From Antedon bifida (Eukaryota; Echinodermata; Crinoidea; Comatulida; Antedonidae), in NCBI GenBank assembly GCA_963402885.1, contig OY727095.1, positions 3,167,001 to 3,231,000 of the forward strand: a stretch of DNA of 64,000 nucleotides, in the 5' to 3' direction. Shown here piece by piece: positions 1-64,000 of this stretch (positions are counted from its first letter, which is position 1; each line of letters begins with the position of its first letter). The position numbers and the translations under genes are program-made. The notes beneath the pieces were generated by a model. It was not told where the DNA came from and made no database searches. It saw nothing but the letters and a program-made list of their open reading frames with translations.

Positions 1-2514
1 AAAATCATTGTGTATAATGAGGACTATGAATCTTATATTTACTTGCATTCTCATCTTTTAAAAATATTATTTATAATGCTGGTAATGAGTTTAAAATTTA
101 ATTATATTGACTATTTTTGATAATCATCATGTCCTTATAAATTCATTTATATTTCTTTTGTGTAATATATTTCATATATTATGTATTAAATAAATTGGTA
201 AGGCCCTATACTGTTATTATTTAAGAAAAGTTTATATACACTATTATTTAAATGCCTACCAATATTAGTATTAATTGTTTATGTAAATATTTTGTCTAGT
301 TGTCTAGTTGTAGTTTGATTTTTTGTATAGGCCAATGGCATCAATGTTTTTCTCAACGCAAATTAGCCTAATAATGCCACATTTAGACACATGATTCATT
401 GATTTCTGATATTCTGTACTTGTGTTTGCATTACTAAAATAGTAGTTAATATATTTTATTTATAATGTATGTATAAACATATATTCATATTTTTTTTAAC
501 ATTTTTAATACCTATCTACCTTTCTGATATTGTTACTATTATATAATATTTGTTGAGGCAGCAATAAAAAGAAAATTAAAACATTTATTTTGACCTATAC
601 TGTACTATGTTAGTTCAGGAGATAAAGTGTGTGTGGGCAGAAACTAGTGTGTTGGAAGTTGGTGGTGTGAGGTGTATAGTTGTCACTTTAAGACCTAAAT
701 TAGATGTTTTCTGAAGAAAAGAAGTAAGCGGATACGCTTTCAAACAACTCCAAGAAGATTCACACAAAAATAATTACTTTCCAATAAAATAGTATAACAG
801 TGTATATTACAGTAGGCCTACATTGAATAAACTCGAGCGAAAAAATAACGCACATAAAAAAACATTCATTTTCTTGTCGAAAAGTGCCCTCTCTAGTTTT
901 CTATTAATTTATTAATAATTATTATTAATTAATGAGTAATATGAATATATTTTTAACATTCAATGCTGGAAGCTGGTTCTACTCCTAACAAAGTTTCATA
1001 CCTCAAAATTTCATCAACGTATTCAAAGCACTTCAATATTAAATATCACATTTAACATAAAAAATCGGGTTTTGGATAGAATTTTGCTTAAAAACATATA
1101 CAAAAAGCATCGATAAAAAATACTTTTCGTATTCAAAAACATTTGATACTTGGTATAAATGTTCAATATAGGTTGCTCTATTCACAGAAACAAAATTGCA
1201 TCCATGAACGTTTTTTGTTGGTTGTTTTTTCAAAATCGTTATTAGGTTGAAAAAAATGAGTTGGAATTGTATGGTCTTTCATAAGTGTACATTTTGTAAA
1301 AACGTAAATTAAAAAAATCAGTGATATGGCTTGATAGTTATTTTTTTTTGCAATATGGATGGAGCAACCTATATTGAACATTTATACCAAGTATTTTGAA
1401 TACGAAAAGTATTTTTTATCGATGTTTTCTGTATATGTTTTTAAGCAAAATCAAAACCTGAATTTGTAATGTTAAATGTGATATTTATTTAAGTGCTTTG
1501 AATACGTTGATGAAATTTGGAGGTATGAAACTTTGTTAGGAGTAGATACAGCTTCCAGCCTTAATTGTAAAAAATATGTTAATATTACTCATTAATTAAT
1601 AATAATTATTAATAAATTAATAGAAAACTAGAGAGGGCACTTTTCGAAAAGAAAATGAATATTTTTTTATGTGCGTTATTATTCCGCTCGAGTTTATTCA
1701 ATGTACTGTAATATACACTGTTATACTATTTTATTGGAAAGTAATTATTTTTGTGTGAATCTTCTTGAAGTTGTTTGAAAGCGTATCCTTTTACTTCTTT
1801 TCTTCAGAAACATCTAATTTAGGTCTTAAAGTGACAAATATACACCTCGCACCAGATTCTGCCCACACACACTTCATCTCCTGAACTAACATAGTACAGT
1901 ATAAGTCAAAATAATTGTTTAAAATTTTTTTTTATTGAAAACAATCTGCCTCAAAAAATATTATACAATAGTAACAATATCAGAAAGGTAGGTATTGTAA
2001 TAATGTTTAAATTTAAAAATGTGAAAAAAAAACTGAATGTTTATACATACATTACAAATGAAATATATTAACTACTAGGTTATTTTAGTATTGCATACAC
2101 AAGTACAGAATATCAGAAATCAATGAATCATGTTTCTAAATGTGGCATTATTAGGCTAATTTGCTTTGAGAAAAACATTGATGCCATTGGCCTATACAAA
2201 AAATCAAGGCAATTAGACAAAATATTTATATAAACAATTATTTAAACTAATATTGGTAGGCATAAAATAAGTGTATATAAACTTTTCTTAAATAATAACA
2301 GTATAGGGCCTTACCAATTTATTTAATACATAATATATGAACTATATTCCACAAAAGACATATAAATGAATTTATATGGACATAATGATTATCAAAACTA
2401 GTCAATATAGTTAAATTTTAAACTCGTTACCACCAGCATTATAAATAAAATTTTAAAAAGATGAGAATGCAAGTAAATATCAGATTCTTAGTCCTCATTA
2501 TACACAATAATTTT
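1..2514. repeat. Giant inverted repeat (foldback), about 1.17-kb arms
   Basis: Bases 1-1178 read as the reverse complement of 1361-2514 with scattered substitutions and small indels. The spacer, about 1179-1360, is unique. For example the left-edge block TGTATAATGAGGACTATGAA reappears inverted near 2490-2505, and GGTTGCTC at 1171 faces GGAGCAACC at 1361. The left arm starts at or before base 1, so the true left edge may lie outside. No transposase is visible; the short ORFs here are shared by both arms and look non-coding. It could be a foldback DNA element or a local inverted duplication. Confidence 0.85.
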
Positions 2515-3361
2515 CTACTATTAGTATCACATATTAAAATATAAAACAATCATGTAGCCTTTAATGAATTTACATGGAGGTCTATTCAAATAAATTTAAA
2601 TAAAAGGGTCATAATATGTCTTCGTCTCCAGTTCGTAGAAAATGAAGTTAGGATTCTATTCATTTCAACATAAAAAAATATTCAAAATATCCTGCCAGTT
2701 TGCGTTGAAGAGTACAACCTGCTTAGTTGTTAATACGAGTACTGCTTTCTATACACATAACTTTGATTTCTGCCAAAAAAAAAAAAAAAATCTCTGTAAT
2801 AATGTACTTTAATTACTGTAATAATCTAGGTATAGATTATGTTGACCGGGCCAGTGAGAGGGCGTTCGACTGTACTACCATAAGTCCTCTAGGTGTATAC
2901 AACTTCTTGTCTACAAAGTGTATAGTAGTATGCTAATAGTACTATTATTAGATTAGGTAGTTGGGAGTAGATTGGAGAGATACATCTATTTATAAGAGAG
3001 TACTGTATATGGAACTATCTGTGTTAGCCGCCTTTGTATTTTTAGATATAATACCAATAGGTACTATGTATTGGGATGCAATTCAACAGTTATGAATAAA
3101 AAAGTCCTATGTACTCTGTATGTTGGAGGAAATAAGCATAAGAGAAAATAAAGCCTTGACCAAAGGGTGTAAGTCACTATTTTGAATCAGTAGTATGACT
3201 TCTTAGGAAATAATTTTAAAATTATCATTGTATGATCGAAAAGAAATATTATAATATCTAACTTTCTCCTTTATATAAATATATTATTTTATCCAAAGGG
3301 TTGCAAACACAAGTGTTCACATGTCTTGTTATGTATTGCACCTTTGTCCTGTCTTTATGTT
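2515..3361. other. No gene seen
   Basis: AT-rich unique sequence with an A-run near 2776-2790. No convincing coding potential, splice pattern or terminal repeats. Confidence 0.5.
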
Positions 3362-3491
3362 GTCTGTAATGTCACTGCACTAACGGGTGACCGGTAAACG
3401 AGCTTCGCTCTTACGGTTATCCATCCATATAAGTTGTTCATCTCTTATGTTCAGAAATTGAAATGGTAAATAAACTGAAACTGAAACTGTG
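3362..3491 (+). other. Possible non-LTR retrotransposon 3' tail
   Basis: A block of locally more balanced base composition ends in a short A-rich repeat (AAATAAACTGAAACTGAAAC). Short simple repeats of this kind often close LINE-like 3' ends. No reverse transcriptase sequence lies upstream. This rests on one tail-like motif. Confidence 0.2.
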
Positions 3492-3939
3492 CTTATGTGG
3501 TCCAGGTTGACGAGCCAGGAATGATGGTAGTGCCAGTATACCGTGTAGTTTAGCCTCAAGGCAATACCATGTAGCTGGAGTAGCTTGGACAAATACAGTA
3601 GAAATTTATGAGACTTGGTGTGTGATGATTCAGTATGATAAATTTGTGCTGTGAAAGACAAAATTGTAGAATTATGAAGAAAATATTGTAAAATATAACA
3701 AGGAAATTATACTATAGTATAATTAAGGGGTAACTGTATAATATATAATTAATAATAATAAATGCAATGGCAATTACTTATATTATGTATACATTACAAT
3801 ATTACAAATAAATTCATATATTATTTTATTATGATAAGGAAATCTGTTTTAGAATGAGAAAAGCCATCCCAACCCAGATTTGAACCCAGCTATCAATAAG
3901 GCTATAAAACAAAATAAACCATATTGTAGCCGGACTGGG
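3492..3939. other. No gene seen
   Basis: AT-rich sequence. The minus-strand open frame over 3380-3661 has no recognisable domain and overlaps the tail-like block. Confidence 0.5.
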
Positions 3940-4400
3940 TAGCGTAGACTTACTTGAGGCCTAGGCCTAGTACTATTAGCTAGAAGGATACAGGTCAACC
4001 CGTACCCATGCCAACTCGCTCGTACCCAAATTTTAGTTTACTTATCAAAAATTTTGGCTTACTCGTACCCATCATGGGCTAACTGCCTAGTAGTAGTAGT
4101 AGCCTAGCCTAAGGCAGCAGGCCCGGCCCTAGCCTACTACAACTTAAGTCTAGGCCTAGCCTAGTACTAGTAGGCCTAGGCCTAGTAGTTAACATCATAC
4201 ATACGCCCTAGAGCCTAGTAGTAGCTACCTAGTACTCTACTAGCTAGGCATAGGTAGTAGCAGTAGTAGTTATTGTAGTAGTATTATTGTATTGTAGTAT
4301 TAGTTGTAGCTGTCCGGTGGTCCTTGGTCACTTGTCTAACTAGCTACGTCTAGGCTAGATCCCCTAGTAGCTCCATGCCTAGGCCTAGTACGTAGTAAAG
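3940..4400. repeat. CTAG/CCTAG-rich low-complexity tract
   Basis: Dense overlapping GCCTAGGCCTAG, CTAGTAGTAG and TAGCTAGGC words over about 450 bp. A shorter tract of the same kind is at 35715-35790. Imperfect simple-sequence DNA, not a fixed-period array. Confidence 0.75.
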
Positions 4401-4499
4401 ATAATTAGTTATTCTTCAACAGTCACACAATTCAGATTCTGCCGCTGATTGCTAGTGAACAGGGGGAGGGAGAGAAAGAGTTAGAAGAACTGAAATAAG

Positions 4500-4890
4500 T
4501 CGTGACGTATAATAAACATCATACAAAATAATAATATAACTCACGAATCCGTATAATATAATAATGTTGTATGTTATAAAGTAAGGTAAATGCGTTTAAT
4601 ATAATACAATTATATTATAATATAATGTATTTTATTAATAATATAATAGTAAATATTCATAATGTAATGCCAAAACCGAATAATATAATACAAATAGTCA
4701 ATAATTTGTTACATTTTTCACATAATATATTAGAAATAGATATAATATAATGCTAAAACTAAGTAATAAAATGCAAAACGTATATTTCATTACAATACAA
4801 TATATAATATAATAAAAAAATGATATAATAATATAATATTTTGAATACTTCAGACAGCTGAGGCTTGCCATAATATAGGTCAAAATGGCT
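4500..4890. repeat. ATAATATAAT-rich simple sequence
   Basis: About 400 bp dominated by ATAATATAAT words, interrupted by short unique stretches. Not coding. Confidence 0.7.
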
Positions 4891-5213
4891 TATTTTATTT
4901 AATTATTATATTACTGTACCTGTATAATTCAATGAATTTAGAACTCTATTTATTAATACATACCACATATTAGGTGCTACAAAGCAAATTCTGGCAAATA
5001 TGATAGAACATTGTTTTACAATTATGGGTCATTCTTCAGTAAGTGTCTAATTTCAGGTTTACACAAAATCGATTTTAAAACTTGCATTTTTTAAAATTCA
5101 AATGTTGATTTACATAATTAAACATGTATTACATGCCATCCATATGTTTGGCGCAATCTTTATTATTTATTTTTTATTTTATTTGTATTTTAAATACATA
5201 GTTCAATGTATTC

Positions 5214-5793
5214 TGTCATATCCGTCACATTTTGTGAATAAACAAAGATGGAAAATATAACCGTTTTGGAATTATCAAATAATTTACATTATCAATTCTG
5301 TAATACTATAAGTTTCCTTTTTCCGATTAATGAAAAAAATTTTTTTTTGAACATATTAATATAAAGTTATACGTTCAAAACCATTTACTATTCCATAAAG
5401 TCGTATTATAACTGTCATCTCAATTTAACACAATTCTTTAAATCCAAAATTATTAAATAACGGAGTATCAAAAGAAGACTGTTCATAATTCAATTATACC
5501 ACATAGTTGCGTTCATTACTGAAATATTTTAGGATTTAAACGGATAAAATATCAATGTGACGGAGATGACTTGCCGTGACGGAAATGACCAAATTCAAAA
5601 ATCATGTGACGGAAATGACAATATATTTAATAAAGTACCTTTATTGACCAGAGTCAATGTAATTATATCGATAAGATATACAAAACAAAATAAAAACAAA
5701 TTGCACGTCAGACCAACATAATTGTTGAGGTAAAATTGCGATCAAATGTTAAAAATATAATATAAATTTCAAGAATCATGTGACGGAAATGAC
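5214..5793. repeat. Left subterminal repeat cluster of the transposon
   Basis: Copies of a TGTGACGGAGATGAC or TGTGACGGAAATGAC motif occur at about 5555, 5575, 5605 and 5779, with an inverted variant at 5214-5230. The same motif clusters at 9348-9430, 9571-9580 and 9757-9771 near the other end. Both-end clustering suggests transposase-binding sites. Confidence 0.75.
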
Positions 5794-5940
5794 AAAATAT
5801 TCGATAAAGTATGTTTATTGACCAGAGTCAGTGTAATTATATCGATAAGATACAAAACAAAATAAAAACAAATTGCACTTAAGACCAACATAATTGTTGA
5901 GGTAAAATTGCGATCAAATGTAAAAATATAAAATAAATTG
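5592..5940. repeat. Tandem duplication, two copies of about 172 bp
   Basis: Copy 1 (about 5592-5768) and copy 2 (about 5769-5940) each hold the TGTGACGGAAATGAC motif, a TTATTGACCAGAGTCA block, an AATTATATCGATAAGATA block and GGTAAAATTGCGATCAAATG. They differ by small indels. The duplication increases the number of subterminal motifs in this copy. Confidence 0.85.
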
Positions 5941-6865
5941 TTATGGCTTATTTCATGCTACTGCTATTTGGATTTTTCGATTTAGTTAGACCTCTTTTTA
6001 TATGACGTATGGGTAATCTACAATATGCCTAATATAATTAATGTATACGGTATATAAAAACCACCATTTATAGTTTATCTTATTACATTAAAGGTGTATG
6101 AAGTTGTAATTAAAACAAATATAGTACTGTATTTTAAAAAATATATTGCAAATATAAAATGTGTCAAATAGATAAAAAAAAACAATTCATCGATGGTAAA
6201 ATTACTAAAAATAATGATCAATAATAGTATAAAAACCTTAATGCAGTATGCCAGTAATAACGGTAACCCCAATTATTGATTAACACCAACGCTTAAACAT
6301 TCAACAACAAACATGTGCACAAAAGGTTTTCATAAGCATGTATTGTCCCCCAAAAACATGAGAAAAGATTAATTAAATCAGACTTTGAATAGGTTATTTT
6401 GTAGTTTTAATGAAGTTAATCACTTCCGTAGAAAAAAAGAAAACAAAATGTTTTCCCTTATAAAATGACAAAATAAATGGTTACATTCAACCAAAAATCC
6501 ATTGGCTGGCAGCCAATTTTGTACTATTTTTTGCTTTAAATTACAGTTTTTTCAGGTAAATAATTTTTTTCGATCTAATTTTTGGTCAAAGTGGATAATT
6601 ATTATGTGACATTAAAATGGCCTGTTAAACAAAAAAAAATTTAAATAATTATTTTTTCAGGGGTACAATACATCTTTAAATATCAGTTAAATTATTGAAG
6701 TAAAATATTCGAACCAACTTTTGATTAAACAACAGGTTTTCTTTCAACTCAATACAATGTTTAGTATACTACTACCTGTAGTTACAAAACAATTATCCAA
6801 CAATAACATTTATTACCTAAATGCGTCTGTAATTAAATCAAACTAAGAAACTTCAAAGATCATCA

Positions 6866-9092
6866 CTAAATTTTTAGTTTTTTCTGAATCTCATTCCAGA
6901 AAACTGGCGCAATCTGGTTATGTCTGTTTGTTACCTTCTCAGGCACTGGAATGAATGTCATAATGGCGTCGTATTCGTACCAGATTTTGTCTTCTCTGAG
7001 TGGCCAGAAAAATCGATTCTGCTCCACTCTGGCCATTGTATTTACTTCGACAGAGTCAGAATCAACATCTTCGATGATGCCAGGGAACGGTACGCCATCG
7101 TACAGAACAACACAGTATTTTCCAATCTGTGCATCGGAGAACGTCACTGGTTGGAGAATTGAAGTCGACTCACTCTCGTTTGGTACTGCACGTTCAATAT
7201 CATTCTCATCAGGTCGTCTGTCAGTCGCATCTTCAGCCTGTTTAGTTTCACGTTTTAATCTAGAGCGTGTTGTTGTGAAACATTCTTCACTATCAGGATT
7301 CCAGATTTTGCAGTAGCAACTCAACACTCTGTGGTCTACAATCACAGGATCATCGGTGAACAGGACCTGATGTATTTTCATTGTCCCATTGATCGGTATA
7401 AGTTCTGGTATTTGATTATCAAACTTGTGATGTCTTCTTCTGTCACTTGAAGGAGATGCACGCTTGTTACTTTCTTGAGGCATTTGTATAGTGCATCTGC
7501 GTTTGGAATATCATGACCTTGGGCAACAAGCGAGTCCGCCGTTCTCTTAAGAACACCTCCAACACCATCAGGTGCCCCTTTTCCATGGCCCGCTTCCAGA
7601 AAATTCCAGGTAGTATTAAGAAATCCTATATCCTTTGGAATTGTTGATCCTAACCAGTTCTTTTTGTTTCTATATTGGGTTGTGGGTCCAACAGATACAA
7701 AATGAATATCAGTTATTTTTGGAAACGTTTTCTTAATAACGCGCATGATTGGAACCAAGTGACCTGAATACTGGTGGAATATGTTGAACTTGTGGATTAT
7801 ATATCTGTGTTTCAAGTCGCCCTCGTACTTTTCACAGAGTTCATGTAAGGTCGTTGTAAATGTTTCTTTAGCAGTAACTTTCGTCACTTTGTCATCACCG
7901 TAAGGTCTTTCCTGAGTGACCCGTTGCTGGAAGTCAACCTGTTTATTTCTTATAGGTATTAGAAACTTTACTCTCTTGTGAAAAGCAAGTTTCGCATTCT
8001 CCGTACATGCATGTTTTATTGTAGGGAGAACAAACGGCGGAGTTTATAGATGCATCTACAGTTGTCACCAGTTTTTCACCACAAAGTTTCTGGTTCATCA
8101 AATCAATATTACTGCAGCGTTTGCACATGCAAGTGTTTAAATCACTAAGTGTTGGCTTCACTACCCACCACGGCTTTTGCAAAATGTAGAATAGTGCATT
8201 TCTACTTTCAAACAAAAACTTGGCATGCAGCACGGTAAGATAGTCATTCAGTAGACGCTTTTGCTTCTTTACTTTCCGTCTCGTTATCGTATCCTTTTTA
8301 CCAGGCATTTGTCGGCTATTGTCGTCTCGTTCCATAAAGCGTGTAAGTAAGTGCTTGGTTGCATCCTTAACCCGATCATTTCTTTGAACCCGCTCATAGT
8401 TTAGGCTCTTTCCAACATCTCTTCTAACTAAGCGATGCCCATTTATATGAAGAGACTTTGACAACCGGTGCAACATTCGATACTTTTTTACAACGTTGCC
8501 TGCAGCAATTCTCCTAACTTTTTGCTTATCTCGGTGCGATTTGTTGTTTCTATACTTTGTACGCAACTCATCAAGAACAACGTGATGCAGAACGAGTTGT
8601 TTTTTTACTTCGTTGTTCACATAACAGTGTCTCAGCAACTTTTTGGTTTTTGACCGAGGTGAATCATGCACTCTTTTATTCTATGAAACCTAGTTTGATT
8701 TGTCGATAGGCCTTTGCTCGATCTTTCTTCACCTTTCTTCGGCCTCTTCTAGCTCTCTGATCTGGTGGTATCACGTTGATTGGCACTTGTGGTGGAAGTA
8801 CATCTGGCACTTCGAAACGTGGTACTTGATTTTCAGCACCAATTCCTGGTGTTGGCGGAGGAGTATTTGGAAGTACAAAATCATTATTCTTCCTTACTTC
8901 GCGATATTTTCTTGTACCTTTCCGCCAGTTTCGTCTTATTTTTCTATGATGTCGCTATTTTCGTAATGAAATAGGAACGTAGGCAGCTTTCTTTCGATTT
9001 CGCTCTCTCTGCATATACTCATCTTTCTTTATCGGGTCATTCTTTAAGCGATCTCGGTATTTCTTAGCACGTTCTCCTGCAGTTAAAGCCAT
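6866..9092 (-). pseudogene. Decayed transposase of the 5026-10175 element
   Basis: The minus-strand frame starts at the ATG at 9090-9092 with MALTAGERAKKYRDRLKNDP, a basic start common in invertebrate transposon proteins. It then needs at least four frame changes: near 8960 (in-frame stop after ...PISLRK), near 8670, near 7950 and near 7400. Segments in order: basic N-terminus; Pro-rich linker; basic DNA-binding region with Cys pairs (CMCKRCSN, YGECETC); the core with GPTTQYRNKKNW and GHGKGAPDGVGGVLKRTAD; an acidic C-terminal part ending QKKLKI. In relatives I recall an Asp just before GPT (SDGPT.QY); here it is SVGPT, which would remove a catalytic acid. Intact length would be about 740 residues. 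Inactive in this copy. Confidence 0.8.
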
Positions 9093-9343
9093 GATGACAA
9101 GACAAATTCTATATAGTGCAATAGAGAATGATAATAATAAAAATGATGATGATTAAGCAGATAGTTCTATGATATATCGGTTCTACAGTATTAAACTATG
9201 TTGCATGAGAAATGTAATGCCTTTCTTAAAAGTAATTTTTATTCACTACTCAGAAGGTTCAGGTAATTACTTGGGAACTATAAACTATTGTTCCCACACC
9301 ATGCCTCTTCCTAATAAGCTTAAAGAACTATGGTAATAACAAA

Positions 9344-9772
9344 AAGTCATTTCCGTCACATTGGCTGTCATCTCCGTCACAAAGAAATATTGGGAAATGT
9401 GACGGAGATGACCGTGACAGAGATGATGTCATTAACCTAGGCAAGCTCAGATTTACCCGTAGGCGATAACTGGCAATGGGGAAGGATAGCCTACTAGATA
9501 CCATGAACCTATTTGCATTTCTAGTAAAAAAAAAAAAAAATTATCATTATTCAATGAGTTCTATACCGTTCGGAGATGACATTGAATAAAGGTACGCACC
9601 TGCATTTTTTTCCAAAATCCTGTTTTTGTTAGCTTTTTTTCCTTTAATTGAAAAACACGTGTGGATAGTTTGTAGTTTATATCTTCGCGCGTTTTCTTCG
9701 CGCAATTCACGTGTTTGCCTGCCGTTCCTTGGACTATTGATGGCGCTTTCAAAGTATGTGACGGAGATGACA
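9344..9772. repeat. Right subterminal repeat cluster of the transposon
   Basis: Several direct and inverted copies of the GTCATCTCCGTCACA / TGTGACGGAGATGAC motif, mirroring the cluster near the left end. This supports one mobile unit rather than chance TIR similarity. Confidence 0.75.
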
Positions 9773-10175
9773 CAAAACCTCGGGACACGTTTTTTCGAAA
9801 CAAAAACTGTAAAGTTTTGAATTTAATGTATTTACTGATGTATTTCGAATAATAAAATCACAAGAACTCATAAATAACTAACTTTTAATAATATTTTCAT
9901 GGAGAAAAGTCCTGTTATCAAATATATATGGCGATCATAAAATTGACAATGTACGATCGGGACATGCGGTTAGGGGGTTGGACGAAACATTAAACAAAAA
10001 AAAATACTACTATCGATGTTATTTTCCTAGATTTATTATTTTTATCTTTATTTATTTTCACAATAATGTTGATTATAATATATGAATATTTTTTTTATAT
10101 AGAATGATGCATTTTCCCTTTGTATTCCTCCAAAGTATCGGGACACGATTTTAGACACTTACTGAAGAATGACCC

Positions 10176-10651
10176 TTATGTAGATGTTCATACACATATA
10201 ACACACAAATAAAAATTCTTATGGTAAACTCTACCAATTTCAAAATGTTTGTTTTGAGAGAGTTGTTTGTTTGCCAATTTGCTAGAGACAATAACATATC
10301 AAAATGCATGGTACACTTTACAAAAAAACAAAAAATATAAAACAGGATAAAAATTAAATTAGACAACTGTGCTGTTCGCGATTTACAATTTTGTATGTGT
10401 ACCGCCCTCTATAGTTTGTCTCCACTGTTCGATAAGTGTTAATGGCGGCTCGGCAGTCACAACTATTGTTTTCAACTCAAAACGATGTTTTATGCAAGAT
10501 ATTGAAAGAGGTGTCGATTCACACCCTTTTTTACCACACACACACAAACTCAAACGAATAAAGACTTGGTTATACTGATCGGTGTGATAAATGTTTATTT
10601 ATTAGTTCCTTGACAACAACATATATACAAGAAAAAAAACCATAACCCAGT
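10176..10651. other. No gene seen; flank between two elements
   Basis: AT-rich unique spacer between the DNA transposon and the LTR retrotransposon. It contains the 4-bp and 5-bp target duplications of its two neighbours and nothing else I can identify. Confidence 0.5.
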
Positions 10652-10697
10652 TGTAATGATATAAGCCTGAACACAACTGTAATGTGTCCCGTTACCT
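10652..10697 (+). repeat. Truncated 5' LTR remnant
   Basis: About 45 bp match the start of the 3' LTR (TGTAATGATAT, AAGCCTGAACACAACTGTAA), with a 3-bp indel, then the match stops. The rest of the 5' LTR, the primer-binding site and early gag appear deleted internally, since the outer target duplication is still present. Confidence 0.8.
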
Positions 10698-10790
10698 GCA
10701 AGGACGATCCGTCACGTGTGACTTACATTTTGATTTGGCTAGGTCAAGAAGGACTGAGAATTTTTAATTCATGGGGAATGGACCAGGATG

Positions 10791-12252
10791 CAGTGGCGTA
10801 TCCAGTGGGGGAACCGGGGGGCCCGCCCCCCCCCCCCCTGATTTGGCGTCCGTCGGCAAACAAAGGTGCCGGGGAAAAAATAGGTTAAGTTAGGCAAATA
10901 AGAATAAACTATTATTCTGACAATAATTGGACTGTAAACATAATTCTTTTGAGGGTTTGTTTATTTACATATCATATTATTCCCTTCAGATCAACTATTT
11001 TTTATTTTCATTACATCTAACCAAACACGTAAACTGTGGTTAAAATATCTTAAGCTTGGTTCCCACTAGAACGTAACGCAAGGACGTAAACGCAACGCAA
11101 GCGTTTTAACCAATGACAAGCGAAGTTATAGACAGTTAGCAATCACAAGCGAATAAGCCATCGCTTGTGATTGGTCAATTCACTTGCGTTGCGTCGTCGC
11201 TAGTGGGAACCACGCTTTATCATCTAGCACGTAAGGCCGTACGCGCTAGATTGTTTAATCAAAAGTCTTTGAACGGTCCGGACGTGACTTTACCCTATTC
11301 ACTATTCCTTGTTTTTGCAGTTGAGCCTCTCATGACCTGGGATTTGTATGTCTTCCTACGCTAAGATTATATAGTTCTACATGCAATGTGCTTTTTTCTC
11401 TAAGATATATATTTATTATAAGTGCCAAAAAACCCGTTTTTTCTCGATATGAGGCCTTTATTATTCAATTTTTTTTAAAGAAAAAGCACACATACCATAA
11501 AAAATATCCATGTATTTTATTTTTGGAACAGAATATTCCGTGAGGCTCAACTACAAAACCACCATTTTTTTATATGATGTCATCGTAAGCCAATCAAACC
11601 TGAGCTTTCCCGTAATTGGGATTTCTCACGGTTGAATGATTTTGGAGAATCACCCGCAGAGCGCGGAATGTTTTTTCTCGCGCGTGTACCATGAAGTCAC
11701 ATGACCGTCTGATCGTTACTAGACTACACAAAGTTAGAGCAATGAATTTGTCCGAATTCCGTTAAGTAAACAACTTTATATATTTCATAAGCATTTAATA
11801 ACATGTTTTATTGATATTTCCAATGGTGACAGGCCTATATAAAATAAGTTACTAAAAAACGTAATTATATGTAACCAAAAATGGCGTAGTTAAAAGTTAA
11901 TAGAATTGTCGACTGAGGCCGCAAATTGTTTTTTCTTTCGTGGCTAAAAACGATCATTTTCGGCGATGTTTTAGACCCTATATTTCGAAAACTACAAGTC
12001 AGATTTTCGTAATTCTTTCTTTGTTGTAATATTAATACAACTACTAACAGATAATGTTTAATTTGGTTTTAATTTTGCACGTTATCCCTATAAGACACTT
12101 AGACAACATGACTAAATAGTCTATGCAATCCAAGAACATATATTGATTAGGTGTATGTACAGGTAATGACATTAATTTTGTCGGCAAATTGGCAATTCCC
12201 GGCCCCCCCCCCCCCCCCCCCCCCCAAATTCAAAATCCTGGATACGCCACTG
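10791..12252. mobile_element. Non-autonomous hAT element nested in gag
   Basis: The termini CAGTGGCGTATCCAG (10791) and CTGGATACGCCACTG (to 12252) are perfect 15-bp inverted repeats. An 8-bp target duplication CCAGGATG flanks them (10783-10790 and 12253-12260), the hallmark length for hAT. Long C-runs follow the left terminus and precede the right one. No transposase is present, so it must have moved in trans. It contains a smaller MITE at 11053-11216. The gag frame continues on the other side, so the insertion followed arrival of the retrotransposon. Confidence 0.92.
11053..11216. mobile_element. 164-bp MITE with TTA target duplication
   Basis: Inverted termini AGCTTGGTTCCCACTAG and CTAGTGGGAACCACGCT, flanked by TTA (11050-11052 and 11217-11219). 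A 3-bp TWA duplication is typical of PIF/Harbinger elements. The interior holds a further inverted pair around TCGCTTGT. It resembles the element at 23108-23311. Confidence 0.8.
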
Positions 12253-13350
12253 CCAGGATGATCAGACGCCTAAGTCAATACTCGAAATGTTGGAGAAGCA
12301 TTTCACACCCAAGACAAATTTCAGATTGTCGAGATTCGAGTTTGGTAGGCTCAAACAAGCATCAGGTGAAAAGCTGGACGATTACGTAATACGTCGCCAG
12401 GCTACGTTTGCAAGCACAGAAGTGCAAATTTACGCACGCAGTCGCAAGCAACGACGGGCAAAACGTAAGTAATAAACTTTTAGAATTCGATGAACGAATC
12501 ATTGAACAATTAATCACTGGGACAAATTCCACAGAGGTCCAAAAGAAGCTTATAGCTTCCAGCGATTTAACGCTAGACAAAGCGATAAACACAGCCAGAA
12601 CGCATGAGGCAACAAAGGCCAGCATGTCAGTGTTAAACCCTGACAAACAGGTGCACGTCATGAAGCGACATAATAAGAGGGCGCCACCTAGACCCAATCC
12701 CAAACCCCAACACACAGGCAAGCCATGCCGATACTGTGGCCAAAAGCACCAGAAGGGCAAATGCCCAGCGTATAACGCAATATGCAACTTTTGTCAAAAG
12801 AAAGGCCACTGGGAAAAAGTTTGTGAGAAGAAAAAGCACAGCAAAAGCGTAGAATTACAGGCCACATCCGTAGAAGGAGATAGCGTACTAGAATTTGATA
12901 GCATTCATATTAATTCGCTTAGCGTCGATGAAGCGTTTGCTACGCTCAACATATCTCTTATCGATGGTACGCCAGCGACCCTAAAAGTCAAGCTAGATAC
13001 GGGCGCACAGGGTAACGTTCTTCCAGTCAGAACATTTCGTAATATGTATCCAAGGCGTCGGATGCACACCATGTTAAAGCAGTCAAACGCGAAGCTCACT
13101 GCATACAACAGTAGCGAAATCCGGCATCATGGTATTCTGACTATTGATTGTACTCACAACAACGTACAACACAAAGCCGACTTCTGCGTTGCTGAATGTG
13201 ATGGTCCGGTTATATTGGGACTACCATCACTGCGAGGGCTTGATCTAGTATCAATTAAATGCGACGCTGTTAGCAACTCGTTCATAGAGTCCGTAGACCA
13301 ACTGAAAGCAATCTACCCGAAACAGTTTGATAGAATAGGCAACTTTAAGG

Positions 13351-14802
13351 GTGAATACAAGATCTAATACCGTTCTCGATCCTAATACCAGACCAGTAAT
13401 CCATTCGTCAAGAAAATGCCCAATCCAAATTCACGACGAAATAAAGTTAGAGCTCGACAGAATGCTCAAGGAAGGTGTAATACGCAAAGTCACTGAGCCG
13501 ACTGAGTGGGTCAACAGTATCACCTACACACGCAAAGCTAACGGTCACCTTCGTATTTGCCTCGACCCAAAAGACTTGAATAAAGCGATCCAACGTCCGC
13601 ACCACCATACGCCAACGCTAGAAGAAACTTCGCACAAATTCGCAGGTTCCAAACATTTTTCTAAGCTCGACGCGAAAAATGGTTATTGGGCAGTCAAACT
13701 GCACCCAGACTCGCAACCGCTTACCACATTTAAATCGCCTTTTGGCAGATTTTGCTTCCAGCGACTACCATTCGGGCTGAAAATGAGCCAGGACGTGTTC
13801 CAAGCTAAAAGTAAAATGGACCAGATTCTTGAACGCTGCCCAGGTACTGCTGGCATAGCAGATGACATCGGTGTACATGGCGACTCAGAGGCGAGTCATG
13901 ACGCCAACCTGCGCAATCTTATGAAAGTCGCTGCATTGGAAGGCCTCACATTTAACTCAGAAAAGTGCGCGATAAAACAGAAACAAATCAGCTTCTTCGG
14001 CCAAATCTACAGCGATACTAGTGTCAGACCAGACCCCAAGAAACTTGTAGCGATTACGAACTTATCCGATCCAACTAACGTATCTGAACTCCGCTCTATA
14101 CTAGGCATCGTTACATACATGGGATCATTCGTCCCAAGGTTAGCCGACCTAACCCAACCACTCAGAGACCTACTTAAATCAGGAGCGATATTCGAGTGGA
14201 CGCAAAGTCATAGCCAAGCGATGCAACGCATAAAGGACGCAATCACAGCTTCATACGAACTGCACTATTTTGACAAAACCAAAGATAGCGTTATTCAGGT
14301 AGATGCCTCTTCATACGGTCTAGGCGTCTGCCTACTACAAGATGGCAAGCCAGTCGCGGTCGCCTCAAAATGCCTAACGTCAACTGAGCGACGCTACGCG
14401 AATATTGAACGAGAGATGCTAGCATGCGTCTTCGGATGTGAGCGATTTCATACATACAGTATGTATTCGGAAAGCCATTCATCATTGAATCCGATCATAA
14501 GCCGCTGGAAATGATCAGTTTGAAAAATCTGAAAGCTTCACCACCAAGGCTACAGCGCATGCTTCTACGCATCCAACGCTATAACTGCAACATAAAATAC
14601 AGACCAGGGAAAGCGATCCCACTTGCAGACGGTCTCTCCAGAATGCCAAACAAAGATGACGCTGACGAGATCAAGCTAGACATAAGGGTTGACAACGTAC
14701 ATTTCTCCGCAGCGAAGGAGTGCACCATCCGCAAAGCGACAGACGATAATGACGAACTTGTAAAGCTACGCGACACTATAATTGAAGGATGGCCAACGAC
14801 GC
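13351..14802 (+). pseudogene. pol: Broken pol: reverse transcriptase and RNase H
   Basis: The frame begins where the protease frame ends (a one-base shift near 13366). RT blocks visible: ELDRMLKEGVIRKV, LRICLDPKDLNKAIQRPH, FSKLDAKNGYWAVKL, LPFGLKMSQDVFQ and GIADDIGVHG, the last carrying the catalytic Asp pair. The RNase H part follows (IQVDASSYGLGVCLLQDG, RRYANIEREMLA), then a small frameshift near 14460 before the second half (from 14511: ...RYNCNIKYRPGKAIPLADGLSR). The frame is cut at 14802 by the SINE. Copies RNA into DNA in an intact element; inactive here. Confidence 0.9.
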
Positions 14803-15265
14803 CATACTGCGTTGAAACACCGGTTCTCGTCAGATCACCGAAGTTAAGCAACGTTGGGCCCGGTTGCGTTCTGGATGGGAGACCGTCTAGAAATAGCGGC
14901 GGGTGCTGTATATACACCAGAGAGTGATGGTGTAATGGTAATATCGGACTAGCATGTGATAGGCATGGGTTCGAGGTTATCTGTACCATACTAATTGCAT
15001 CCTTAGGCAAGATGCTTTACTCTTATAATTGCCTCGTCCTTCGGATGGGATGTAAAGCCGTTGGTCCCGTGTACTTAACAGTGCACGTTAAAGAACTTGG
15101 TACACTATTCGAAAAGAGTAGGGGGTCGTCTCCCGGTGTGCTGATCTGGTAAGCGCTGCACTGCTGGCTGCCGTGGGTTCGTGGAGGGCCTAATCCGAAT
15201 TTCCTCAGTTTCCAGTTAAACTTGAGGACCAGTAATAATACATTTACATTTAACATTTAACATTT
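14803..15265 (+). mobile_element. 5S-rRNA-derived (SINE3-type) SINE with tRNA-like part
   Basis: The head (14803-14925) follows 5S rRNA closely: CATACTGCGTTGAAACACCG, TCACCGAAGTTAAGCAACG, GGGCCCGGTTG, CTGGATGGGAGACCG, GGGTGCTGTA. Next comes a tRNA-like segment with TGGTGTAATGG (A-box-like) and GGTTCGAGG (B-box-like), then a core containing CCTTCGGATGGGATGTAAAG. The tail is repeated ATTTAAC. The target AACGACGC is present at 14795-14802 and again at 15266-15273, so this is a clean insertion into pol. The 5S part supplies the internal pol III promoter; the tail suggests mobilisation by a LINE with a short-repeat tail. Confidence 0.92.
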
Positions 15266-15273
15266 AACGACGC

Positions 15274-16314
15274 AAAAGGAAGTTTGTAAAGAAATCCGCA
15301 AATATTGGTCATATCGCGATGAACTCTCTGTAGCAAATGGAATCATCCTCAAAGGCACTTGTTATCTGATCCCTGAGTCCTTAAGACAGGACATCCTCGA
15401 CAAGCTACACGAAGCACATCTTGGCACCACAAAAACCCAATTGCGAGCACGCAGAGCAGTATTTTGGCCGAACATGAATACGCACAAAAGTTGAGAACTG
15501 CGAAATTTGTCAGCAACACGCACGACAAAAACAGAAGGAACCAATAATTCAGCATGAAATACCTACTAGACTAGGAGCAGACCTGTTCGCACTAAACGGC
15601 TCAAACTGTATCATCATCTGCGACTACTACTCAAAATTCCCAATCGTCAAGAATCTACGCAGTGGGACCACATCTAAAACAGTCGTCAGCGTGTTAAAAG
15701 AAATATTCGCTGAGCACGGTACCCCAGACGAAATCGTTAGTGACAACAGTCCGCAATTTTTCTCCGAGGAGTTTGAGCGATTCGCAGAAAATTGGTACAT
15801 CACTCTTGTCAAAAAATCGCCAAGATACAGTCAATCAAATGGATTCATCGAACGTCAAGTACAAACTGTCAAAAATACGCTAAAGAAAGCTATCGAGTCC
15901 AAAGAAGATTCGCAACGCGCACTCTTGATACTCAGATCAACCCCAATCGATAGTAGACTACCATCTCCCGCAGAGATCCTCAACAAAAGGATTTACAAAT
16001 CAAACATGCCGGTAAGAATCGCCGATGGCCATAGCGAAGTTGATAACGCACTCGCTGATCGTCAAGAAACGCAAAAACGCTATTATAACAAGCACGCGAA
16101 ACAATCGCAAGACCCAAAAGAGAGGGAAAGCGTTAGAGTAATTAAGAATGAAGCAAATCATTGTAAATGGGATCCCGGAACAGTTCAAAACAAACGTGCT
16201 GAACCGAGATCGTATGACGTCGAAATGTCTGATGGATCAATCCTACGAAGAAGTAATCGACATATTAGGAAGCCCGCAAGATTCGCCAATAACTCTAATA
16301 ATAATAATACATAA
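15274..16314 (+). pseudogene. pol: Broken pol: integrase region
   Basis: Pol resumes after the SINE. First comes the zinc-binding HHCC-type region (LHEAHLGTTKTQLRARRAVF and, after a frameshift near 15485, ENCEICQQH). The DDE core follows: DYYSKF preceded by DLFALNG, then IVSDNSPQFFSEEF, then SQSNGFIERQVQ, consistent with the D,D35E triad. The C-terminal part ends at 16314 with an Asn run. Integrates the DNA copy in an intact element; disrupted here. Confidence 0.85.
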
Positions 16315-16515
16315 ACATGATACAAAGACACTGATTCTTGAACTGATAGTTATAAACAAAGTTGAAAGTTACATTTGTTTCACAAATAGTTTTTATTCAG
16401 TTTTCTTATATTCATACTCATGCTGAAGATATCCAGCATGTATTCAAGCTAATCTATTATGCCTAAAGTAAATCACATTTTGACACATATGTTTTCCATC
16501 TTTCAGTAAAGGGGA
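16315..16515 (+). other. 3' untranslated end of the LTR element with polypurine tract
   Basis: Between the integrase stop and the 3' LTR. AAAGGGGA (16508-16515) directly abuts the LTR and is a good plus-strand priming tract. No envelope-like ORF is present. Confidence 0.7.
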
Positions 16516-16690
16516 TGTAATGATATTGTAAGCCTGAACACAACTGTAATGTGTACCCCACCGCACAATTCGTGCACATGGTTTTGACAGCCATCTTGAA
16601 TCTGGAGTTTTACATTAAAGTTATAAAAGTTTACACAGTCGTCTATTGCGCATTATTATAGTCATTATTCCCATAAGTCATAACATTACA
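16516..16690 (+). repeat. 3' LTR, 175 bp
   Basis: Starts TGTAATG and ends CATTACA, the inverted TG...CA ends of an LTR. It is preceded by a polypurine tract and followed by the CCAGT target duplication. Confidence 0.88.
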
Positions 16691-16894
16691 CCAGTAGCCT
16701 AAATTTTGCTACATTTAAAATGCTACAGAATGATTAAACTACTCCTGTCTGGTCTACAAAAGCACCTGGATTGTCTATCATAGGAACAATTCCAGACAGT
16801 TCTACAATAGTATAGTACAAGTGTTCATGAAATTAGTAGCCTACCACTGTGTTGGCTAACAATGCTTGAGAATGCTTACTTCTCAGTGATATGA
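16691..16894 (-). other. 3' flank/UTR of NLR1
   Basis: Bases about 16740-16894 align with the region beyond the NLR2 stop (about 42478-42594): shared ACACCTGGATTGTCT-type block and ACTTCTCAGT near the stop. The similarity ends near the LTR element, suggesting the insertion separated NLR1 from its original polyadenylation region. I see no AATAAA on the minus strand between the stop and the LTR element. Confidence 0.6.
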
Positions 16895-18439
16895 TCACAT
16901 TTTTAACTTGATTCCTCTATTAGCACACTTTCTGACCACAACATTAGCTACTTCACCTGATAGTTTGCAACTAAACATGTACAAGTAAATCAGCTTAGGA
17001 CACTTATTCAAGAAAATACCTAGTAAAGTAGCATCTATGTCACTGATATCATTATACCCAATATTAAGCTCTTGTAATTCTAACTCATCTCTTGCATGCA
17101 TTCCAATCATTTTATTCATTATGTTACCTGATAGTTTGCAAATAGGCATGTATAATTTAACCAGCTTAGGACACTTACTCAAGAAAGTACCTAGTAGAGT
17201 ACAATCTATGCCACTGATATCATTATAACCAATATTAAGCTCTTGTAATTCTAACTTATCTCTTGCATGCGCTCTCATCATTTCATTCATTATGTTACCT
17301 GATAGTTTGCAATTAAACATGAAAACTTTAAAAAGCTTGGGAAACTTACTCAAGAAAATACCCAGTAGAGTACCATCAATGCCACTGATATCATTATAAC
17401 CAATATTAAGCTCTTGTAATTCTAACTCATCTCTTGCATGCACTCTCATCGTTTCATTCATTAAATTACCTGATAGTTTGCAATTAAACATGCCAAGTTT
17501 AACCAGCTTGGGACACTTACTCAAGAAAGTACCTAGTAAAGTACCATCTATGTCACTGATATCATTATTTCCAATATTAAGCTCTTGTAATTCTAACTCA
17601 TCTCTTGCATGCACTCTCATCATTTCATTCATTACGTCACCTGATAGTTTGCAATTATGAATGCCAAGTTTAATCAGCTTGGGACACTTACTCAAGAAAG
17701 TACCTAGTAAAGTACCATCTATGTCATTGATATCATTATACCCAATATAAAGCAATTGTAATTCTAACTCATCTACTGCATGCACTCTCATAATTTCATT
17801 CATTACGTTACCTGATAGTTTGCAATTATGAATGCCAAGTTTAACCAGCTTGGGACACTTACTCAAAAAAGTACCTAGTAAAGTACCATCTATGTCACTG
17901 ATATCATTATTTCCAATATTAAGCTCTTGTAATTCTAACTCATCTACTGCATGCACTCTCATCATTTCATTCATTACATTACCTGATAGTTTGCAATAAT
18001 ACATGCCAAGTTTAACCAGTTTAGGGCACTTACTCAAGAAAGTACCTAGTAAAGTACCATCTATGTCACTGATATCATTATACCCAATATGAAGCTCTTG
18101 TAATTCTAACTCATCTATTGCATGCACTCTCATCATTTCATTCATTACATTACCTGATAGTTTGCAATTATCCATGCAAAGTTTAACCAGCTTAGGACAC
18201 TTACTCAAGAAAGTACTAAATAAAGTACCATCAATGTCACTGATATCATTATTTGCAATATCAAGCTCTTGCAGTTTCAACTCATTTCCTTTATATGTTA
18301 TAATCATATAATTCATTATATTACCAGATAGTTGACAATCATGCATGTCAAGTTTAATCAGGTTAGGCGATGTACTCAAAAACTTACCTAGTAAAACACC
18401 ATCAATGTCACTGAAGTAATTATCACTAATATTTAGAGC
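16895..18439 (-). repeat. NLR1 LRR array: 9 units of 171 bp
   Basis: The 57-codon unit repeats as (EL.IG.NDISDIDGTLLG)(TFLSKCPKLVKL)(...CKLSGNVMNEMM)(RVHA.DELELQ). Unit 1 (most 5') and unit 9 (last, 58 codons) are the most diverged. All central units carry Phe in GTFLSK or GIFLSK. Confidence 0.92.
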
Positions 18440-19962
18440 ATGTAATGTCAACTCAAATCCTCTATAAGAACACTCTCTAATCGTTTCATTCATTACATCA
18501 CCTGTTAGATTGTAATTATGCATGTCAAAGTTAACTACATTAGCAAGGCCTAAAATGTGGGCAAGAACTCGACCTTTGCAGTCGGCTGACACAGTCGTAT
18601 AAAAGCTGCGGAAAAATTGGTCCTGATATGATACATTATCTGTAATCCAATGCTTTAATAATTTATCCGCATCACCACCAAGGAAATTAATTGCAAAATG
18701 TTTTGCGCCCTCTAAATTCTCACTTTCTCTTATCATCTCCCAGTCATCATCTTTCAATTGGGTAAGCAATTCTCGTGTATCCTTTGTGCACTCCACACTT
18801 TCTGCTTCACATAATTTGCACAAGTAAAACCCTACCAATGACTTCCCTATTAATGTATGAAGAGGCATATAAATCACGTCAAAGTTAGATTTTCCAATTG
18901 GTGCATCTCTATAAACAAATCCAAGTTTCAAAGCCAAGTCAACAATATCCTTGTTGGTGTTAAGGTCTTTTTCGTTTATTGAAAGGTGATTTACTTTTAA
19001 GCTGTTAAACATACTTTTCCCTAACAAAATCATACAATTTTCATATTCCAATGGAATATCCTGAAATTGATAGATTTTTTGGTGTTTCTCTTTTCTAAAC
19101 TGATTCAAAATATTAATAAATAATACTTTAGCAATGTCAGCTTTATTATGAGGAAGACTTTGCATATCTTCCCACATATTACAAACTGTGAGAAGAAACA
19201 TGGGGTTGTTGCACAATGACAAAATGTCCGGGTGTTTACGATTCCAAACTTGTTTGCCAATACCCAACTCCTTTCTAAGGGAATTTCCCAATTCTGGTTT
19301 ACCAAAATTCCCAAAGTGTTTGTCAACATACTTTCCTATAGAATCTTCATCAAATCCAACAACTCTTACATGTATATCACTCACTTTAATGAATTCATCA
19401 AGGTTCCCTGACCTTGATGTAAGTATCACAACACTCTTCTCCAGGTTTTCTTTTCTCATCATCATCATTAAGCTTGTATTCTTAAACCTTAATTCCTCTA
19501 AGCCATCTAACATCAACACAACTCTATCCACATGATTTACTATAAATCGTTTAATCAAATTTGAATCAGGTGGAAGATTGGTCTTTGAACTAATATCTTT
19601 AATTTTCAGTTGCTTTACCATCAAATCTAAGATGCCCTCATTTGTATCTAACTCTCTTGCATTCAAAAGGAATACGATTTTACCTTCAAGGGCTTTAATG
19701 GCATTGTATGCTAAGTACCTTAATAAAGTTGTTTTACCAGTACCCATCTCACTCTCTATAAGAACTTTACATGCTGGTTTGGATTTGATAACATTTAACA
19801 TATCCTCTAACGTTATAGGCTTGTTTCTTTTCTTTTCCCAGAATTCCAAATCACTGAAAACTTTATTTACATCAACTACATAATAAGGATTACAAATTTC
19901 TGGTGTAAATTTGTTGATGTTGTGCCACTGGTGTCTATTAAGTAGATACGTTTCTATTTGTT
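16895..19962 (-). CDS. NLR1 terminal exon: NACHT and 9 LRR units
   Basis: Begins after TTTTTTACAG (acceptor 19963-19964), ends at TGA 16895-16897; about 1,022 residues. NACHT: Walker A in ESEMGTGKTTLLRY; Walker B-like VVLMLDGLEEL, with a Glu after the LDGL core; sensor-1-like VVILTSRSGN. The helical/winged-helix part continues to the LRRs (HPDILSLCNNPMFLLTVCNM, a typical NLR stretch). The LRRs are 9 units of 57 residues, each holding two leucine-rich repeats. The frame stays open about 55 nt upstream of the acceptor, so the first Met of the raw ORF (20017) is intronic. Confidence 0.9.
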
Positions 19963-22900
19963 CTGTAAAAAAGAAATAGTCCAAATAACTAGAATAAAAA
20001 ACTAATTCAAAATTCAATCAATGATCACGATATATATCGCTATGATGTTTGTCTAATTATAGAAAAATGTTTATTGTAATTTAATAATGATAGAACATTA
20101 ACCCGCAGAATGTTTGAATTGAACAAATCTAAAACAAGATTCTTTTTCTATAGAAAACGATTACCGGTAATCAATGAACTTACCGTATTACTAAATTAGT
20201 AACAAACAAATAAGTGACAATCTCTTAGTTTTTTGTGAAGTTTTTATGTCTACAATTTAAAAGCAAATTGGGAATAATACTTGTAGTATGCGACCTGGAA
20301 AATTTAATTAAAACAACTTTTCTGCTTTTCTTCTTATAATCCGAGCACAAAGGTTGTGAACTTATTTATATTTAATTAGTACTTGCTATTTCACTTTAGG
20401 CTCTGGTAAAAATATTCAACTGTACTTTTCATGTTCCACTGCCCAAATTGTTTTTAAATATAATCCTATTTTGTCTGTTTATAATCAACAATCACAATAA
20501 TAAACAAACTTAAACAAATTATAACTGCTAATTTGATTCATTAGTTATCAAATGAAAAATTCATTTTTTTTCTTACAATTGTAATGTAAAGTGTGTAAAG
20601 TACAAATACTAATTTCTAAACTTACGCTCTTTAGTTGAATAAAGGTTTTCTTGAAGTTCCTCTTTACGTCTTTCATAATTTTTTAGAAGTTGACCTATGA
20701 ATATAATAAATCAATTGAAAATCTAGCACTGTAATCATGCAAACTACTCAATTAGCCCATATGGTAGTGCTATGCTTAAATATCGTAGTGAAATGACATT
20801 ATCATGTCCATATATGGACCACCACATAAAGTTTGATAGTGTAGACAAGGCTTAAGGGTAGAGGTTGTCTCTCCTCAATGCTCTAAGAATAAAGAATCAA
20901 ATCTCAGTGACTACCACAGTCTATATCTTGTGTGAGACAGGTACATATCCGGGACAGTTGAGATTTGGATTGCATCTGCTCATCTCCAAAATAAGCATAA
21001 TGCATCAAGATTGTGTGTGCTATGCTCATGATCAGAAACAATAAAATGTTGCACTATAATAAAATAATTTATATTCTTAAAACCCACCTTCCTTAGAAAG
21101 ATGTAGTTCTTCTTTTTGCATCCCATGGTCTCCTTTAGCTATCAAAACGAAATTGAGCATCTTATTACAACAATCTTATAAATTGTAAACATTCTTCTAC
21201 AAAAATGTTATGATTGGTCATGACAGGCACTTATGTATTTCAATTTACGGACCTGTATTGTTATTTACAGTATGCATTTTGGTTTTTGGTGTGCACGTTG
21301 TGTATACATTCTATTATTAAATATTACACAGAGCGAAGTGAGGTTTTTTTTTTAAATTTAAAAGTCCAAATTCATTATTTATCTGATATTAGAACTATTA
21401 TTGTAAGGAATTGTTTTCAAATCCTACCTTCAGTTGAAACAAGTAGTATTTCTTCTTTCTGTATTTTACGGCCTCCTACACCTTTCCAAAAATTTCAAAT
21501 ATATCATCTTACTTGGAGCTTCCACAATATTTATTTTTAACATACTATGATTTTTTCCTATCTTTACTTATTCGAAACTTGGTCACAATGATTTATCACC
21601 CAAAATCTTGCAAAAGTTCAATTTTTATCCATCATCTAAGAGTAGTTGAATTTTGTCGTAGGGTCAAAGGTCACAATCCACAAAAACTATTTACAATATA
21701 TTATATACTAGCAATTATACCCGCCCCAGGGCGGGTTTCAAAATTAGTTTGAAGCCTTCTCAGTACATAACACCCGACGCCAGTATCTCTTTATCCTCAC
21801 CAACCTCCACCCCTGTTCAATAACACCCCACACTCTTTTTTAAAAACAAATTCTGTTTTTGTGTGGAAGATTTTTTAGAAATGCTCAAAACGGTCTAAAA
21901 CTGTTTCAAATGCAATTTTAAGCTCTATTCTGTGCACAGCTTCAAATTGAGAGGAGTATACATAGCTATGATAGGGCTATGGTTTAAGTATGTTGTAAAC
22001 TGTGTAAATGAATAGGTGTCATATTGGCTGATGATTGAAATATCTAATTTTGGTAATACGGCCCCCAGCCTTCTTTCTCCTCTAACCATCCCAGCCACAA
22101 ATAACTAACCTTAACTCTACCCCAGGACAGTTCAAAATGTAGTAACTTTTTACCTAGTACAATTCCAATCATATACTTCATTACGCCAGTATTTTTGCTC
22201 CCCCTCATCCCTCCCAACACACCCCAGATACTGGGTGATGTGTTTAAGACGGTTCCAGTACAAATAATGTTAGCCATCACTCCCAACCCATAATCCCTCA
22301 GTGGCAGTTTTCAAATGTAGTTTAAAACATTCCCTGTACAGTTTCCGTCATGGTGATAGGCCTACATCCCCACCCCAAACTCCCATTTCCTTCCCAGTGA
22401 TAATTAAAATACTTTAACAATTTCCTACCACAATTCTGGTCAATTTGATAGCCTACTACCCCTAGCCTAAGCAAAATCCCCACTATCCCTTGAACCCCAA
22501 CCCCACTCTCCCACCAAATCCCCGGACTTTTTGAAATGTAGTTTAAAATCTTCCCGGTACAATTGCGATCATTTTGATACCCCATATGTATGGTTACGTG
22601 CAGAAACAGAAATTTGTATAACGAACAAACATCGAAAGTGGGGAAAAGTGGGCCATTTTGACCACATTTTGGCCCCTAACTTGGATCCTAGATGGCGGAT
22701 GATTTTCAAATGTAGAACATTCCCGGTACAATTGCGGTCATTTTGATACCCCATATTTAAGGTTACGTGCAGTAACAAACAAACAGACAGACGTACAAAC
22801 TCTCTCACTTATAATATAGATATTTCATTGTCTACAGGTCACAGTTTGCTTCAAAACTCTGTTGAACTTAAGGTTCAGAGTAAAATGTCAAGTCACAAAC

Positions 22901-25900
22901 AAACAAAAATGGGTTTTTTTCAGGAGGAAATTTTTATGTAGGAAAAATATATTGAAGGTAGAGTGCCCTCTAGTTATATAAGGAATTGTTTCCAAAACTT
23001 ACCTTCAGTTGACAAAAGTAGTTCTTTCTTCTGCATTTCACGGTCTCCACCTATAAAAAAAAATCAAATACAGTTAGGGTTTTTACAACATTTTTTATAA
23101 ATTCTAAAGCCTGTTTTCCTGTCAACGTTATTTAACGCTATCGTCGTTGATCGTTAAAAGTTCAACGACGATCGTTTGAAAACAATCAAGTTGAAATGAT
23201 AACGATAGCGAATACCTTTTCCTGTAAATCGTGAACATTTCAATGTTTACGTAGAAGATCGCCAATTATTGTTAACGATAGTGTCGAATAACGTCGACAG
23301 GAAAACAGGCTTAATGCTATTCTTGAATGCGTTAAACTTACCTTTACTTATAATCTCTTTAAGTTTTTCTTTAAGCGATTCATAGTGCCTTAGTAAATCT
23401 ATAAAAGACATCAAATAAAATGGTATCAAGTTTTTTACAAGCTCTTTTGAAGTTCTTTTTGATTATTTCATTATTTTTCTTTTATTGTATTTTAACATAT
23501 GATACATGTGATGAATACACTTTTATTGTACTTTACTTTTAATAATACATTTTTATGAATGTATTATTGCCATTTGATTGATTGATTTCATATCATGTGT
23601 TGTGCATGTGAATAATACACAATTAAAAAGTATGCAACTTCTAAAACCGCTCAATTGTTTTTCCACTTTTGTCTTAAACAGAATGCCAAAGGCCAGGTTT
23701 TCAGACACTTTATATTTGTATATAGGCCAGCTGCTTTAAAAGTAATATTATTTTTAACATGGATCCAACCGCAAGAAACTCACAAATTACAGGACGTAAC
23801 TATAATTTATAATGCTTATAAACATGTAAATAATAATAATAATAATAATAATATCTTAATGTTGTGAAATCGGATCTAGGCTAGTTTCCCCTGGACATTT
23901 TACCCCCGGACATTCCCCTAAACCCCCTCCCCCCGGTATTTTTCCCCTGGACCGTAGCCTCCTAGTACTAGTACTGTTTCTATAAAACTCTTAATTTAAC
24001 AATATTCCCGCAATATTAATGAGAGATATGTACGTGAAAATGTGATATTTTCTGTTCAAATTGATACCAAATTAGACCGATTAGGAGTAACTGTTTAGAT
24101 TTTACAATCAAAGATCATTATTCGCTATGCAAAGGTGTAAATTTATAAATCGTGGACTTCACCATGCGAAAGATTATTTAGTGAAAAGGAATGTATTTTA
24201 AACTCGTGACATTGTCAATGTTCATGTACCTCAATGATCCATGGTTAGGACAGTGCCATGACACCTGGAAATTTCAAATTGATTTTCATCAAGACAAGTT
24301 CATAGTTGATAAAACTAAGCCGTCAGAAAGATAGATGCACTATTAGACTAAACAACATACATGACAAATGTAAGTACAGACACTATTCCAACTTTCCCTT
24401 CCAACATCAAAATCAGTAGGTGAGAGGATGAATTCCCCGTATGGGTAATGCATCCTCTCACCACCAGAATCCTTCATCAACAACAGTCATCCTCCAAGCA
24501 CAGGAACATTAAAACAAAATGATGTGCAAAACAGTTCAAGACATGTACCAGTACATTGAAATCCCTTCTACAGCATGCCTTCAACATTTCATTTTGCTAA
24601 CACCTTCATCTTTAAATTATTGTGGGCCACAACATCTATAAAGTTAGCCCCTTTCATCTGGCCAGACGCAACACATGGCATCTATCTCTAGTTCCGAAAA
24701 ACTCTGGGTCATAATTAAATGCTGGAGTAAAGCAAGTATATGTGTACCAAATAAAATGCAAACAACCAAATAACAAGGATACTTAAGTGTGTTAAAATAA
24801 TTAGTGTATATGTTTTATGACTCACCTTCTGTTTCAGAAAGTTCTTCTTCTTGATTTTGCTTACGATTTTCATTGAGTCTTAATAAACCTGTAATAATAA
24901 AAATATAATTTATTATTTAAAAATTGTTAATGCTTTCTTATTACTGTACAGTAGTAGCTAGATCAACTTTCGTATGCACGTCTTTGAGGTCCAGAGAATT
25001 TGACTTCAGAAATTGGTTTAGGATGGTCAAACAATCATTTTTGGCTTGGTTACACATTTTGAAAATGTGGCAAAAGGTCAAGGTGAAAGGTTATAAGACC
25101 AAAACACCAATAGGTCCTTACAACCACTGGTCACAACAAGGTAATTTTGCATTCATATTCAGTCTAATAGGACATTTTGGTCAAAAATGACCGGAAATTA
25201 CATTTTTGACCTTTGAGTTACACTCATCACTAATGCAATAGCCAGTCCACAAACCATTTTTTTTATACCAAATATAGTTTGTTAGTTGTTCTAATAATAA
25301 TTTGTTTCTAAATGATGACTCACGTTCAGTTTCAGCAAGTTCTTCTTCAAGTTCTTGTTTACGACCTGCATAGAAACTTATTGAACCTGATAAAACAAAT
25401 CACATTGAACTTTCAATAATGGTTGTCAATTAAAACAATTGTTTTCAGCAATGATTGTCATTGTGATTATAGACACTATTACTATTATTTTCATTTAAAT
25501 GGACCAATATTTTTACTTACCTTCAAGAGATTTTATTTCTTGTTCAATATCAGTCGTGTTGGAGTATGTTTGTGCAGCTAATAAAAAATCATATAGAACT
25601 TTTTAATTATGACTTTTACATAAACACTTAAAAAACTATATGGTGTGCTTGTAAATTCTAAATTATTTTTAATTTAACATAAATAACACTTTCCATATAC
25701 ATTTTTTTAAGCCTGGCAGTGAAGGCGTTTTTTAGTTAGTTATGTATTATGTATTAGAAGGACTACTTTGAATTACCAGGTGGCTTGCTGGATTAATGGG
25801 TTTAGTATTGTGAGAAATAAATGGAAAGACGACTTGCAACTTATGTTTCTGCGTAATTCATAATCCTTGGTTATCTTGTAGCAAATTGTAACCAGATTTG

Positions 25901-28900
25901 ATCGCCTGACTTATTATACGTTTTCACACATGCATACGCAAACCTTGTGAAATCTCGGGGGAAAGCATACGCTCTATTTGATTAATATGATTGTCAGTTT
26001 AATACCAGGGCAACATACGCGCGCAGTAACAACTCGGAACATCTTGGAACAAAAACAGGCCTCTCATCAGTGTGATTTATTCACACTACAGTGTGCAAAC
26101 CTGGTTACAACTTGTTATATTTTTTCCTTGTATTCTTTCTTTAATGCAAGTTTTCCTAATTTGATACAAATACATATACAGCCAATCACCAATTTTATTC
26201 AACTGTTTCCTATTGCTTTTCGTGACTTATTTCAACTGGTGACCATGCCATAAAGTTTACTTTTATCTAAACTATTATTATTGTTTACTGATATAAAGGT
26301 AGAGTTTGCATGAGCTAGTTCTCAAGTCAATCAATCAATCAATCCTAATTAATTAATTAATTAAGTCATATCTTTAAAGGTAAGAGCTCACCACTTTTTG
26401 ATCCAACATTTTCGTCCATAACAGAGAGCGTGTAACGTCCACTTTCAGAAGCAGCTAGGTTAAATATGAATAATAATAATAGCATTCTTAGTAATTTGAA
26501 TGAGGTTAGAGTCACTCTCTTAAACAAACACAGCAACTCATATACTGTATTTGAACCTTTTCATTTCAATAATAAAAGTTTATGTATTAAAAAGTATTTA
26601 TGTTTTTCATGGGTACATGACTGTGAAAATCAATGTGTCTGAAAGTCAATAAATATTTAGTCATATACAAAAAATCAAACTTTCACTAGATATTTATCAA
26701 ATTTTATTTAGTTTTTTTGGATTGCTACAAATGTACAAGGGTATAAAGAACATGCAAATAATGCACACCATTTCATAGTGCCATCTACCATACCAATTTT
26801 AAATTTTGCCTTCTAAATTTACACTTAATTAAGATTATTAGAGAGTATCAATTGAATCTCAATTTCCTCTAAGATTACATACACATGAAGTTTAATCAGC
26901 ATACAAGAACTCACCACTTTGTGGTCCAACACGTTTGAGATCCGTAACAGAATCCATGTAATGTTCACTAACAGAAGTAGCCGCATCTTCTATGACTAAA
27001 AAAAAAAATATAAAAATGTATACTTTATTTGTTTAGCAATGATATATCTACAGTATTACTTTTATGTACCGTTGTTAAGTTATTAAGTCCCTTCTTTAAA
27101 GCAATACGTAATTTAAATACAAATACATTTACAGCCAATTACTTTATTATCCATTTATTGTACCCATATTGCATATGGCGGATAACCCCTTGTTGTTGTC
27201 AGGATCTTTTTTTTTCCCATCTTATTCTTATTTCTTCCCCAGAATTTTGTTGCAGGTGTATCTCTAATTGTTGTGGACATAACATCGTACAACCATGGAG
27301 GTATGGTATAACTTTGTCAGAAACTTTAGATGTGCAGGAAACTGTGTAATATGACGATAGAGTCGCGCAGCGTAAGTTACGTGCGATTTTATGAAATTTT
27401 ATGGTTGCTCATAAATTCTGAGAAAAATTTATTTTTCAACGAAACTTGTAGTTGATAATATGGAGCAACTTTTTGACATGATAAAAATGGTTTGCTATGC
27501 TAAGAATTCCACCTACATATCAAAAACGGCACAGAACGAGCTTATAATATGCATAAAGAAGTTTATTCAACGTATTATAACAACTGAAATAAAAAACGGA
27601 AGTGGATATTTTGGAATTAAGGCCGATGAGGTCACAGACTCGTCAAATTGGGAACAGCTTGGACTTGTTATAAGGTATCTAACAGGATTTATCAAGTTCA
27701 TCGATTGTGAGGAATGCACCGGGAAAGCCATATGCGACAAACTGGTCGCTTCGTTGAAATCTCTTGGACTAGAGCCAGGAATGTGTAGGGCACAAACCTA
27801 CGACGGAGCTGCAACATGACAGGGTGCCAAAACGGATGTGCAAAACTCTTCCAAGTCTTCAGTCCACGAGCTCCATATTATCACTGTGCAAGCCATGGGC
27901 TCAACCTGGCACTCTCTCAAGCCTGTAAAGTTACTGAAATTCACAATATGATTTGTACACTTAAATCAGCCGGACTGTTTTTTAAGTTTTCGCCGAAAAG
28001 ACAACACACATTAGAAGACATCATGATAACCAAACGTGTTGTACCCGACGCAAAAGAGACCACGGATTCAAATCAGAATAGAAAAGCATTACATAGTGAT
28101 AGTGAAGATGAAACTGACGAAGAAAACGATGATGAAGAAGTCAGCAACGAATGTGAGAATGAACTTGAAGTAGAAATTGAGGAAAAGGATGACGTTGCCA
28201 GCTTTGATGATCCGAAACGTATGTCTGCCAAAAAGAAGATAAAGCCTCTATGTGAAACCAGGTGAGTGGAGCGGCATACAGCTCTTGAGGATTTTGATGA
28301 GCTATATCCTTTTCTTTTAGAGTGCTTTGAGACAATAGCATCAAACAAAGGTACAAGAAAGTGGGACAGTAAATCAAGAAGCGATGCACAGGGACTGTTT
28401 CATCAAATCCGCAGCCCGACTTTCATCGTTGCTTTTCAAACGGCCCTACATCTCTTTGGGTACACCAAATCCCTTAGTAAATCCCTCCAAGGGAGCACTC
28501 TAGATATCATTGAGGCCTACAGCCAAATAAATCTTGTAGTCAGTGAACTAAAGGATATTAGACTCAATGGTGGGAAAGCAACATTCAAGAACATATACAG
28601 TAAAGTGAAGAGCATGGCCGATGTGTCTGGTAATAAAATACAAATGCCACGGATCTGTGGAAAACAGACCTTAAGAAACAACGTTCATGCAAATGGGCCA
28701 AGAACATACTTTCGCCGGGCAATTTTCCTGCCGTTCGTAGATGGATCGTTGGAGGGAATGAGTGAAAGATTCCAAGGTATTACGTCAAAACCCTCAGAGC
28801 ATTAGCTCTGATACCATCTAATTTGAATATACTTAATGACGTTGACGAGCTAATGCAATTCTATTTTCCGGACCTTCCATGTCCTCGCACATTGCATCAC

Positions 28901-31900
28901 GAAATTCAACTTTGGAAACGACTGTGGTAAGTCTATATTATTACGCTATTTTTATGTACTATATATCCATCTAATCGTTTCTAACTTAAAACCATGGTCA
29001 TCACACAAATTAAGTACTTGTTATCAAAACAGGTGTAATGAATCAAATAAGCCATCTACACTATGCAGTAGAAATATGTACCCAAACATCTATTGGATTT
29101 TGGAGCTGATAGCGGTAACTCCAGTGACAAGTGCTGGGGTAGAGCGCAGTAACTCATCTCTTCGCTTCATCAAGTAACAGAGTATTCCGTAAATACTGTT
29201 ATGCTTTATGACACAAAATAGGTACAATTCAACACTGTAAACATATTTAATTCATAATAATTGTCGGCGTTCATATAATGTATGTGGTGCATGTTGCGTT
29301 TGCGCGGATAACCCAAACTCGTCAAAGTGACGAGTTCAAATATAGTTTTCTTTATTTTTCTTACTTAGCATTGTTATCATAGCATAGCATAATATTAATT
29401 GTCACAGTGCTCTTTGTGACATTTATTTTAACTGTTGATCATGCCATAAAGTTTGTTTATTTTGATCTCCATCTGCACATTTAACTTGACTTTGAATTTA
29501 ACTTATCTATTTATCTACATTACGTTTAACCTGTGTTATTAAGTTCACCGATATATAAATGTAGAGTTTGCATTTATGACGTCAAAGGGACGAATGAGCT
29601 AGTTCTCAAGTCCTATCTTCAGAGGTAAGAACTCACCACTTTTTGATCCAACACTTTGGTCTGTAACAGAGAGCGTGTAACGTCCACTTTCAGAGGCAAC
29701 TAAGTTTAGATATAAATTAACATAGGCATAAGAACAAATATTCTTATCATTTTAAAGTTGATGAGGTTAGAGGTTAAGGAGTTATATATTATATTTAAGC
29801 TCCAGTTTTAAAGGTTGTATTGTTTATTACAAAAGGACAATCAATACTATGGGAATAATTATTATTAATGTTAAACAGGGAGCCAGCCTTTAACATAATA
29901 TAACAATAGCATACAGTACCTGGAAATGATCTTTCTGATGTTCTAATTTCATCTGTAAAAAATAAAAAATACATATATTAAAAGCTCAGATGTTGCTCAC
30001 AAAATTAACCTCATTAAAAGAGTAGCTTCATGTTCATTTTTTATTTATTTATTTATCAACAGTTATCAACATTTTGAACATAGATTGAGGACCCTAAGGA
30101 CAAAGCAAAAAAAAGGTAATGCATAAAGAAAAGCTTAGTTTATATAATAGGATAACTGACAATACAATTTTAAATATGATAATGATTGATATAATGGTAC
30201 CTAAATTTCATTGAAATTGAAAATGAAATTGAAAATATTGAAAATATAAACTAATAAGCTTGATTAGGCCTATAAATTCTGGAAGGTTATTCCAAAGTTT
30301 TGAACCAGTTACAGTAATAAAGGTTTCAAATTGTTTGTTTAAATTATTATAAAATATAATCCTTTGCCACAATACTTAATAACCCTGACAGCTGTGAAAC
30401 AAAATGAGCATCATAGAATAGGTCTTTTTTTTAAGTGGTGCTACAGAACTTTTTCTAAAGTAAATTTGAGACTCTTTAACATAATCATACCTAGATCTGG
30501 ACTTAATGATCTTTCTGATGTTCCAACTTCATCTGTAAAATTTGAAAAAACATATCCTACTATAAGGATAGGATAAACTTTACTGTCTCTATACACAAAT
30601 ATACACTTTGGTATAATATCACATAAATAATGAATGTTTATCAACACATTACAAAGCAACATTAAGTATCAGTTATAATCACACATTGTTTTATAATCTA
30701 AATTTGAATTAATATTCATGTAAAATAGACATTAAAAAATAAAATATTAACTTACCTTTACAAGAGCATCATCAGTTGCCAATATGCCAGCATTTACTAA
30801 CCTGTGCAAATTGATTATTTAATAAACTCTACTTTCAGTAAAATTTAAAACTCACCACTTTTTGATCCAACACTTTGATCCACATCAGAAGTAGATATGT
30901 CTACTGTATTTAAATATAATGAACATAGGCATAATACAAGAATGTTGCTAATAACAATGTTAAGTCAATAATAACACAGTCACTACTACTGTAAGTAGTG
31001 CGGAGGGAGTGTGGCACCGTGTGTTGGATGTTACTATTTATCATGTGAGATCGTGAGTTTTAATTCTCTCCACCCAGATGTAGGCCTACATACTGTAGGA
31101 ATAGGTCAAAACAACTACTCTTATTACTAGCTGCAACATTATGGGAGTACTAAATAAATTCCATGTTTGATCAAAAAATGACTGGGGTAATATGTGAAGC
31201 GCTTAGAAAAGTTTTTTTGCATTAAGCACCATATAAGATCGATGTATCATTACTAAAGATGGTGGATTTAAATTTACTAAATTTTCCAACCATGTAAAAT
31301 GTAAATGTTCTGGTAGCAAACAGTTTTGACTAATACTGTAGTACATGCTTTGAGAATGCAGTTGGTAAAAATATTTATATCTATATAAATTTAACAACCT
31401 ATTTTTGATTCAACATGTTCTTCTGATCCTTGCTCATTGCTTCTAATAGTGCAAATAACTTTCAGATCAAAAAATAAACCAATAAATAGGAACCACAAAA
31501 TAAAACAATGCATTTATCAAACAATTAAGTAAAATGTATTTGTTCTTTTCCAGGTACACAATAAATGGTAATAATTATTTGCATGTGCTAGCATTTGAAA
31601 ACCTGTGAACATCATCAACTTTAACTCAAACTGCTGTATCACTAAACTGTTTAGATTATCATTAACTTTTGAGATCATAAGTAAAATAACTCACCACTTA
31701 TTGATCCAACACACTCTGGATCCTTATCAGTAGTTAGTGTGTCATGTCCAATATCAGAAAAAGCTACATCTGCTGGGTAAACAAAATTAACATAAGAAAA
31801 ATAATGTAACTGTTTGGTAATGACAGGACAATGTAGATATTGCTTGTAGGCCTATTTAATGTCTTTTATTATTCAAGATTTACAAATTCTTGTTGAACTT

Positions 31901-34707
31901 CAGTGACTCACCTTTTTCTATTACAACATTTTCGGGTGATTCTTGTTCCTTTCTACATACAGTTGAAAATTCCTCAGAAGCTATTTTTGCTTGGTCTAAT
32001 TTCTCTGTTGAATAATTAAAATGTTGAGTCATTCCAAACTCACAGTTTGTACCAATGTACATTAACATACTGTACATAACAGTATGAAGTATTGGTAATA
32101 ATAATAATATTATTATTATTATTAGCAAACCTCTCCTCCTAAAATTGTTTTAACCCTTCCCATTTCACGCCTCTCCTTAATGCCTGTAGTCTGTGTGAAA
32201 TTTATGATGGAAGTTGTCAACTTGAAATAGCTTTAATGGGTAAAAACATAGACAAAAGTTATAGTGCTCGGATGTGAATAAATGATGTCTTACAGTATAT
32301 CTTGGTATATTAGTTTGAATTTGTTAATCAGGGCCTACATACCATTATTTTTTTTCAACAATAATTTTACAAATGTCTTACCGATTTCCTCTAACTTTCT
32401 CACAGCAGCTTTGAAATCCTTGTAATGAATTTTAACATCAATCAATTCTTGTTGCTGGAATTTGTCTACTACAATTGTTGCTAAATCGCTGTGCAACTGT
32501 TGACTTGAATACATCTTCCAAAGGTCTTGCAATGCTTTAGAGTCATAAGCAGCCAGATATAACACCAACGATCCAGATTCGCATGATGTTACTTTTAAAA
32601 AAAACTTATTGTTGAAATAATCAACTAAGTTATAAACTCCTTTAAAGAATAAATTCATAGGCCATATGCAGTTTTTACTTTTGTCTTCACAAAGACGTAA
32701 CTTTAACTCAGCACCTTAAAGATAAAATGTGTATGGAAATTAAACTTTCTCAAGAAATAAATCAAAATTTGTCAACGAATCATAGTTTTTTGATGGGATT
32801 TGCATGAAAAATCCACAGTATGGCTTCATTTATTTATTTATCAGTGATGGTGCACGATTGTTTCAACAGTTAAGCAGTTAAGCTGTCTTAGGCTGGATGA
32901 ACAGGAGTGCTAAACAAAGGACAGAGATGCACCGGCGACAATTTGTAAGAATAATGTAAACCAAATATCCTTATATTATTTATGAATGTCAATTTAGTTT
33001 TAGTGGCCATTGGGCCTGTAAACTGGTCATAACATAATTTGGCAAAAACCAACATTATTAAAAAATGTGCTCAATCTGCTTAAATGTAAAATGCACTAAA
33101 TTAAAGTTTAAAAAAAATAGTAGCCAATAAAATAATCTACCTGGACCTTCTTCAGAGCGATCCACTGCAAGAAAAATAAATTAATTTACTGAACAGTATT
33201 TTAAATGAATATTACAGTACTGAAATAAAATGTGGGGGTTGGAAAATAATTGTGGCAAAAATAACACATTTGAAGCCAAGTATAGATAATTTATATATAT
33301 TTATTATAACAAAAAGAATAAGTGGTGGTTTTTTTTGTATTCAATAATTTATGACATCAATTAAACTTGATTAGATTTCTAATGTAAATGAGTGCATGAA
33401 ATCTTACTTTTTTCAAGTTTTCTTGAAGCAACTGCATAATCATCTGGTTCAATGTTTGTCTTCCATTTGTCTTCAAACATTTTCCAATATTGTGGTTCAA
33501 TGATGCGTGCTAAACTCCTGAGAAGCTCTTTACTTGAATGCATGTCCATAAGTGTTGACAGGCCAGCTTGATCAGTTATGTATAGAAGAAGGAAGAATGA
33601 AGGAATGGGATACCTGTGCCATTCAAATGTAATTGGATTGACAGATGGGCATACATCTGCAAAATATTCTTTAAGCTGAGAGCATTTTTCCCAGTTTAAG
33701 GATGATCCCTGTTTTGTATAAAGAGTCATCTGAAATTCTGAAACTATAAAAAAAAAAGAACAATTAAAAATAATATTATTTGTATTGATTTCTAAAAATT
33801 CCTCAGAAGCTCGGTATTTGAATCAGTAAAATGACCTGAAACACTAAAACGTGTTAAAATAGTCTATAATTCTCTCTATAAGTCCCAAATTCAAAATACA
33901 AATGCTCATCTAAATGTTTATTATTTATTTAGTTGGATAAAGCAACATTTGTATATTTGCATTATATATTGCTCATATCGTAACAAAATACATATAAATT
34001 ATAAAAAACAATTAAAATTAAAAATTCACTAAAAAGGACGTATATTTAATTTGTATTTTTGCTTCAGAAGGGGTTCTTAATTACATACATACAATTAAAC
34101 GTAAAATTACATCATCATTTATATTTATAAATCATTCATTTACTGAGGAAGGGTTTGTGTTACCTCTATCAAGTAGTAGATTCTTTGCACGTTGGTTAAG
34201 ATTAAGTGCAAATCTCTTTATTTTGTAATCATCATCTGCTAATTCTCCATTACTCTCAAGGTGGAATACTACTTTCCAAATATCTTTGGAGGCAAACTTT
34301 GACGTCAGTTTGTAGCGTGCCATAACGCGTAATAAACTTGCTTCGTCAATGTTTTTTAAAGCTTTAAACAAGCATTTCCGATATGGTGACAATACATGTA
34401 GTTGTTTATCAGCATTCTGATCGTGGTTAGATTGCTTAATATACTCCAGTACAAGATTTTCAGCAGCCTTAACTTCTGTGACCTTTGTAATCTCCAACAA
34501 CAGGCTGACATTAGTAGGTGTAATATAACCTTTTAGCTCAAGCTTATTGAACAACTCATGTGCTATTACTGGTTTTTCATTCTGGTAAAAGTCCCCTATA
34601 TCTAAAGACTTGTATAAGCAGAATTTTAACCAACAATAATGTTCACCATCATAATGTTTGTTAAGATTGGCTTTCAAATCATCAAATTTATCATTCAATT
34701 CTGCCAT
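16895..34707 (-). CDS. NLR1: DED/TRADD-N-like/NACHT/LRR receptor, 21 coding exons
   Basis: Reconstructed from splice signals and open frames. Exons, 5' to 3': 34707-34164, 33743-33408, 33164-33141, 32714-32382, 32004-31912, 31772-31695, 30900-30856, 30532-30491, 29952-29920, 29699-29637, 26989-26915, 26454-26392, 25577-25521, 25386-25324, 24888-24826, 23398-23342, 23050-23003, 21475-21428, 21132-21088, 20694-20626, 19962-16895. All internal introns are phase 1 with GT-AG ends; the sum is 5,247 nt (1,748 residues plus stop) with no internal stop. Order: two DED-like domains, two TRADD-N-like domains, short low-complexity and coiled-coil microexons, NACHT, 9 LRR units. Known NLRs are cytosolic sensors that oligomerise through NACHT and recruit death-fold partners; the ligand here is unknown. 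The exact microexon set in any mRNA is inferred. A polypyrimidine tract plus AG at 34727-34728 suggests an upstream non-coding exon. Confidence 0.85.
20626..26989 (-). CDS. NLR1 microexons, downstream group (ten exons, coiled-coil rich)
   Basis: Exons at 26915-26989 (75 nt), 26392-26454 (63), 25521-25577 (57), 25324-25386 (63), 24826-24888 (63), 23342-23398 (57), 23003-23050 (48), 21428-21475 (48), 21088-21132 (45) and 20626-20694 (69). All are phase 1-1 with GT-AG borders. The last eight encode Glu/Lys/Leu-rich helices that look like coiled-coil (for example KQELEEELAETE, QKEEILLVSTE, RRKEELQENLYSTKE). 21088, 21428 and 23003 are clear copies of each other (D/G-R/H-x-x-QK-KE-L...S-T/K-E). Their role is probably a variable-length stalk between the N-terminal adaptor domains and NACHT. 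Confidence 0.7.
20695..21087 (-). other. NLR1 intron, no other feature
   Basis: Intron between microexons. The corresponding NLR2 intron, 55239-55530, is recognisably related but shorter. Confidence 0.5.
21707..22821. mobile_element. Repetitive element with GC-rich head and internal tandem 3' units
   Basis: Starts ACTAGCAATTATACCCGCCC with a GCCCCAGGGC-type hairpin and ends AAACAAACAGACAGACGTAC...TTATAATATAGAT. Inside, a unit of the form TTTCAAATGTAG..., CCCGGTACAATTGCG(G/A)TC, ATTTTGATACCCCATAT, GGTTACGTGCAG occurs at least twice cleanly (about 22525-22604 and 22705-22771), with older copies upstream. The overall build (ACTAGC head, ACAAACAGACAGAC tail) is a widespread invertebrate repeat form. 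I cannot assign a class. Confidence 0.6.
23108..23311. mobile_element. 204-bp MITE with TAA target duplication
   Basis: Termini AGCCTGTTTTCCTGTC and GACAGGAAAACAGGCT are perfect inverted repeats, flanked by TAA (23105-23107, 23312-23314). Inner pairs such as AACGACGATCGTT add secondary structure. Lies in the NLR1 intron about 30 bp from microexon 23342-23398. The NLR2 equivalent intron lacks it. Probably PIF/Harbinger-type by its 3-bp TWA duplication. Confidence 0.85.
23315..23341 (-). other. Short intron end before microexon 23342
   Basis: Only about 30 bp of host intron separates the MITE from the GTAAGT donor of exon 23342-23398. Confidence 0.5.
23399..24825. other. NLR1 intron; AAT microsatellite at 23829-23853
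   Basis: AT-rich intron with an (AAT)n run and a short C-rich stretch near 23890-23950. No coding or mobile element features recognised. Confidence 0.55.
26226..26460 (-). repeat. Duplicated exon cassette, copy 1
   Basis: Intron plus exon block: GACCATGCCATAAAGTTT, AGGTAGAGTTTGCATGAGCTAGTTCTC, then exon 26392-26454. The same order recurs at 29427-29705 around exon 29637-29699, and the two exons differ at only a few bases. A segmental duplication including flanking intron created the second type-A exon. Copy 1 also carries (AATC)n and (AATT)n runs. Confidence 0.8.
27029..27459. other. Intron sequence upstream of a hAT gene relic
   Basis: No exon of NLR1 here. It may include the untranslated 5' end of the hAT relic that follows, but I could not find its terminal inverted repeat. 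Confidence 0.4.
27460..29181 (+). pseudogene. hAT transposase pseudogene (P52rIPK/ZNF862-like), in NLR1 intron
   Basis: Plus-strand reading, opposite to the host gene. Parts in order: FGIKADEVTDSSNWEQLGLV; AQTYDGAAT; frameshift near 27815; YHCASHGLNLALSQACKV; acidic insert; CETR followed by TGA (28263-28265) where relatives have Trp, then VERHTALEDF; frameshift near 28785; a likely intron about 28928-29031 (GTAAGT...AACAG); and the hAT dimerisation end (LIAVTPVTSAGVERSNSSLR) to TAA at about 29179. The N-terminal zinc finger is missing. The broken frame shows it is not functional. No TIR pair found. It sits between the two copies of the duplicated exon cassette. Confidence 0.82.
29316..29345 (+). 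other. Helitron-like 3' terminus (hairpin plus ATAG)
   Basis: The 9-bp stem AACTCGTCA / TGACGAGTT with AAG loop is followed by CAAAT and ATAG, then TTTT. The related site at 54799-54828 has the canonical CTAG. Helitrons end in a short hairpin just before CTRR. The 5' end was not located. Confidence 0.45.
29427..29705 (-). repeat. Duplicated exon cassette, copy 2
   Basis: Counterpart of 26226-26460, including GATCATGCCATAAAGTTT, GTAGAGTTTGCAT and AGCTAGTTCTCAAGTC, followed by exon 29637-29699. It has a short insertion (GACGTCAAAGGGACGAA) absent from copy 1. Confidence 0.8.
29637..32004 (-). CDS. NLR1 microexons, upstream group (six exons)
   Basis: Exons at 31912-32004 (93 nt), 31695-31772 (78), 30856-30900 (45), 30491-30532 (42), 29920-29952 (33) and 29637-29699 (63), all phase 1-1. 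Two repeating types are mixed: type A ends VGSKS or VGSIS before a GTGAGT donor (31695, 30856, 29637); type B reads E.GTSERSLSPD or EIRTSERSFP (30491, 29920). They are Ser/Thr/acidic-rich and probably disordered. Exon 30856 could also begin at 30903, one codon longer. Two further pieces look like decayed exons: about 30756-30796 (41 nt, breaks phase) and about 31399-31440 (weak donor). Confidence 0.65.
30030..30470. other. Possible decayed retroelement in intron
   Basis: Starts with a (TTTA)n run and has a central GGAAGGTTATTCCAAAGTTT...CAGTTACAGTAATAAAGG block that looks like an antisense retroelement relic. No protein motif recovered. Weak call. Confidence 0.2.
32382..32714 (-). CDS. NLR1 exon 4: TRADD-N-like domain, second copy
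   Basis: A 333-nt phase 1-1 exon, acceptor CTTTAAG, donor GTAAGAC. Key stretches: CESGSLVLYLAAYDSKALQD, LWKMYSSQQLHSDLATIV and HYKDFKAAVRKLEEI. It has the same length and order of conserved words as exon 2, so the two exons arose by duplication. This copy fits the SGSL...aL..LW..Y.s.L signature better than exon 2. Confidence 0.65.
33141..33164 (-). CDS. NLR1 exon 3: 24-nt microexon
   Basis: CTTGCAG acceptor and GTAGATT donor bracket 24 nt encoding an acidic linker (MDRSEEGP across the joins). Phase 1-1 and divisible by three, so it can be skipped. It separates the two TRADD-N-like domains. Confidence 0.65.
33408..33743 (-). CDS. NLR1 exon 2: TRADD-N-like domain, first copy
   Basis: A 336-nt phase 1-1 exon between acceptor TTTATAG and donor GTAAGA. 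The protein contains FFLLLYITDQAGLSTLMDM, then HSSKELLRSLARIIEP, then DYAVASRKLEK. It aligns by eye with exon 4: (LV)LY...D...L..LW.MYSS..L...LA.I and a closing D(Y/F).(A)..RKLE. The pattern 'aLe.LW.dY.sG.L' is one I know from domains attached to animal NLRs and described as TRADD N-terminal-like. Role: probable adaptor interaction. The name is from memory. Confidence 0.6.
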
Positions 34708-34726
34708 TTCATTGCAATTTGGTTTT
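34164..34726 (-). CDS. NLR1 exon 1: tandem DED-like N-terminus
   Basis: ATG at 34707; an earlier ATG 8 nt upstream is out of frame. Translated from MAELNDKFDDLKANLN. Residues about 5-90 read like a death-effector domain (short helices; ELFNKLELKGYITPTNVSLL resembles the helix 4-5 region of FADD and caspase-8 DEDs). Residues about 105-180 (LSPYRKCLFKAL... through ESNGELADDDYKI) look like a second, more diverged copy. DEDs pair with other DEDs such as those of FADD or caspase-8. Coding ends at donor GATAGAG|GTAACA (34164), phase 1. A run of T then AG (34727-34728) precedes the ATG by 19 nt, so this exon is probably exon 2 of the mRNA. Confidence 0.7.
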
Positions 34727-34971
34727 CTAAAAAAAAAAAAAAAATTATTTTGTTGTCTCCTATCATAGTTCTATACTCGCGATGCTTTATGTAATTGTGC
34801 ATACTTTATGTAGGCTACCGTATCATCATTCTCCTCATTTGTATTTGGTGTAGATACATAAAAATAAATGTAGCTAAAGAAACATATATAGTTTGTAAAT
34901 TGGACCCATGCATTAGGCTTTTGAAATCTATGTCCACTTCATTCAGAGCATGTAGGTTTACCCGCACTTAC

Positions 34972-34993
34972 CATGGAGGAAATTTCCTCCATG
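34972..34993. promoter_or_regulatory. 22-bp palindrome with NF-kappaB-like core, upstream of NLR1
   Basis: A perfect palindrome whose centre is GGAAATTTCC (34978-34987), a good match to the Rel/NF-kappaB consensus GGRRNNYYCC. It lies 271 bp upstream of the NLR1 ATG on the coding-strand side. A GTAAGT donor-like site follows it on the minus strand (about 34966-34971), so it could be in or next to a 5' non-coding exon. Regulation by Rel factors is inferred. Confidence 0.45.
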
Positions 34994-35344
34994 CACTTAC
35001 TTACACTGTATTGGCCTAGTCTTTAGCCTAGCAGCATTTAGCTTTATTAAACAATATGCTAAAACAACAGAAATTAAAATAAATAAATATTAAAAATGTA
35101 TTGCTGCTTACCAGAAAATTACGGTGATCCTACTAAAACCATAGCTGTAGGCCTACTGTTTGTACTTTGAACAGCAAACACACCCCATCAAGACACAATG
35201 CAAATAAGATAAGTTCTCTTTATGACAATGACAAAACAGACATGAGTGTCATTAGTAAATAAACTCAAACAATCACTTCTTTAAAAATTTATATATTATT
35301 TATTTAGTTTCTTTTATTTGACCTTTTGAACGATATTATACAAA

Positions 35345-35500
35345 TAATGAATGTTTATGAGTGTAATGGTACAAATAATGGCATGAGGTGAATGATGAAA
35401 GGTTATATCAACGAGGCAACGCCGAGTTGATGTAACCTTTCATCATTCACCAAATGCCATTATTTGTACCATTACACGAATATTAAACATTCCTTATTTG
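35345..35500. repeat. Near-perfect palindrome, about 75-bp arms
   Basis: Left arm GTAATGGTACAAATAATGGC...GAATGATGAAAGGTTA faces its inverse ending ...CCATTATTTGTACCATTAC; the centre is near 35424 (GAGGCAACGCCGAG). A degraded relative lies at about 60790-60900. Probably part of the MITE family that follows. Confidence 0.8.
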
Positions 35501-35504
35501 TTTT

Positions 35505-36235
35505 ATATAACATCTAAATAGATTCCTGTCATTTGAATCAAATATAAGGTAGCCCTAGCCACAAAGAGGCCTACATTTCATTCAGATTGATTAAAACAGT
35601 AATATTATAATATTAAATGTTAATGTTATATTTATATGGATTTTATAAACACACCTACTTTAGTGTTAATTATGTCAACAAACAACCAAATAATCCTATG
35701 CTTAGCAAGGCTAAAACGCCTAGGCTAGGCCTAGCCTAATACTAACAGGCCTAGCTAGGCTAGGCTAGACCTAGTGTAGTAGTACTAGATTGGCTAAAAT
35801 AAAAGGCAAAACTTCGACAGACAATTGGAACTTATCTTGACTAATTATGGTTTTTCCAACGAGTCCACGTCTTGTAGGGATGTCCCCATTAAGTAATCAA
35901 AATCCTAAAAACGATCTAAAGCTAATTTAAATGCCTTTTTGAATGAAATTAGTACATATATATCTCCAAATCGTACACAAAAATCTGCTGCTTTTGCATA
36001 TCTCGCGGTGGTGTTTACAAACAGAGGCAGGACGACAGGTGGCGCTGTTGTATTTCAATGTAATTTTTGTATTCTAAATTTTTTTTCATCCGCGAAACGT
36101 TTTTTTTTTTCGTACACAAAATGTTTAAAAAAGTACTATTAAACGATCGTTTAATAGTGCGTACTATTGCACGCCATGTGACCCACAATCGTCCAATTAA
36201 ATGACAGGAATTTATTTAGGTGTTATATAATAACC
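35505..36235. mobile_element. MITE with long inverted ends, copy 1 (NLR1 upstream region)
   Basis: Left end TATATAACATCTAAATAGAT and right end, read inverted, TATATAACACCTAAATAAAT, both followed by TCCTGTCATTT. The right side continues into GTGGGTCACATGGCGTGCAA and the palindrome ACTATTAAACGATCGTTTAA. The interior contains a CTAG-rich tract. The same right-end sequence appears at 61495-61590 and 63725-63775, so it is a family. About 800 bp upstream of the NLR1 start codon. Confidence 0.65.
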
Positions 36236-36853
36236 TTTATTTCATTCCAATGTAAGGGACTACCATGGTGTAGCTTACTATTCAAACTGTAGGTAGAAAA
36301 TAGGCTGATGTGACCCTCATGAGTGTCTGATATTAGTTTATTGTTAATAAGTAGCATGTCGACTTTAAACACCCATATGATAACTTGGTTAATAACTTGG
36401 CCTTAGTTCAATTAATTTTATAATAATAATAATAATAATTAATTTTATGAATCTTGATGTGACAATATGATTTCTTGGTTTTATTCACTAGTTTTATCAA
36501 ATTACGTTGGTTTACTATATTTGTTTTTTTTAAAAATATAAATCATATTTATTGCACAGTGTTAAGTAGTGTTTCTGTTTTAACCTTTTACAAGAATATA
36601 ATTATATTTGAATCCAAAATAATAAAAAATTATATATAATATAGTCAGGGAACAGTGGCCATGTACAGTAATTTAATCTTGTAGTTGTTATCTCACGTTG
36701 GTGTGGTACAGCAGTCCTCTCTAGCTTTCAGTGAAAATGCTATCTCTATGATTAGATTTGAAATATGTCACGATTCTCAGATTCCAGTAATCTTTTATTT
36801 TTTATACAGTTTGAAATAGCCTTTCAGACCAAATAATAGTTCCATTTATGTTT
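36236..36853. other. No gene seen
   Basis: AT-rich intergenic DNA with an (AAT)n run at 36421-36440. Confidence 0.5.
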
Positions 36854-37550
36854 AACAAGGCCAACAGCCATTAAGTCGCGTGCTACAATGCATAGTGATA
36901 CCGGACCGACAGACAGACCGACCGACATAGTGAACTATAGAGTCGAGTCCACGCGACTAAAAAGGCATAATTTTTTACGAATTTTTGAACTTTTTCATCA
37001 AAAACGTGCGCAAATTATGCAATTCGACGTGCTCATATGACGTAATTTTAAGTCAAAATTGTTTAAAAGTTGGTTGTATTTCACGCTACGTGCGCACCGC
37101 GCGCATATGGGAATTTGCGCGAGTATGGGAATTTTTGACATGCTCAAAATGACAAGAAACGCGTAGAAAGTTGATTAAAAAATAATTTTGCGCATTTTAA
37201 AATTTTAAATGCGCGTGCGCACGTAACTCTGTGTAAAACACACATTTTTTTTTCAACAGAAAGTTAGCGCCTGATATAAATTAAACTTTTGCAAAGTTTC
37301 AATTTAAAATGTTATTTGGTTTTTGACCTATGTTAAATACAAGAAAATCGTTAAATCGCGCGTAAATCACGTTGCGCAACTCTAACGTCATTCACAATAA
37401 GAGGTGCACAATTTCACGTAAATGCCCAGATGTTGACATCAAAACAGTTCAAAAAGTACAGAAAAGCGATAAAACGCATAGTGATACCGGACCGACAGAC
37501 AGACCGACCGACAAAGTGAACTATAGAGTCGCGTCCACGCGACTAAAAAC
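36854..37550. repeat. Repeat with ACCGACCGAC / GTCGCG hairpin ends, two copies of the end
   Basis: 36854-36960 and 37475-37548 each carry GCATAGTGATACCGGACCGA, CAGACCGACCGACA, AGTGAACTATAGAGTCG and a GTCGCGTCCACGCGAC-type hairpin followed by TAAAAA. A related set is at 41176-41411. Non-autonomous element ends; possibly Helitron-like (the CTAA at the hairpin edge), but unproven. Confidence 0.55.
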
Positions 37551-39576
37551 ATTTAGCCACAAACAAATCAGATATACTGGATATTGTGCTATGAAGCCAG
37601 TTGGAGTTCCATAACAACAAAATATTCACCAAATCATAAATTAAATCCTTGAAAACAAGATACAGTTCTTTACAGAACTCATTTTTGTGTGTTTAGAATA
37701 TGATTTTTTTAGCATAGCAACATGTATCTAAAATATATCGACCTAATAATTTTGTAGTAGGCCATATGAAGTTGAAAATGTGTACTTAAAATGTAACTTT
37801 GAATTTCTTGAACTCCTGGTTTCTTTCCAAAAACTTCAGGAGATTTCAGTTCTTTCATGGTTTGGATTTCCCTAAGGTACCAATGGATTTTTAAATATTT
37901 TCTGGTACAAGTACAAGTTGCCGAATCTCGTTAGTTGAGTGGTGCTCAATTTCTGCAGATTGTTTTACATATTGTCCAAGTAACAATCAGTTACTTCCTT
38001 ATGCTTATCTTCATGACGTACAACGGCTGGCTGTGCATATATGTCGCCCTCAGTGCAGAAATCGGATTTTTTTTTCGCCTTAAAAAAAGCTATCGTGGTT
38101 GAAATGAACATTGCCATTAATTTTATTGTGAGACGATGACATTTTTAATAAAGAAAAACTCTACTGACTTAATAGTTATGTGCATTTTAAGTTAGTGGTG
38201 TATGAGGATTGCCTTATAAGGGGTTGGGCTCATACATAGGGTGGATATTTACCAATTTTAAGGATGCTTCCAAAGGGTGATTTTTTATTTTAAAATATAT
38301 GAAAAAAGATCAGCTTTTATTGTCACATCCATTATAAAGGATGCTTTTTAAACTGTCACCTTTTTTCCCTCTCCACTCTTCCTTCTAGCTGGTGTAACCT
38401 TAACATTGTATAGGCCATTCCAGTACTTTAAATTACAAAGTGCAACAGAACGTATTTTTAAATAAAAAGTGTGATCATCTTGACCAATCTATTTTGATAA
38501 CGAAAAAATTGATTGATTAATTTTATTCTCTTATATGTGTCTATAAAATGCTTTAAGAATTATTTTAGAATTTTATTAAATGACAGATATTAGTTTTTTT
38601 GTACTGCTGCCGAGGGTACAAAGAAAACAAAAATAAATATATGTAGTGAAATACAGAAACTGTATAGCTAAAGTATGAATACTGGACCTCACACAGTCAT
38701 CCTAATCTGTTCCAAAAGAAAATTGTCAAAGATTTTTAAATGTATCTGAAATATGAATGGTGCTAAAATATTAATATAATATTTTTACATTACTTTATTA
38801 TAATGGATACAAGTAAATTAATACCAGGGCCATAGTCACCAGTACAAGGTTTCAACCTGACCACTTTTTCACAGAGGTCTTTGACAACCCTGTGGTCTAC
38901 ACAGATTTTTCGCTTTTTTTTTGTAATCACTGCACCACTTTATTTCTTGTAGGTACCATGCGACTATGTTTACCTTACTTTAAAAGAATAGGTTAGATAT
39001 TTGTTAAGCATGTCAATTCTTTAAATACATTGACAGTTTGTGTGACACTGTTGGTTATGAAAGTCATGTACAATAAACACATTTTGAAAAATCCTCTTAT
39101 ATTCATATAATACCTGGCTGTCTAGGTATAGTAAATAATATTTAATTTTATCTCAGTTTAAAAATAAATTAAATATTATTTAGAATTTATTAAATAGAGC
39201 TTATATTAGTTTATTGTAATACTGTATTATAATCATTATAAATTATATATGCTTTTATGTTAATATTATTAGTATTGTGCTATAATTAATTATACAGCAG
39301 CTATTATTAATATTTTAATAATTATGTTTGAATATTATTATATGAACTATTATTAATAGTTTAATAAGAAACTCAAGCACCATTTATCAGTCTATGATTT
39401 CTCATTAATTATTTTAACAAATTATTCAGACATATGAAAATGTTCACCTTGATCATTTCTGTTTACAATAAGGTGCTGTTCACACAACACCCTCCCCCTA
39501 CATTATTTTAGTGTTGTCCCTTTGGTTTTATGTTTCATTAAATCTGAGTTGGGTCACTAAATTCAGGCAAATGTAA
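37551..39576. other. No gene seen; 2 kb intergenic
   Basis: No convincing ORF, splice chain or terminal repeat in this spacer between the 5' side of NLR1 and the 3' side of NLR2. Confidence 0.5.
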
Positions 39577-39730
39577 AGCCTGTTTTCCACTAGGTGAATT
39601 TATTTGCGGCGAATCAAAAGCGTTAGTTTATGCATGTAGTCATGTTTCTATCTATATTTTGTGATATGAAGAAAAAAAATCTCAACAAGTCAGAGCTCAG
39701 TAATTTTCAATTTGCATAGTGAAAACCAGC
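39577..39730. mobile_element. Small MITE, degenerate termini
   Basis: AGCCTGTTTTCCACTA at the left and TAGTGAAAACCAGC(T) at the right are imperfect inverted repeats. TAA stands before the left end (39574-39576) and after the right end (39731-39733). Same terminal style as 11053-11216 and 23108-23311. Confidence 0.6.
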
Positions 39731-39993
39731 TAAAATGTGTATAATTCTGCCACCTAATTTACAAAATGTTGTCCAATTGGATTATACACAAATGTTCAAT
39801 TGTTGCATTTTTGTACATATCAATGGTAATCAATGTTGTAATCATTACATTACTAGTAGCTAACTTGAAACATTTGTTCTGTATAATGTTATTATAATTT
39901 GTTTAGCCTCATCATGCATGTTAAATGTTGTTGCTTTAATGTATGAAAATAAAGCATCTTATTTTCAGATACAAAGTTGTGTTATTTTATTTT

Positions 39994-40620
39994 GTTTTGG
40001 TTCAATCAATCTCAATTGGAATGACCTATGATCTACAACTATGCATATGTTATTGGTTGTCCTAGACTTGCCCCATGTCTGTAGGTATTGTCTTTTGGTT
40101 CAATCACTCTGGTTTAGAATGACCTAGGATCTACAACTATGTATATTGCATAGGGTTATTGGTTGTCCTAGACTTGCCCCAAGTCTGTAGTTATTGTCTT
40201 TTGGTTCAATCACTCTGAATTGGAATGACCTAGGATCTACAACTATGTATATTGCATAGTGTTATTGGTTGTCCTAGACTTGCCCCAAGTCTGTAGTTAT
40301 TGTCTTTTGGTTCAATCACTCAGAATTGGAATGACCTATGATCTACAACTATGTATATTGCATAGTGTTATTGGTTGTCCTAGACTTGCCCCAAGTCTGT
40401 AGTTATTGTCTTTTGGTTCAATCACTCTGGTTTAGAATGACCTAGGATCTACAACTATGTATATTGCATAGGGTTATTGGTTGTCCTAGACTTGCCCCAT
40501 GTCTGTAGGTATTGTCTTTTGGTTCAATCACTCTGAATTAGAATGACCTAGGATCTACAACTATGTATATTGCATAGTGTTTTTGGTTGTCATAGACTTA
40601 CCCCAAGTCTGGAGTTATTG
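39994..40620. repeat. 106-bp minisatellite, six copies
   Basis: Unit starts TCTTTTGGTTCAATCACTCT and includes ATGACCTAGGATCTACAACT and TTGTCCTAGACTTGCCCC. Copies start at about 39994, 40091, 40197, 40302, 40409 and 40515. The first is shorter (97 bp) and most diverged; the others are highly similar. No spacers, so not CRISPR. Confidence 0.92.
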
Positions 40621-40986
40621 TCTTTTTCATGTTAGTCCATCAGTTGGCGTTTCAATTTTTGTCTGGATTTTTCAAGCTCAAGTATTATACGTATGAAACA
40701 GAGACTAGAACCTATACTACTCAATGTACATGCATGCACATAATGAATTTACTATGACATAACTAGTTCCTAATATTGTTCCAAATTGCTGATTTGGTTG
40801 ATTTGCCTCCTTTCCAATTAGTTGTTTTCGATGTTAATTATCTAACTATAGTTACTAACCCTAAACCTCTACAGGGTAATGTACGGTGGTGAGTCTCCAG
40901 CGGTAGTTGTCTAAATGCGAAAGCTTCATTAATTTGCCAACATACTGTACATGGAATATCATAGCTTATATTTTAAACCAGGTATT

Positions 40987-41016
40987 TTAATTCTCTTGAC
41001 AAAGCAAGAGAATTAA
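40987..41016. repeat. Perfect 12-bp-stem hairpin
   Basis: TTAATTCTCTTG, loop ACAAAG, CAAGAGAATTAA. Similar in shape to the hairpins near 29316 and 54799 but without a CTRR ending. Confidence 0.6.
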
Positions 41017-41175
41017 ACTTTGCGGGTGTGAGTGGTATGAGTACCTCAAACTTGCTTTAGACACGATCAAATAAACAGTATTAGCTCGATATAATTAAAT
41101 TATTACAGTAGTTTTTATGAAAGGCCATTACTATGATAGAGTGGTCTAATCAACTATTTTTTTAAACTTATAGCT

Positions 41176-41411
41176 AACAAGGCCATATACATGGCTGCAG
41201 TAGCATGCGCAAATTTGAGTAATTTAGTGAGCTATTGGATAACAAGGCCATATACAGTCGTGTGCTCAAGTTAGTATTTACCGACTGACCAACCGACCGA
41301 CATAGTGAGCTGTAGAGTAACAAGGCCATATACATGGCTGCAGTCGTGTGCTCAAGTTAGCGTTTTACCGACCGACATAGTGAGCTGTATAGTCGCGTTG
41401 CACGCAACTAA
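41176..41411. repeat. AACAAGGCCATATAC repeats with ACCGACCGAC end
   Basis: AACAAGGCCATATAC occurs at 41176, 41241 and about 41319, with CATGGCTGCAG after two of them. The blocks end in ACCGACCGACATAGTGAGCTG and a GTCGCGTTGCACGCAACTAA-like hairpin. Same family as 36854-37550. Confidence 0.65.
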
Positions 41412-42594
41412 AAATAACCAGTCTATAACAGATCTATAACAACATTGTAATAAAACAACCAGAATATAATTTTTTATTATAATATTTCAATTTTTATTTA
41501 CAACATAATAATTGAATATAGTGATAAATATCAACATAATTATGTGTGCATAATATTTCAATATATATTCAAGACATTTATTTACAGAAGCATCTACGTT
41601 TCAAAATAAAACAGATTGACTATAGACCTACTATTATGGATTAAATATTTCCTACATAATACTGCTAACTACAAATCCTGTAACCACACTTGATAATGAA
41701 TTTGTGTAACGTTTTATCATTTCTATCTTCAATTTTAGGTTGATTTTGATTCATTGGTTAGTTCAGAAAAAAACTAAATGCTACTGATAGTAATAAGCAA
41801 AACAAATTTGTAGTCAATTGGTTAAAAACTATAAACAATAGCTATATCCCACTATAAACAAAAACACAATGTTCAAACGTAATAAAAGTAACACATTGTT
41901 ATAATATTATATTATATTATTATAAGTTTATATATAAACAAACAAAATACACAAAAATGTTTACATTATTATAATGTTATTACTAATGTAAATAATGTCA
42001 CAAAATATTTAATGCATTCAGGTCTAAAGATTGATTGATTTTTACAAACACATTCTGAAACATAGGACGTAACTCATACAAATGCTTTAAATACAATGTA
42101 GTTAAATAGCACTCTCACTTAATACGATACATAGTAGCCAAACATTCTACAACGAAGTAAAGCAATTTCAGCCAAAATAAGATAGAAGAGACATTGTTTT
42201 ACGGTTCAGTTAAACATTTATATACAAACAAATTAAAAATGATAAAATCTCTAAAAAAGAAATTCAAAATCAAATACATTCAGTCCAGGTTTGAAAGAGT
42301 CATCTGTCAGCAATTTGTCAGAAAATAAAACATCTAAATACACAGTACATTTCAAAAACAATATATAAAACAGAATAAAAATCATTATTGAACAACATAA
42401 ATGCTATGTCATAAAATTACCCAAAGTAACCCAGTATATTTACTACAATACCCACTAATACCATGATAATCAAACTGTTGTCTGGCCTACAAAAACACCT
42501 GGATTGTCTGATATGGGGTCTATTCCAGTTAATAATACAATAAGAAGTGCTGAAATAAACAACTTTGAGATGCCTACTTCTCAGTTATATGACA
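41412..42594 (-). other. 3' flank/UTR of NLR2
   Basis: Lies beyond the NLR2 stop. The first about 115 bp (42478-42594) match the NLR1 3' flank. Minus-strand AATAAA signals are present at about 41473-41498 and 41578-41583, so a long 3' UTR is possible. No ORF. Confidence 0.45.
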
Positions 42595-45500
42595 TTACAT
42601 TATAAAAATGATTCTTCTCTTATTACACGCTCTGACCACAATATTAGCTACATAATTTGATAGTTTGCAATTAGAAATGTCAAGTTTAACCATCTTAGAA
42701 CACTTACTCAAGTAAGTACCTAGTAAAGTACCATCTATGTCATTGATATCATTATTCCCAATATCAAGCTCTTGTAATTCTAACTCATCTCTTGCATGCA
42801 CTCTCATCATTTCATTCATTACGTTACCTGATAGTTTGCAATTATCAATGTAAAGTTTAACCAGCTTAGGACACTTACTCAAGTAAGTACCTAGTAAAGT
42901 ACCATCTATGTCACTGATATCATTATTCCCAATATCAAGCTCTTGTAATTGTAACTCATCTCCTGCATGCAATCTCATCATTTCATTCATTACGTTACCT
43001 GATAGCTGGCAATTAAACATGTCAAGTTTAACCAGCTTAGGACACTTACTCAAGTAAGTACCTTGTAAAGTACCATCTATGTCACTGATATCATTATTCC
43101 CAATATCAAGCTCTTGTAATTCTAACTCATCTCTTGCATGCACTCTCACCATTTCATTCATTACGTCACCTGATAGGTTGCAATTATACATGTAAAGTTT
43201 AACCAGCTTAGGACACTTACTCAAGTAAGTACCTAGTAAAGTACCATCTATGTCACTGATATCATTATTCCCAATATCAAGCTCTTGTAATTCTAACTCA
43301 TCTCTTGCATGCACTCTCATCATTTCATTCATTACGTTACCTGATAGTTCGCAATCATTAATGTAAAGTTTAACCAGCTTAGGACACTTACTCAAGTAAG
43401 TACCTAGTAAAGTACCATCTATGTCACTGATATCATTATTCCCAATATCAAGCTCTTGTAATTCTAACTCATCTCTTGCATGCACTCTCATCATTTCATT
43501 CATTACGTTACCTGATAGTTCGCAATTAGACATGTACATTTTAACCAGCTTAGGACACTTACTCAAGTAAGTACCTAGTAAAGTACCATCTATGTCACTG
43601 ATATCATTATTCCTAATATTAAGCTCTTGTAATTCTAACTCATCTCTTGCATGAACTCTCATCATTTCATTCATTACGTTACCTGATAGTTTGCAATTAG
43701 ACATGTAAAGTTTAACCAGCTTAGGACACTTACTCAAGTAAGTACCTAGTAAAGTACCATCTATGTCACTGATATCATTATTCCCAATATCAAGCTCTTG
43801 TAATTCTAACTCATGTCTTGCATGAACTCTCATCCTTTCATTCATTACGTTACCTGATAGTTTGCAATTAGACATGCCAAGTTTAACCAACTTAGGACAC
43901 TTACTCAAGTAAGTACCTAGTAAAGTACCATCTATGTCACTGATATCATTATTCCCAATATCAAGCTCTTGTAATTCTAACTCATCTCTTGCATACACTC
44001 TCATCATTTCTTTCATTACATTACCCGATAGTTTGCAATTAGACAAGTAAAGTTTAACCAGCTTAGGAAACTTACTCAAGTAAGTACCTAGTAAAGTACC
44101 ATCTATGTCACTGATATCATTATTCCCAATATCAAGCTCTTGTAATTCTAACTCATCTCCTGCATACACTCTCATCATTTCTTTCATTACATTACCCGAT
44201 AGTTTGCAATTAGACAAGTAAAGTTTAACCAGCTTAGGAAACTTACTCAAGTACCTACCTAGTAAAGTACCATCTATGTCACTGATATCATTATTCCCAA
44301 TATAAAGCTCTTGTAATTCTAACTCATCTCTTGCATGCACTCTCACCATTTCATTCATTACATTACCTGATAGTTTGCAATTATACATGCCAAGTTTAAC
44401 CAGCTTAGGACACTTACTCAAGTAAGTACCTAGTAAAGTACCATCTATGTCACTGATATCATTATTCGAAATAGAAAGCTCTTGTAATTCTAACTCCTCT
44501 CCTGCATGTGCTCTCATCATTTCATTCATTACGTTACCGGATAGTTTGCAATTAGGCATGTAAAGTTTAACCAGCTTAGGACACTTACTCAAGTAAGTAT
44601 CTAGTAAAGCACCATCTATATCACTGATATCATTATTTGCAATATCAAGCTCTTGTAATTCTAACTCCTCTCCTGCATGTGCTCTCATCATTTCATTCAT
44701 TACGTTACCAGATAGTTTGCAATTAGGCATGTAAAGTTTAACCAGCTTAGGACACTTACTCAAGTAAGTACCTAGTAAAGTACCATCTATGCCACTGATA
44801 TCATTATTCTTAATATTAAGCACTTGTAATTCTAACTTATCTCTTGCATGCACTCTCATCATTTCATTCATTACGTTACCGGATAGTTTGCAATTATGAA
44901 TGTAAAGTTCAACCAGCTTAGGACACTTACTCAAGTAAGTACCTAGTAAAGTACCATCTATGTCACTGATATCATTATTCCAAATAGAAAGCTCTTGTAA
45001 TTGTAACTCATTTCTTGCATGCACTCTCATCATTTCATTCATTACGTTACCTGATAGCTGGCAATTAAACATGTGAAGTTTAACCAGCTTAGGACACTTA
45101 CTCAAGTAAGTACCTAGTAAAGTACCATCTATGTCACTGATATCATTATTCCAAATAGCAAGCTCTTGTAATTCTAACTCATCTCTTGCATGCACTCTCA
45201 TCATTTCATTCATTACATTACCTGATAGTTTGCAACTAGACATGTAAAGTTTAACCAGCTTAGGACACTTACTCAAGTAAGTACCTAGTAAAGTATCATC
45301 TATGTGAATGATATCGTTATTTCCAATATCAAGCTCTTGTAATTCTAACTTATCTACTGCATGCACTCTCATCATTTCATTCATTATGGTACCTGAAAGT
45401 TTGCAACTAGACATGTAAAGTTTAACCAGCTTAGGACACTTACTCAAGTAAGTACCTAGTAAAGCACCATCTATGTCACTGATATCATTAAGCCCAATAC

Positions 45501-48500
45501 CAAGCTCTTGTAATTCTAACTCATCTACTGCATGCACTCTTATCATTTCATTCATTACGTTACCCGACAGTTTGCAATTATACATGCCAAGTTTAACCAG
45601 CTTAGGACACTTACTCAAGTAAGTACCTAGTAAAGTACCATCTATGTCACTGATATCATTATTCCTAATATCAAGCTCTTGTAATTCTAACTCATTTCTT
45701 GCATGCACTATCATCATTTCATTCATTACGTTACCTAATAGTTTGCAATCATTCATGATAAGTTTAACCAGCTTAGGACACTTACTCAAGTAAGTACCTA
45801 GTAAAGCACCATCTATATCACTGATATCATTATTCCCAATATTAAGCTCTTGTAATTGTAACTCATCTCCTGCATGCAGTCTCATCATTTCATTCATTAC
45901 ATTACCTGATAGTTTGCAACTAGACATGTAAAGTTTAACCAGCTTAGGACACTTACTCAAGTAAGTACCTAGTAAAGCACCATCTATGTCACTGATATCA
46001 TTATTCCCAATATCAAGCTCTTGTAATTCTAACTCATCTCTTGCATGCACTGTCATCATTTCATTCATTACGTTACCTGATAGTTTGCAATTATACATGC
46101 GAAGTTTAACCAGCTTAGGACACTTACTCAAGTAAGTACTTAGTAAAGCACCATCTATGTCACTGATATCATTATTCCCAATACTAAGCTCTTGTAATTC
46201 TAACTCATCTCTTGCATGCAATCTCATCATTTCATTCATTACGTTACCTGATAGTTTGCAATCATCAATGTAAAGTTTAACCAGCTTAGGACACTTACTC
46301 AAGTAAGTACCTAGTAAAGCACCATCTATGTCACTGATATCATTAAGCCCAATATCAAGCTCTTGTAATTCTAACTCATCTCTTGCATGCACTCTCATCA
46401 TTTCATTCATTACATTACCTGATAGTTTGCAATTATACATGGCAAGTTTAACCAGCTTAGGACACTTACTCAAGTAAGTACCTAGTAAAGTACCATCTAT
46501 GTCATTGATACCATTATTCCTAATATCAAGCTCTTGTAATTCTAACTCATCTCTTGCATGCACTCTCATCATTTCATTCATTACGTTACCTGATAGTTTG
46601 CAATTATCAATGTAAAGTTTAACCAGCTTAGGACACTTACTCAAGTAAGTACCTAGTAAAGTACCATCTATGTCACTGATATCATTATTCCCAATACTAA
46701 GCTCTTGTAATTCTAACTCATCTCTTGCATGCACTCTGATCATTTCATTCATTACGTTACCTGATAGTTTGCAATTATACATGCCAAGTTTAACCAGCTT
46801 AGAACACTTACTCAAGAAAGTACCTAGTAAAGTACCATCTATGTAACTGATATCATTATTCCCAATATCAAGCTCTTGTAATTCTAAATCATCTCTTGCA
46901 TGCACTTTTATCATTTCATTCATTACATTACCTGATAGTTTGCAATTATACATGCCAAGTTTAACCAGCTTAGGACACTTACTCAAGAAAGTACCTAGTA
47001 AAGTACCATCTATGTCACTGATATCATTATTTGCAATATCAAGCTCTTGCAATCGCAACTCATTTCCTTTATATGTTAGAATCATATAATTCATTATATT
47101 ACCTGATAGTTGACAATCATGCATGCCAAGTTTAATCAGGTTAGGCGATGTACTCAAAAACTTACCTAGTAAAACACCATCAATGTCACTGAAGTAATTA
47201 TCACTAATATTTAGAGCATGTAATGTCAACGCAAATCCTTTATAGCACTCTCTAATCGTTTCATTCATTACATCACCTGTTAGATTGGAATTATGCATGT
47301 CAAAGTTAACTACATTAGCAAGGCCTAAAATGTGGGCAAGAACTGGTCCTTTGCTGTCGGCTGACACAGTCATATAAAAACTGCGGAAAAATTGGTCCTG
47401 ATATGATACATTATTTGTAATCCAATGCTTTAATAATTTATCAGCATCACCACCAAGGAAATTAATTGCAAAATTTTTTGCCCCCTCTAAATTCTCACTT
47501 TCTCTTATTATCTGCCAGTCATCATCACTTAATTGGGTAAGCAATTCTTGTGTATCCTTTGTGCACTCCACACTTTCTGCTTCACATAATTTGCACAAGT
47601 AAAATCCTACCAATGACTCTCCTATTAATTTATTAAGAGGCATGTAAATCACTTCAAAGTTAGATTTTTCAATTGATGCATCTCTATAAACAAATCCAAG
47701 TTTCAAAGCTAAGTCAACATTATCTTTGTTGGCGTTAAGATCTTTTTCGTTTATTGAAAGGTGATTTACTTTTAAGCTGTTAAACATACTTTTCCCCAAC
47801 AAAATCATAGCATTTTCATATTCCAATGGAATTTCCTGAAATTGAGAGATTTTTGGGTGTTTCTCTTTTCCAAACTGATTCAAAATATTAATAAATAATA
47901 CTTTAGCAATGTCAGCTTTATTATGAGGAAGACTTCGCATATCTTCCCACATAATACAAACTGTGAGTAGAAACATGGGGTTGTTGCACAATGACAAAAT
48001 GTCAGGGTGTTTACGATTCCAAACTTGTTTGCCAATACCCAATTCCTTTTTAAGGGAATTTCCCAATTCTGGTTTACCAAAATATCCAAAGTGTTTGTCA
48101 ACATACTTTCCTATAGAATCTTCACCAAATCCAGCAACTCTTACATGTATATCACTCACTTTCATAAATTCATCAAGGTTCCCCGATCTTGAGGTAAGTA
48201 TCACAACACTCTTCTCCAGGTTTTCTTTTCTCAACATTGTAATTAAGCTTGTATTCTTAAACCTTAATTCTTCTAAGCCATCTAACATTAACACAACTTT
48301 ATCCACATGATTTACTATGAATCGTTTAATCAAATTTGAATCAGGTGGAAGATTGGTCTTTGAACTAATTTCTTTCATTTTCAGTTGCTTTACCATCAAA
48401 TCTAAGATTCCCTCGTTTGTATCTAACTTTCTTGCATTCAAAAGGAATACGATTTTACCTTTAAGGGCTTTAATCGTCTCCTTGGCATTGTATGCTAAGT

Positions 48501-48746
48501 ACCTTAATAAAGTCGTTTTACCAGTACCCATCTGACTCTCTATAAGAACTTTACATGCCGGTATGTATTTGATAACATTTAACATACCATCTAATGTTAT
48601 TGGCTCATTTCTTTTCTTTTCCCAGAATTCCAAATCACTGAAAACATTATTTACATCAACTACATAACCAGGATTACAAATTTCTGGCGTAAATTTGTTG
48701 ATGTTGTGCCCCTGGTGTCTATTAAGTAGATACGTTTCTATTTGTT
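42595..48746 (-). CDS. NLR2 terminal exon: NACHT and 27 LRR units
   Basis: Begins after TTTTTTACAG (acceptor AG 48747-48748), 6,152 nt, about 2,050 residues, no stop until 42595-42597. Walker A ESQMGTGKTTLLRY, Walker B-like VVLMLDGLEEL, sensor-like VVILTSRSGN, and HPDILSLCNNPMFLLTVCIM match NLR1 almost residue for residue. NLR2 has three extra residues (KET) after the P-loop helix and one fewer before the LRRs. The raw ORF start at 48633 is an internal TTG, not a true start. Few intact receptors carry so long an uninterrupted LRR exon. Confidence 0.92.
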
Positions 48747-51700
48747 CTGTAAAAAAGAAATAGTATTAATTAATCAAAATTCAATAAATGATCATAAAGG
48801 TATGACTACATGACACAATATGTCAACAAAAATCTAAAATGGGGTTCTTTTTATATAGAAAATGTTTGCAAACTATTTATCAATAAACTTATCATATTCC
48901 TAATTTAGTCACCTAATTTAGTTTAGTTTTTGTGAAGTTTTATATTACCAGTTTCAACACAAATTGGGAATAATACTTGTAGTATGCGACCTGTAAATGT
49001 TTTAAATAAAACAACCTTTTCTGTGCTTCTCTTCTTATAGTCTGGGTGCCCGCCCGTAACATATGATTTCACCCCATTCCACCCAGAAGGTTTGACCCCT
49101 TAATGTTAATACTATCAAAGACATTTAAAAAAAGACTAGTCTCCAGATCCTCTTGAAACCCCCCACCCCCTCCCAAAAACAGTTTATTTCACCCCATCTC
49201 ATCTATGGACCAAAATTGGTACAAACATAGAAGTGTGTGAAGACATAACAAAAAAACCAAAACTGACGAAATATCAGGTCGGAAAGGTCATGTCAGCTGC
49301 CCTAAAATATCCCCCTTCACGTTAATTTCAACCCATGTCATTCATACCAAAATCAGTAAAAACATAATATAGTACGTCTCACATATCAAAAAGTCAGAAA
49401 CTGCCAAAATACCAGGTTGTAAAGGTCATGTCAGAGCCTCTTACAGTTCCATTCCCTTCTACCTCGGCACACCTCCCCACCCCACGTGCCTTATTAAATG
49501 TCATTACGGTTTTACACAATATATTTTTGTCTCATACAATCTACCCTTTTCAACCTCTAAAATTTCTATACGGAATGTTAATACTAGTAATTGTCTTTCT
49601 ATAATTTTTTACATTTCAATTAAATTATTTTCAATTATGGAAAGGTCATGCCAGACCCTCCTAATTATCACCTCATCTCACCCAATTTGATTCCAACCTA
49701 CTGTGTCAATACATAACAAAAACTGACAAAATATTACGTCAGACCACCTTTAAGTCACCGCCTTTTAAATACGTTAATTTCACCCTTACCCATGAACAAA
49801 ATTGATATTGTGTCAATACATAACAAACAAAAACTGACAAAATATCTGGGCGGAAAGGTTATGTAAAAACCCCTTAAATCCCCTTCCCCCCTCTAAAACA
49901 CATCCCGGTTGATTTCTAGGATCCTTTTTATGTATAGGATTTGAAAATAAAAAACTGTACAATCTCACAAGTGTGTACGATCTGGGTCAATAGTCATTCA
50001 TATAAACTAGTATTGTATTTACACTGTAAAATATAAATAATAATGATTTTGTTTAGTTTTGTCATTCTGAATGTCATTTTTGTCACTTTAGGTATCTTAT
50101 GTGCTCAACTTGAATTGTTTATATATTCTACGATTGCATCAAATAAAACAACTTCAATACTACACTACTATGTAGTATAGCTAGTTTCAAGTAGAGGTTT
50201 AATCCGAAATATTCTCTTCTGGTACCATTACAACTTGTTCACATCGTTTGTTATCTTGCTGTCAAAAACCTGGTTGATGGTCAACTCTTTGAGTCTGACT
50301 TTGACTGTCTTGTGCATAGAAATGGCACACCTGAGGACTGGATATTCCAGTTTTAGTTTGTGAGATCATGGATTAAGGAATAGAAGGATATGCATCGACG
50401 GTGACATCAAATGATTTTCCAACGCGCTTGCCTATACTAAAGCACTGTTGCCAATAAAACAAACACACTCATTGAACTCTGTGTCTCTAACCGTGGCCCT
50501 CTATAGAACGCTGCGAATCAACTGTTACATAACGTAGCCATGTAGAAATCGTATGCGCAGTCTGATTGTTCTATTGACATGTCTGCGTCGATGATTAATT
50601 GACAACAATTCTGTTTTAATGTCATCACAATCGGACTACGACCAGTAATTTTAAGTAGTTGGTAAATATGCAATTTTTATATTTGAATTATCATATTGGC
50701 CTGCATGCCACTTCCTGTCATTAAAAATAGAATTTTAAATTAAGCATTTGACCATGTATGTTGTTACTGTGTCTTCTGGTGTCAAGTACAACAAACATTT
50801 TTTTAATATATGGCTAAGCAGTGGTTTCTTCATAAATCTCCTTAATTATCAATGTGATTATATTTAAATTGTAGTGCCTGGTGATTGGCTAGTGGTTATG
50901 TCATCCACATCACATCCAATCACCGGGCCTAATCGAATGAAAACTTGGATCTTTAATCCGGGATTGACTGGCTATGTACACCACTGACTCTACTACTCTC
51001 TAGCGCTCGTTTTGAAAAGTAGACGCAAGGCAAAGTTAACCATGAACAAACAAAGCATAAAAGTACCTTGCTGTATTATTATTCCCACAAGAAGTAGACA
51101 ACGGTGAGTATATAGATCTTGATTAAACGTTGTAGTAGCTACTACACTTAAGATTAGCCTACCAATAGGCCTACAGTACCTAGGCCTATCAATGTCGGAA
51201 GTCATACGGTTTACAAGTAAGCTAATATCCTTGCTGATTTTGTAATTTTACATGTAGACTGAGACAACTAGTTGTCTCAGATGTAGGGCGACTACAGGTC
51301 ATAAAATGCGACTTTAAGGTCATAAAAACATTAGCGTAGATCAATCGCGGCAGATTTCGAACATTTGCAAAATTAATGTTTTTTTAAACCCAATAGCCTG
51401 GGTGCAGAACAGTTAATATACACATTTGCGGGAAAAAAGTATAGGAAAATTTTTTTGTAATTTTTCTGATAGAGTATACCATATAGAATGTCAGAAAAAA
51501 AATCCCCATCCCAGGGTCTTGGGGAAAATTTGTTACGGCACTTTTAAATTTTGGCCTATATAACGCACACAAATTCCTATTAACACACACAAATACCAAT
51601 ATATAGGGGATAGGGAAAATCAATTAACGGTTTTTGTTACTTGCAGTTGTGTTTTAATGATTAAAATTAGTAGAGGCTTACTTTAATAACTACTTCTCAT

Positions 51701-54700
51701 AGTAGTTGATAAATCGAGTCGATACGATGACACCATCATGCCTGAATCCAATATGGCGTCTAATTTGGCAGGAAAAACAGGGTATTGCTAAAAACCCCGC
51801 AAACCTCCAAAAAAACATAGCAAATCCCACCAAACCAACATAAAAGTGATTGAATCATGGAGTGTATGACCCACTGGGTATATAAAATATTAAATTTCTA
51901 CTGTTAACTACTTATTTTGGGGATAAAACATCATTTTTTGGTTAAAAATCAGCAATCATTTTTTACCAAAAAATGATGTTTTACCCCAAAAATAAGTAGT
52001 TAACCGTATAAATTTAATTTTTTTTTTTACATGGATATACCCAGTGGGTCGTAAACTACATGATTCAATCACTTTTATTATGTTGGTTCGGTGGGGTTTG
52101 CTATATTTTTTTGGAGGTTTGCAGGGTTTAGCAATCATTTTTGACCAAAAAAGTATGTTTTACCCCAAAAATAAGTAGTTAACAGTAGAAATTTAATATT
52201 TTTTTTTACATGGATATACCCAGTGGTTGTACACTATATGATTCAATCACTTTTATGTTGGTTCGGTGGGGTTTGCTATGTTTTTTGGAGGTTTGGGATG
52301 TTTGCGGGAAGTTAGCAATACCCTGTTTTTTCCGCCAAATTGGACGCCATATTGGATTCTGGCATGATGATGTCATCCTATCGACTTGATTCATCAACTA
52401 CTATGAGAAGTAGTTATTAAAGTAAGCCTCTACTAATTTTAATCATTAAAACACAACTGCAAGTAACAAAAACCGTTAATTGATTTTCCCTATCCCCTAT
52501 ATAGGTATTTGTGTGTGTTAATAGGAATTTGTGTGTGTTGTATAGGCAAAAATTTTAAAGTGCCGTAAAAAATTTTCCCCAAGACCCTGGGATGGGGATT
52601 TTTTTTCTGACATTCTATATGGTATACTCTATCAGAAAAACCAAAACAAAATTTTCCTATACTTTTTTCCCGCAAAATTTGTACTGCACCCAGGCTACAA
52701 AGGGTACTACAATTTACAAACAATTTGTATTTAATCTTGTAATTACATTTATTAATAATCTTGTAATATTTCTGGGAGATCATTTAATTTGAATTCAGAA
52801 AAGTTATAATTAAATTTGTCACATAAAAATATTGTTTGTCGCCATAGCAGCTAGCGCTAAAAATATAAAATTTTAATCATGCCACCAAGATAAGAGTGCG
52901 CGAAAGCATAGCCAACAAGGTTGTTGAGCATGTGCAGTGAACAATATATTATTGTTAGGCACGCGACCGTTTCGCTGTTAACAATGATTAATTAAACTTG
53001 TAACATTGTGGGCAGTCCACGCTGTCGGTTAGAGTCATGGAAGCTTTGATCTCAAACTGATGCATATCCTTCTATTCCTTAAGAATGGTAAGATTAAACA
53101 TTTTAATTAGGTGATCATTTAGAATAAATAAAATATTGTATGAATCTTTAGTATTATTATTGTTTCTGTACACTTTTTGTGTAACAATTATCTCAAAAAG
53201 TTGAATGGAAATGATGAAAAAAATTTCACAATGTCTTTCAAATACTTTAACTTCCTAATAAGCTTTTCAGCGTGATCACTCATCCACAGGGCCGTACGCA
53301 GGGGGGTGCGACGGGTGCATACGCACCCATCAAATTGCAAAAGGTTCACATTTTATAGGGTCTTAAAATAAATAAGTACTCAATATTATGAAAATGGTCC
53401 AAAATATATTAATCCGCACCCACCCAAATAAAATCCTGCGTACGGCCCTGATCCATGACGTCATTTATACGCCATTTTGTGAAATCATATTATCAATCAT
53501 ATCTCCATAATTCATTATCACATATTAATGAAATTCACTACACATAAACTTCAGGTCAAGGGTAAAAATATTAGCAAATAAAAATGCACGCACACATAGC
53601 GTCATATGAGACTAGCATACGACTACTGGCAGGATCAACCAGATATCTAGCCTAAACCGATTGCACGGTTAAAGCGCACCCGTCGCGGCGGACAGGAGTG
53701 CGTCGGCTGATAAAACCTTCTTTGACTGACTGTTACAGGTTTTTGCGCGTGCGTACATATAACGCGTAAAAAATAACAATTTTTTGCACAAATTGCATTC
53801 TACTCATCTTCCATAGTACATTCACCAAATTTGAGTCCATTACGACTTAAAGTAGTGCTGTACGAGCACTTTAAAAATTGCAAAATGCGCACATTAATTG
53901 TACAAAAGTGCTAAAAATGGTAAAAAATAAGGCTTTTTTAAAATGAATATAACTGGAAGAATGGAAGGTGACCCCCATTTTTTTTTATGGAAGCCAATGA
54001 GTTGTAGATATATTAAATGTATATACACATTAGACGTACAAAATGGTATGACGTCATCATTTGGCCACATGAATTTTTAAAATTGGGTTTTTTCCCTTTT
54101 TGTCATAGACCATCATATTCAACAGAGCGCAACTTGCTTATCTGTGATCGATTTTCTTTTAATTTTTAATAATTCTACCTCAACCAATTATGTTACTCAT
54201 GAGTTGCCAATATTTTCATTTTGATGACGTTATCCCGTCTTAAAATTTGAATAATGGTGGTTAAGTAATTTCACCTACAATGTATATTTGAATACCTTAC
54301 AGCTCTTCTGAATTAAAGTTGACCTTGATGTTTATAACTTATTATGAGAGCTGGTGAAATGTAGATATGAATTCATATAAAAATTATGCCTATCAAATGT
54401 TGTGACGTTATCATACGGCCAGTTGAAGTTAAAAAGTAGTTTTTTCATCTCTTTCGTCAAAGTTGTACTAATTTTAAAGAGCGCGCAAATTTTCTTCCAA
54501 TTGTTATATTTTATTGCTCAATTCATTATCTTTCGATATTTTTATACATAAGTTTATTTTGATATTGTCATCAGTGCCAAAAAATTAGAACATAATGTGT
54601 GTCCGCAATTTCACCAATGCTACACTGATAGATATACAGTATATACTGTACATAACGTATATGGCATATAATAGGCACAACTCAGCACTATAAGCATATA

Positions 54701-57700
54701 ATAGGATGGCATACATCAACATTTTCCGATTGTATGTTAACATACGTGCATGTTTTAAAAATATTAATGTCAATAAAATTATAAAAATGATCACCTATAA
54801 TTCGTCAAAGTGACGAATTAAATTCTAGTTTTAGTTTAGTTTTGGTTTAGGACTTGAAAAGGAGGTGTGCCGAGGTAGAAAGGAATGGAACCATAAGAGG
54901 CTCTGACATGACCTTTACAACCTGGTATTTTGTCAGTGTCTGACTTTTTGGTATGTGATATGTACTATACTACAATGTTTTACCAATTTTATATGGATGA
55001 CGTGGGTTAAAACGTTTTTGTCTGTTTATTATCAACAAACATAAACAAATTCATTAGTCATCAAATGAAAAATTATGTTTGTGTTATCAATTTCATTTAA
55101 AGCTAATAAAAATTTAATGGAATGTGGTTTATAAAATTAAGTTTATAAAATACTGATTTCTAAACTTACGCTCTTTACTTGAATAAAGGTTTTCTTGAAG
55201 TTCCTCTTTAAAGTTTACATAATTTTTTGGAAGTTCACCTATGAAAATAATAAATTATTGCTTTTACGACAATTAAAAAGCTATCCTTTAAAAAAAAATA
55301 ATAAAAAAATGTACTTTGATCATGCAAACTACTGTACTTAATTTTAATAGTAGTATACTGGAGAGGGGAAGAGGTTGTCTTTACAATGCTCTTTGAAAAA
55401 GGAAGAAAAAAATCTCATTGACTTCCAGTCTACTGGTGAGGTACATATCCAAGATTTGGATTGCTTCAGCTATTAAACATACCATGTACCATGATTAGAA
55501 AAAATGAAATGTTGCCCAATAATAAAATTCCTTCCTTGAAAAGATCCCATGGTCTCCTTTAGCTATCCAAAACCAAATTGAGAATCTTATTACAACAATC
55601 TTATAAATTGTAAACATTTTTTAAATAAAATAAACAAATATTTATGATTGGTCACTAAATGCATTTCAATTTATGGATCTGTTTTGTTATTCCCAGTATG
55701 CATTATGGTTTTTAGTGCGCACGTTGTGTACACATTCCATTATTACATAAATTAAGATATTAGAACTAGGTGATTAATATAAGGAATTGTTTTCAAATCC
55801 TACCTTCAGTTGAAACAAGTAGTATTTCTTCTTTCTGTATTTCACGGTCTCCTACACCTATCCAAAAAATCAAATACAGCATCTGTTTTTCCAAAACTTG
55901 GGTAAAGGTCAAGTTTACGACCCACAAAATACAAATCTTTTATATTTACCGCCTAGGCCAAATTTTTTATCGGAATCTTGCCACACTTGGCCACAACTAC
56001 ATTTCACTCGTTTTTAGTGCAATCATGGAGTTTATTTTTATACCTCCATGGTGCAATTAAGCTTATTCACACACAAGACACAAAACACATTTTTATCAAT
56101 ATGTAGGAAAATTTTACTAAAAGTGGAGTGACCTCTCTAGTTATAAGTACTTTATTTTGCATTTCACGGTCACCTACACCTAAGGTTAGGGTTTTTACAA
56201 TATTTTTTATTCAATGCTATTCTGGAATGTGTTAAACTTACCTTTACTTATAATCTCTTCAAGTTTTTCTTTAAGTGATACATAGTGCCTCAGTAAACCT
56301 ATCAAAAGACATAACATAAAACATTTTATTTATAGTTGCTTCTATTCTTTTTGATGTCCCGTTCATTATTTATCTTTTATTGCATTTAGCCCATGTAATT
56401 TTTTATGATGGATAAACATAAATTGTACTTTATGTGTACTTTAGTTTTAAGTATTTATAAGAAACTTTTATAAAAACACCTAAAGTGTATCCTTGCCATA
56501 TGATTGATCAATTTCATATCAAATTAATTATTTTCTCCTGTTTCATGTTGTGTGTCATAGTAAGCTGGTGAATAATGCACAATGAAAAATATCTAAAACT
56601 GCTAAATTATTTTGCTATCTTTTGCTCCTATCTTAAATACAATGCAAGGTAAATTTAAGTTCAACTCTCTGAATGGAGACTTTATTTGTAACAGTTGCCT
56701 TAAAATATCTTTTAGAATTTTTTTTAAATACACATCCAACAGCAAGTAAATGTTTACAAAATTAACAATAGTACACCCAACATGAAATCAACCAACCAAA
56801 TAGCAAAGGTACACTTATGTGTTTTAAAAATAATTACTAGATATGACTCACCTTCGATTTCATAAAGTTCTTCTTCTTGATTTTGTTTATGACCTGTTAA
56901 AATGATTTATTTACAAATGTTAATGCTATATTTAATGTATAGAAGAATGTTTATGATTGGTTAACAGCAATAATTTATGTTTTCATAACAATGGTGGTTT
57001 TTTTATTTAATTAGATTCTATTAATTACTAAATGATGATGACTCACGTTCAGTTTCAGCAAGTTCTTCTTCAAGTTCTTGTTTACGACCTGCATGGAAGC
57101 TTATTGAACCTGATCAAACAAATTAACCCTATATGCTTAGTACTTTGTTACCGCCTGTGTTTAGTATGGTTCACACACATAATGACTATTTAAACTTTAT
57201 TACTGCAGTTATTAAAAGAGGTAGCAGTGTAATAAACTATCCATGATTTTTAAATAATTTAGGTTATTGACACCCGCTAGATGTTCGGAAATGGTACTCT
57301 TGCACATCAAATTTATGATAGTCCAGTTGGCCCGGAAATCAGCAAAACGATCATGCTTTTTCCGACGGTAAATACAGTGACGTAACACTTTTTGTGCATG
57401 TTAGAGATGCGTGTTCTGTGTGGGAACTGTTTATTGTTTTGCTTTGCGTTCAATGTGTATAGTATAGTATTTTTGTTCAGAGGTAAAAAAGACTGTTCAA
57501 ATTTAGGGCGGACTAAAGCCTGTTTAGCCTCCGCGTAAATCCGCATCTGATTTCCACATTTCAAACAAGTAAGCAAAGTCAAATGTTTTAATTGTAAACA
57601 CACCAGAAATTCATCAAATATGCCAGGACAAATATTCGGTGAGCAATACCATACAAAACACAAAATTGGTTTCGCTTAAAATTGATTCAAAATTTGGACT

Positions 57701-60700
57701 CATTTTTGGACAAGTTTCTCTTTTGGAGGTAAAATTCCCATGATGCAAATTGTATTTCTTGTGGCTAAACGACAGGTTTAGTCTTGTGCTACACATATAG
57801 CCTTGCATACATTTAAAATTTTACTAACTAACTAACTAATATTTTTCCTACCTTTAACAGATTTTATTTCTTGTTCAATATCAGTCGTGTCAGAGTATGT
57901 TTGTGCAGCTAATAAAAAATCATATAGATCTTAATTATGACTTTTACATTAAATATTAAACTATAGGGGGTGTAAAAGAAATTGTTATTTATCAACAAAT
58001 ATAAACCTACACCTGCTGCTTTTATTTAAAAAATATTATGCAAAATAAATACCATATATAATATGGTATTTTCTAAATACTATTATCATTTCAAAATTAA
58101 TTAATTAAATTTCAGTATATCACTGGGCGGTTTAGAATTAATGTTCTGTGCCTGATTTGTGTATATATATATATATATATATAAATCCAAAGGCAAATTA
58201 CTGAAAAAAATGACAATGCTGTGGGTATCAGTGGCTGGATCTCAATGGAGATACAAATAAAAAAGCGAAAAGCTAAATCAAAACGATAAAGTAAACAGCC
58301 AGAAAAGTTAGCAGAGCTTTCGGGCAACACTAGCCCTTCATCAGTGCAAGTGAGGGAATTTGGATAAAGTCATAGCATATGAGTTGGCAATATATACCAT
58401 ATATATATATGGTATATTTTTGGCAGCAGAAATGGTTCTTGAAAGAGATTACCGTATAAAATATACTATATTTTGCTCACCAAATGTGTGAATAAAATAT
58501 GGTACTCATAAATTTATACGCTATTTCGTGTCTGTACAACTTTTACTGGTTAAAATGGAATGCAGTTATGTGGGTTTTGTCAAGATTATGGTAGGCATTT
58601 GGGGTTTGGTTTTTTACAGGAGCCTTCAGCACTTTGGGGGATATTTGCACTTAACAAATCTTGCATTGCTATTGCTATTAGATCTCACCACTTTTTGATC
58701 CAACACTTTTCAGATCAGACACCGTGTAACATCCACTATCAGAAGCAGCTACATCTTCAGGATCTAAAAAAACTAATTTGAAAACAATATATAATTAATA
58801 ACAGTAAACCTCCATAGAAACGGCTCAAAAAACAATAAATTTCTGTTGTATTTAAACTTTCTAGACACATTTTCATCGCCGCTCAACACAGCAAATTTGT
58901 AATGGAACCTGTCATTGTTGTTAGCGAGGCCTGAAGTCGCGCCGATCATCTTTTGCTTCCGGTGCGCAAAATCTAATGACACTCACAAGCATAAAATAGT
59001 GAACTTATTTAGTATCTCACCACTTTTTGATCCAACACTTTTTGATCCAACACTTTTTCCTATATCAGAGAGTGTGTAACGTCCACTTTCAGAAGCAGCT
59101 GGTTTAGATATAAAATATTTAAAAAAACATATATAATAACAAAGATTCTTCATATTAGCAATTTAAAGATAATGAGTCACTATTCAATAGTCTCTTCAAC
59201 AATCACCAATAAAGCAGAATTTAAAGAGTTTCTTTGTAGACTATAACTTTAAAGACACTATCTCTGCAATGTTTGAGGAGTCTTGTCTTAAATACAGCCT
59301 TAGCTAGGCCTAGTCTGGCATTTTCTTGTTGTTTAATTAATTATCTTTCGTTTTTTGGCAGAATCTGGTAATACAAATCGGGGAGGACCTGGTATTTCTG
59401 CTGAAATCGTACTCCAAGAGGCAAAACAAAAATATCAATATATGATGCATGCTGGTATTTATAGCGGGCAACTAAAATTATTAAAATCGACGCAATAGTC
59501 CATATTTATTTTAAAATAAAATGCAGTTTGTGACCTTAAATTAGATCCAAAAAATGTAGGGATAGTGTCTTTAAGCTCTTTATAAATTATTAACAAAATC
59601 AACCTTGTTAATGTTACATAATACTTTTAAACATACCTGGATGTGGACTTAATGATTTTTCCGATGTTCCAACTTTATCTATAAAAAGTTCAGATCTTTT
59701 TATTATTATTTATTATTAAAACTTTGTCTATTTATGCACTTATTACTTTGTAACACATCCAAGTGAATTCTTGCCATTTGATTGTGTATCACATGCCATG
59801 CTTCCTTACACGATTAGGAGAGCATTGCACATTTAAGTTTTTGGGAAGGTTTTTAAAATGTTGTGCAATGCTCTAAACCTTGTGAATGATTCACGATAGA
59901 AAGCCAACCTATGGTGGGCGTTGTTTAAACCTCTCCACCCCTGCAGACAAATTCTAAGCTTACCTTAGAACAGTAGGTGTATAAAATGACGAAAATACAT
60001 GTTTTCATTGAGATCCACACCCTTTGTGGAACTATAAAGGAGATGGTAATCCTAATTTTTTAATTTACTTGGCCATGAGGATGTCGCAATATCCCATAGG
60101 CGAAAATTGCACATAAATCCATATCTGCAATTCATTGGCTTCTACAATAATATAAAAAAAACCATTTGAGAAGGAATCAAATTTAGGATGCGGAGTAGAA
60201 TAAATAGATTCAGAATGAATAAAAGGTAGATTTGATTATGATTGAAAGGTAGGTCTGGGATAGGCAGGATATTTGTTTTTTTATAACATCTAAAGGAGGT
60301 ATTTACCATTTTATAGGTTTTAAACTTTCTTTGAAGACTTTAATTGAGTTATCCACATCATTTTCAAACTTAGTCGGCTCAAAAAACAATCACATATTTA
60401 GGCTTTCTACAATATGTCAGCCAAGTTGTACCTTAAGCTCTATATAACCAACTGACCACATTTGATATGTTTTTTTGGTGTGTTTTTAGTCTGCATTATC
60501 ATGTAAATGTTACAATGTCATCGTCTTTCATCAGAAAGAAGCAACTGTTGTTGGGAAATTTGGTCGCGTCCGGTCTTGTTGTTATGTTGTTGTTAAGGGA
60601 TGTGACGTTGCACGGTCTTCCACAAAAAATAGTTCACTTATTTTGTATATGACCCACAATCATCCAAATTTTGAGGTGTTATATAAATGATTTCTAATAT

Positions 60701-61992
60701 TCTTAAATGGCACGACAAAGAAAATTAATCAGATTCAGTATTAATTATTTGAACTGATAGTGTAGTGAGATGTATAGTGAGATAGTATACAAACAATGAA
60801 TTTTTAAGTGCAATGGTACAAATAATTTCATGAGGTAAAACTAATTAATTGATGAAATTATTTGTTCTATTTCACAAATATAAAACATAATTTGTTTTTT
60901 TACGACACCTACTTTTAGCGAGAGACTAGGCCAAAGGCCTAAACAAATAAAAAAAAAGGCAGCACTTCAATTTTGGATAATTATAGACAGTTCACATACA
61001 GTATGCAGCTGTGTCAGTCAACCAAATTGCATTCTCAATGACATAAGAGTTCAATAAAGTAGTTATCGCATATCAAGTGACCCTCAATTATCCAACTCAG
61101 GTGTGTATAATACTAATATCTGGTAAACACAGTAATTTACAAAACTGTACAATGATAACACTTACCATCTTGAATTCTTGAACTTCTGAATAATTTAGAT
61201 GTTCCATAAAAAGTTATAATACATATTATTCATATAGAAAATAAAATTAAGAATGCAGGTAAACTATATACAACATACCTGGATCTGGACTTGTTGGTCT
61301 TTTTAATTGTTTTGATGTTCCAATGTCTATAAAAATAAAAACTGCATATGTATTTCATATCCAAACATAGACCTCCAAACTTGCAAAAAATTAAACATCA
61401 GGTTTTTTTTAAACTAGAGAGGGGTGCTATAACATTATGAAAATTGCATTAAACCATAGGGAAACTATCAAAAAAATAGATATTGGTATTTAACACCTAA
61501 ATAAATTCCTGTCATTTGATTGAACAATTATGGGTCACATGGTGCAATAGTATGCACTATTGAACGATCGTTCAATAGTACCTCAAAATCAAAATCTCAC
61601 GTTTGGAAAATATTTTTGTTATACTATTATTTTTTAAATACAACAGCGCCGCCTATTTTTTACTTCCGCCGCGATGATTGAGTATGATACTGATATCGTG
61701 ATGGAAGTACATTTTTGGAGAGATATATGTACTAATTTAGACACAAAAAAAACAATAAGCTTCAGATTGTTTATATGATTTTTATTAATTAATGGGAACA
61801 TCTCTACAAGAGGTGTAATAATTTAGATGGTCCAGGTTCATCTGAAAAATGTTATGATACATATTATCCATATAGAAAATAAAATTAAGAATACAGGTAA
61901 ATAATATTAATTATATCTATACAAAAACTGAAAAAGCAACATACCTGGATCTGGACTTGCTGGTCTTTTTAATCGTTTTGATGTTCCAATGT
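42595..61992 (-). CDS. NLR2: NACHT/LRR receptor with 27 LRR units, 5' end outside window
   Basis: Paralogue of NLR1. Exons found, 5' to 3': 61992-61945, 61326-61279, 59678-59637, 59098-59021, 58763-58689, 57908-57852, 57109-57047, 56893-56852, 56298-56242, 55851-55804, 55238-55170, 48746-42595. All are phase 1-1 except the terminal exon, with GT-AG borders, and remain in frame. The DED-like and TRADD-N-like exons expected upstream are not found in the window and would lie past base 64000. Counterparts of NLR1 exons 21088 and 23003 are decayed. It probably has the same signalling role as NLR1 but a sensor domain three times longer. Confidence 0.82.
42598..47217 (-). repeat. NLR2 LRR array: 27 units of 171 bp
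   Basis: 27 consecutive 57-codon units (last one 58). Unit 1 (47047-47217) is the diverged N-terminal unit, near-identical to NLR1 unit 1. Units 2-3 (46705-47046) have GTFLSK as in NLR1. Units 4-27 (42598-46704) almost all have (T/R)YLSK. Unit pairs 15-16 and 18-19 share private changes (MPN...RAHAGEE; FPKLVKLYLSN...KEMMRVYA), marking recent single-unit duplications. Confidence 0.95.
49040..49940. repeat. Diverged tandem blocks in NLR2 last intron
   Basis: Recurring words every 100-250 bp: (A)AAAATATCAGGTCGGAAAGG, TCATGTCAG, ACATAACAAA..AAACTGAC, TTTCACCCC. At least five diverged copies. Not coding. Confidence 0.6.
49941..51393. other. NLR2 intron, no gene seen
   Basis: AT-rich. The block TTAAGGAATAGAAGGATATG (about 50371-50390) returns inverted near 53058-53082, a second, shorter inverted pair around the foldback element. 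Confidence 0.5.
51394..52697. mobile_element. 1.3-kb foldback element in NLR2 intron
   Basis: Ends TAGCCTGGGTGCAG and CTGCACCCAGGCTA; the arms stay nearly identical to the centre near 51955 (ATCATTTTTTGGT / ACCAAAAAATGAT). The right arm contains an extra tandem copy of the central 170 bp (52136-52300 repeats 51960-52135), so the arms differ in length. CAA flanks both ends; alternatively TA is duplicated and the ends are GCCTGGG. No transposase. Confidence 0.88.
53287..53450. mobile_element. 164-bp MITE with CAGGGCCGTACGCAGG termini
   Basis: Left CAGGGCCGTACGCAGG and right CCTGCGTACGGCCCTG are perfect 16-bp inverted repeats, flanked by ATCCA on both sides (53282-53286, 53451-53455). C(A/G)-rich hAT-like ends, but the visible duplication is 5 bp, not 8. 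Confidence 0.88.
54799..54828 (+). other. Helitron-like 3' terminus (hairpin plus CTAG)
   Basis: Stem AATTCGTCA / TGACGAATT with AAG loop, 5 nt spacer, then CTAG followed by T. This matches the Helitron 3' rule (hairpin shortly before CTRR, insertion between A and T). The same family as 29316-29345. Upstream DNA 53700-54790 is probably part of the element; the 5' TC end was not identified and no Rep/helicase ORF is visible. Confidence 0.55.
55170..57908 (-). CDS. NLR2 microexons, coiled-coil group (six exons)
   Basis: Exons 55170-55238 (69 nt), 55804-55851 (48), 56242-56298 (57), 56852-56893 (42), 57047-57109 (63) and 57852-57908 (57). Each pairs one-to-one with an NLR1 exon (20626, 21428, 23342, 24826, 25324, 25521) and keeps phase 1-1. 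56852-56893 is 21 nt shorter than its NLR1 partner but still a multiple of three, because its acceptor has moved downstream. Confidence 0.72.
55530..55575 (-). pseudogene. Decayed microexon in NLR2 (partner of 21088-21132)
   Basis: The acceptor side (AGCTAAAGGAGACCATGGGA on the minus strand) is intact, but the middle of the exon is deleted and GGAAG is followed by GA, so the donor GT is gone. The partner exon in NLR1 is intact. Confidence 0.7.
56150..56200 (-). pseudogene. Decayed microexon in NLR2 (partner of 23003-23050)
   Basis: TAGGTGACCGTGAAATGCAA on the minus strand matches the first part of the NLR1 exon; the second half and donor are replaced by unrelated sequence. Confidence 0.65.
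57110..57851. other. NLR2 intron, no gene seen
   Basis: The 116-codon minus-strand open frame at 57313-57663 has no recognisable domain and no partner in the NLR1 intron. Confidence 0.45.
58120..58440. other. (TA)n tract with possible Penelope-like fragment
   Basis: (TA)n at about 58160-58182 and 58400-58415 bracket a block with GAGCTTTCGGGCAACACTAG and CCCTTCATCAGTGCAAGTGA. Similar 'TTTCGG...CTAGCCCTTCATCAG' words occur in Penelope-like repeats as I recall. No RT or endonuclease sequence. Confidence 0.25.
58689..59098 (-). CDS. NLR2 type-A microexons (two exons)
   Basis: 58689-58763 (75 nt) and 59021-59098 (78 nt), phase 1-1, both ending VGSKS before GTGAGA. The second contains an internal duplication of the GTTGGATCAAAAAGT word, adding five codons (SVGSK repeated). 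Partners of the NLR1 exons ending VGSKS. Confidence 0.65.
59253..59570. mobile_element. 318-bp MITE with TTAA target duplication
   Basis: Termini AGACACTATC and GATAGTGTCT, flanked by TTAA on both sides (59249-59252, 59571-59574). TTAA duplications are typical of piggyBac and some Kolobok-type elements. Lies in the NLR2 intron. Confidence 0.8.
59637..61992 (-). CDS. NLR2 type-B microexons (three exons)
   Basis: 59637-59678 (42 nt), 61279-61326 (48 nt) and 61945-61992 (48 nt), phase 1-1. The last two are almost identical and read IGTSK(Q/R)LKRP(T/A)SPDP; 59637 reads KVGTSEKSLSPHP. They are tandem copies of the type-B exon seen in NLR1 at 29920 and 30491. A 20-nt exon-like piece at 61166-61185 and another near 61800-61840 have poor splice sites and are likely relics. 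Confidence 0.65.
60650..61140. mobile_element. Degraded relative of the 35345-36235 MITE family
   Basis: GTATATGACCCACAATCATCCAA, GAGGTGTTATATAAATGA, AATGGTACAAATAATTTCATGAGG and a second GTGACCCTCAATTATCC block match parts of the 35.3-36.2 kb element in the same or inverted order. Ends unclear. Confidence 0.45.
61495..61830. mobile_element. MITE copy 2 of the 35505-36235 family
   Basis: ACACCTAAATAAATTCCTGT, GTGGGTCACATGG and GAACGATCGTTCAATAGTAC, then AACAGCGCCGCC and CATCTCTACAAGAGG, repeat the order of copy 1 read from its right end inward. Shorter than copy 1 because the far end is missing. Inserted between type-B exons of NLR2. Confidence 0.65.
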
Positions 61993-62219
61993 CTATAAAA
62001 ATAAGAACTTCATATATTTCATATCCAAACATACAGACTTCCAATTTTGGAAAAATGAAATATCTAAATAATATAATATTCACATCTACAACTGGGCATG
62101 AGACTTTACTGTCACTTCCCATCACCGCTTTGCAGCGGGTGGATGTTTTAGATTGGGTAAGGTTGAGAGATTGTGGTGCGAAAGTGCAGTAGCACCAATT
62201 TTGCAACAGTATTATAGTG

Positions 62220-62950
62220 GATGCTGGACGCTGATGTAGAAAACATCAGGTGATGTCGAAACAACCGTTAATGTAGAACAATCCACCGCTAATGTAGTAA
62301 AACCTCCAGCTAATGTAGAAACACCACCAACAGCTTATGTAATAAGAAATCAACACCAGCTAATGTAGAATGGTCTAGCTAATGTTGTAACAGAAATTGT
62401 TAATTATCGACGACCTCTCTTCTTATACGAGGTGGTCCTTTAAATGAGATGGTTGCTAACAGCATAGAGGAGCCCTTTAAAAGTGGTGATCACTAAAATA
62501 AAGGGTAGTGGTAGTTAATAGAGGTGGTCGCTTACGAGAGGTGGTTAATTATGAGATGTGGTCAATTATGAGATGTGGTCAATTACGAGGGTGGTCATTA
62601 TGAGAGGTGGTCAATTATGAGAAGCGGTCCCTTAAGAGAGGTGGTCACTCATGAGGTGGTTGTTTACGATGTATGGTCGTTTTAGGGAGATGGGCGCTCT
62701 CAGGGTGGATAGACTAATAGCTAAGTAAAGATCAGATGAATTTGCACATGATTTAGAATACTGTAAGTTTGAAAAACATATAATACTTTCTACATTTTCT
62801 GGCAATAGTAACTACATTAGCTGCGAGACAATTTCCATTAATACATTAGCTGTGGACCGTTCTACATTAGCTGGTGTTAATTTTTATTTACTACATAAGC
62901 TGTTGGTGTTTCTACAGTACATAAGCTGGCGTTTTCTTCATTGTTTGGTT
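62220..62950. repeat. Inverted minisatellite: GCTAATGTAGAA ... TTCTACATTAGC with GAGGTGGTC core
   Basis: Left part (62230-62400) has about six copies of (G)CTAATGTAGAA with short spacers. Centre (62430-62700) has about twelve copies of GAGGTGGTCNNTTANGA. Right part (62810-62945) has the left words in inverted orientation (CTACATTAGCTG, ACATAAGCTG). A three-part, symmetrical simple-repeat structure with no ORF. Confidence 0.8.
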
Positions 62951-63724
62951 GTAACAGATGCCATCACACATCAAAAATTTTAATTTTCCTATATTTGTTA
63001 GATCTGAAAATCATGGATTGAGCTGGCGAATATAGTTGAATCATAAGTTAGATACTCTATAAAACAGTGAATTTCATCTTCAATACAATTCAAGTTACAC
63101 ATTTTCTATTGTTTACTGGTGCATTAATACTGTATGTCACCAGATCAATGAGGGCTATATTTTTACCATGCCCCGATGAAGCCCAGTAAATTTGTTTTTT
63201 ATACCATACAATACAATTCGGTTTGCTAGGCGGAAATGAACGCATAACATGGACTTGGTTAGAGTAGGCCTAGCTAGTGGCACAGTTTCGCTGCGAAGAA
63301 GCAAACATAAACAAGAGGTCTGCATTTGATAATTCGTCGTTTCCAGATATATACAATAAATATTCCCAAAGCTTATTTTATTCGTTTCTTCATGTTTCAA
63401 ACTGGTTGCTAAACTTAATTAATTCTCTTAAAAGTCAGCTACTTCTACACAAGTTAACCATCGTAGGCTAGCTACACAATCATCACATCGTGAGTTTGTA
63501 CAGATCTGGTTGTATTGAAGATGAAACAGACAGGCCCATAGTTCGAGAGGACATGGCAATAACTATAGACCGGCAATTAACCAATCAGATGCCGTGAATT
63601 GAAACATTGAAAATACGCTATTTAGTCGCTATTAAAAATAGAAAGGTATTGGCATCTGTAATAGTAAACATGGACATCAAGAGTCTATAGGTATTAGCAA
63701 TTATTGTTATACAAAATATCGGTA
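62951..63724. other. No gene seen
   Basis: Upstream intron or flank of NLR2. No exon with phase-1 borders recognised and no DED-like or TRADD-N-like sequence found. Confidence 0.45.
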
Positions 63725-63780
63725 GTACCTTAGTAAATTCTTGTCATTTGATTGGATAATTGTGGGTCACATGATATTAA
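63725..63780. mobile_element. Fragment of the same MITE family, copy 3
   Basis: GTACCTTAGTAAATTCTTGT, CATTTGATTGGATAATTGTG and GGTCACATGAT match the ends of the 35505 and 61495 copies. Confidence 0.55.
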
Positions 63781-64000
63781 ATAAATAAATCTTCTATCTT
63801 CTCTTTAATGATGTCGAGAGTGCAATGTTGTTATATGAGTGCAAGTACAGTATTGAAATTTCATTTTTGTTCCACAGTGCATGAGCAACCACATGCGACA
63901 AGAGACTAGGCTGTTATATTGACTGATCATGTTTGATCGGCTTGTAGTGTGCGCCATATATAATTGTTCTAATCCCTTGGAGCACTGTCTTTTTAAATTG
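63781..64000. other. No gene seen
   Basis: Remaining 220 bp show no feature I can support. Confidence 0.45.

Follow-up and report, generated by a model that had tools for sequence, protein, structure and literature searches.

The 64,000-nucleotide stretch of Antedon bifida DNA analysed here (the window) contains two paralogous genes, about 23 kb apart, whose last exons encode a NACHT domain followed by leucine-rich repeats (LRRs) (Table 1). Gene 2 has 27 repeat units, all of them within a single exon, and gene 1 has nine. The NACHT domains of the two genes score 54.9 and 49.6 bits against PF05729, for which the curated cut-off is 26.7, and an LRR solenoid lies C-terminal of the domain. The 27-unit array is the C-terminal part of a crinoid NACHT-LRR (NOD-like) receptor, or NLR. 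As to an N-terminal signalling domain (CARD, PYD, DED or Death), tblastn recovered, upstream of the NACHT exons, only short pieces resembling the N-terminus of P0001. The window also holds a weak DED-like ORF at 34135-34716 (PF01335, E=0.0019, below the cut-off), which is assignable to neither gene.

Table 1. Features of the two genes in the window. In gene 2, codon k of unit i starts at 47223-171(i-1)-3(k-1).
Feature	Position	Strand	Details
Gene 2, last and largest exon (NACHT and 27-unit LRR array)	42595..48747	-	open from TTTTTTACAG acceptor to stop
Gene 2, TTG-started ORF	42595-48633	-	
Gene 2, NACHT domain	48088..48549	-	PF05729, E=1.2e-14; ORF residues 29-182
Gene 2, LRR array	42607..47223	-	27 units of 171 bp (57 aa), no indels
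Gene 2, unit 1 (N-terminal cap)	47053..47223	-	
Gene 2, core units 2-26 (n=25)	42778..47052	-	variable codons 5, 7, 8, 33, 35, 36
Gene 2, unit 27 (C-terminal cap)	42607..42777	-	
Gene 1 (paralogue), last exon (NACHT and 9 units)	16895..19963	-	
Gene 1, NACHT domain	19310..19765	-	PF05729, E=5.1e-13; ORF residues 85-236
Gene 1, LRR array	16907..18445	-	9 units: 7 core and 2 caps
Gene 1, possible upstream exon	20576..20695	-	tblastn, P0001 residues 144-180, 72.5% over 40 aa, E=4e-9
Gene 1, possible upstream exon piece	21086..21139	-	P0001 residues 127-144, 100% over 18 aa, E=2e-5
Gene 1, possible upstream exon	25501..25578	-	P0001 residues 13-38, 69% over 26 aa, E=5e-6
Gene 2, possible upstream exon	55144..55239	-	P0001 residues 144-175, 66% over 32 aa, E=8e-5
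Gene 2, possible upstream exon	57850..57909	-	P0001 residues 13-32, 85% over 20 aa, E=8e-5

Each unit is a gapless stretch of 57 residues made of two ribonuclease-inhibitor (RI)-type LRRs, 28 and 29 residues long. The structure model predicts strands at residues 3-5 and 31-33 and helices at 16-24 and 41-50, so that the array shows the alternating A and B repeats, each with one strand and one helix, that define the RI type. The sequence also matches chicken RI (E=9.4e-14); we claim no identity with ribonuclease inhibitor proper, which binds pancreatic-type RNases, and the NACHT context speaks against it. The core units of gene 2 share a mean pairwise amino acid identity of 84.6% (minimum 75.4%), those of gene 1 80.2%. 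The terminal units stand apart as caps. Unit 1 of gene 2 is only 5 of 171 nt away from unit 1 of gene 1 and at least 44 nt from all core units, whether of gene 1 or of gene 2, while unit 27 is at least 38 nt from any core unit; its nearest neighbour, at 31 nt, is unit 9 of gene 1. A comparison of the two C-terminal caps gives dN 0.26 and dS 0.03, over 57 codons only.

Codons were numbered from the first L of LxxLxLxxN, so that positions 3, 5-6, 31 and 33-34 of the original prediction become codons 5, 7-8, 33 and 35-36, an offset of two. These six codons are x5, x7 and x8 of the motif in both strands. The prediction had described a stable framework in which these positions change often, and all six are indeed among the top eight of the 57 codons by pN, together with codons 53 and 50. 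The residue sets it had reported as recurring were found again (YMSS in units 8, 11 and 12; GMYN in 2, 3, 10 and 17; YIDN in 4 and 26). In gene 2 the mean entropy is 1.54 bits at x5, x7 and x8 of both strands against 0.30 elsewhere (P=0.00015), and in gene 1 it is 1.38 against 0.31 (P=9e-5). The further proposal that the variable x positions line the concave face is supported, with corrections. The model places x5 on the beta-strand and x7 and x8 directly after it; x2 and x3, however, hardly vary, which leaves three variable x positions out of five in each strand. From the strand position and the LRR fold, x5, x7 and x8 would lie on the inner face. Codon 53 is modelled in the loop toward the next strand and codon 50 at the end of a helix, neither on that face.

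For the selection tests we used the 32 core units of both genes, leaving out four cap units of the 36 because they differ by at least 38 nt from every core unit. The main test was an MG94xHKY likelihood written for this analysis, in which all codons share one synonymous rate and the base frequencies are those of the NACHT region. With this shared rate, dN/dS was about 5-6 at the six codons and 0.7-0.8 at the other 51; at five of the six, synonymous change was absent. Values above 1 had been expected on the concave face and nowhere else. The first half of this expectation was borne out, dN/dS clearly exceeding 1 at the six codons and falling short of 1 over the remaining ones, but the confinement was not, since codon 53 is selected too (LRT 19-21) and codon 50 weakly; a star tree adds codons 22 and 34. 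Bonferroni correction for 57 sites raises the LRT threshold to about 11.1; codons 5, 33, 35 and 53 survive it on both trees, and codon 7, with an LRT of 11.1 on the ML tree, just touches it. We treat these site LRTs as secondary, because site-wise tests on a single tree can come out too high when units have recombined. For the six codons by themselves, comparison of the minimum numbers of events with the neutral N:S ratio gave P=0.003-0.016 for kappa 2-4 and P=0.066 for kappa 1. The signal was weaker in the seven core units of gene 1 alone, where the pairwise ratio was 1.96 relative to the pS of all codons and 1.31 relative to the pS of the six codons themselves (Fisher P=0.11).

Overall, the tests support diversifying selection on three codons per LRR, x5, x7 and x8. 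This result depends on one synonymous rate being common to all codons; without it, a null result from IQ-TREE has to be weighed. In a separate fit of the six codons, in which rate and frequencies were estimated for them and branch lengths were scaled to them, the likelihood was -327.36 whether omega was free or fixed at 1 (for the framework, -930.65 free and -932.75 fixed). We set the six-codon fit aside because, with its own synonymous rate and frequencies, it lets the excess lengthen the tree instead (13.3 against 2.6). An explanation by relaxed constraint only, in which young tandem copies drift at the surface over a constrained core, could draw on this fit, on the high omega of the framework itself, and on the fast early divergence that one account describes as general for repeats (PMC5120217). 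Relaxed constraint, however, cannot raise dN over dS as seen at the six codons under the shared rate, and it sits badly with the conservation of x2 and x3. In neutral simulations with gene conversion and omega=1 at the six codons, the ratio, pN and the count of distinct codons came up to the observed values in none of 5,000 runs; their pS was 0.066-0.098, against 0.063 observed. These runs replaced a first set (4 x 250) that was badly calibrated, with pS of 0.13-0.38, and in which pN was reached in up to 44% and distinct codons in up to 80% of one setting's runs, and the ratio in 0 of 1,000. We consider relaxed constraint alone improbable.

Selection could also be mimicked by targeted mutagenesis, if the six codons were hotspots, adenine-directed as in diversity-generating retroelements or made by a deaminase. 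Codons 5, 8, 33, 35 and 36 vary at bases 1 and 2 and keep an invariant T or C at base 3, an NNY-like pattern. Yet the third base shows no raised rate: at the six codons it changed in 8 of 192 cases (all in codon 7), much as in the framework (62 of 1632), while bases 1 and 2 changed in 57 and 46 of 192. A regional mutational hotspot was rejected on the same ground, namely that third bases change at the framework rate. Adenine is not preferred at framework third positions (A 17/512, G 19/352, C 13/160, T 13/608), and the candidate of a diversity-generating retroelement target failed on this lack of adenine-specific substitution; codon 7, moreover, is GGG-based. Among the 12 Pfam-scanned ORFs (of 24 of at least 100 aa), the sole reverse transcriptase, at 13351-14514, carries RNase H and is followed by an integrase, and we read it as part of a Gypsy-like retrotransposon. 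Targeted mutagenesis is thus very hard to credit.

The original prediction had also taken the recurrence of residue sets in non-adjacent units as a sign of shuffling. The PHI test supports recombination within units, and some units have a residue set in common but not the remainder of their sequence. Recurrence of the 33-36 set is in slight excess (13 identical pairs against 6.8 by column shuffling, P=0.049); adjacent units make up five of these 13 pairs against 1.03 expected (P=0.002), and therefore the recurrence is partly local duplication. Shuffling is upheld to that extent, with some of the repeats being local copies. The tests further support that framework changes have spread from unit to unit, whether through duplication or through conversion. 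Near-identical repeats may misassemble, and with units 4 and 26 only 2 of 171 nt apart one might suspect that array length and unit order are partly an artefact of the assembly. Against this, the frame is open through all 27 units, both caps are present, the two residue sets are combined in 24 different ways among the 25 core units, and the same kind of array occurs in other crinoid proteins; such an artefact is very unlikely.

Fourteen relatives have a strong lag of 57-60, of which 13 were analysed (not P0052); P0017 and P0027 were dropped for having too few units, leaving 11 crinoid arrays. Under the narrow definition (x5, x7, x8), the strand positions were significant in five of the 11. Under a wider definition, chosen after the data had been seen, the strand x positions were the more variable ones in nine of the 11, and six passed Bonferroni correction; P0048 and P0051 did not show the pattern. 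Array sizes among paralogues and relatives include 27, 9 and 5 units.

Taken as a whole, these findings are probably best explained by a recombining, selected recognition arm in a crinoid NLR. Within one exon, a 171-bp in-frame minisatellite encodes 27 two-LRR modules, predicted to stack as an RI-type solenoid behind a NACHT ATPase switch. Germ-line unequal crossing-over and gene conversion may drive changes in the array, and the gain, loss and re-assortment of units would quickly turn over both its length and the pattern of exposed residues while preserving the fold. Judging from the modelled fold, the variable residues may be ligand contacts; the exposed residues could bind proteins or other ligands, most likely microbial (or non-self), and such binding would free the NACHT switch. 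Immune sensing is the most common role of expanded NLR families, and nothing here specifically supports another target. Selection could nonetheless be real and directed at something other than a pathogen: allorecognition, gamete or oocyte functions, or contacts between receptor copies. Several top Foldseek matches are oocyte NLRPs, and the closest analogue by anatomy, Podospora hnwd, is described as serving non-self recognition (PMC2873952). We regard a non-pathogen target as rather unlikely.

Beyond the recombining recognition arm itself, we tentatively suggest that crinoids may possess a germ-line NLR repertoire in which single-exon LRR minisatellites recombine fast enough for individuals to differ in array length and concave-face pattern; the fungal allorecognition NLRs would then have a counterpart in animals, and arrays of up to 54 LRRs would form a long superhelix instead of one horseshoe. 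The recombining recognition arm would, by itself, extend a design of conserved frame, selected contact residues and shuffled modules to the LRRs of an animal NLR. Three exact codons per LRR become candidate specificity residues, and since they are named, receptor diversity in an antibody-less invertebrate becomes directly testable in one gene.

The RI and the vertebrate NLRP/NLRC LRRs have the 57-residue A/B pair and the horseshoe fold in common with the crinoid array, but their repeats, unlike the crinoid units, are mutually diverged. Vertebrate NLRPs have about one unit per exon, whereas all 27 crinoid units share one. In RI it is the concave region that RNase A binds (PMC13298494). In plant hvNLRs, high-entropy residues are reported on the LRR surface, mapped via the variable LxxLxLxx positions (PMC8226289); that diversity lies between alleles, the crinoid diversity between units within one gene. 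The zebrafish NLR-B30.2 family is described as an expansion of animal NLRs on which both gene conversion and positive selection have acted (PMC4852459), but its proposed diversified recognition module is B30.2, not the LRR.

The design itself has precedents in fungal WD40/ANK/TPR NLRs, in plant Vat and in the mammalian DNA-binding gene PRDM9. The Podospora anserina genes hnwd/HET-D, HET-E and HET-R are reported to carry highly alike NACHT-WD40 repeats under concerted evolution, with two codon pairs per repeat positively selected at a predicted interaction surface (PMC2873952, PMC4986451). The crinoid gene resembles them in being an NLR-type receptor with near-alike tandem repeats and selected codons at a predicted interaction surface, and differs in having animal RI-type LRRs in place of a fungal WD40 propeller; LRR motifs were, according to one survey, not found in fungal NLRs (PMC4986451). 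The same source defines the high-internal-conservation (HiC) repeats of fungal NLRs by more than 85% identity across at least 100 aa (PMC4986451); the 84.6% of gene 2 falls just below, and positively selected repeat codons at a binding surface, as in the HiC type, are present, the surface itself being predicted. Melon Vat is described as an NLR whose LRR part contains near-perfect R65aa repeats in tandem, in 1-7 copies, with non-synonymous SNPs more frequent at unit codons 25 to 35 (PMC8012345); it is a plant NLR with 65-aa units and far fewer copies. The PRDM9 zinc-finger array, termed a rapidly evolving minisatellite (PMC8925151), reportedly shows positive selection at its DNA-contacting positions, with a within-protein dN/dS of 2.7 (PMC5120217). 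It shares with the crinoid array tandem coding repeats with selected contact positions, but PRDM9 is a DNA-binding meiotic regulator and no receptor. Titles and abstract openings among the matches listed, with subscription papers outside the scope, held no report of a comparable animal LRR array. The array is a new animal LRR version of the theme known from the Podospora NLRs, melon Vat and PRDM9.

By domain content, the array-bearing gene (gene 2), analysed in one haplotype, belongs to the NLR family. The LRR array forms the 3' part of its long open exon, where 27 units follow the NACHT domain head-to-tail, each of exactly 57 residues and without a single indel. Protein searches gave as best matches NLR-like proteins from two crinoids, Antedon mediterranea and Anneissia japonica, which places the window in a crinoid close to Antedon; P0001, the A. 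mediterranea homologue, matches the paralogous gene 1 at 84% over 77% of the latter. The NACHT part is under purifying selection between the two genes (dN 0.045, dS 0.120; 503 codons).

Coordinates of the two NLR genes and of neighbouring features
Feature	Position	Strand	Details
Gene 2, long open exon	42595-48747	-	preceded by acceptor-like TTTTTTACAG
Gene 2, NACHT domain	in 42595-48747	-	PF05729, E=1.2e-14
Gene 1 (paralogue)	16895-19963		NACHT + 9 units, plan as gene 2
Retrotransposon	13.4-16.3 kb		taken for Gypsy-like
5S rRNA-like sequence	14795-14911	+	Rfam RF00001, 56 bits, E=4.5e-9; between reverse transcriptase/RNase H ORF and integrase ORF of one retrotransposon
ORF between both NLR genes	34135-34716	-	42% to residues 5-167 (DED-bearing N-terminal part) of P0002, a crinoid NLR-like protein; PF01335 at just E=0.0019; could be a first exon or relic
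Tandem array between both NLR genes	39987-40626		106-bp unit, 6.1 copies, 92% matches; no ORF of at least 100 aa
Two-copy tandem duplication	5594-5939		174 bp, 92% matches
Two-copy tandem duplication	51951-52295		179 bp, 91% matches
Fragment	27460-27819	+	weak similarity to DUF4371, a transposase-associated family; E=3.9e-7, below cut-off

Each unit comprises two LRRs, of 28 and 29 residues. We number from the first L of LxxLxLxxN, two residues before the count of the original prediction. The variable codons are then 5, 7 and 8 in the first LRR and 33, 35 and 36 in the second. Among the 32 core units (25 in gene 2, 7 in gene 1), L1, L4, I6, N9 and C37 show no amino-acid variation. At codon 33, nine codons encode nine amino acids, all with C at the third base; codon 35 has seven codons for seven amino acids and codon 5 eight for seven, both with T at every third base. 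Beside the variable positions, at x3, Glu (codon 3, first strand, 30/32 core units of 16907-18445 and 42607-47223) and Lys (codon 31, second strand, 31/32 of the same units) alternate along the sheet, possibly as a salt-bridge ladder.

Four approaches point the same way, to selection at these six codons. In a minimum event count, where each distinct codon is scored once and copying between units cannot inflate the result, the six codons gave 33 non-synonymous and 2 synonymous events, and the remaining 51 gave 61 and 28 (Fisher P=0.0014). Tested against their own neutral expectation, the six codons gave P=0.003-0.016 with kappa set at 2-4 and P=0.066 with kappa 1. Under a codon likelihood model in which all codons have a common synonymous rate, omega was 4.97 at the six codons and 0.82 at the framework on the ML tree (kappa 2.4); a star tree gave 6.35 and 0.73. 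This bears out the prediction of dN/dS above 1 at the named codons, the rest lying below 1. Site likelihood ratios on the ML tree were 4.2-37 at the six codons and elsewhere exceeded 3.84 only at 50 and 53; on the star tree codons 22, 34 and 53 also exceeded it and codon 50 fell below. Pairwise counts within gene 2, relative to all-codon pS, were 4.89 for the six codons and 0.76 for the rest. Finally, in 5,000 neutral simulations of the array, run at 0 to 1 conversion per mutation step, none of the observed ratio, pN and distinct-codon count was ever attained (maximum ratio 4.20). Gene 1 alone was weaker: its ratio was 1.96, falling to 1.31 when pS was taken from the six codons themselves (Fisher P=0.11).

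The variable positions might instead reflect relaxed constraint, with no positive selection. When the six codons were given their own synonymous rate in IQ-TREE, omega >1 was not preferred, which makes this explanation slightly less improbable and our own slightly less secure. A common synonymous rate is reasonable for gene 2, since pS is 0.070 at the six codons and 0.063 elsewhere. We consider relaxation improbable. For the array taken as a whole, the best explanation is probably the recognition arm of a crinoid NLR, built of shuffled LRR units whose selection-diversified residues are predicted to line the inner face and would bind ligand. From the family and the selection pattern we infer an immune role. 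Base-by-base change counts over the 32 core units gave no sign of a mutational cause of the six-codon variation: changed copies at bases 1, 2 and 3 were 57/192, 46/192 and 8/192 at the six codons (all 8 in codon 7) and 64/1632, 41/1632 and 62/1632 at the framework, so the rate at the third base is ordinary even in the selected codons (4.2% vs 3.8%). An adenine-directed mechanism is unlikely, third-position adenines of the framework not being preferred targets.

The PHI statistic shows that recombination occurs within units: in gene 2, 0/2,000 permutations were as low at each window of 20, 40 and 60 nt, and for all 32 units the values were 0, 0 and P=0.005. Among the 25 core units of gene 2 there are 13 first-strand and 16 second-strand sets, paired in 24 different ways, and units with a common 33-36 set are no more alike elsewhere in the unit (P=0.37). 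The recurrences listed originally proved correct unit by unit. Shuffling, for which they had been cited, is supported by the PHI result and by the lack of wider likeness between units with a common set, but recurrent sets are partly local duplicates: identical 33-36 sets stand in adjacent units 5 times against 1.03 expected, so local duplication contributes besides exchange at a distance. In the framework, adjacent units resemble each other more than expected by chance (P=0.0014); at the six codons they do not (P=0.25). Codon 22 gives a visible case of spread along the array: it is Phe in all of gene 1 and in the first three units of gene 2, then Tyr in units 4-27; either duplication or conversion would produce it. 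None of the second-strand sets of the seven gene 1 core units was found in gene 2. Turnover appears to run between stable end units, because the first units differ between the genes at 5/171 nt and from core units at at least 43 nt. The C-terminal caps (16907-17077 vs 42607-42777) have dN 0.26 and dS 0.03, an amino-acid excess in the cap too.

Strong self-similarity with a best lag of 57-60 residues, defined by at least 200 windows of 57 residues above 50% identity, was found in 14/62 homologues; 13 were cut into units, and 11 yielded enough, each with its own consensus. Measured as protein-level entropies, not dN/dS, variability was in excess (P<0.05) at x5, x7 and x8, the positions originally named, in 5/11 arrays, and at all strand x positions (x2, 3, 5, 7, 8; chosen post hoc) in 9/11, 6 surviving Bonferroni. 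P0002 has 7, 33, 35 and 5 as its top four variable positions; two other homologues, P0048 and P0051, had no significant strand-x excess even under the all-x definition. It therefore seems that the exact variable positions move along the strand from one gene to another.

In anatomy the crinoid gene resembles fungal NACHT-WD40 genes (PMC2873952, PMC4986451), melon Vat (PMC8012345) and PRDM9 (PMC5120217), here with RI-type LRRs and in an animal. Its repeat identity of 84.6% lies narrowly below the 85% given for 'high internal conservation' in PMC4986451. The crinoid gene may work like the fungal NLR family, to which it does not belong.
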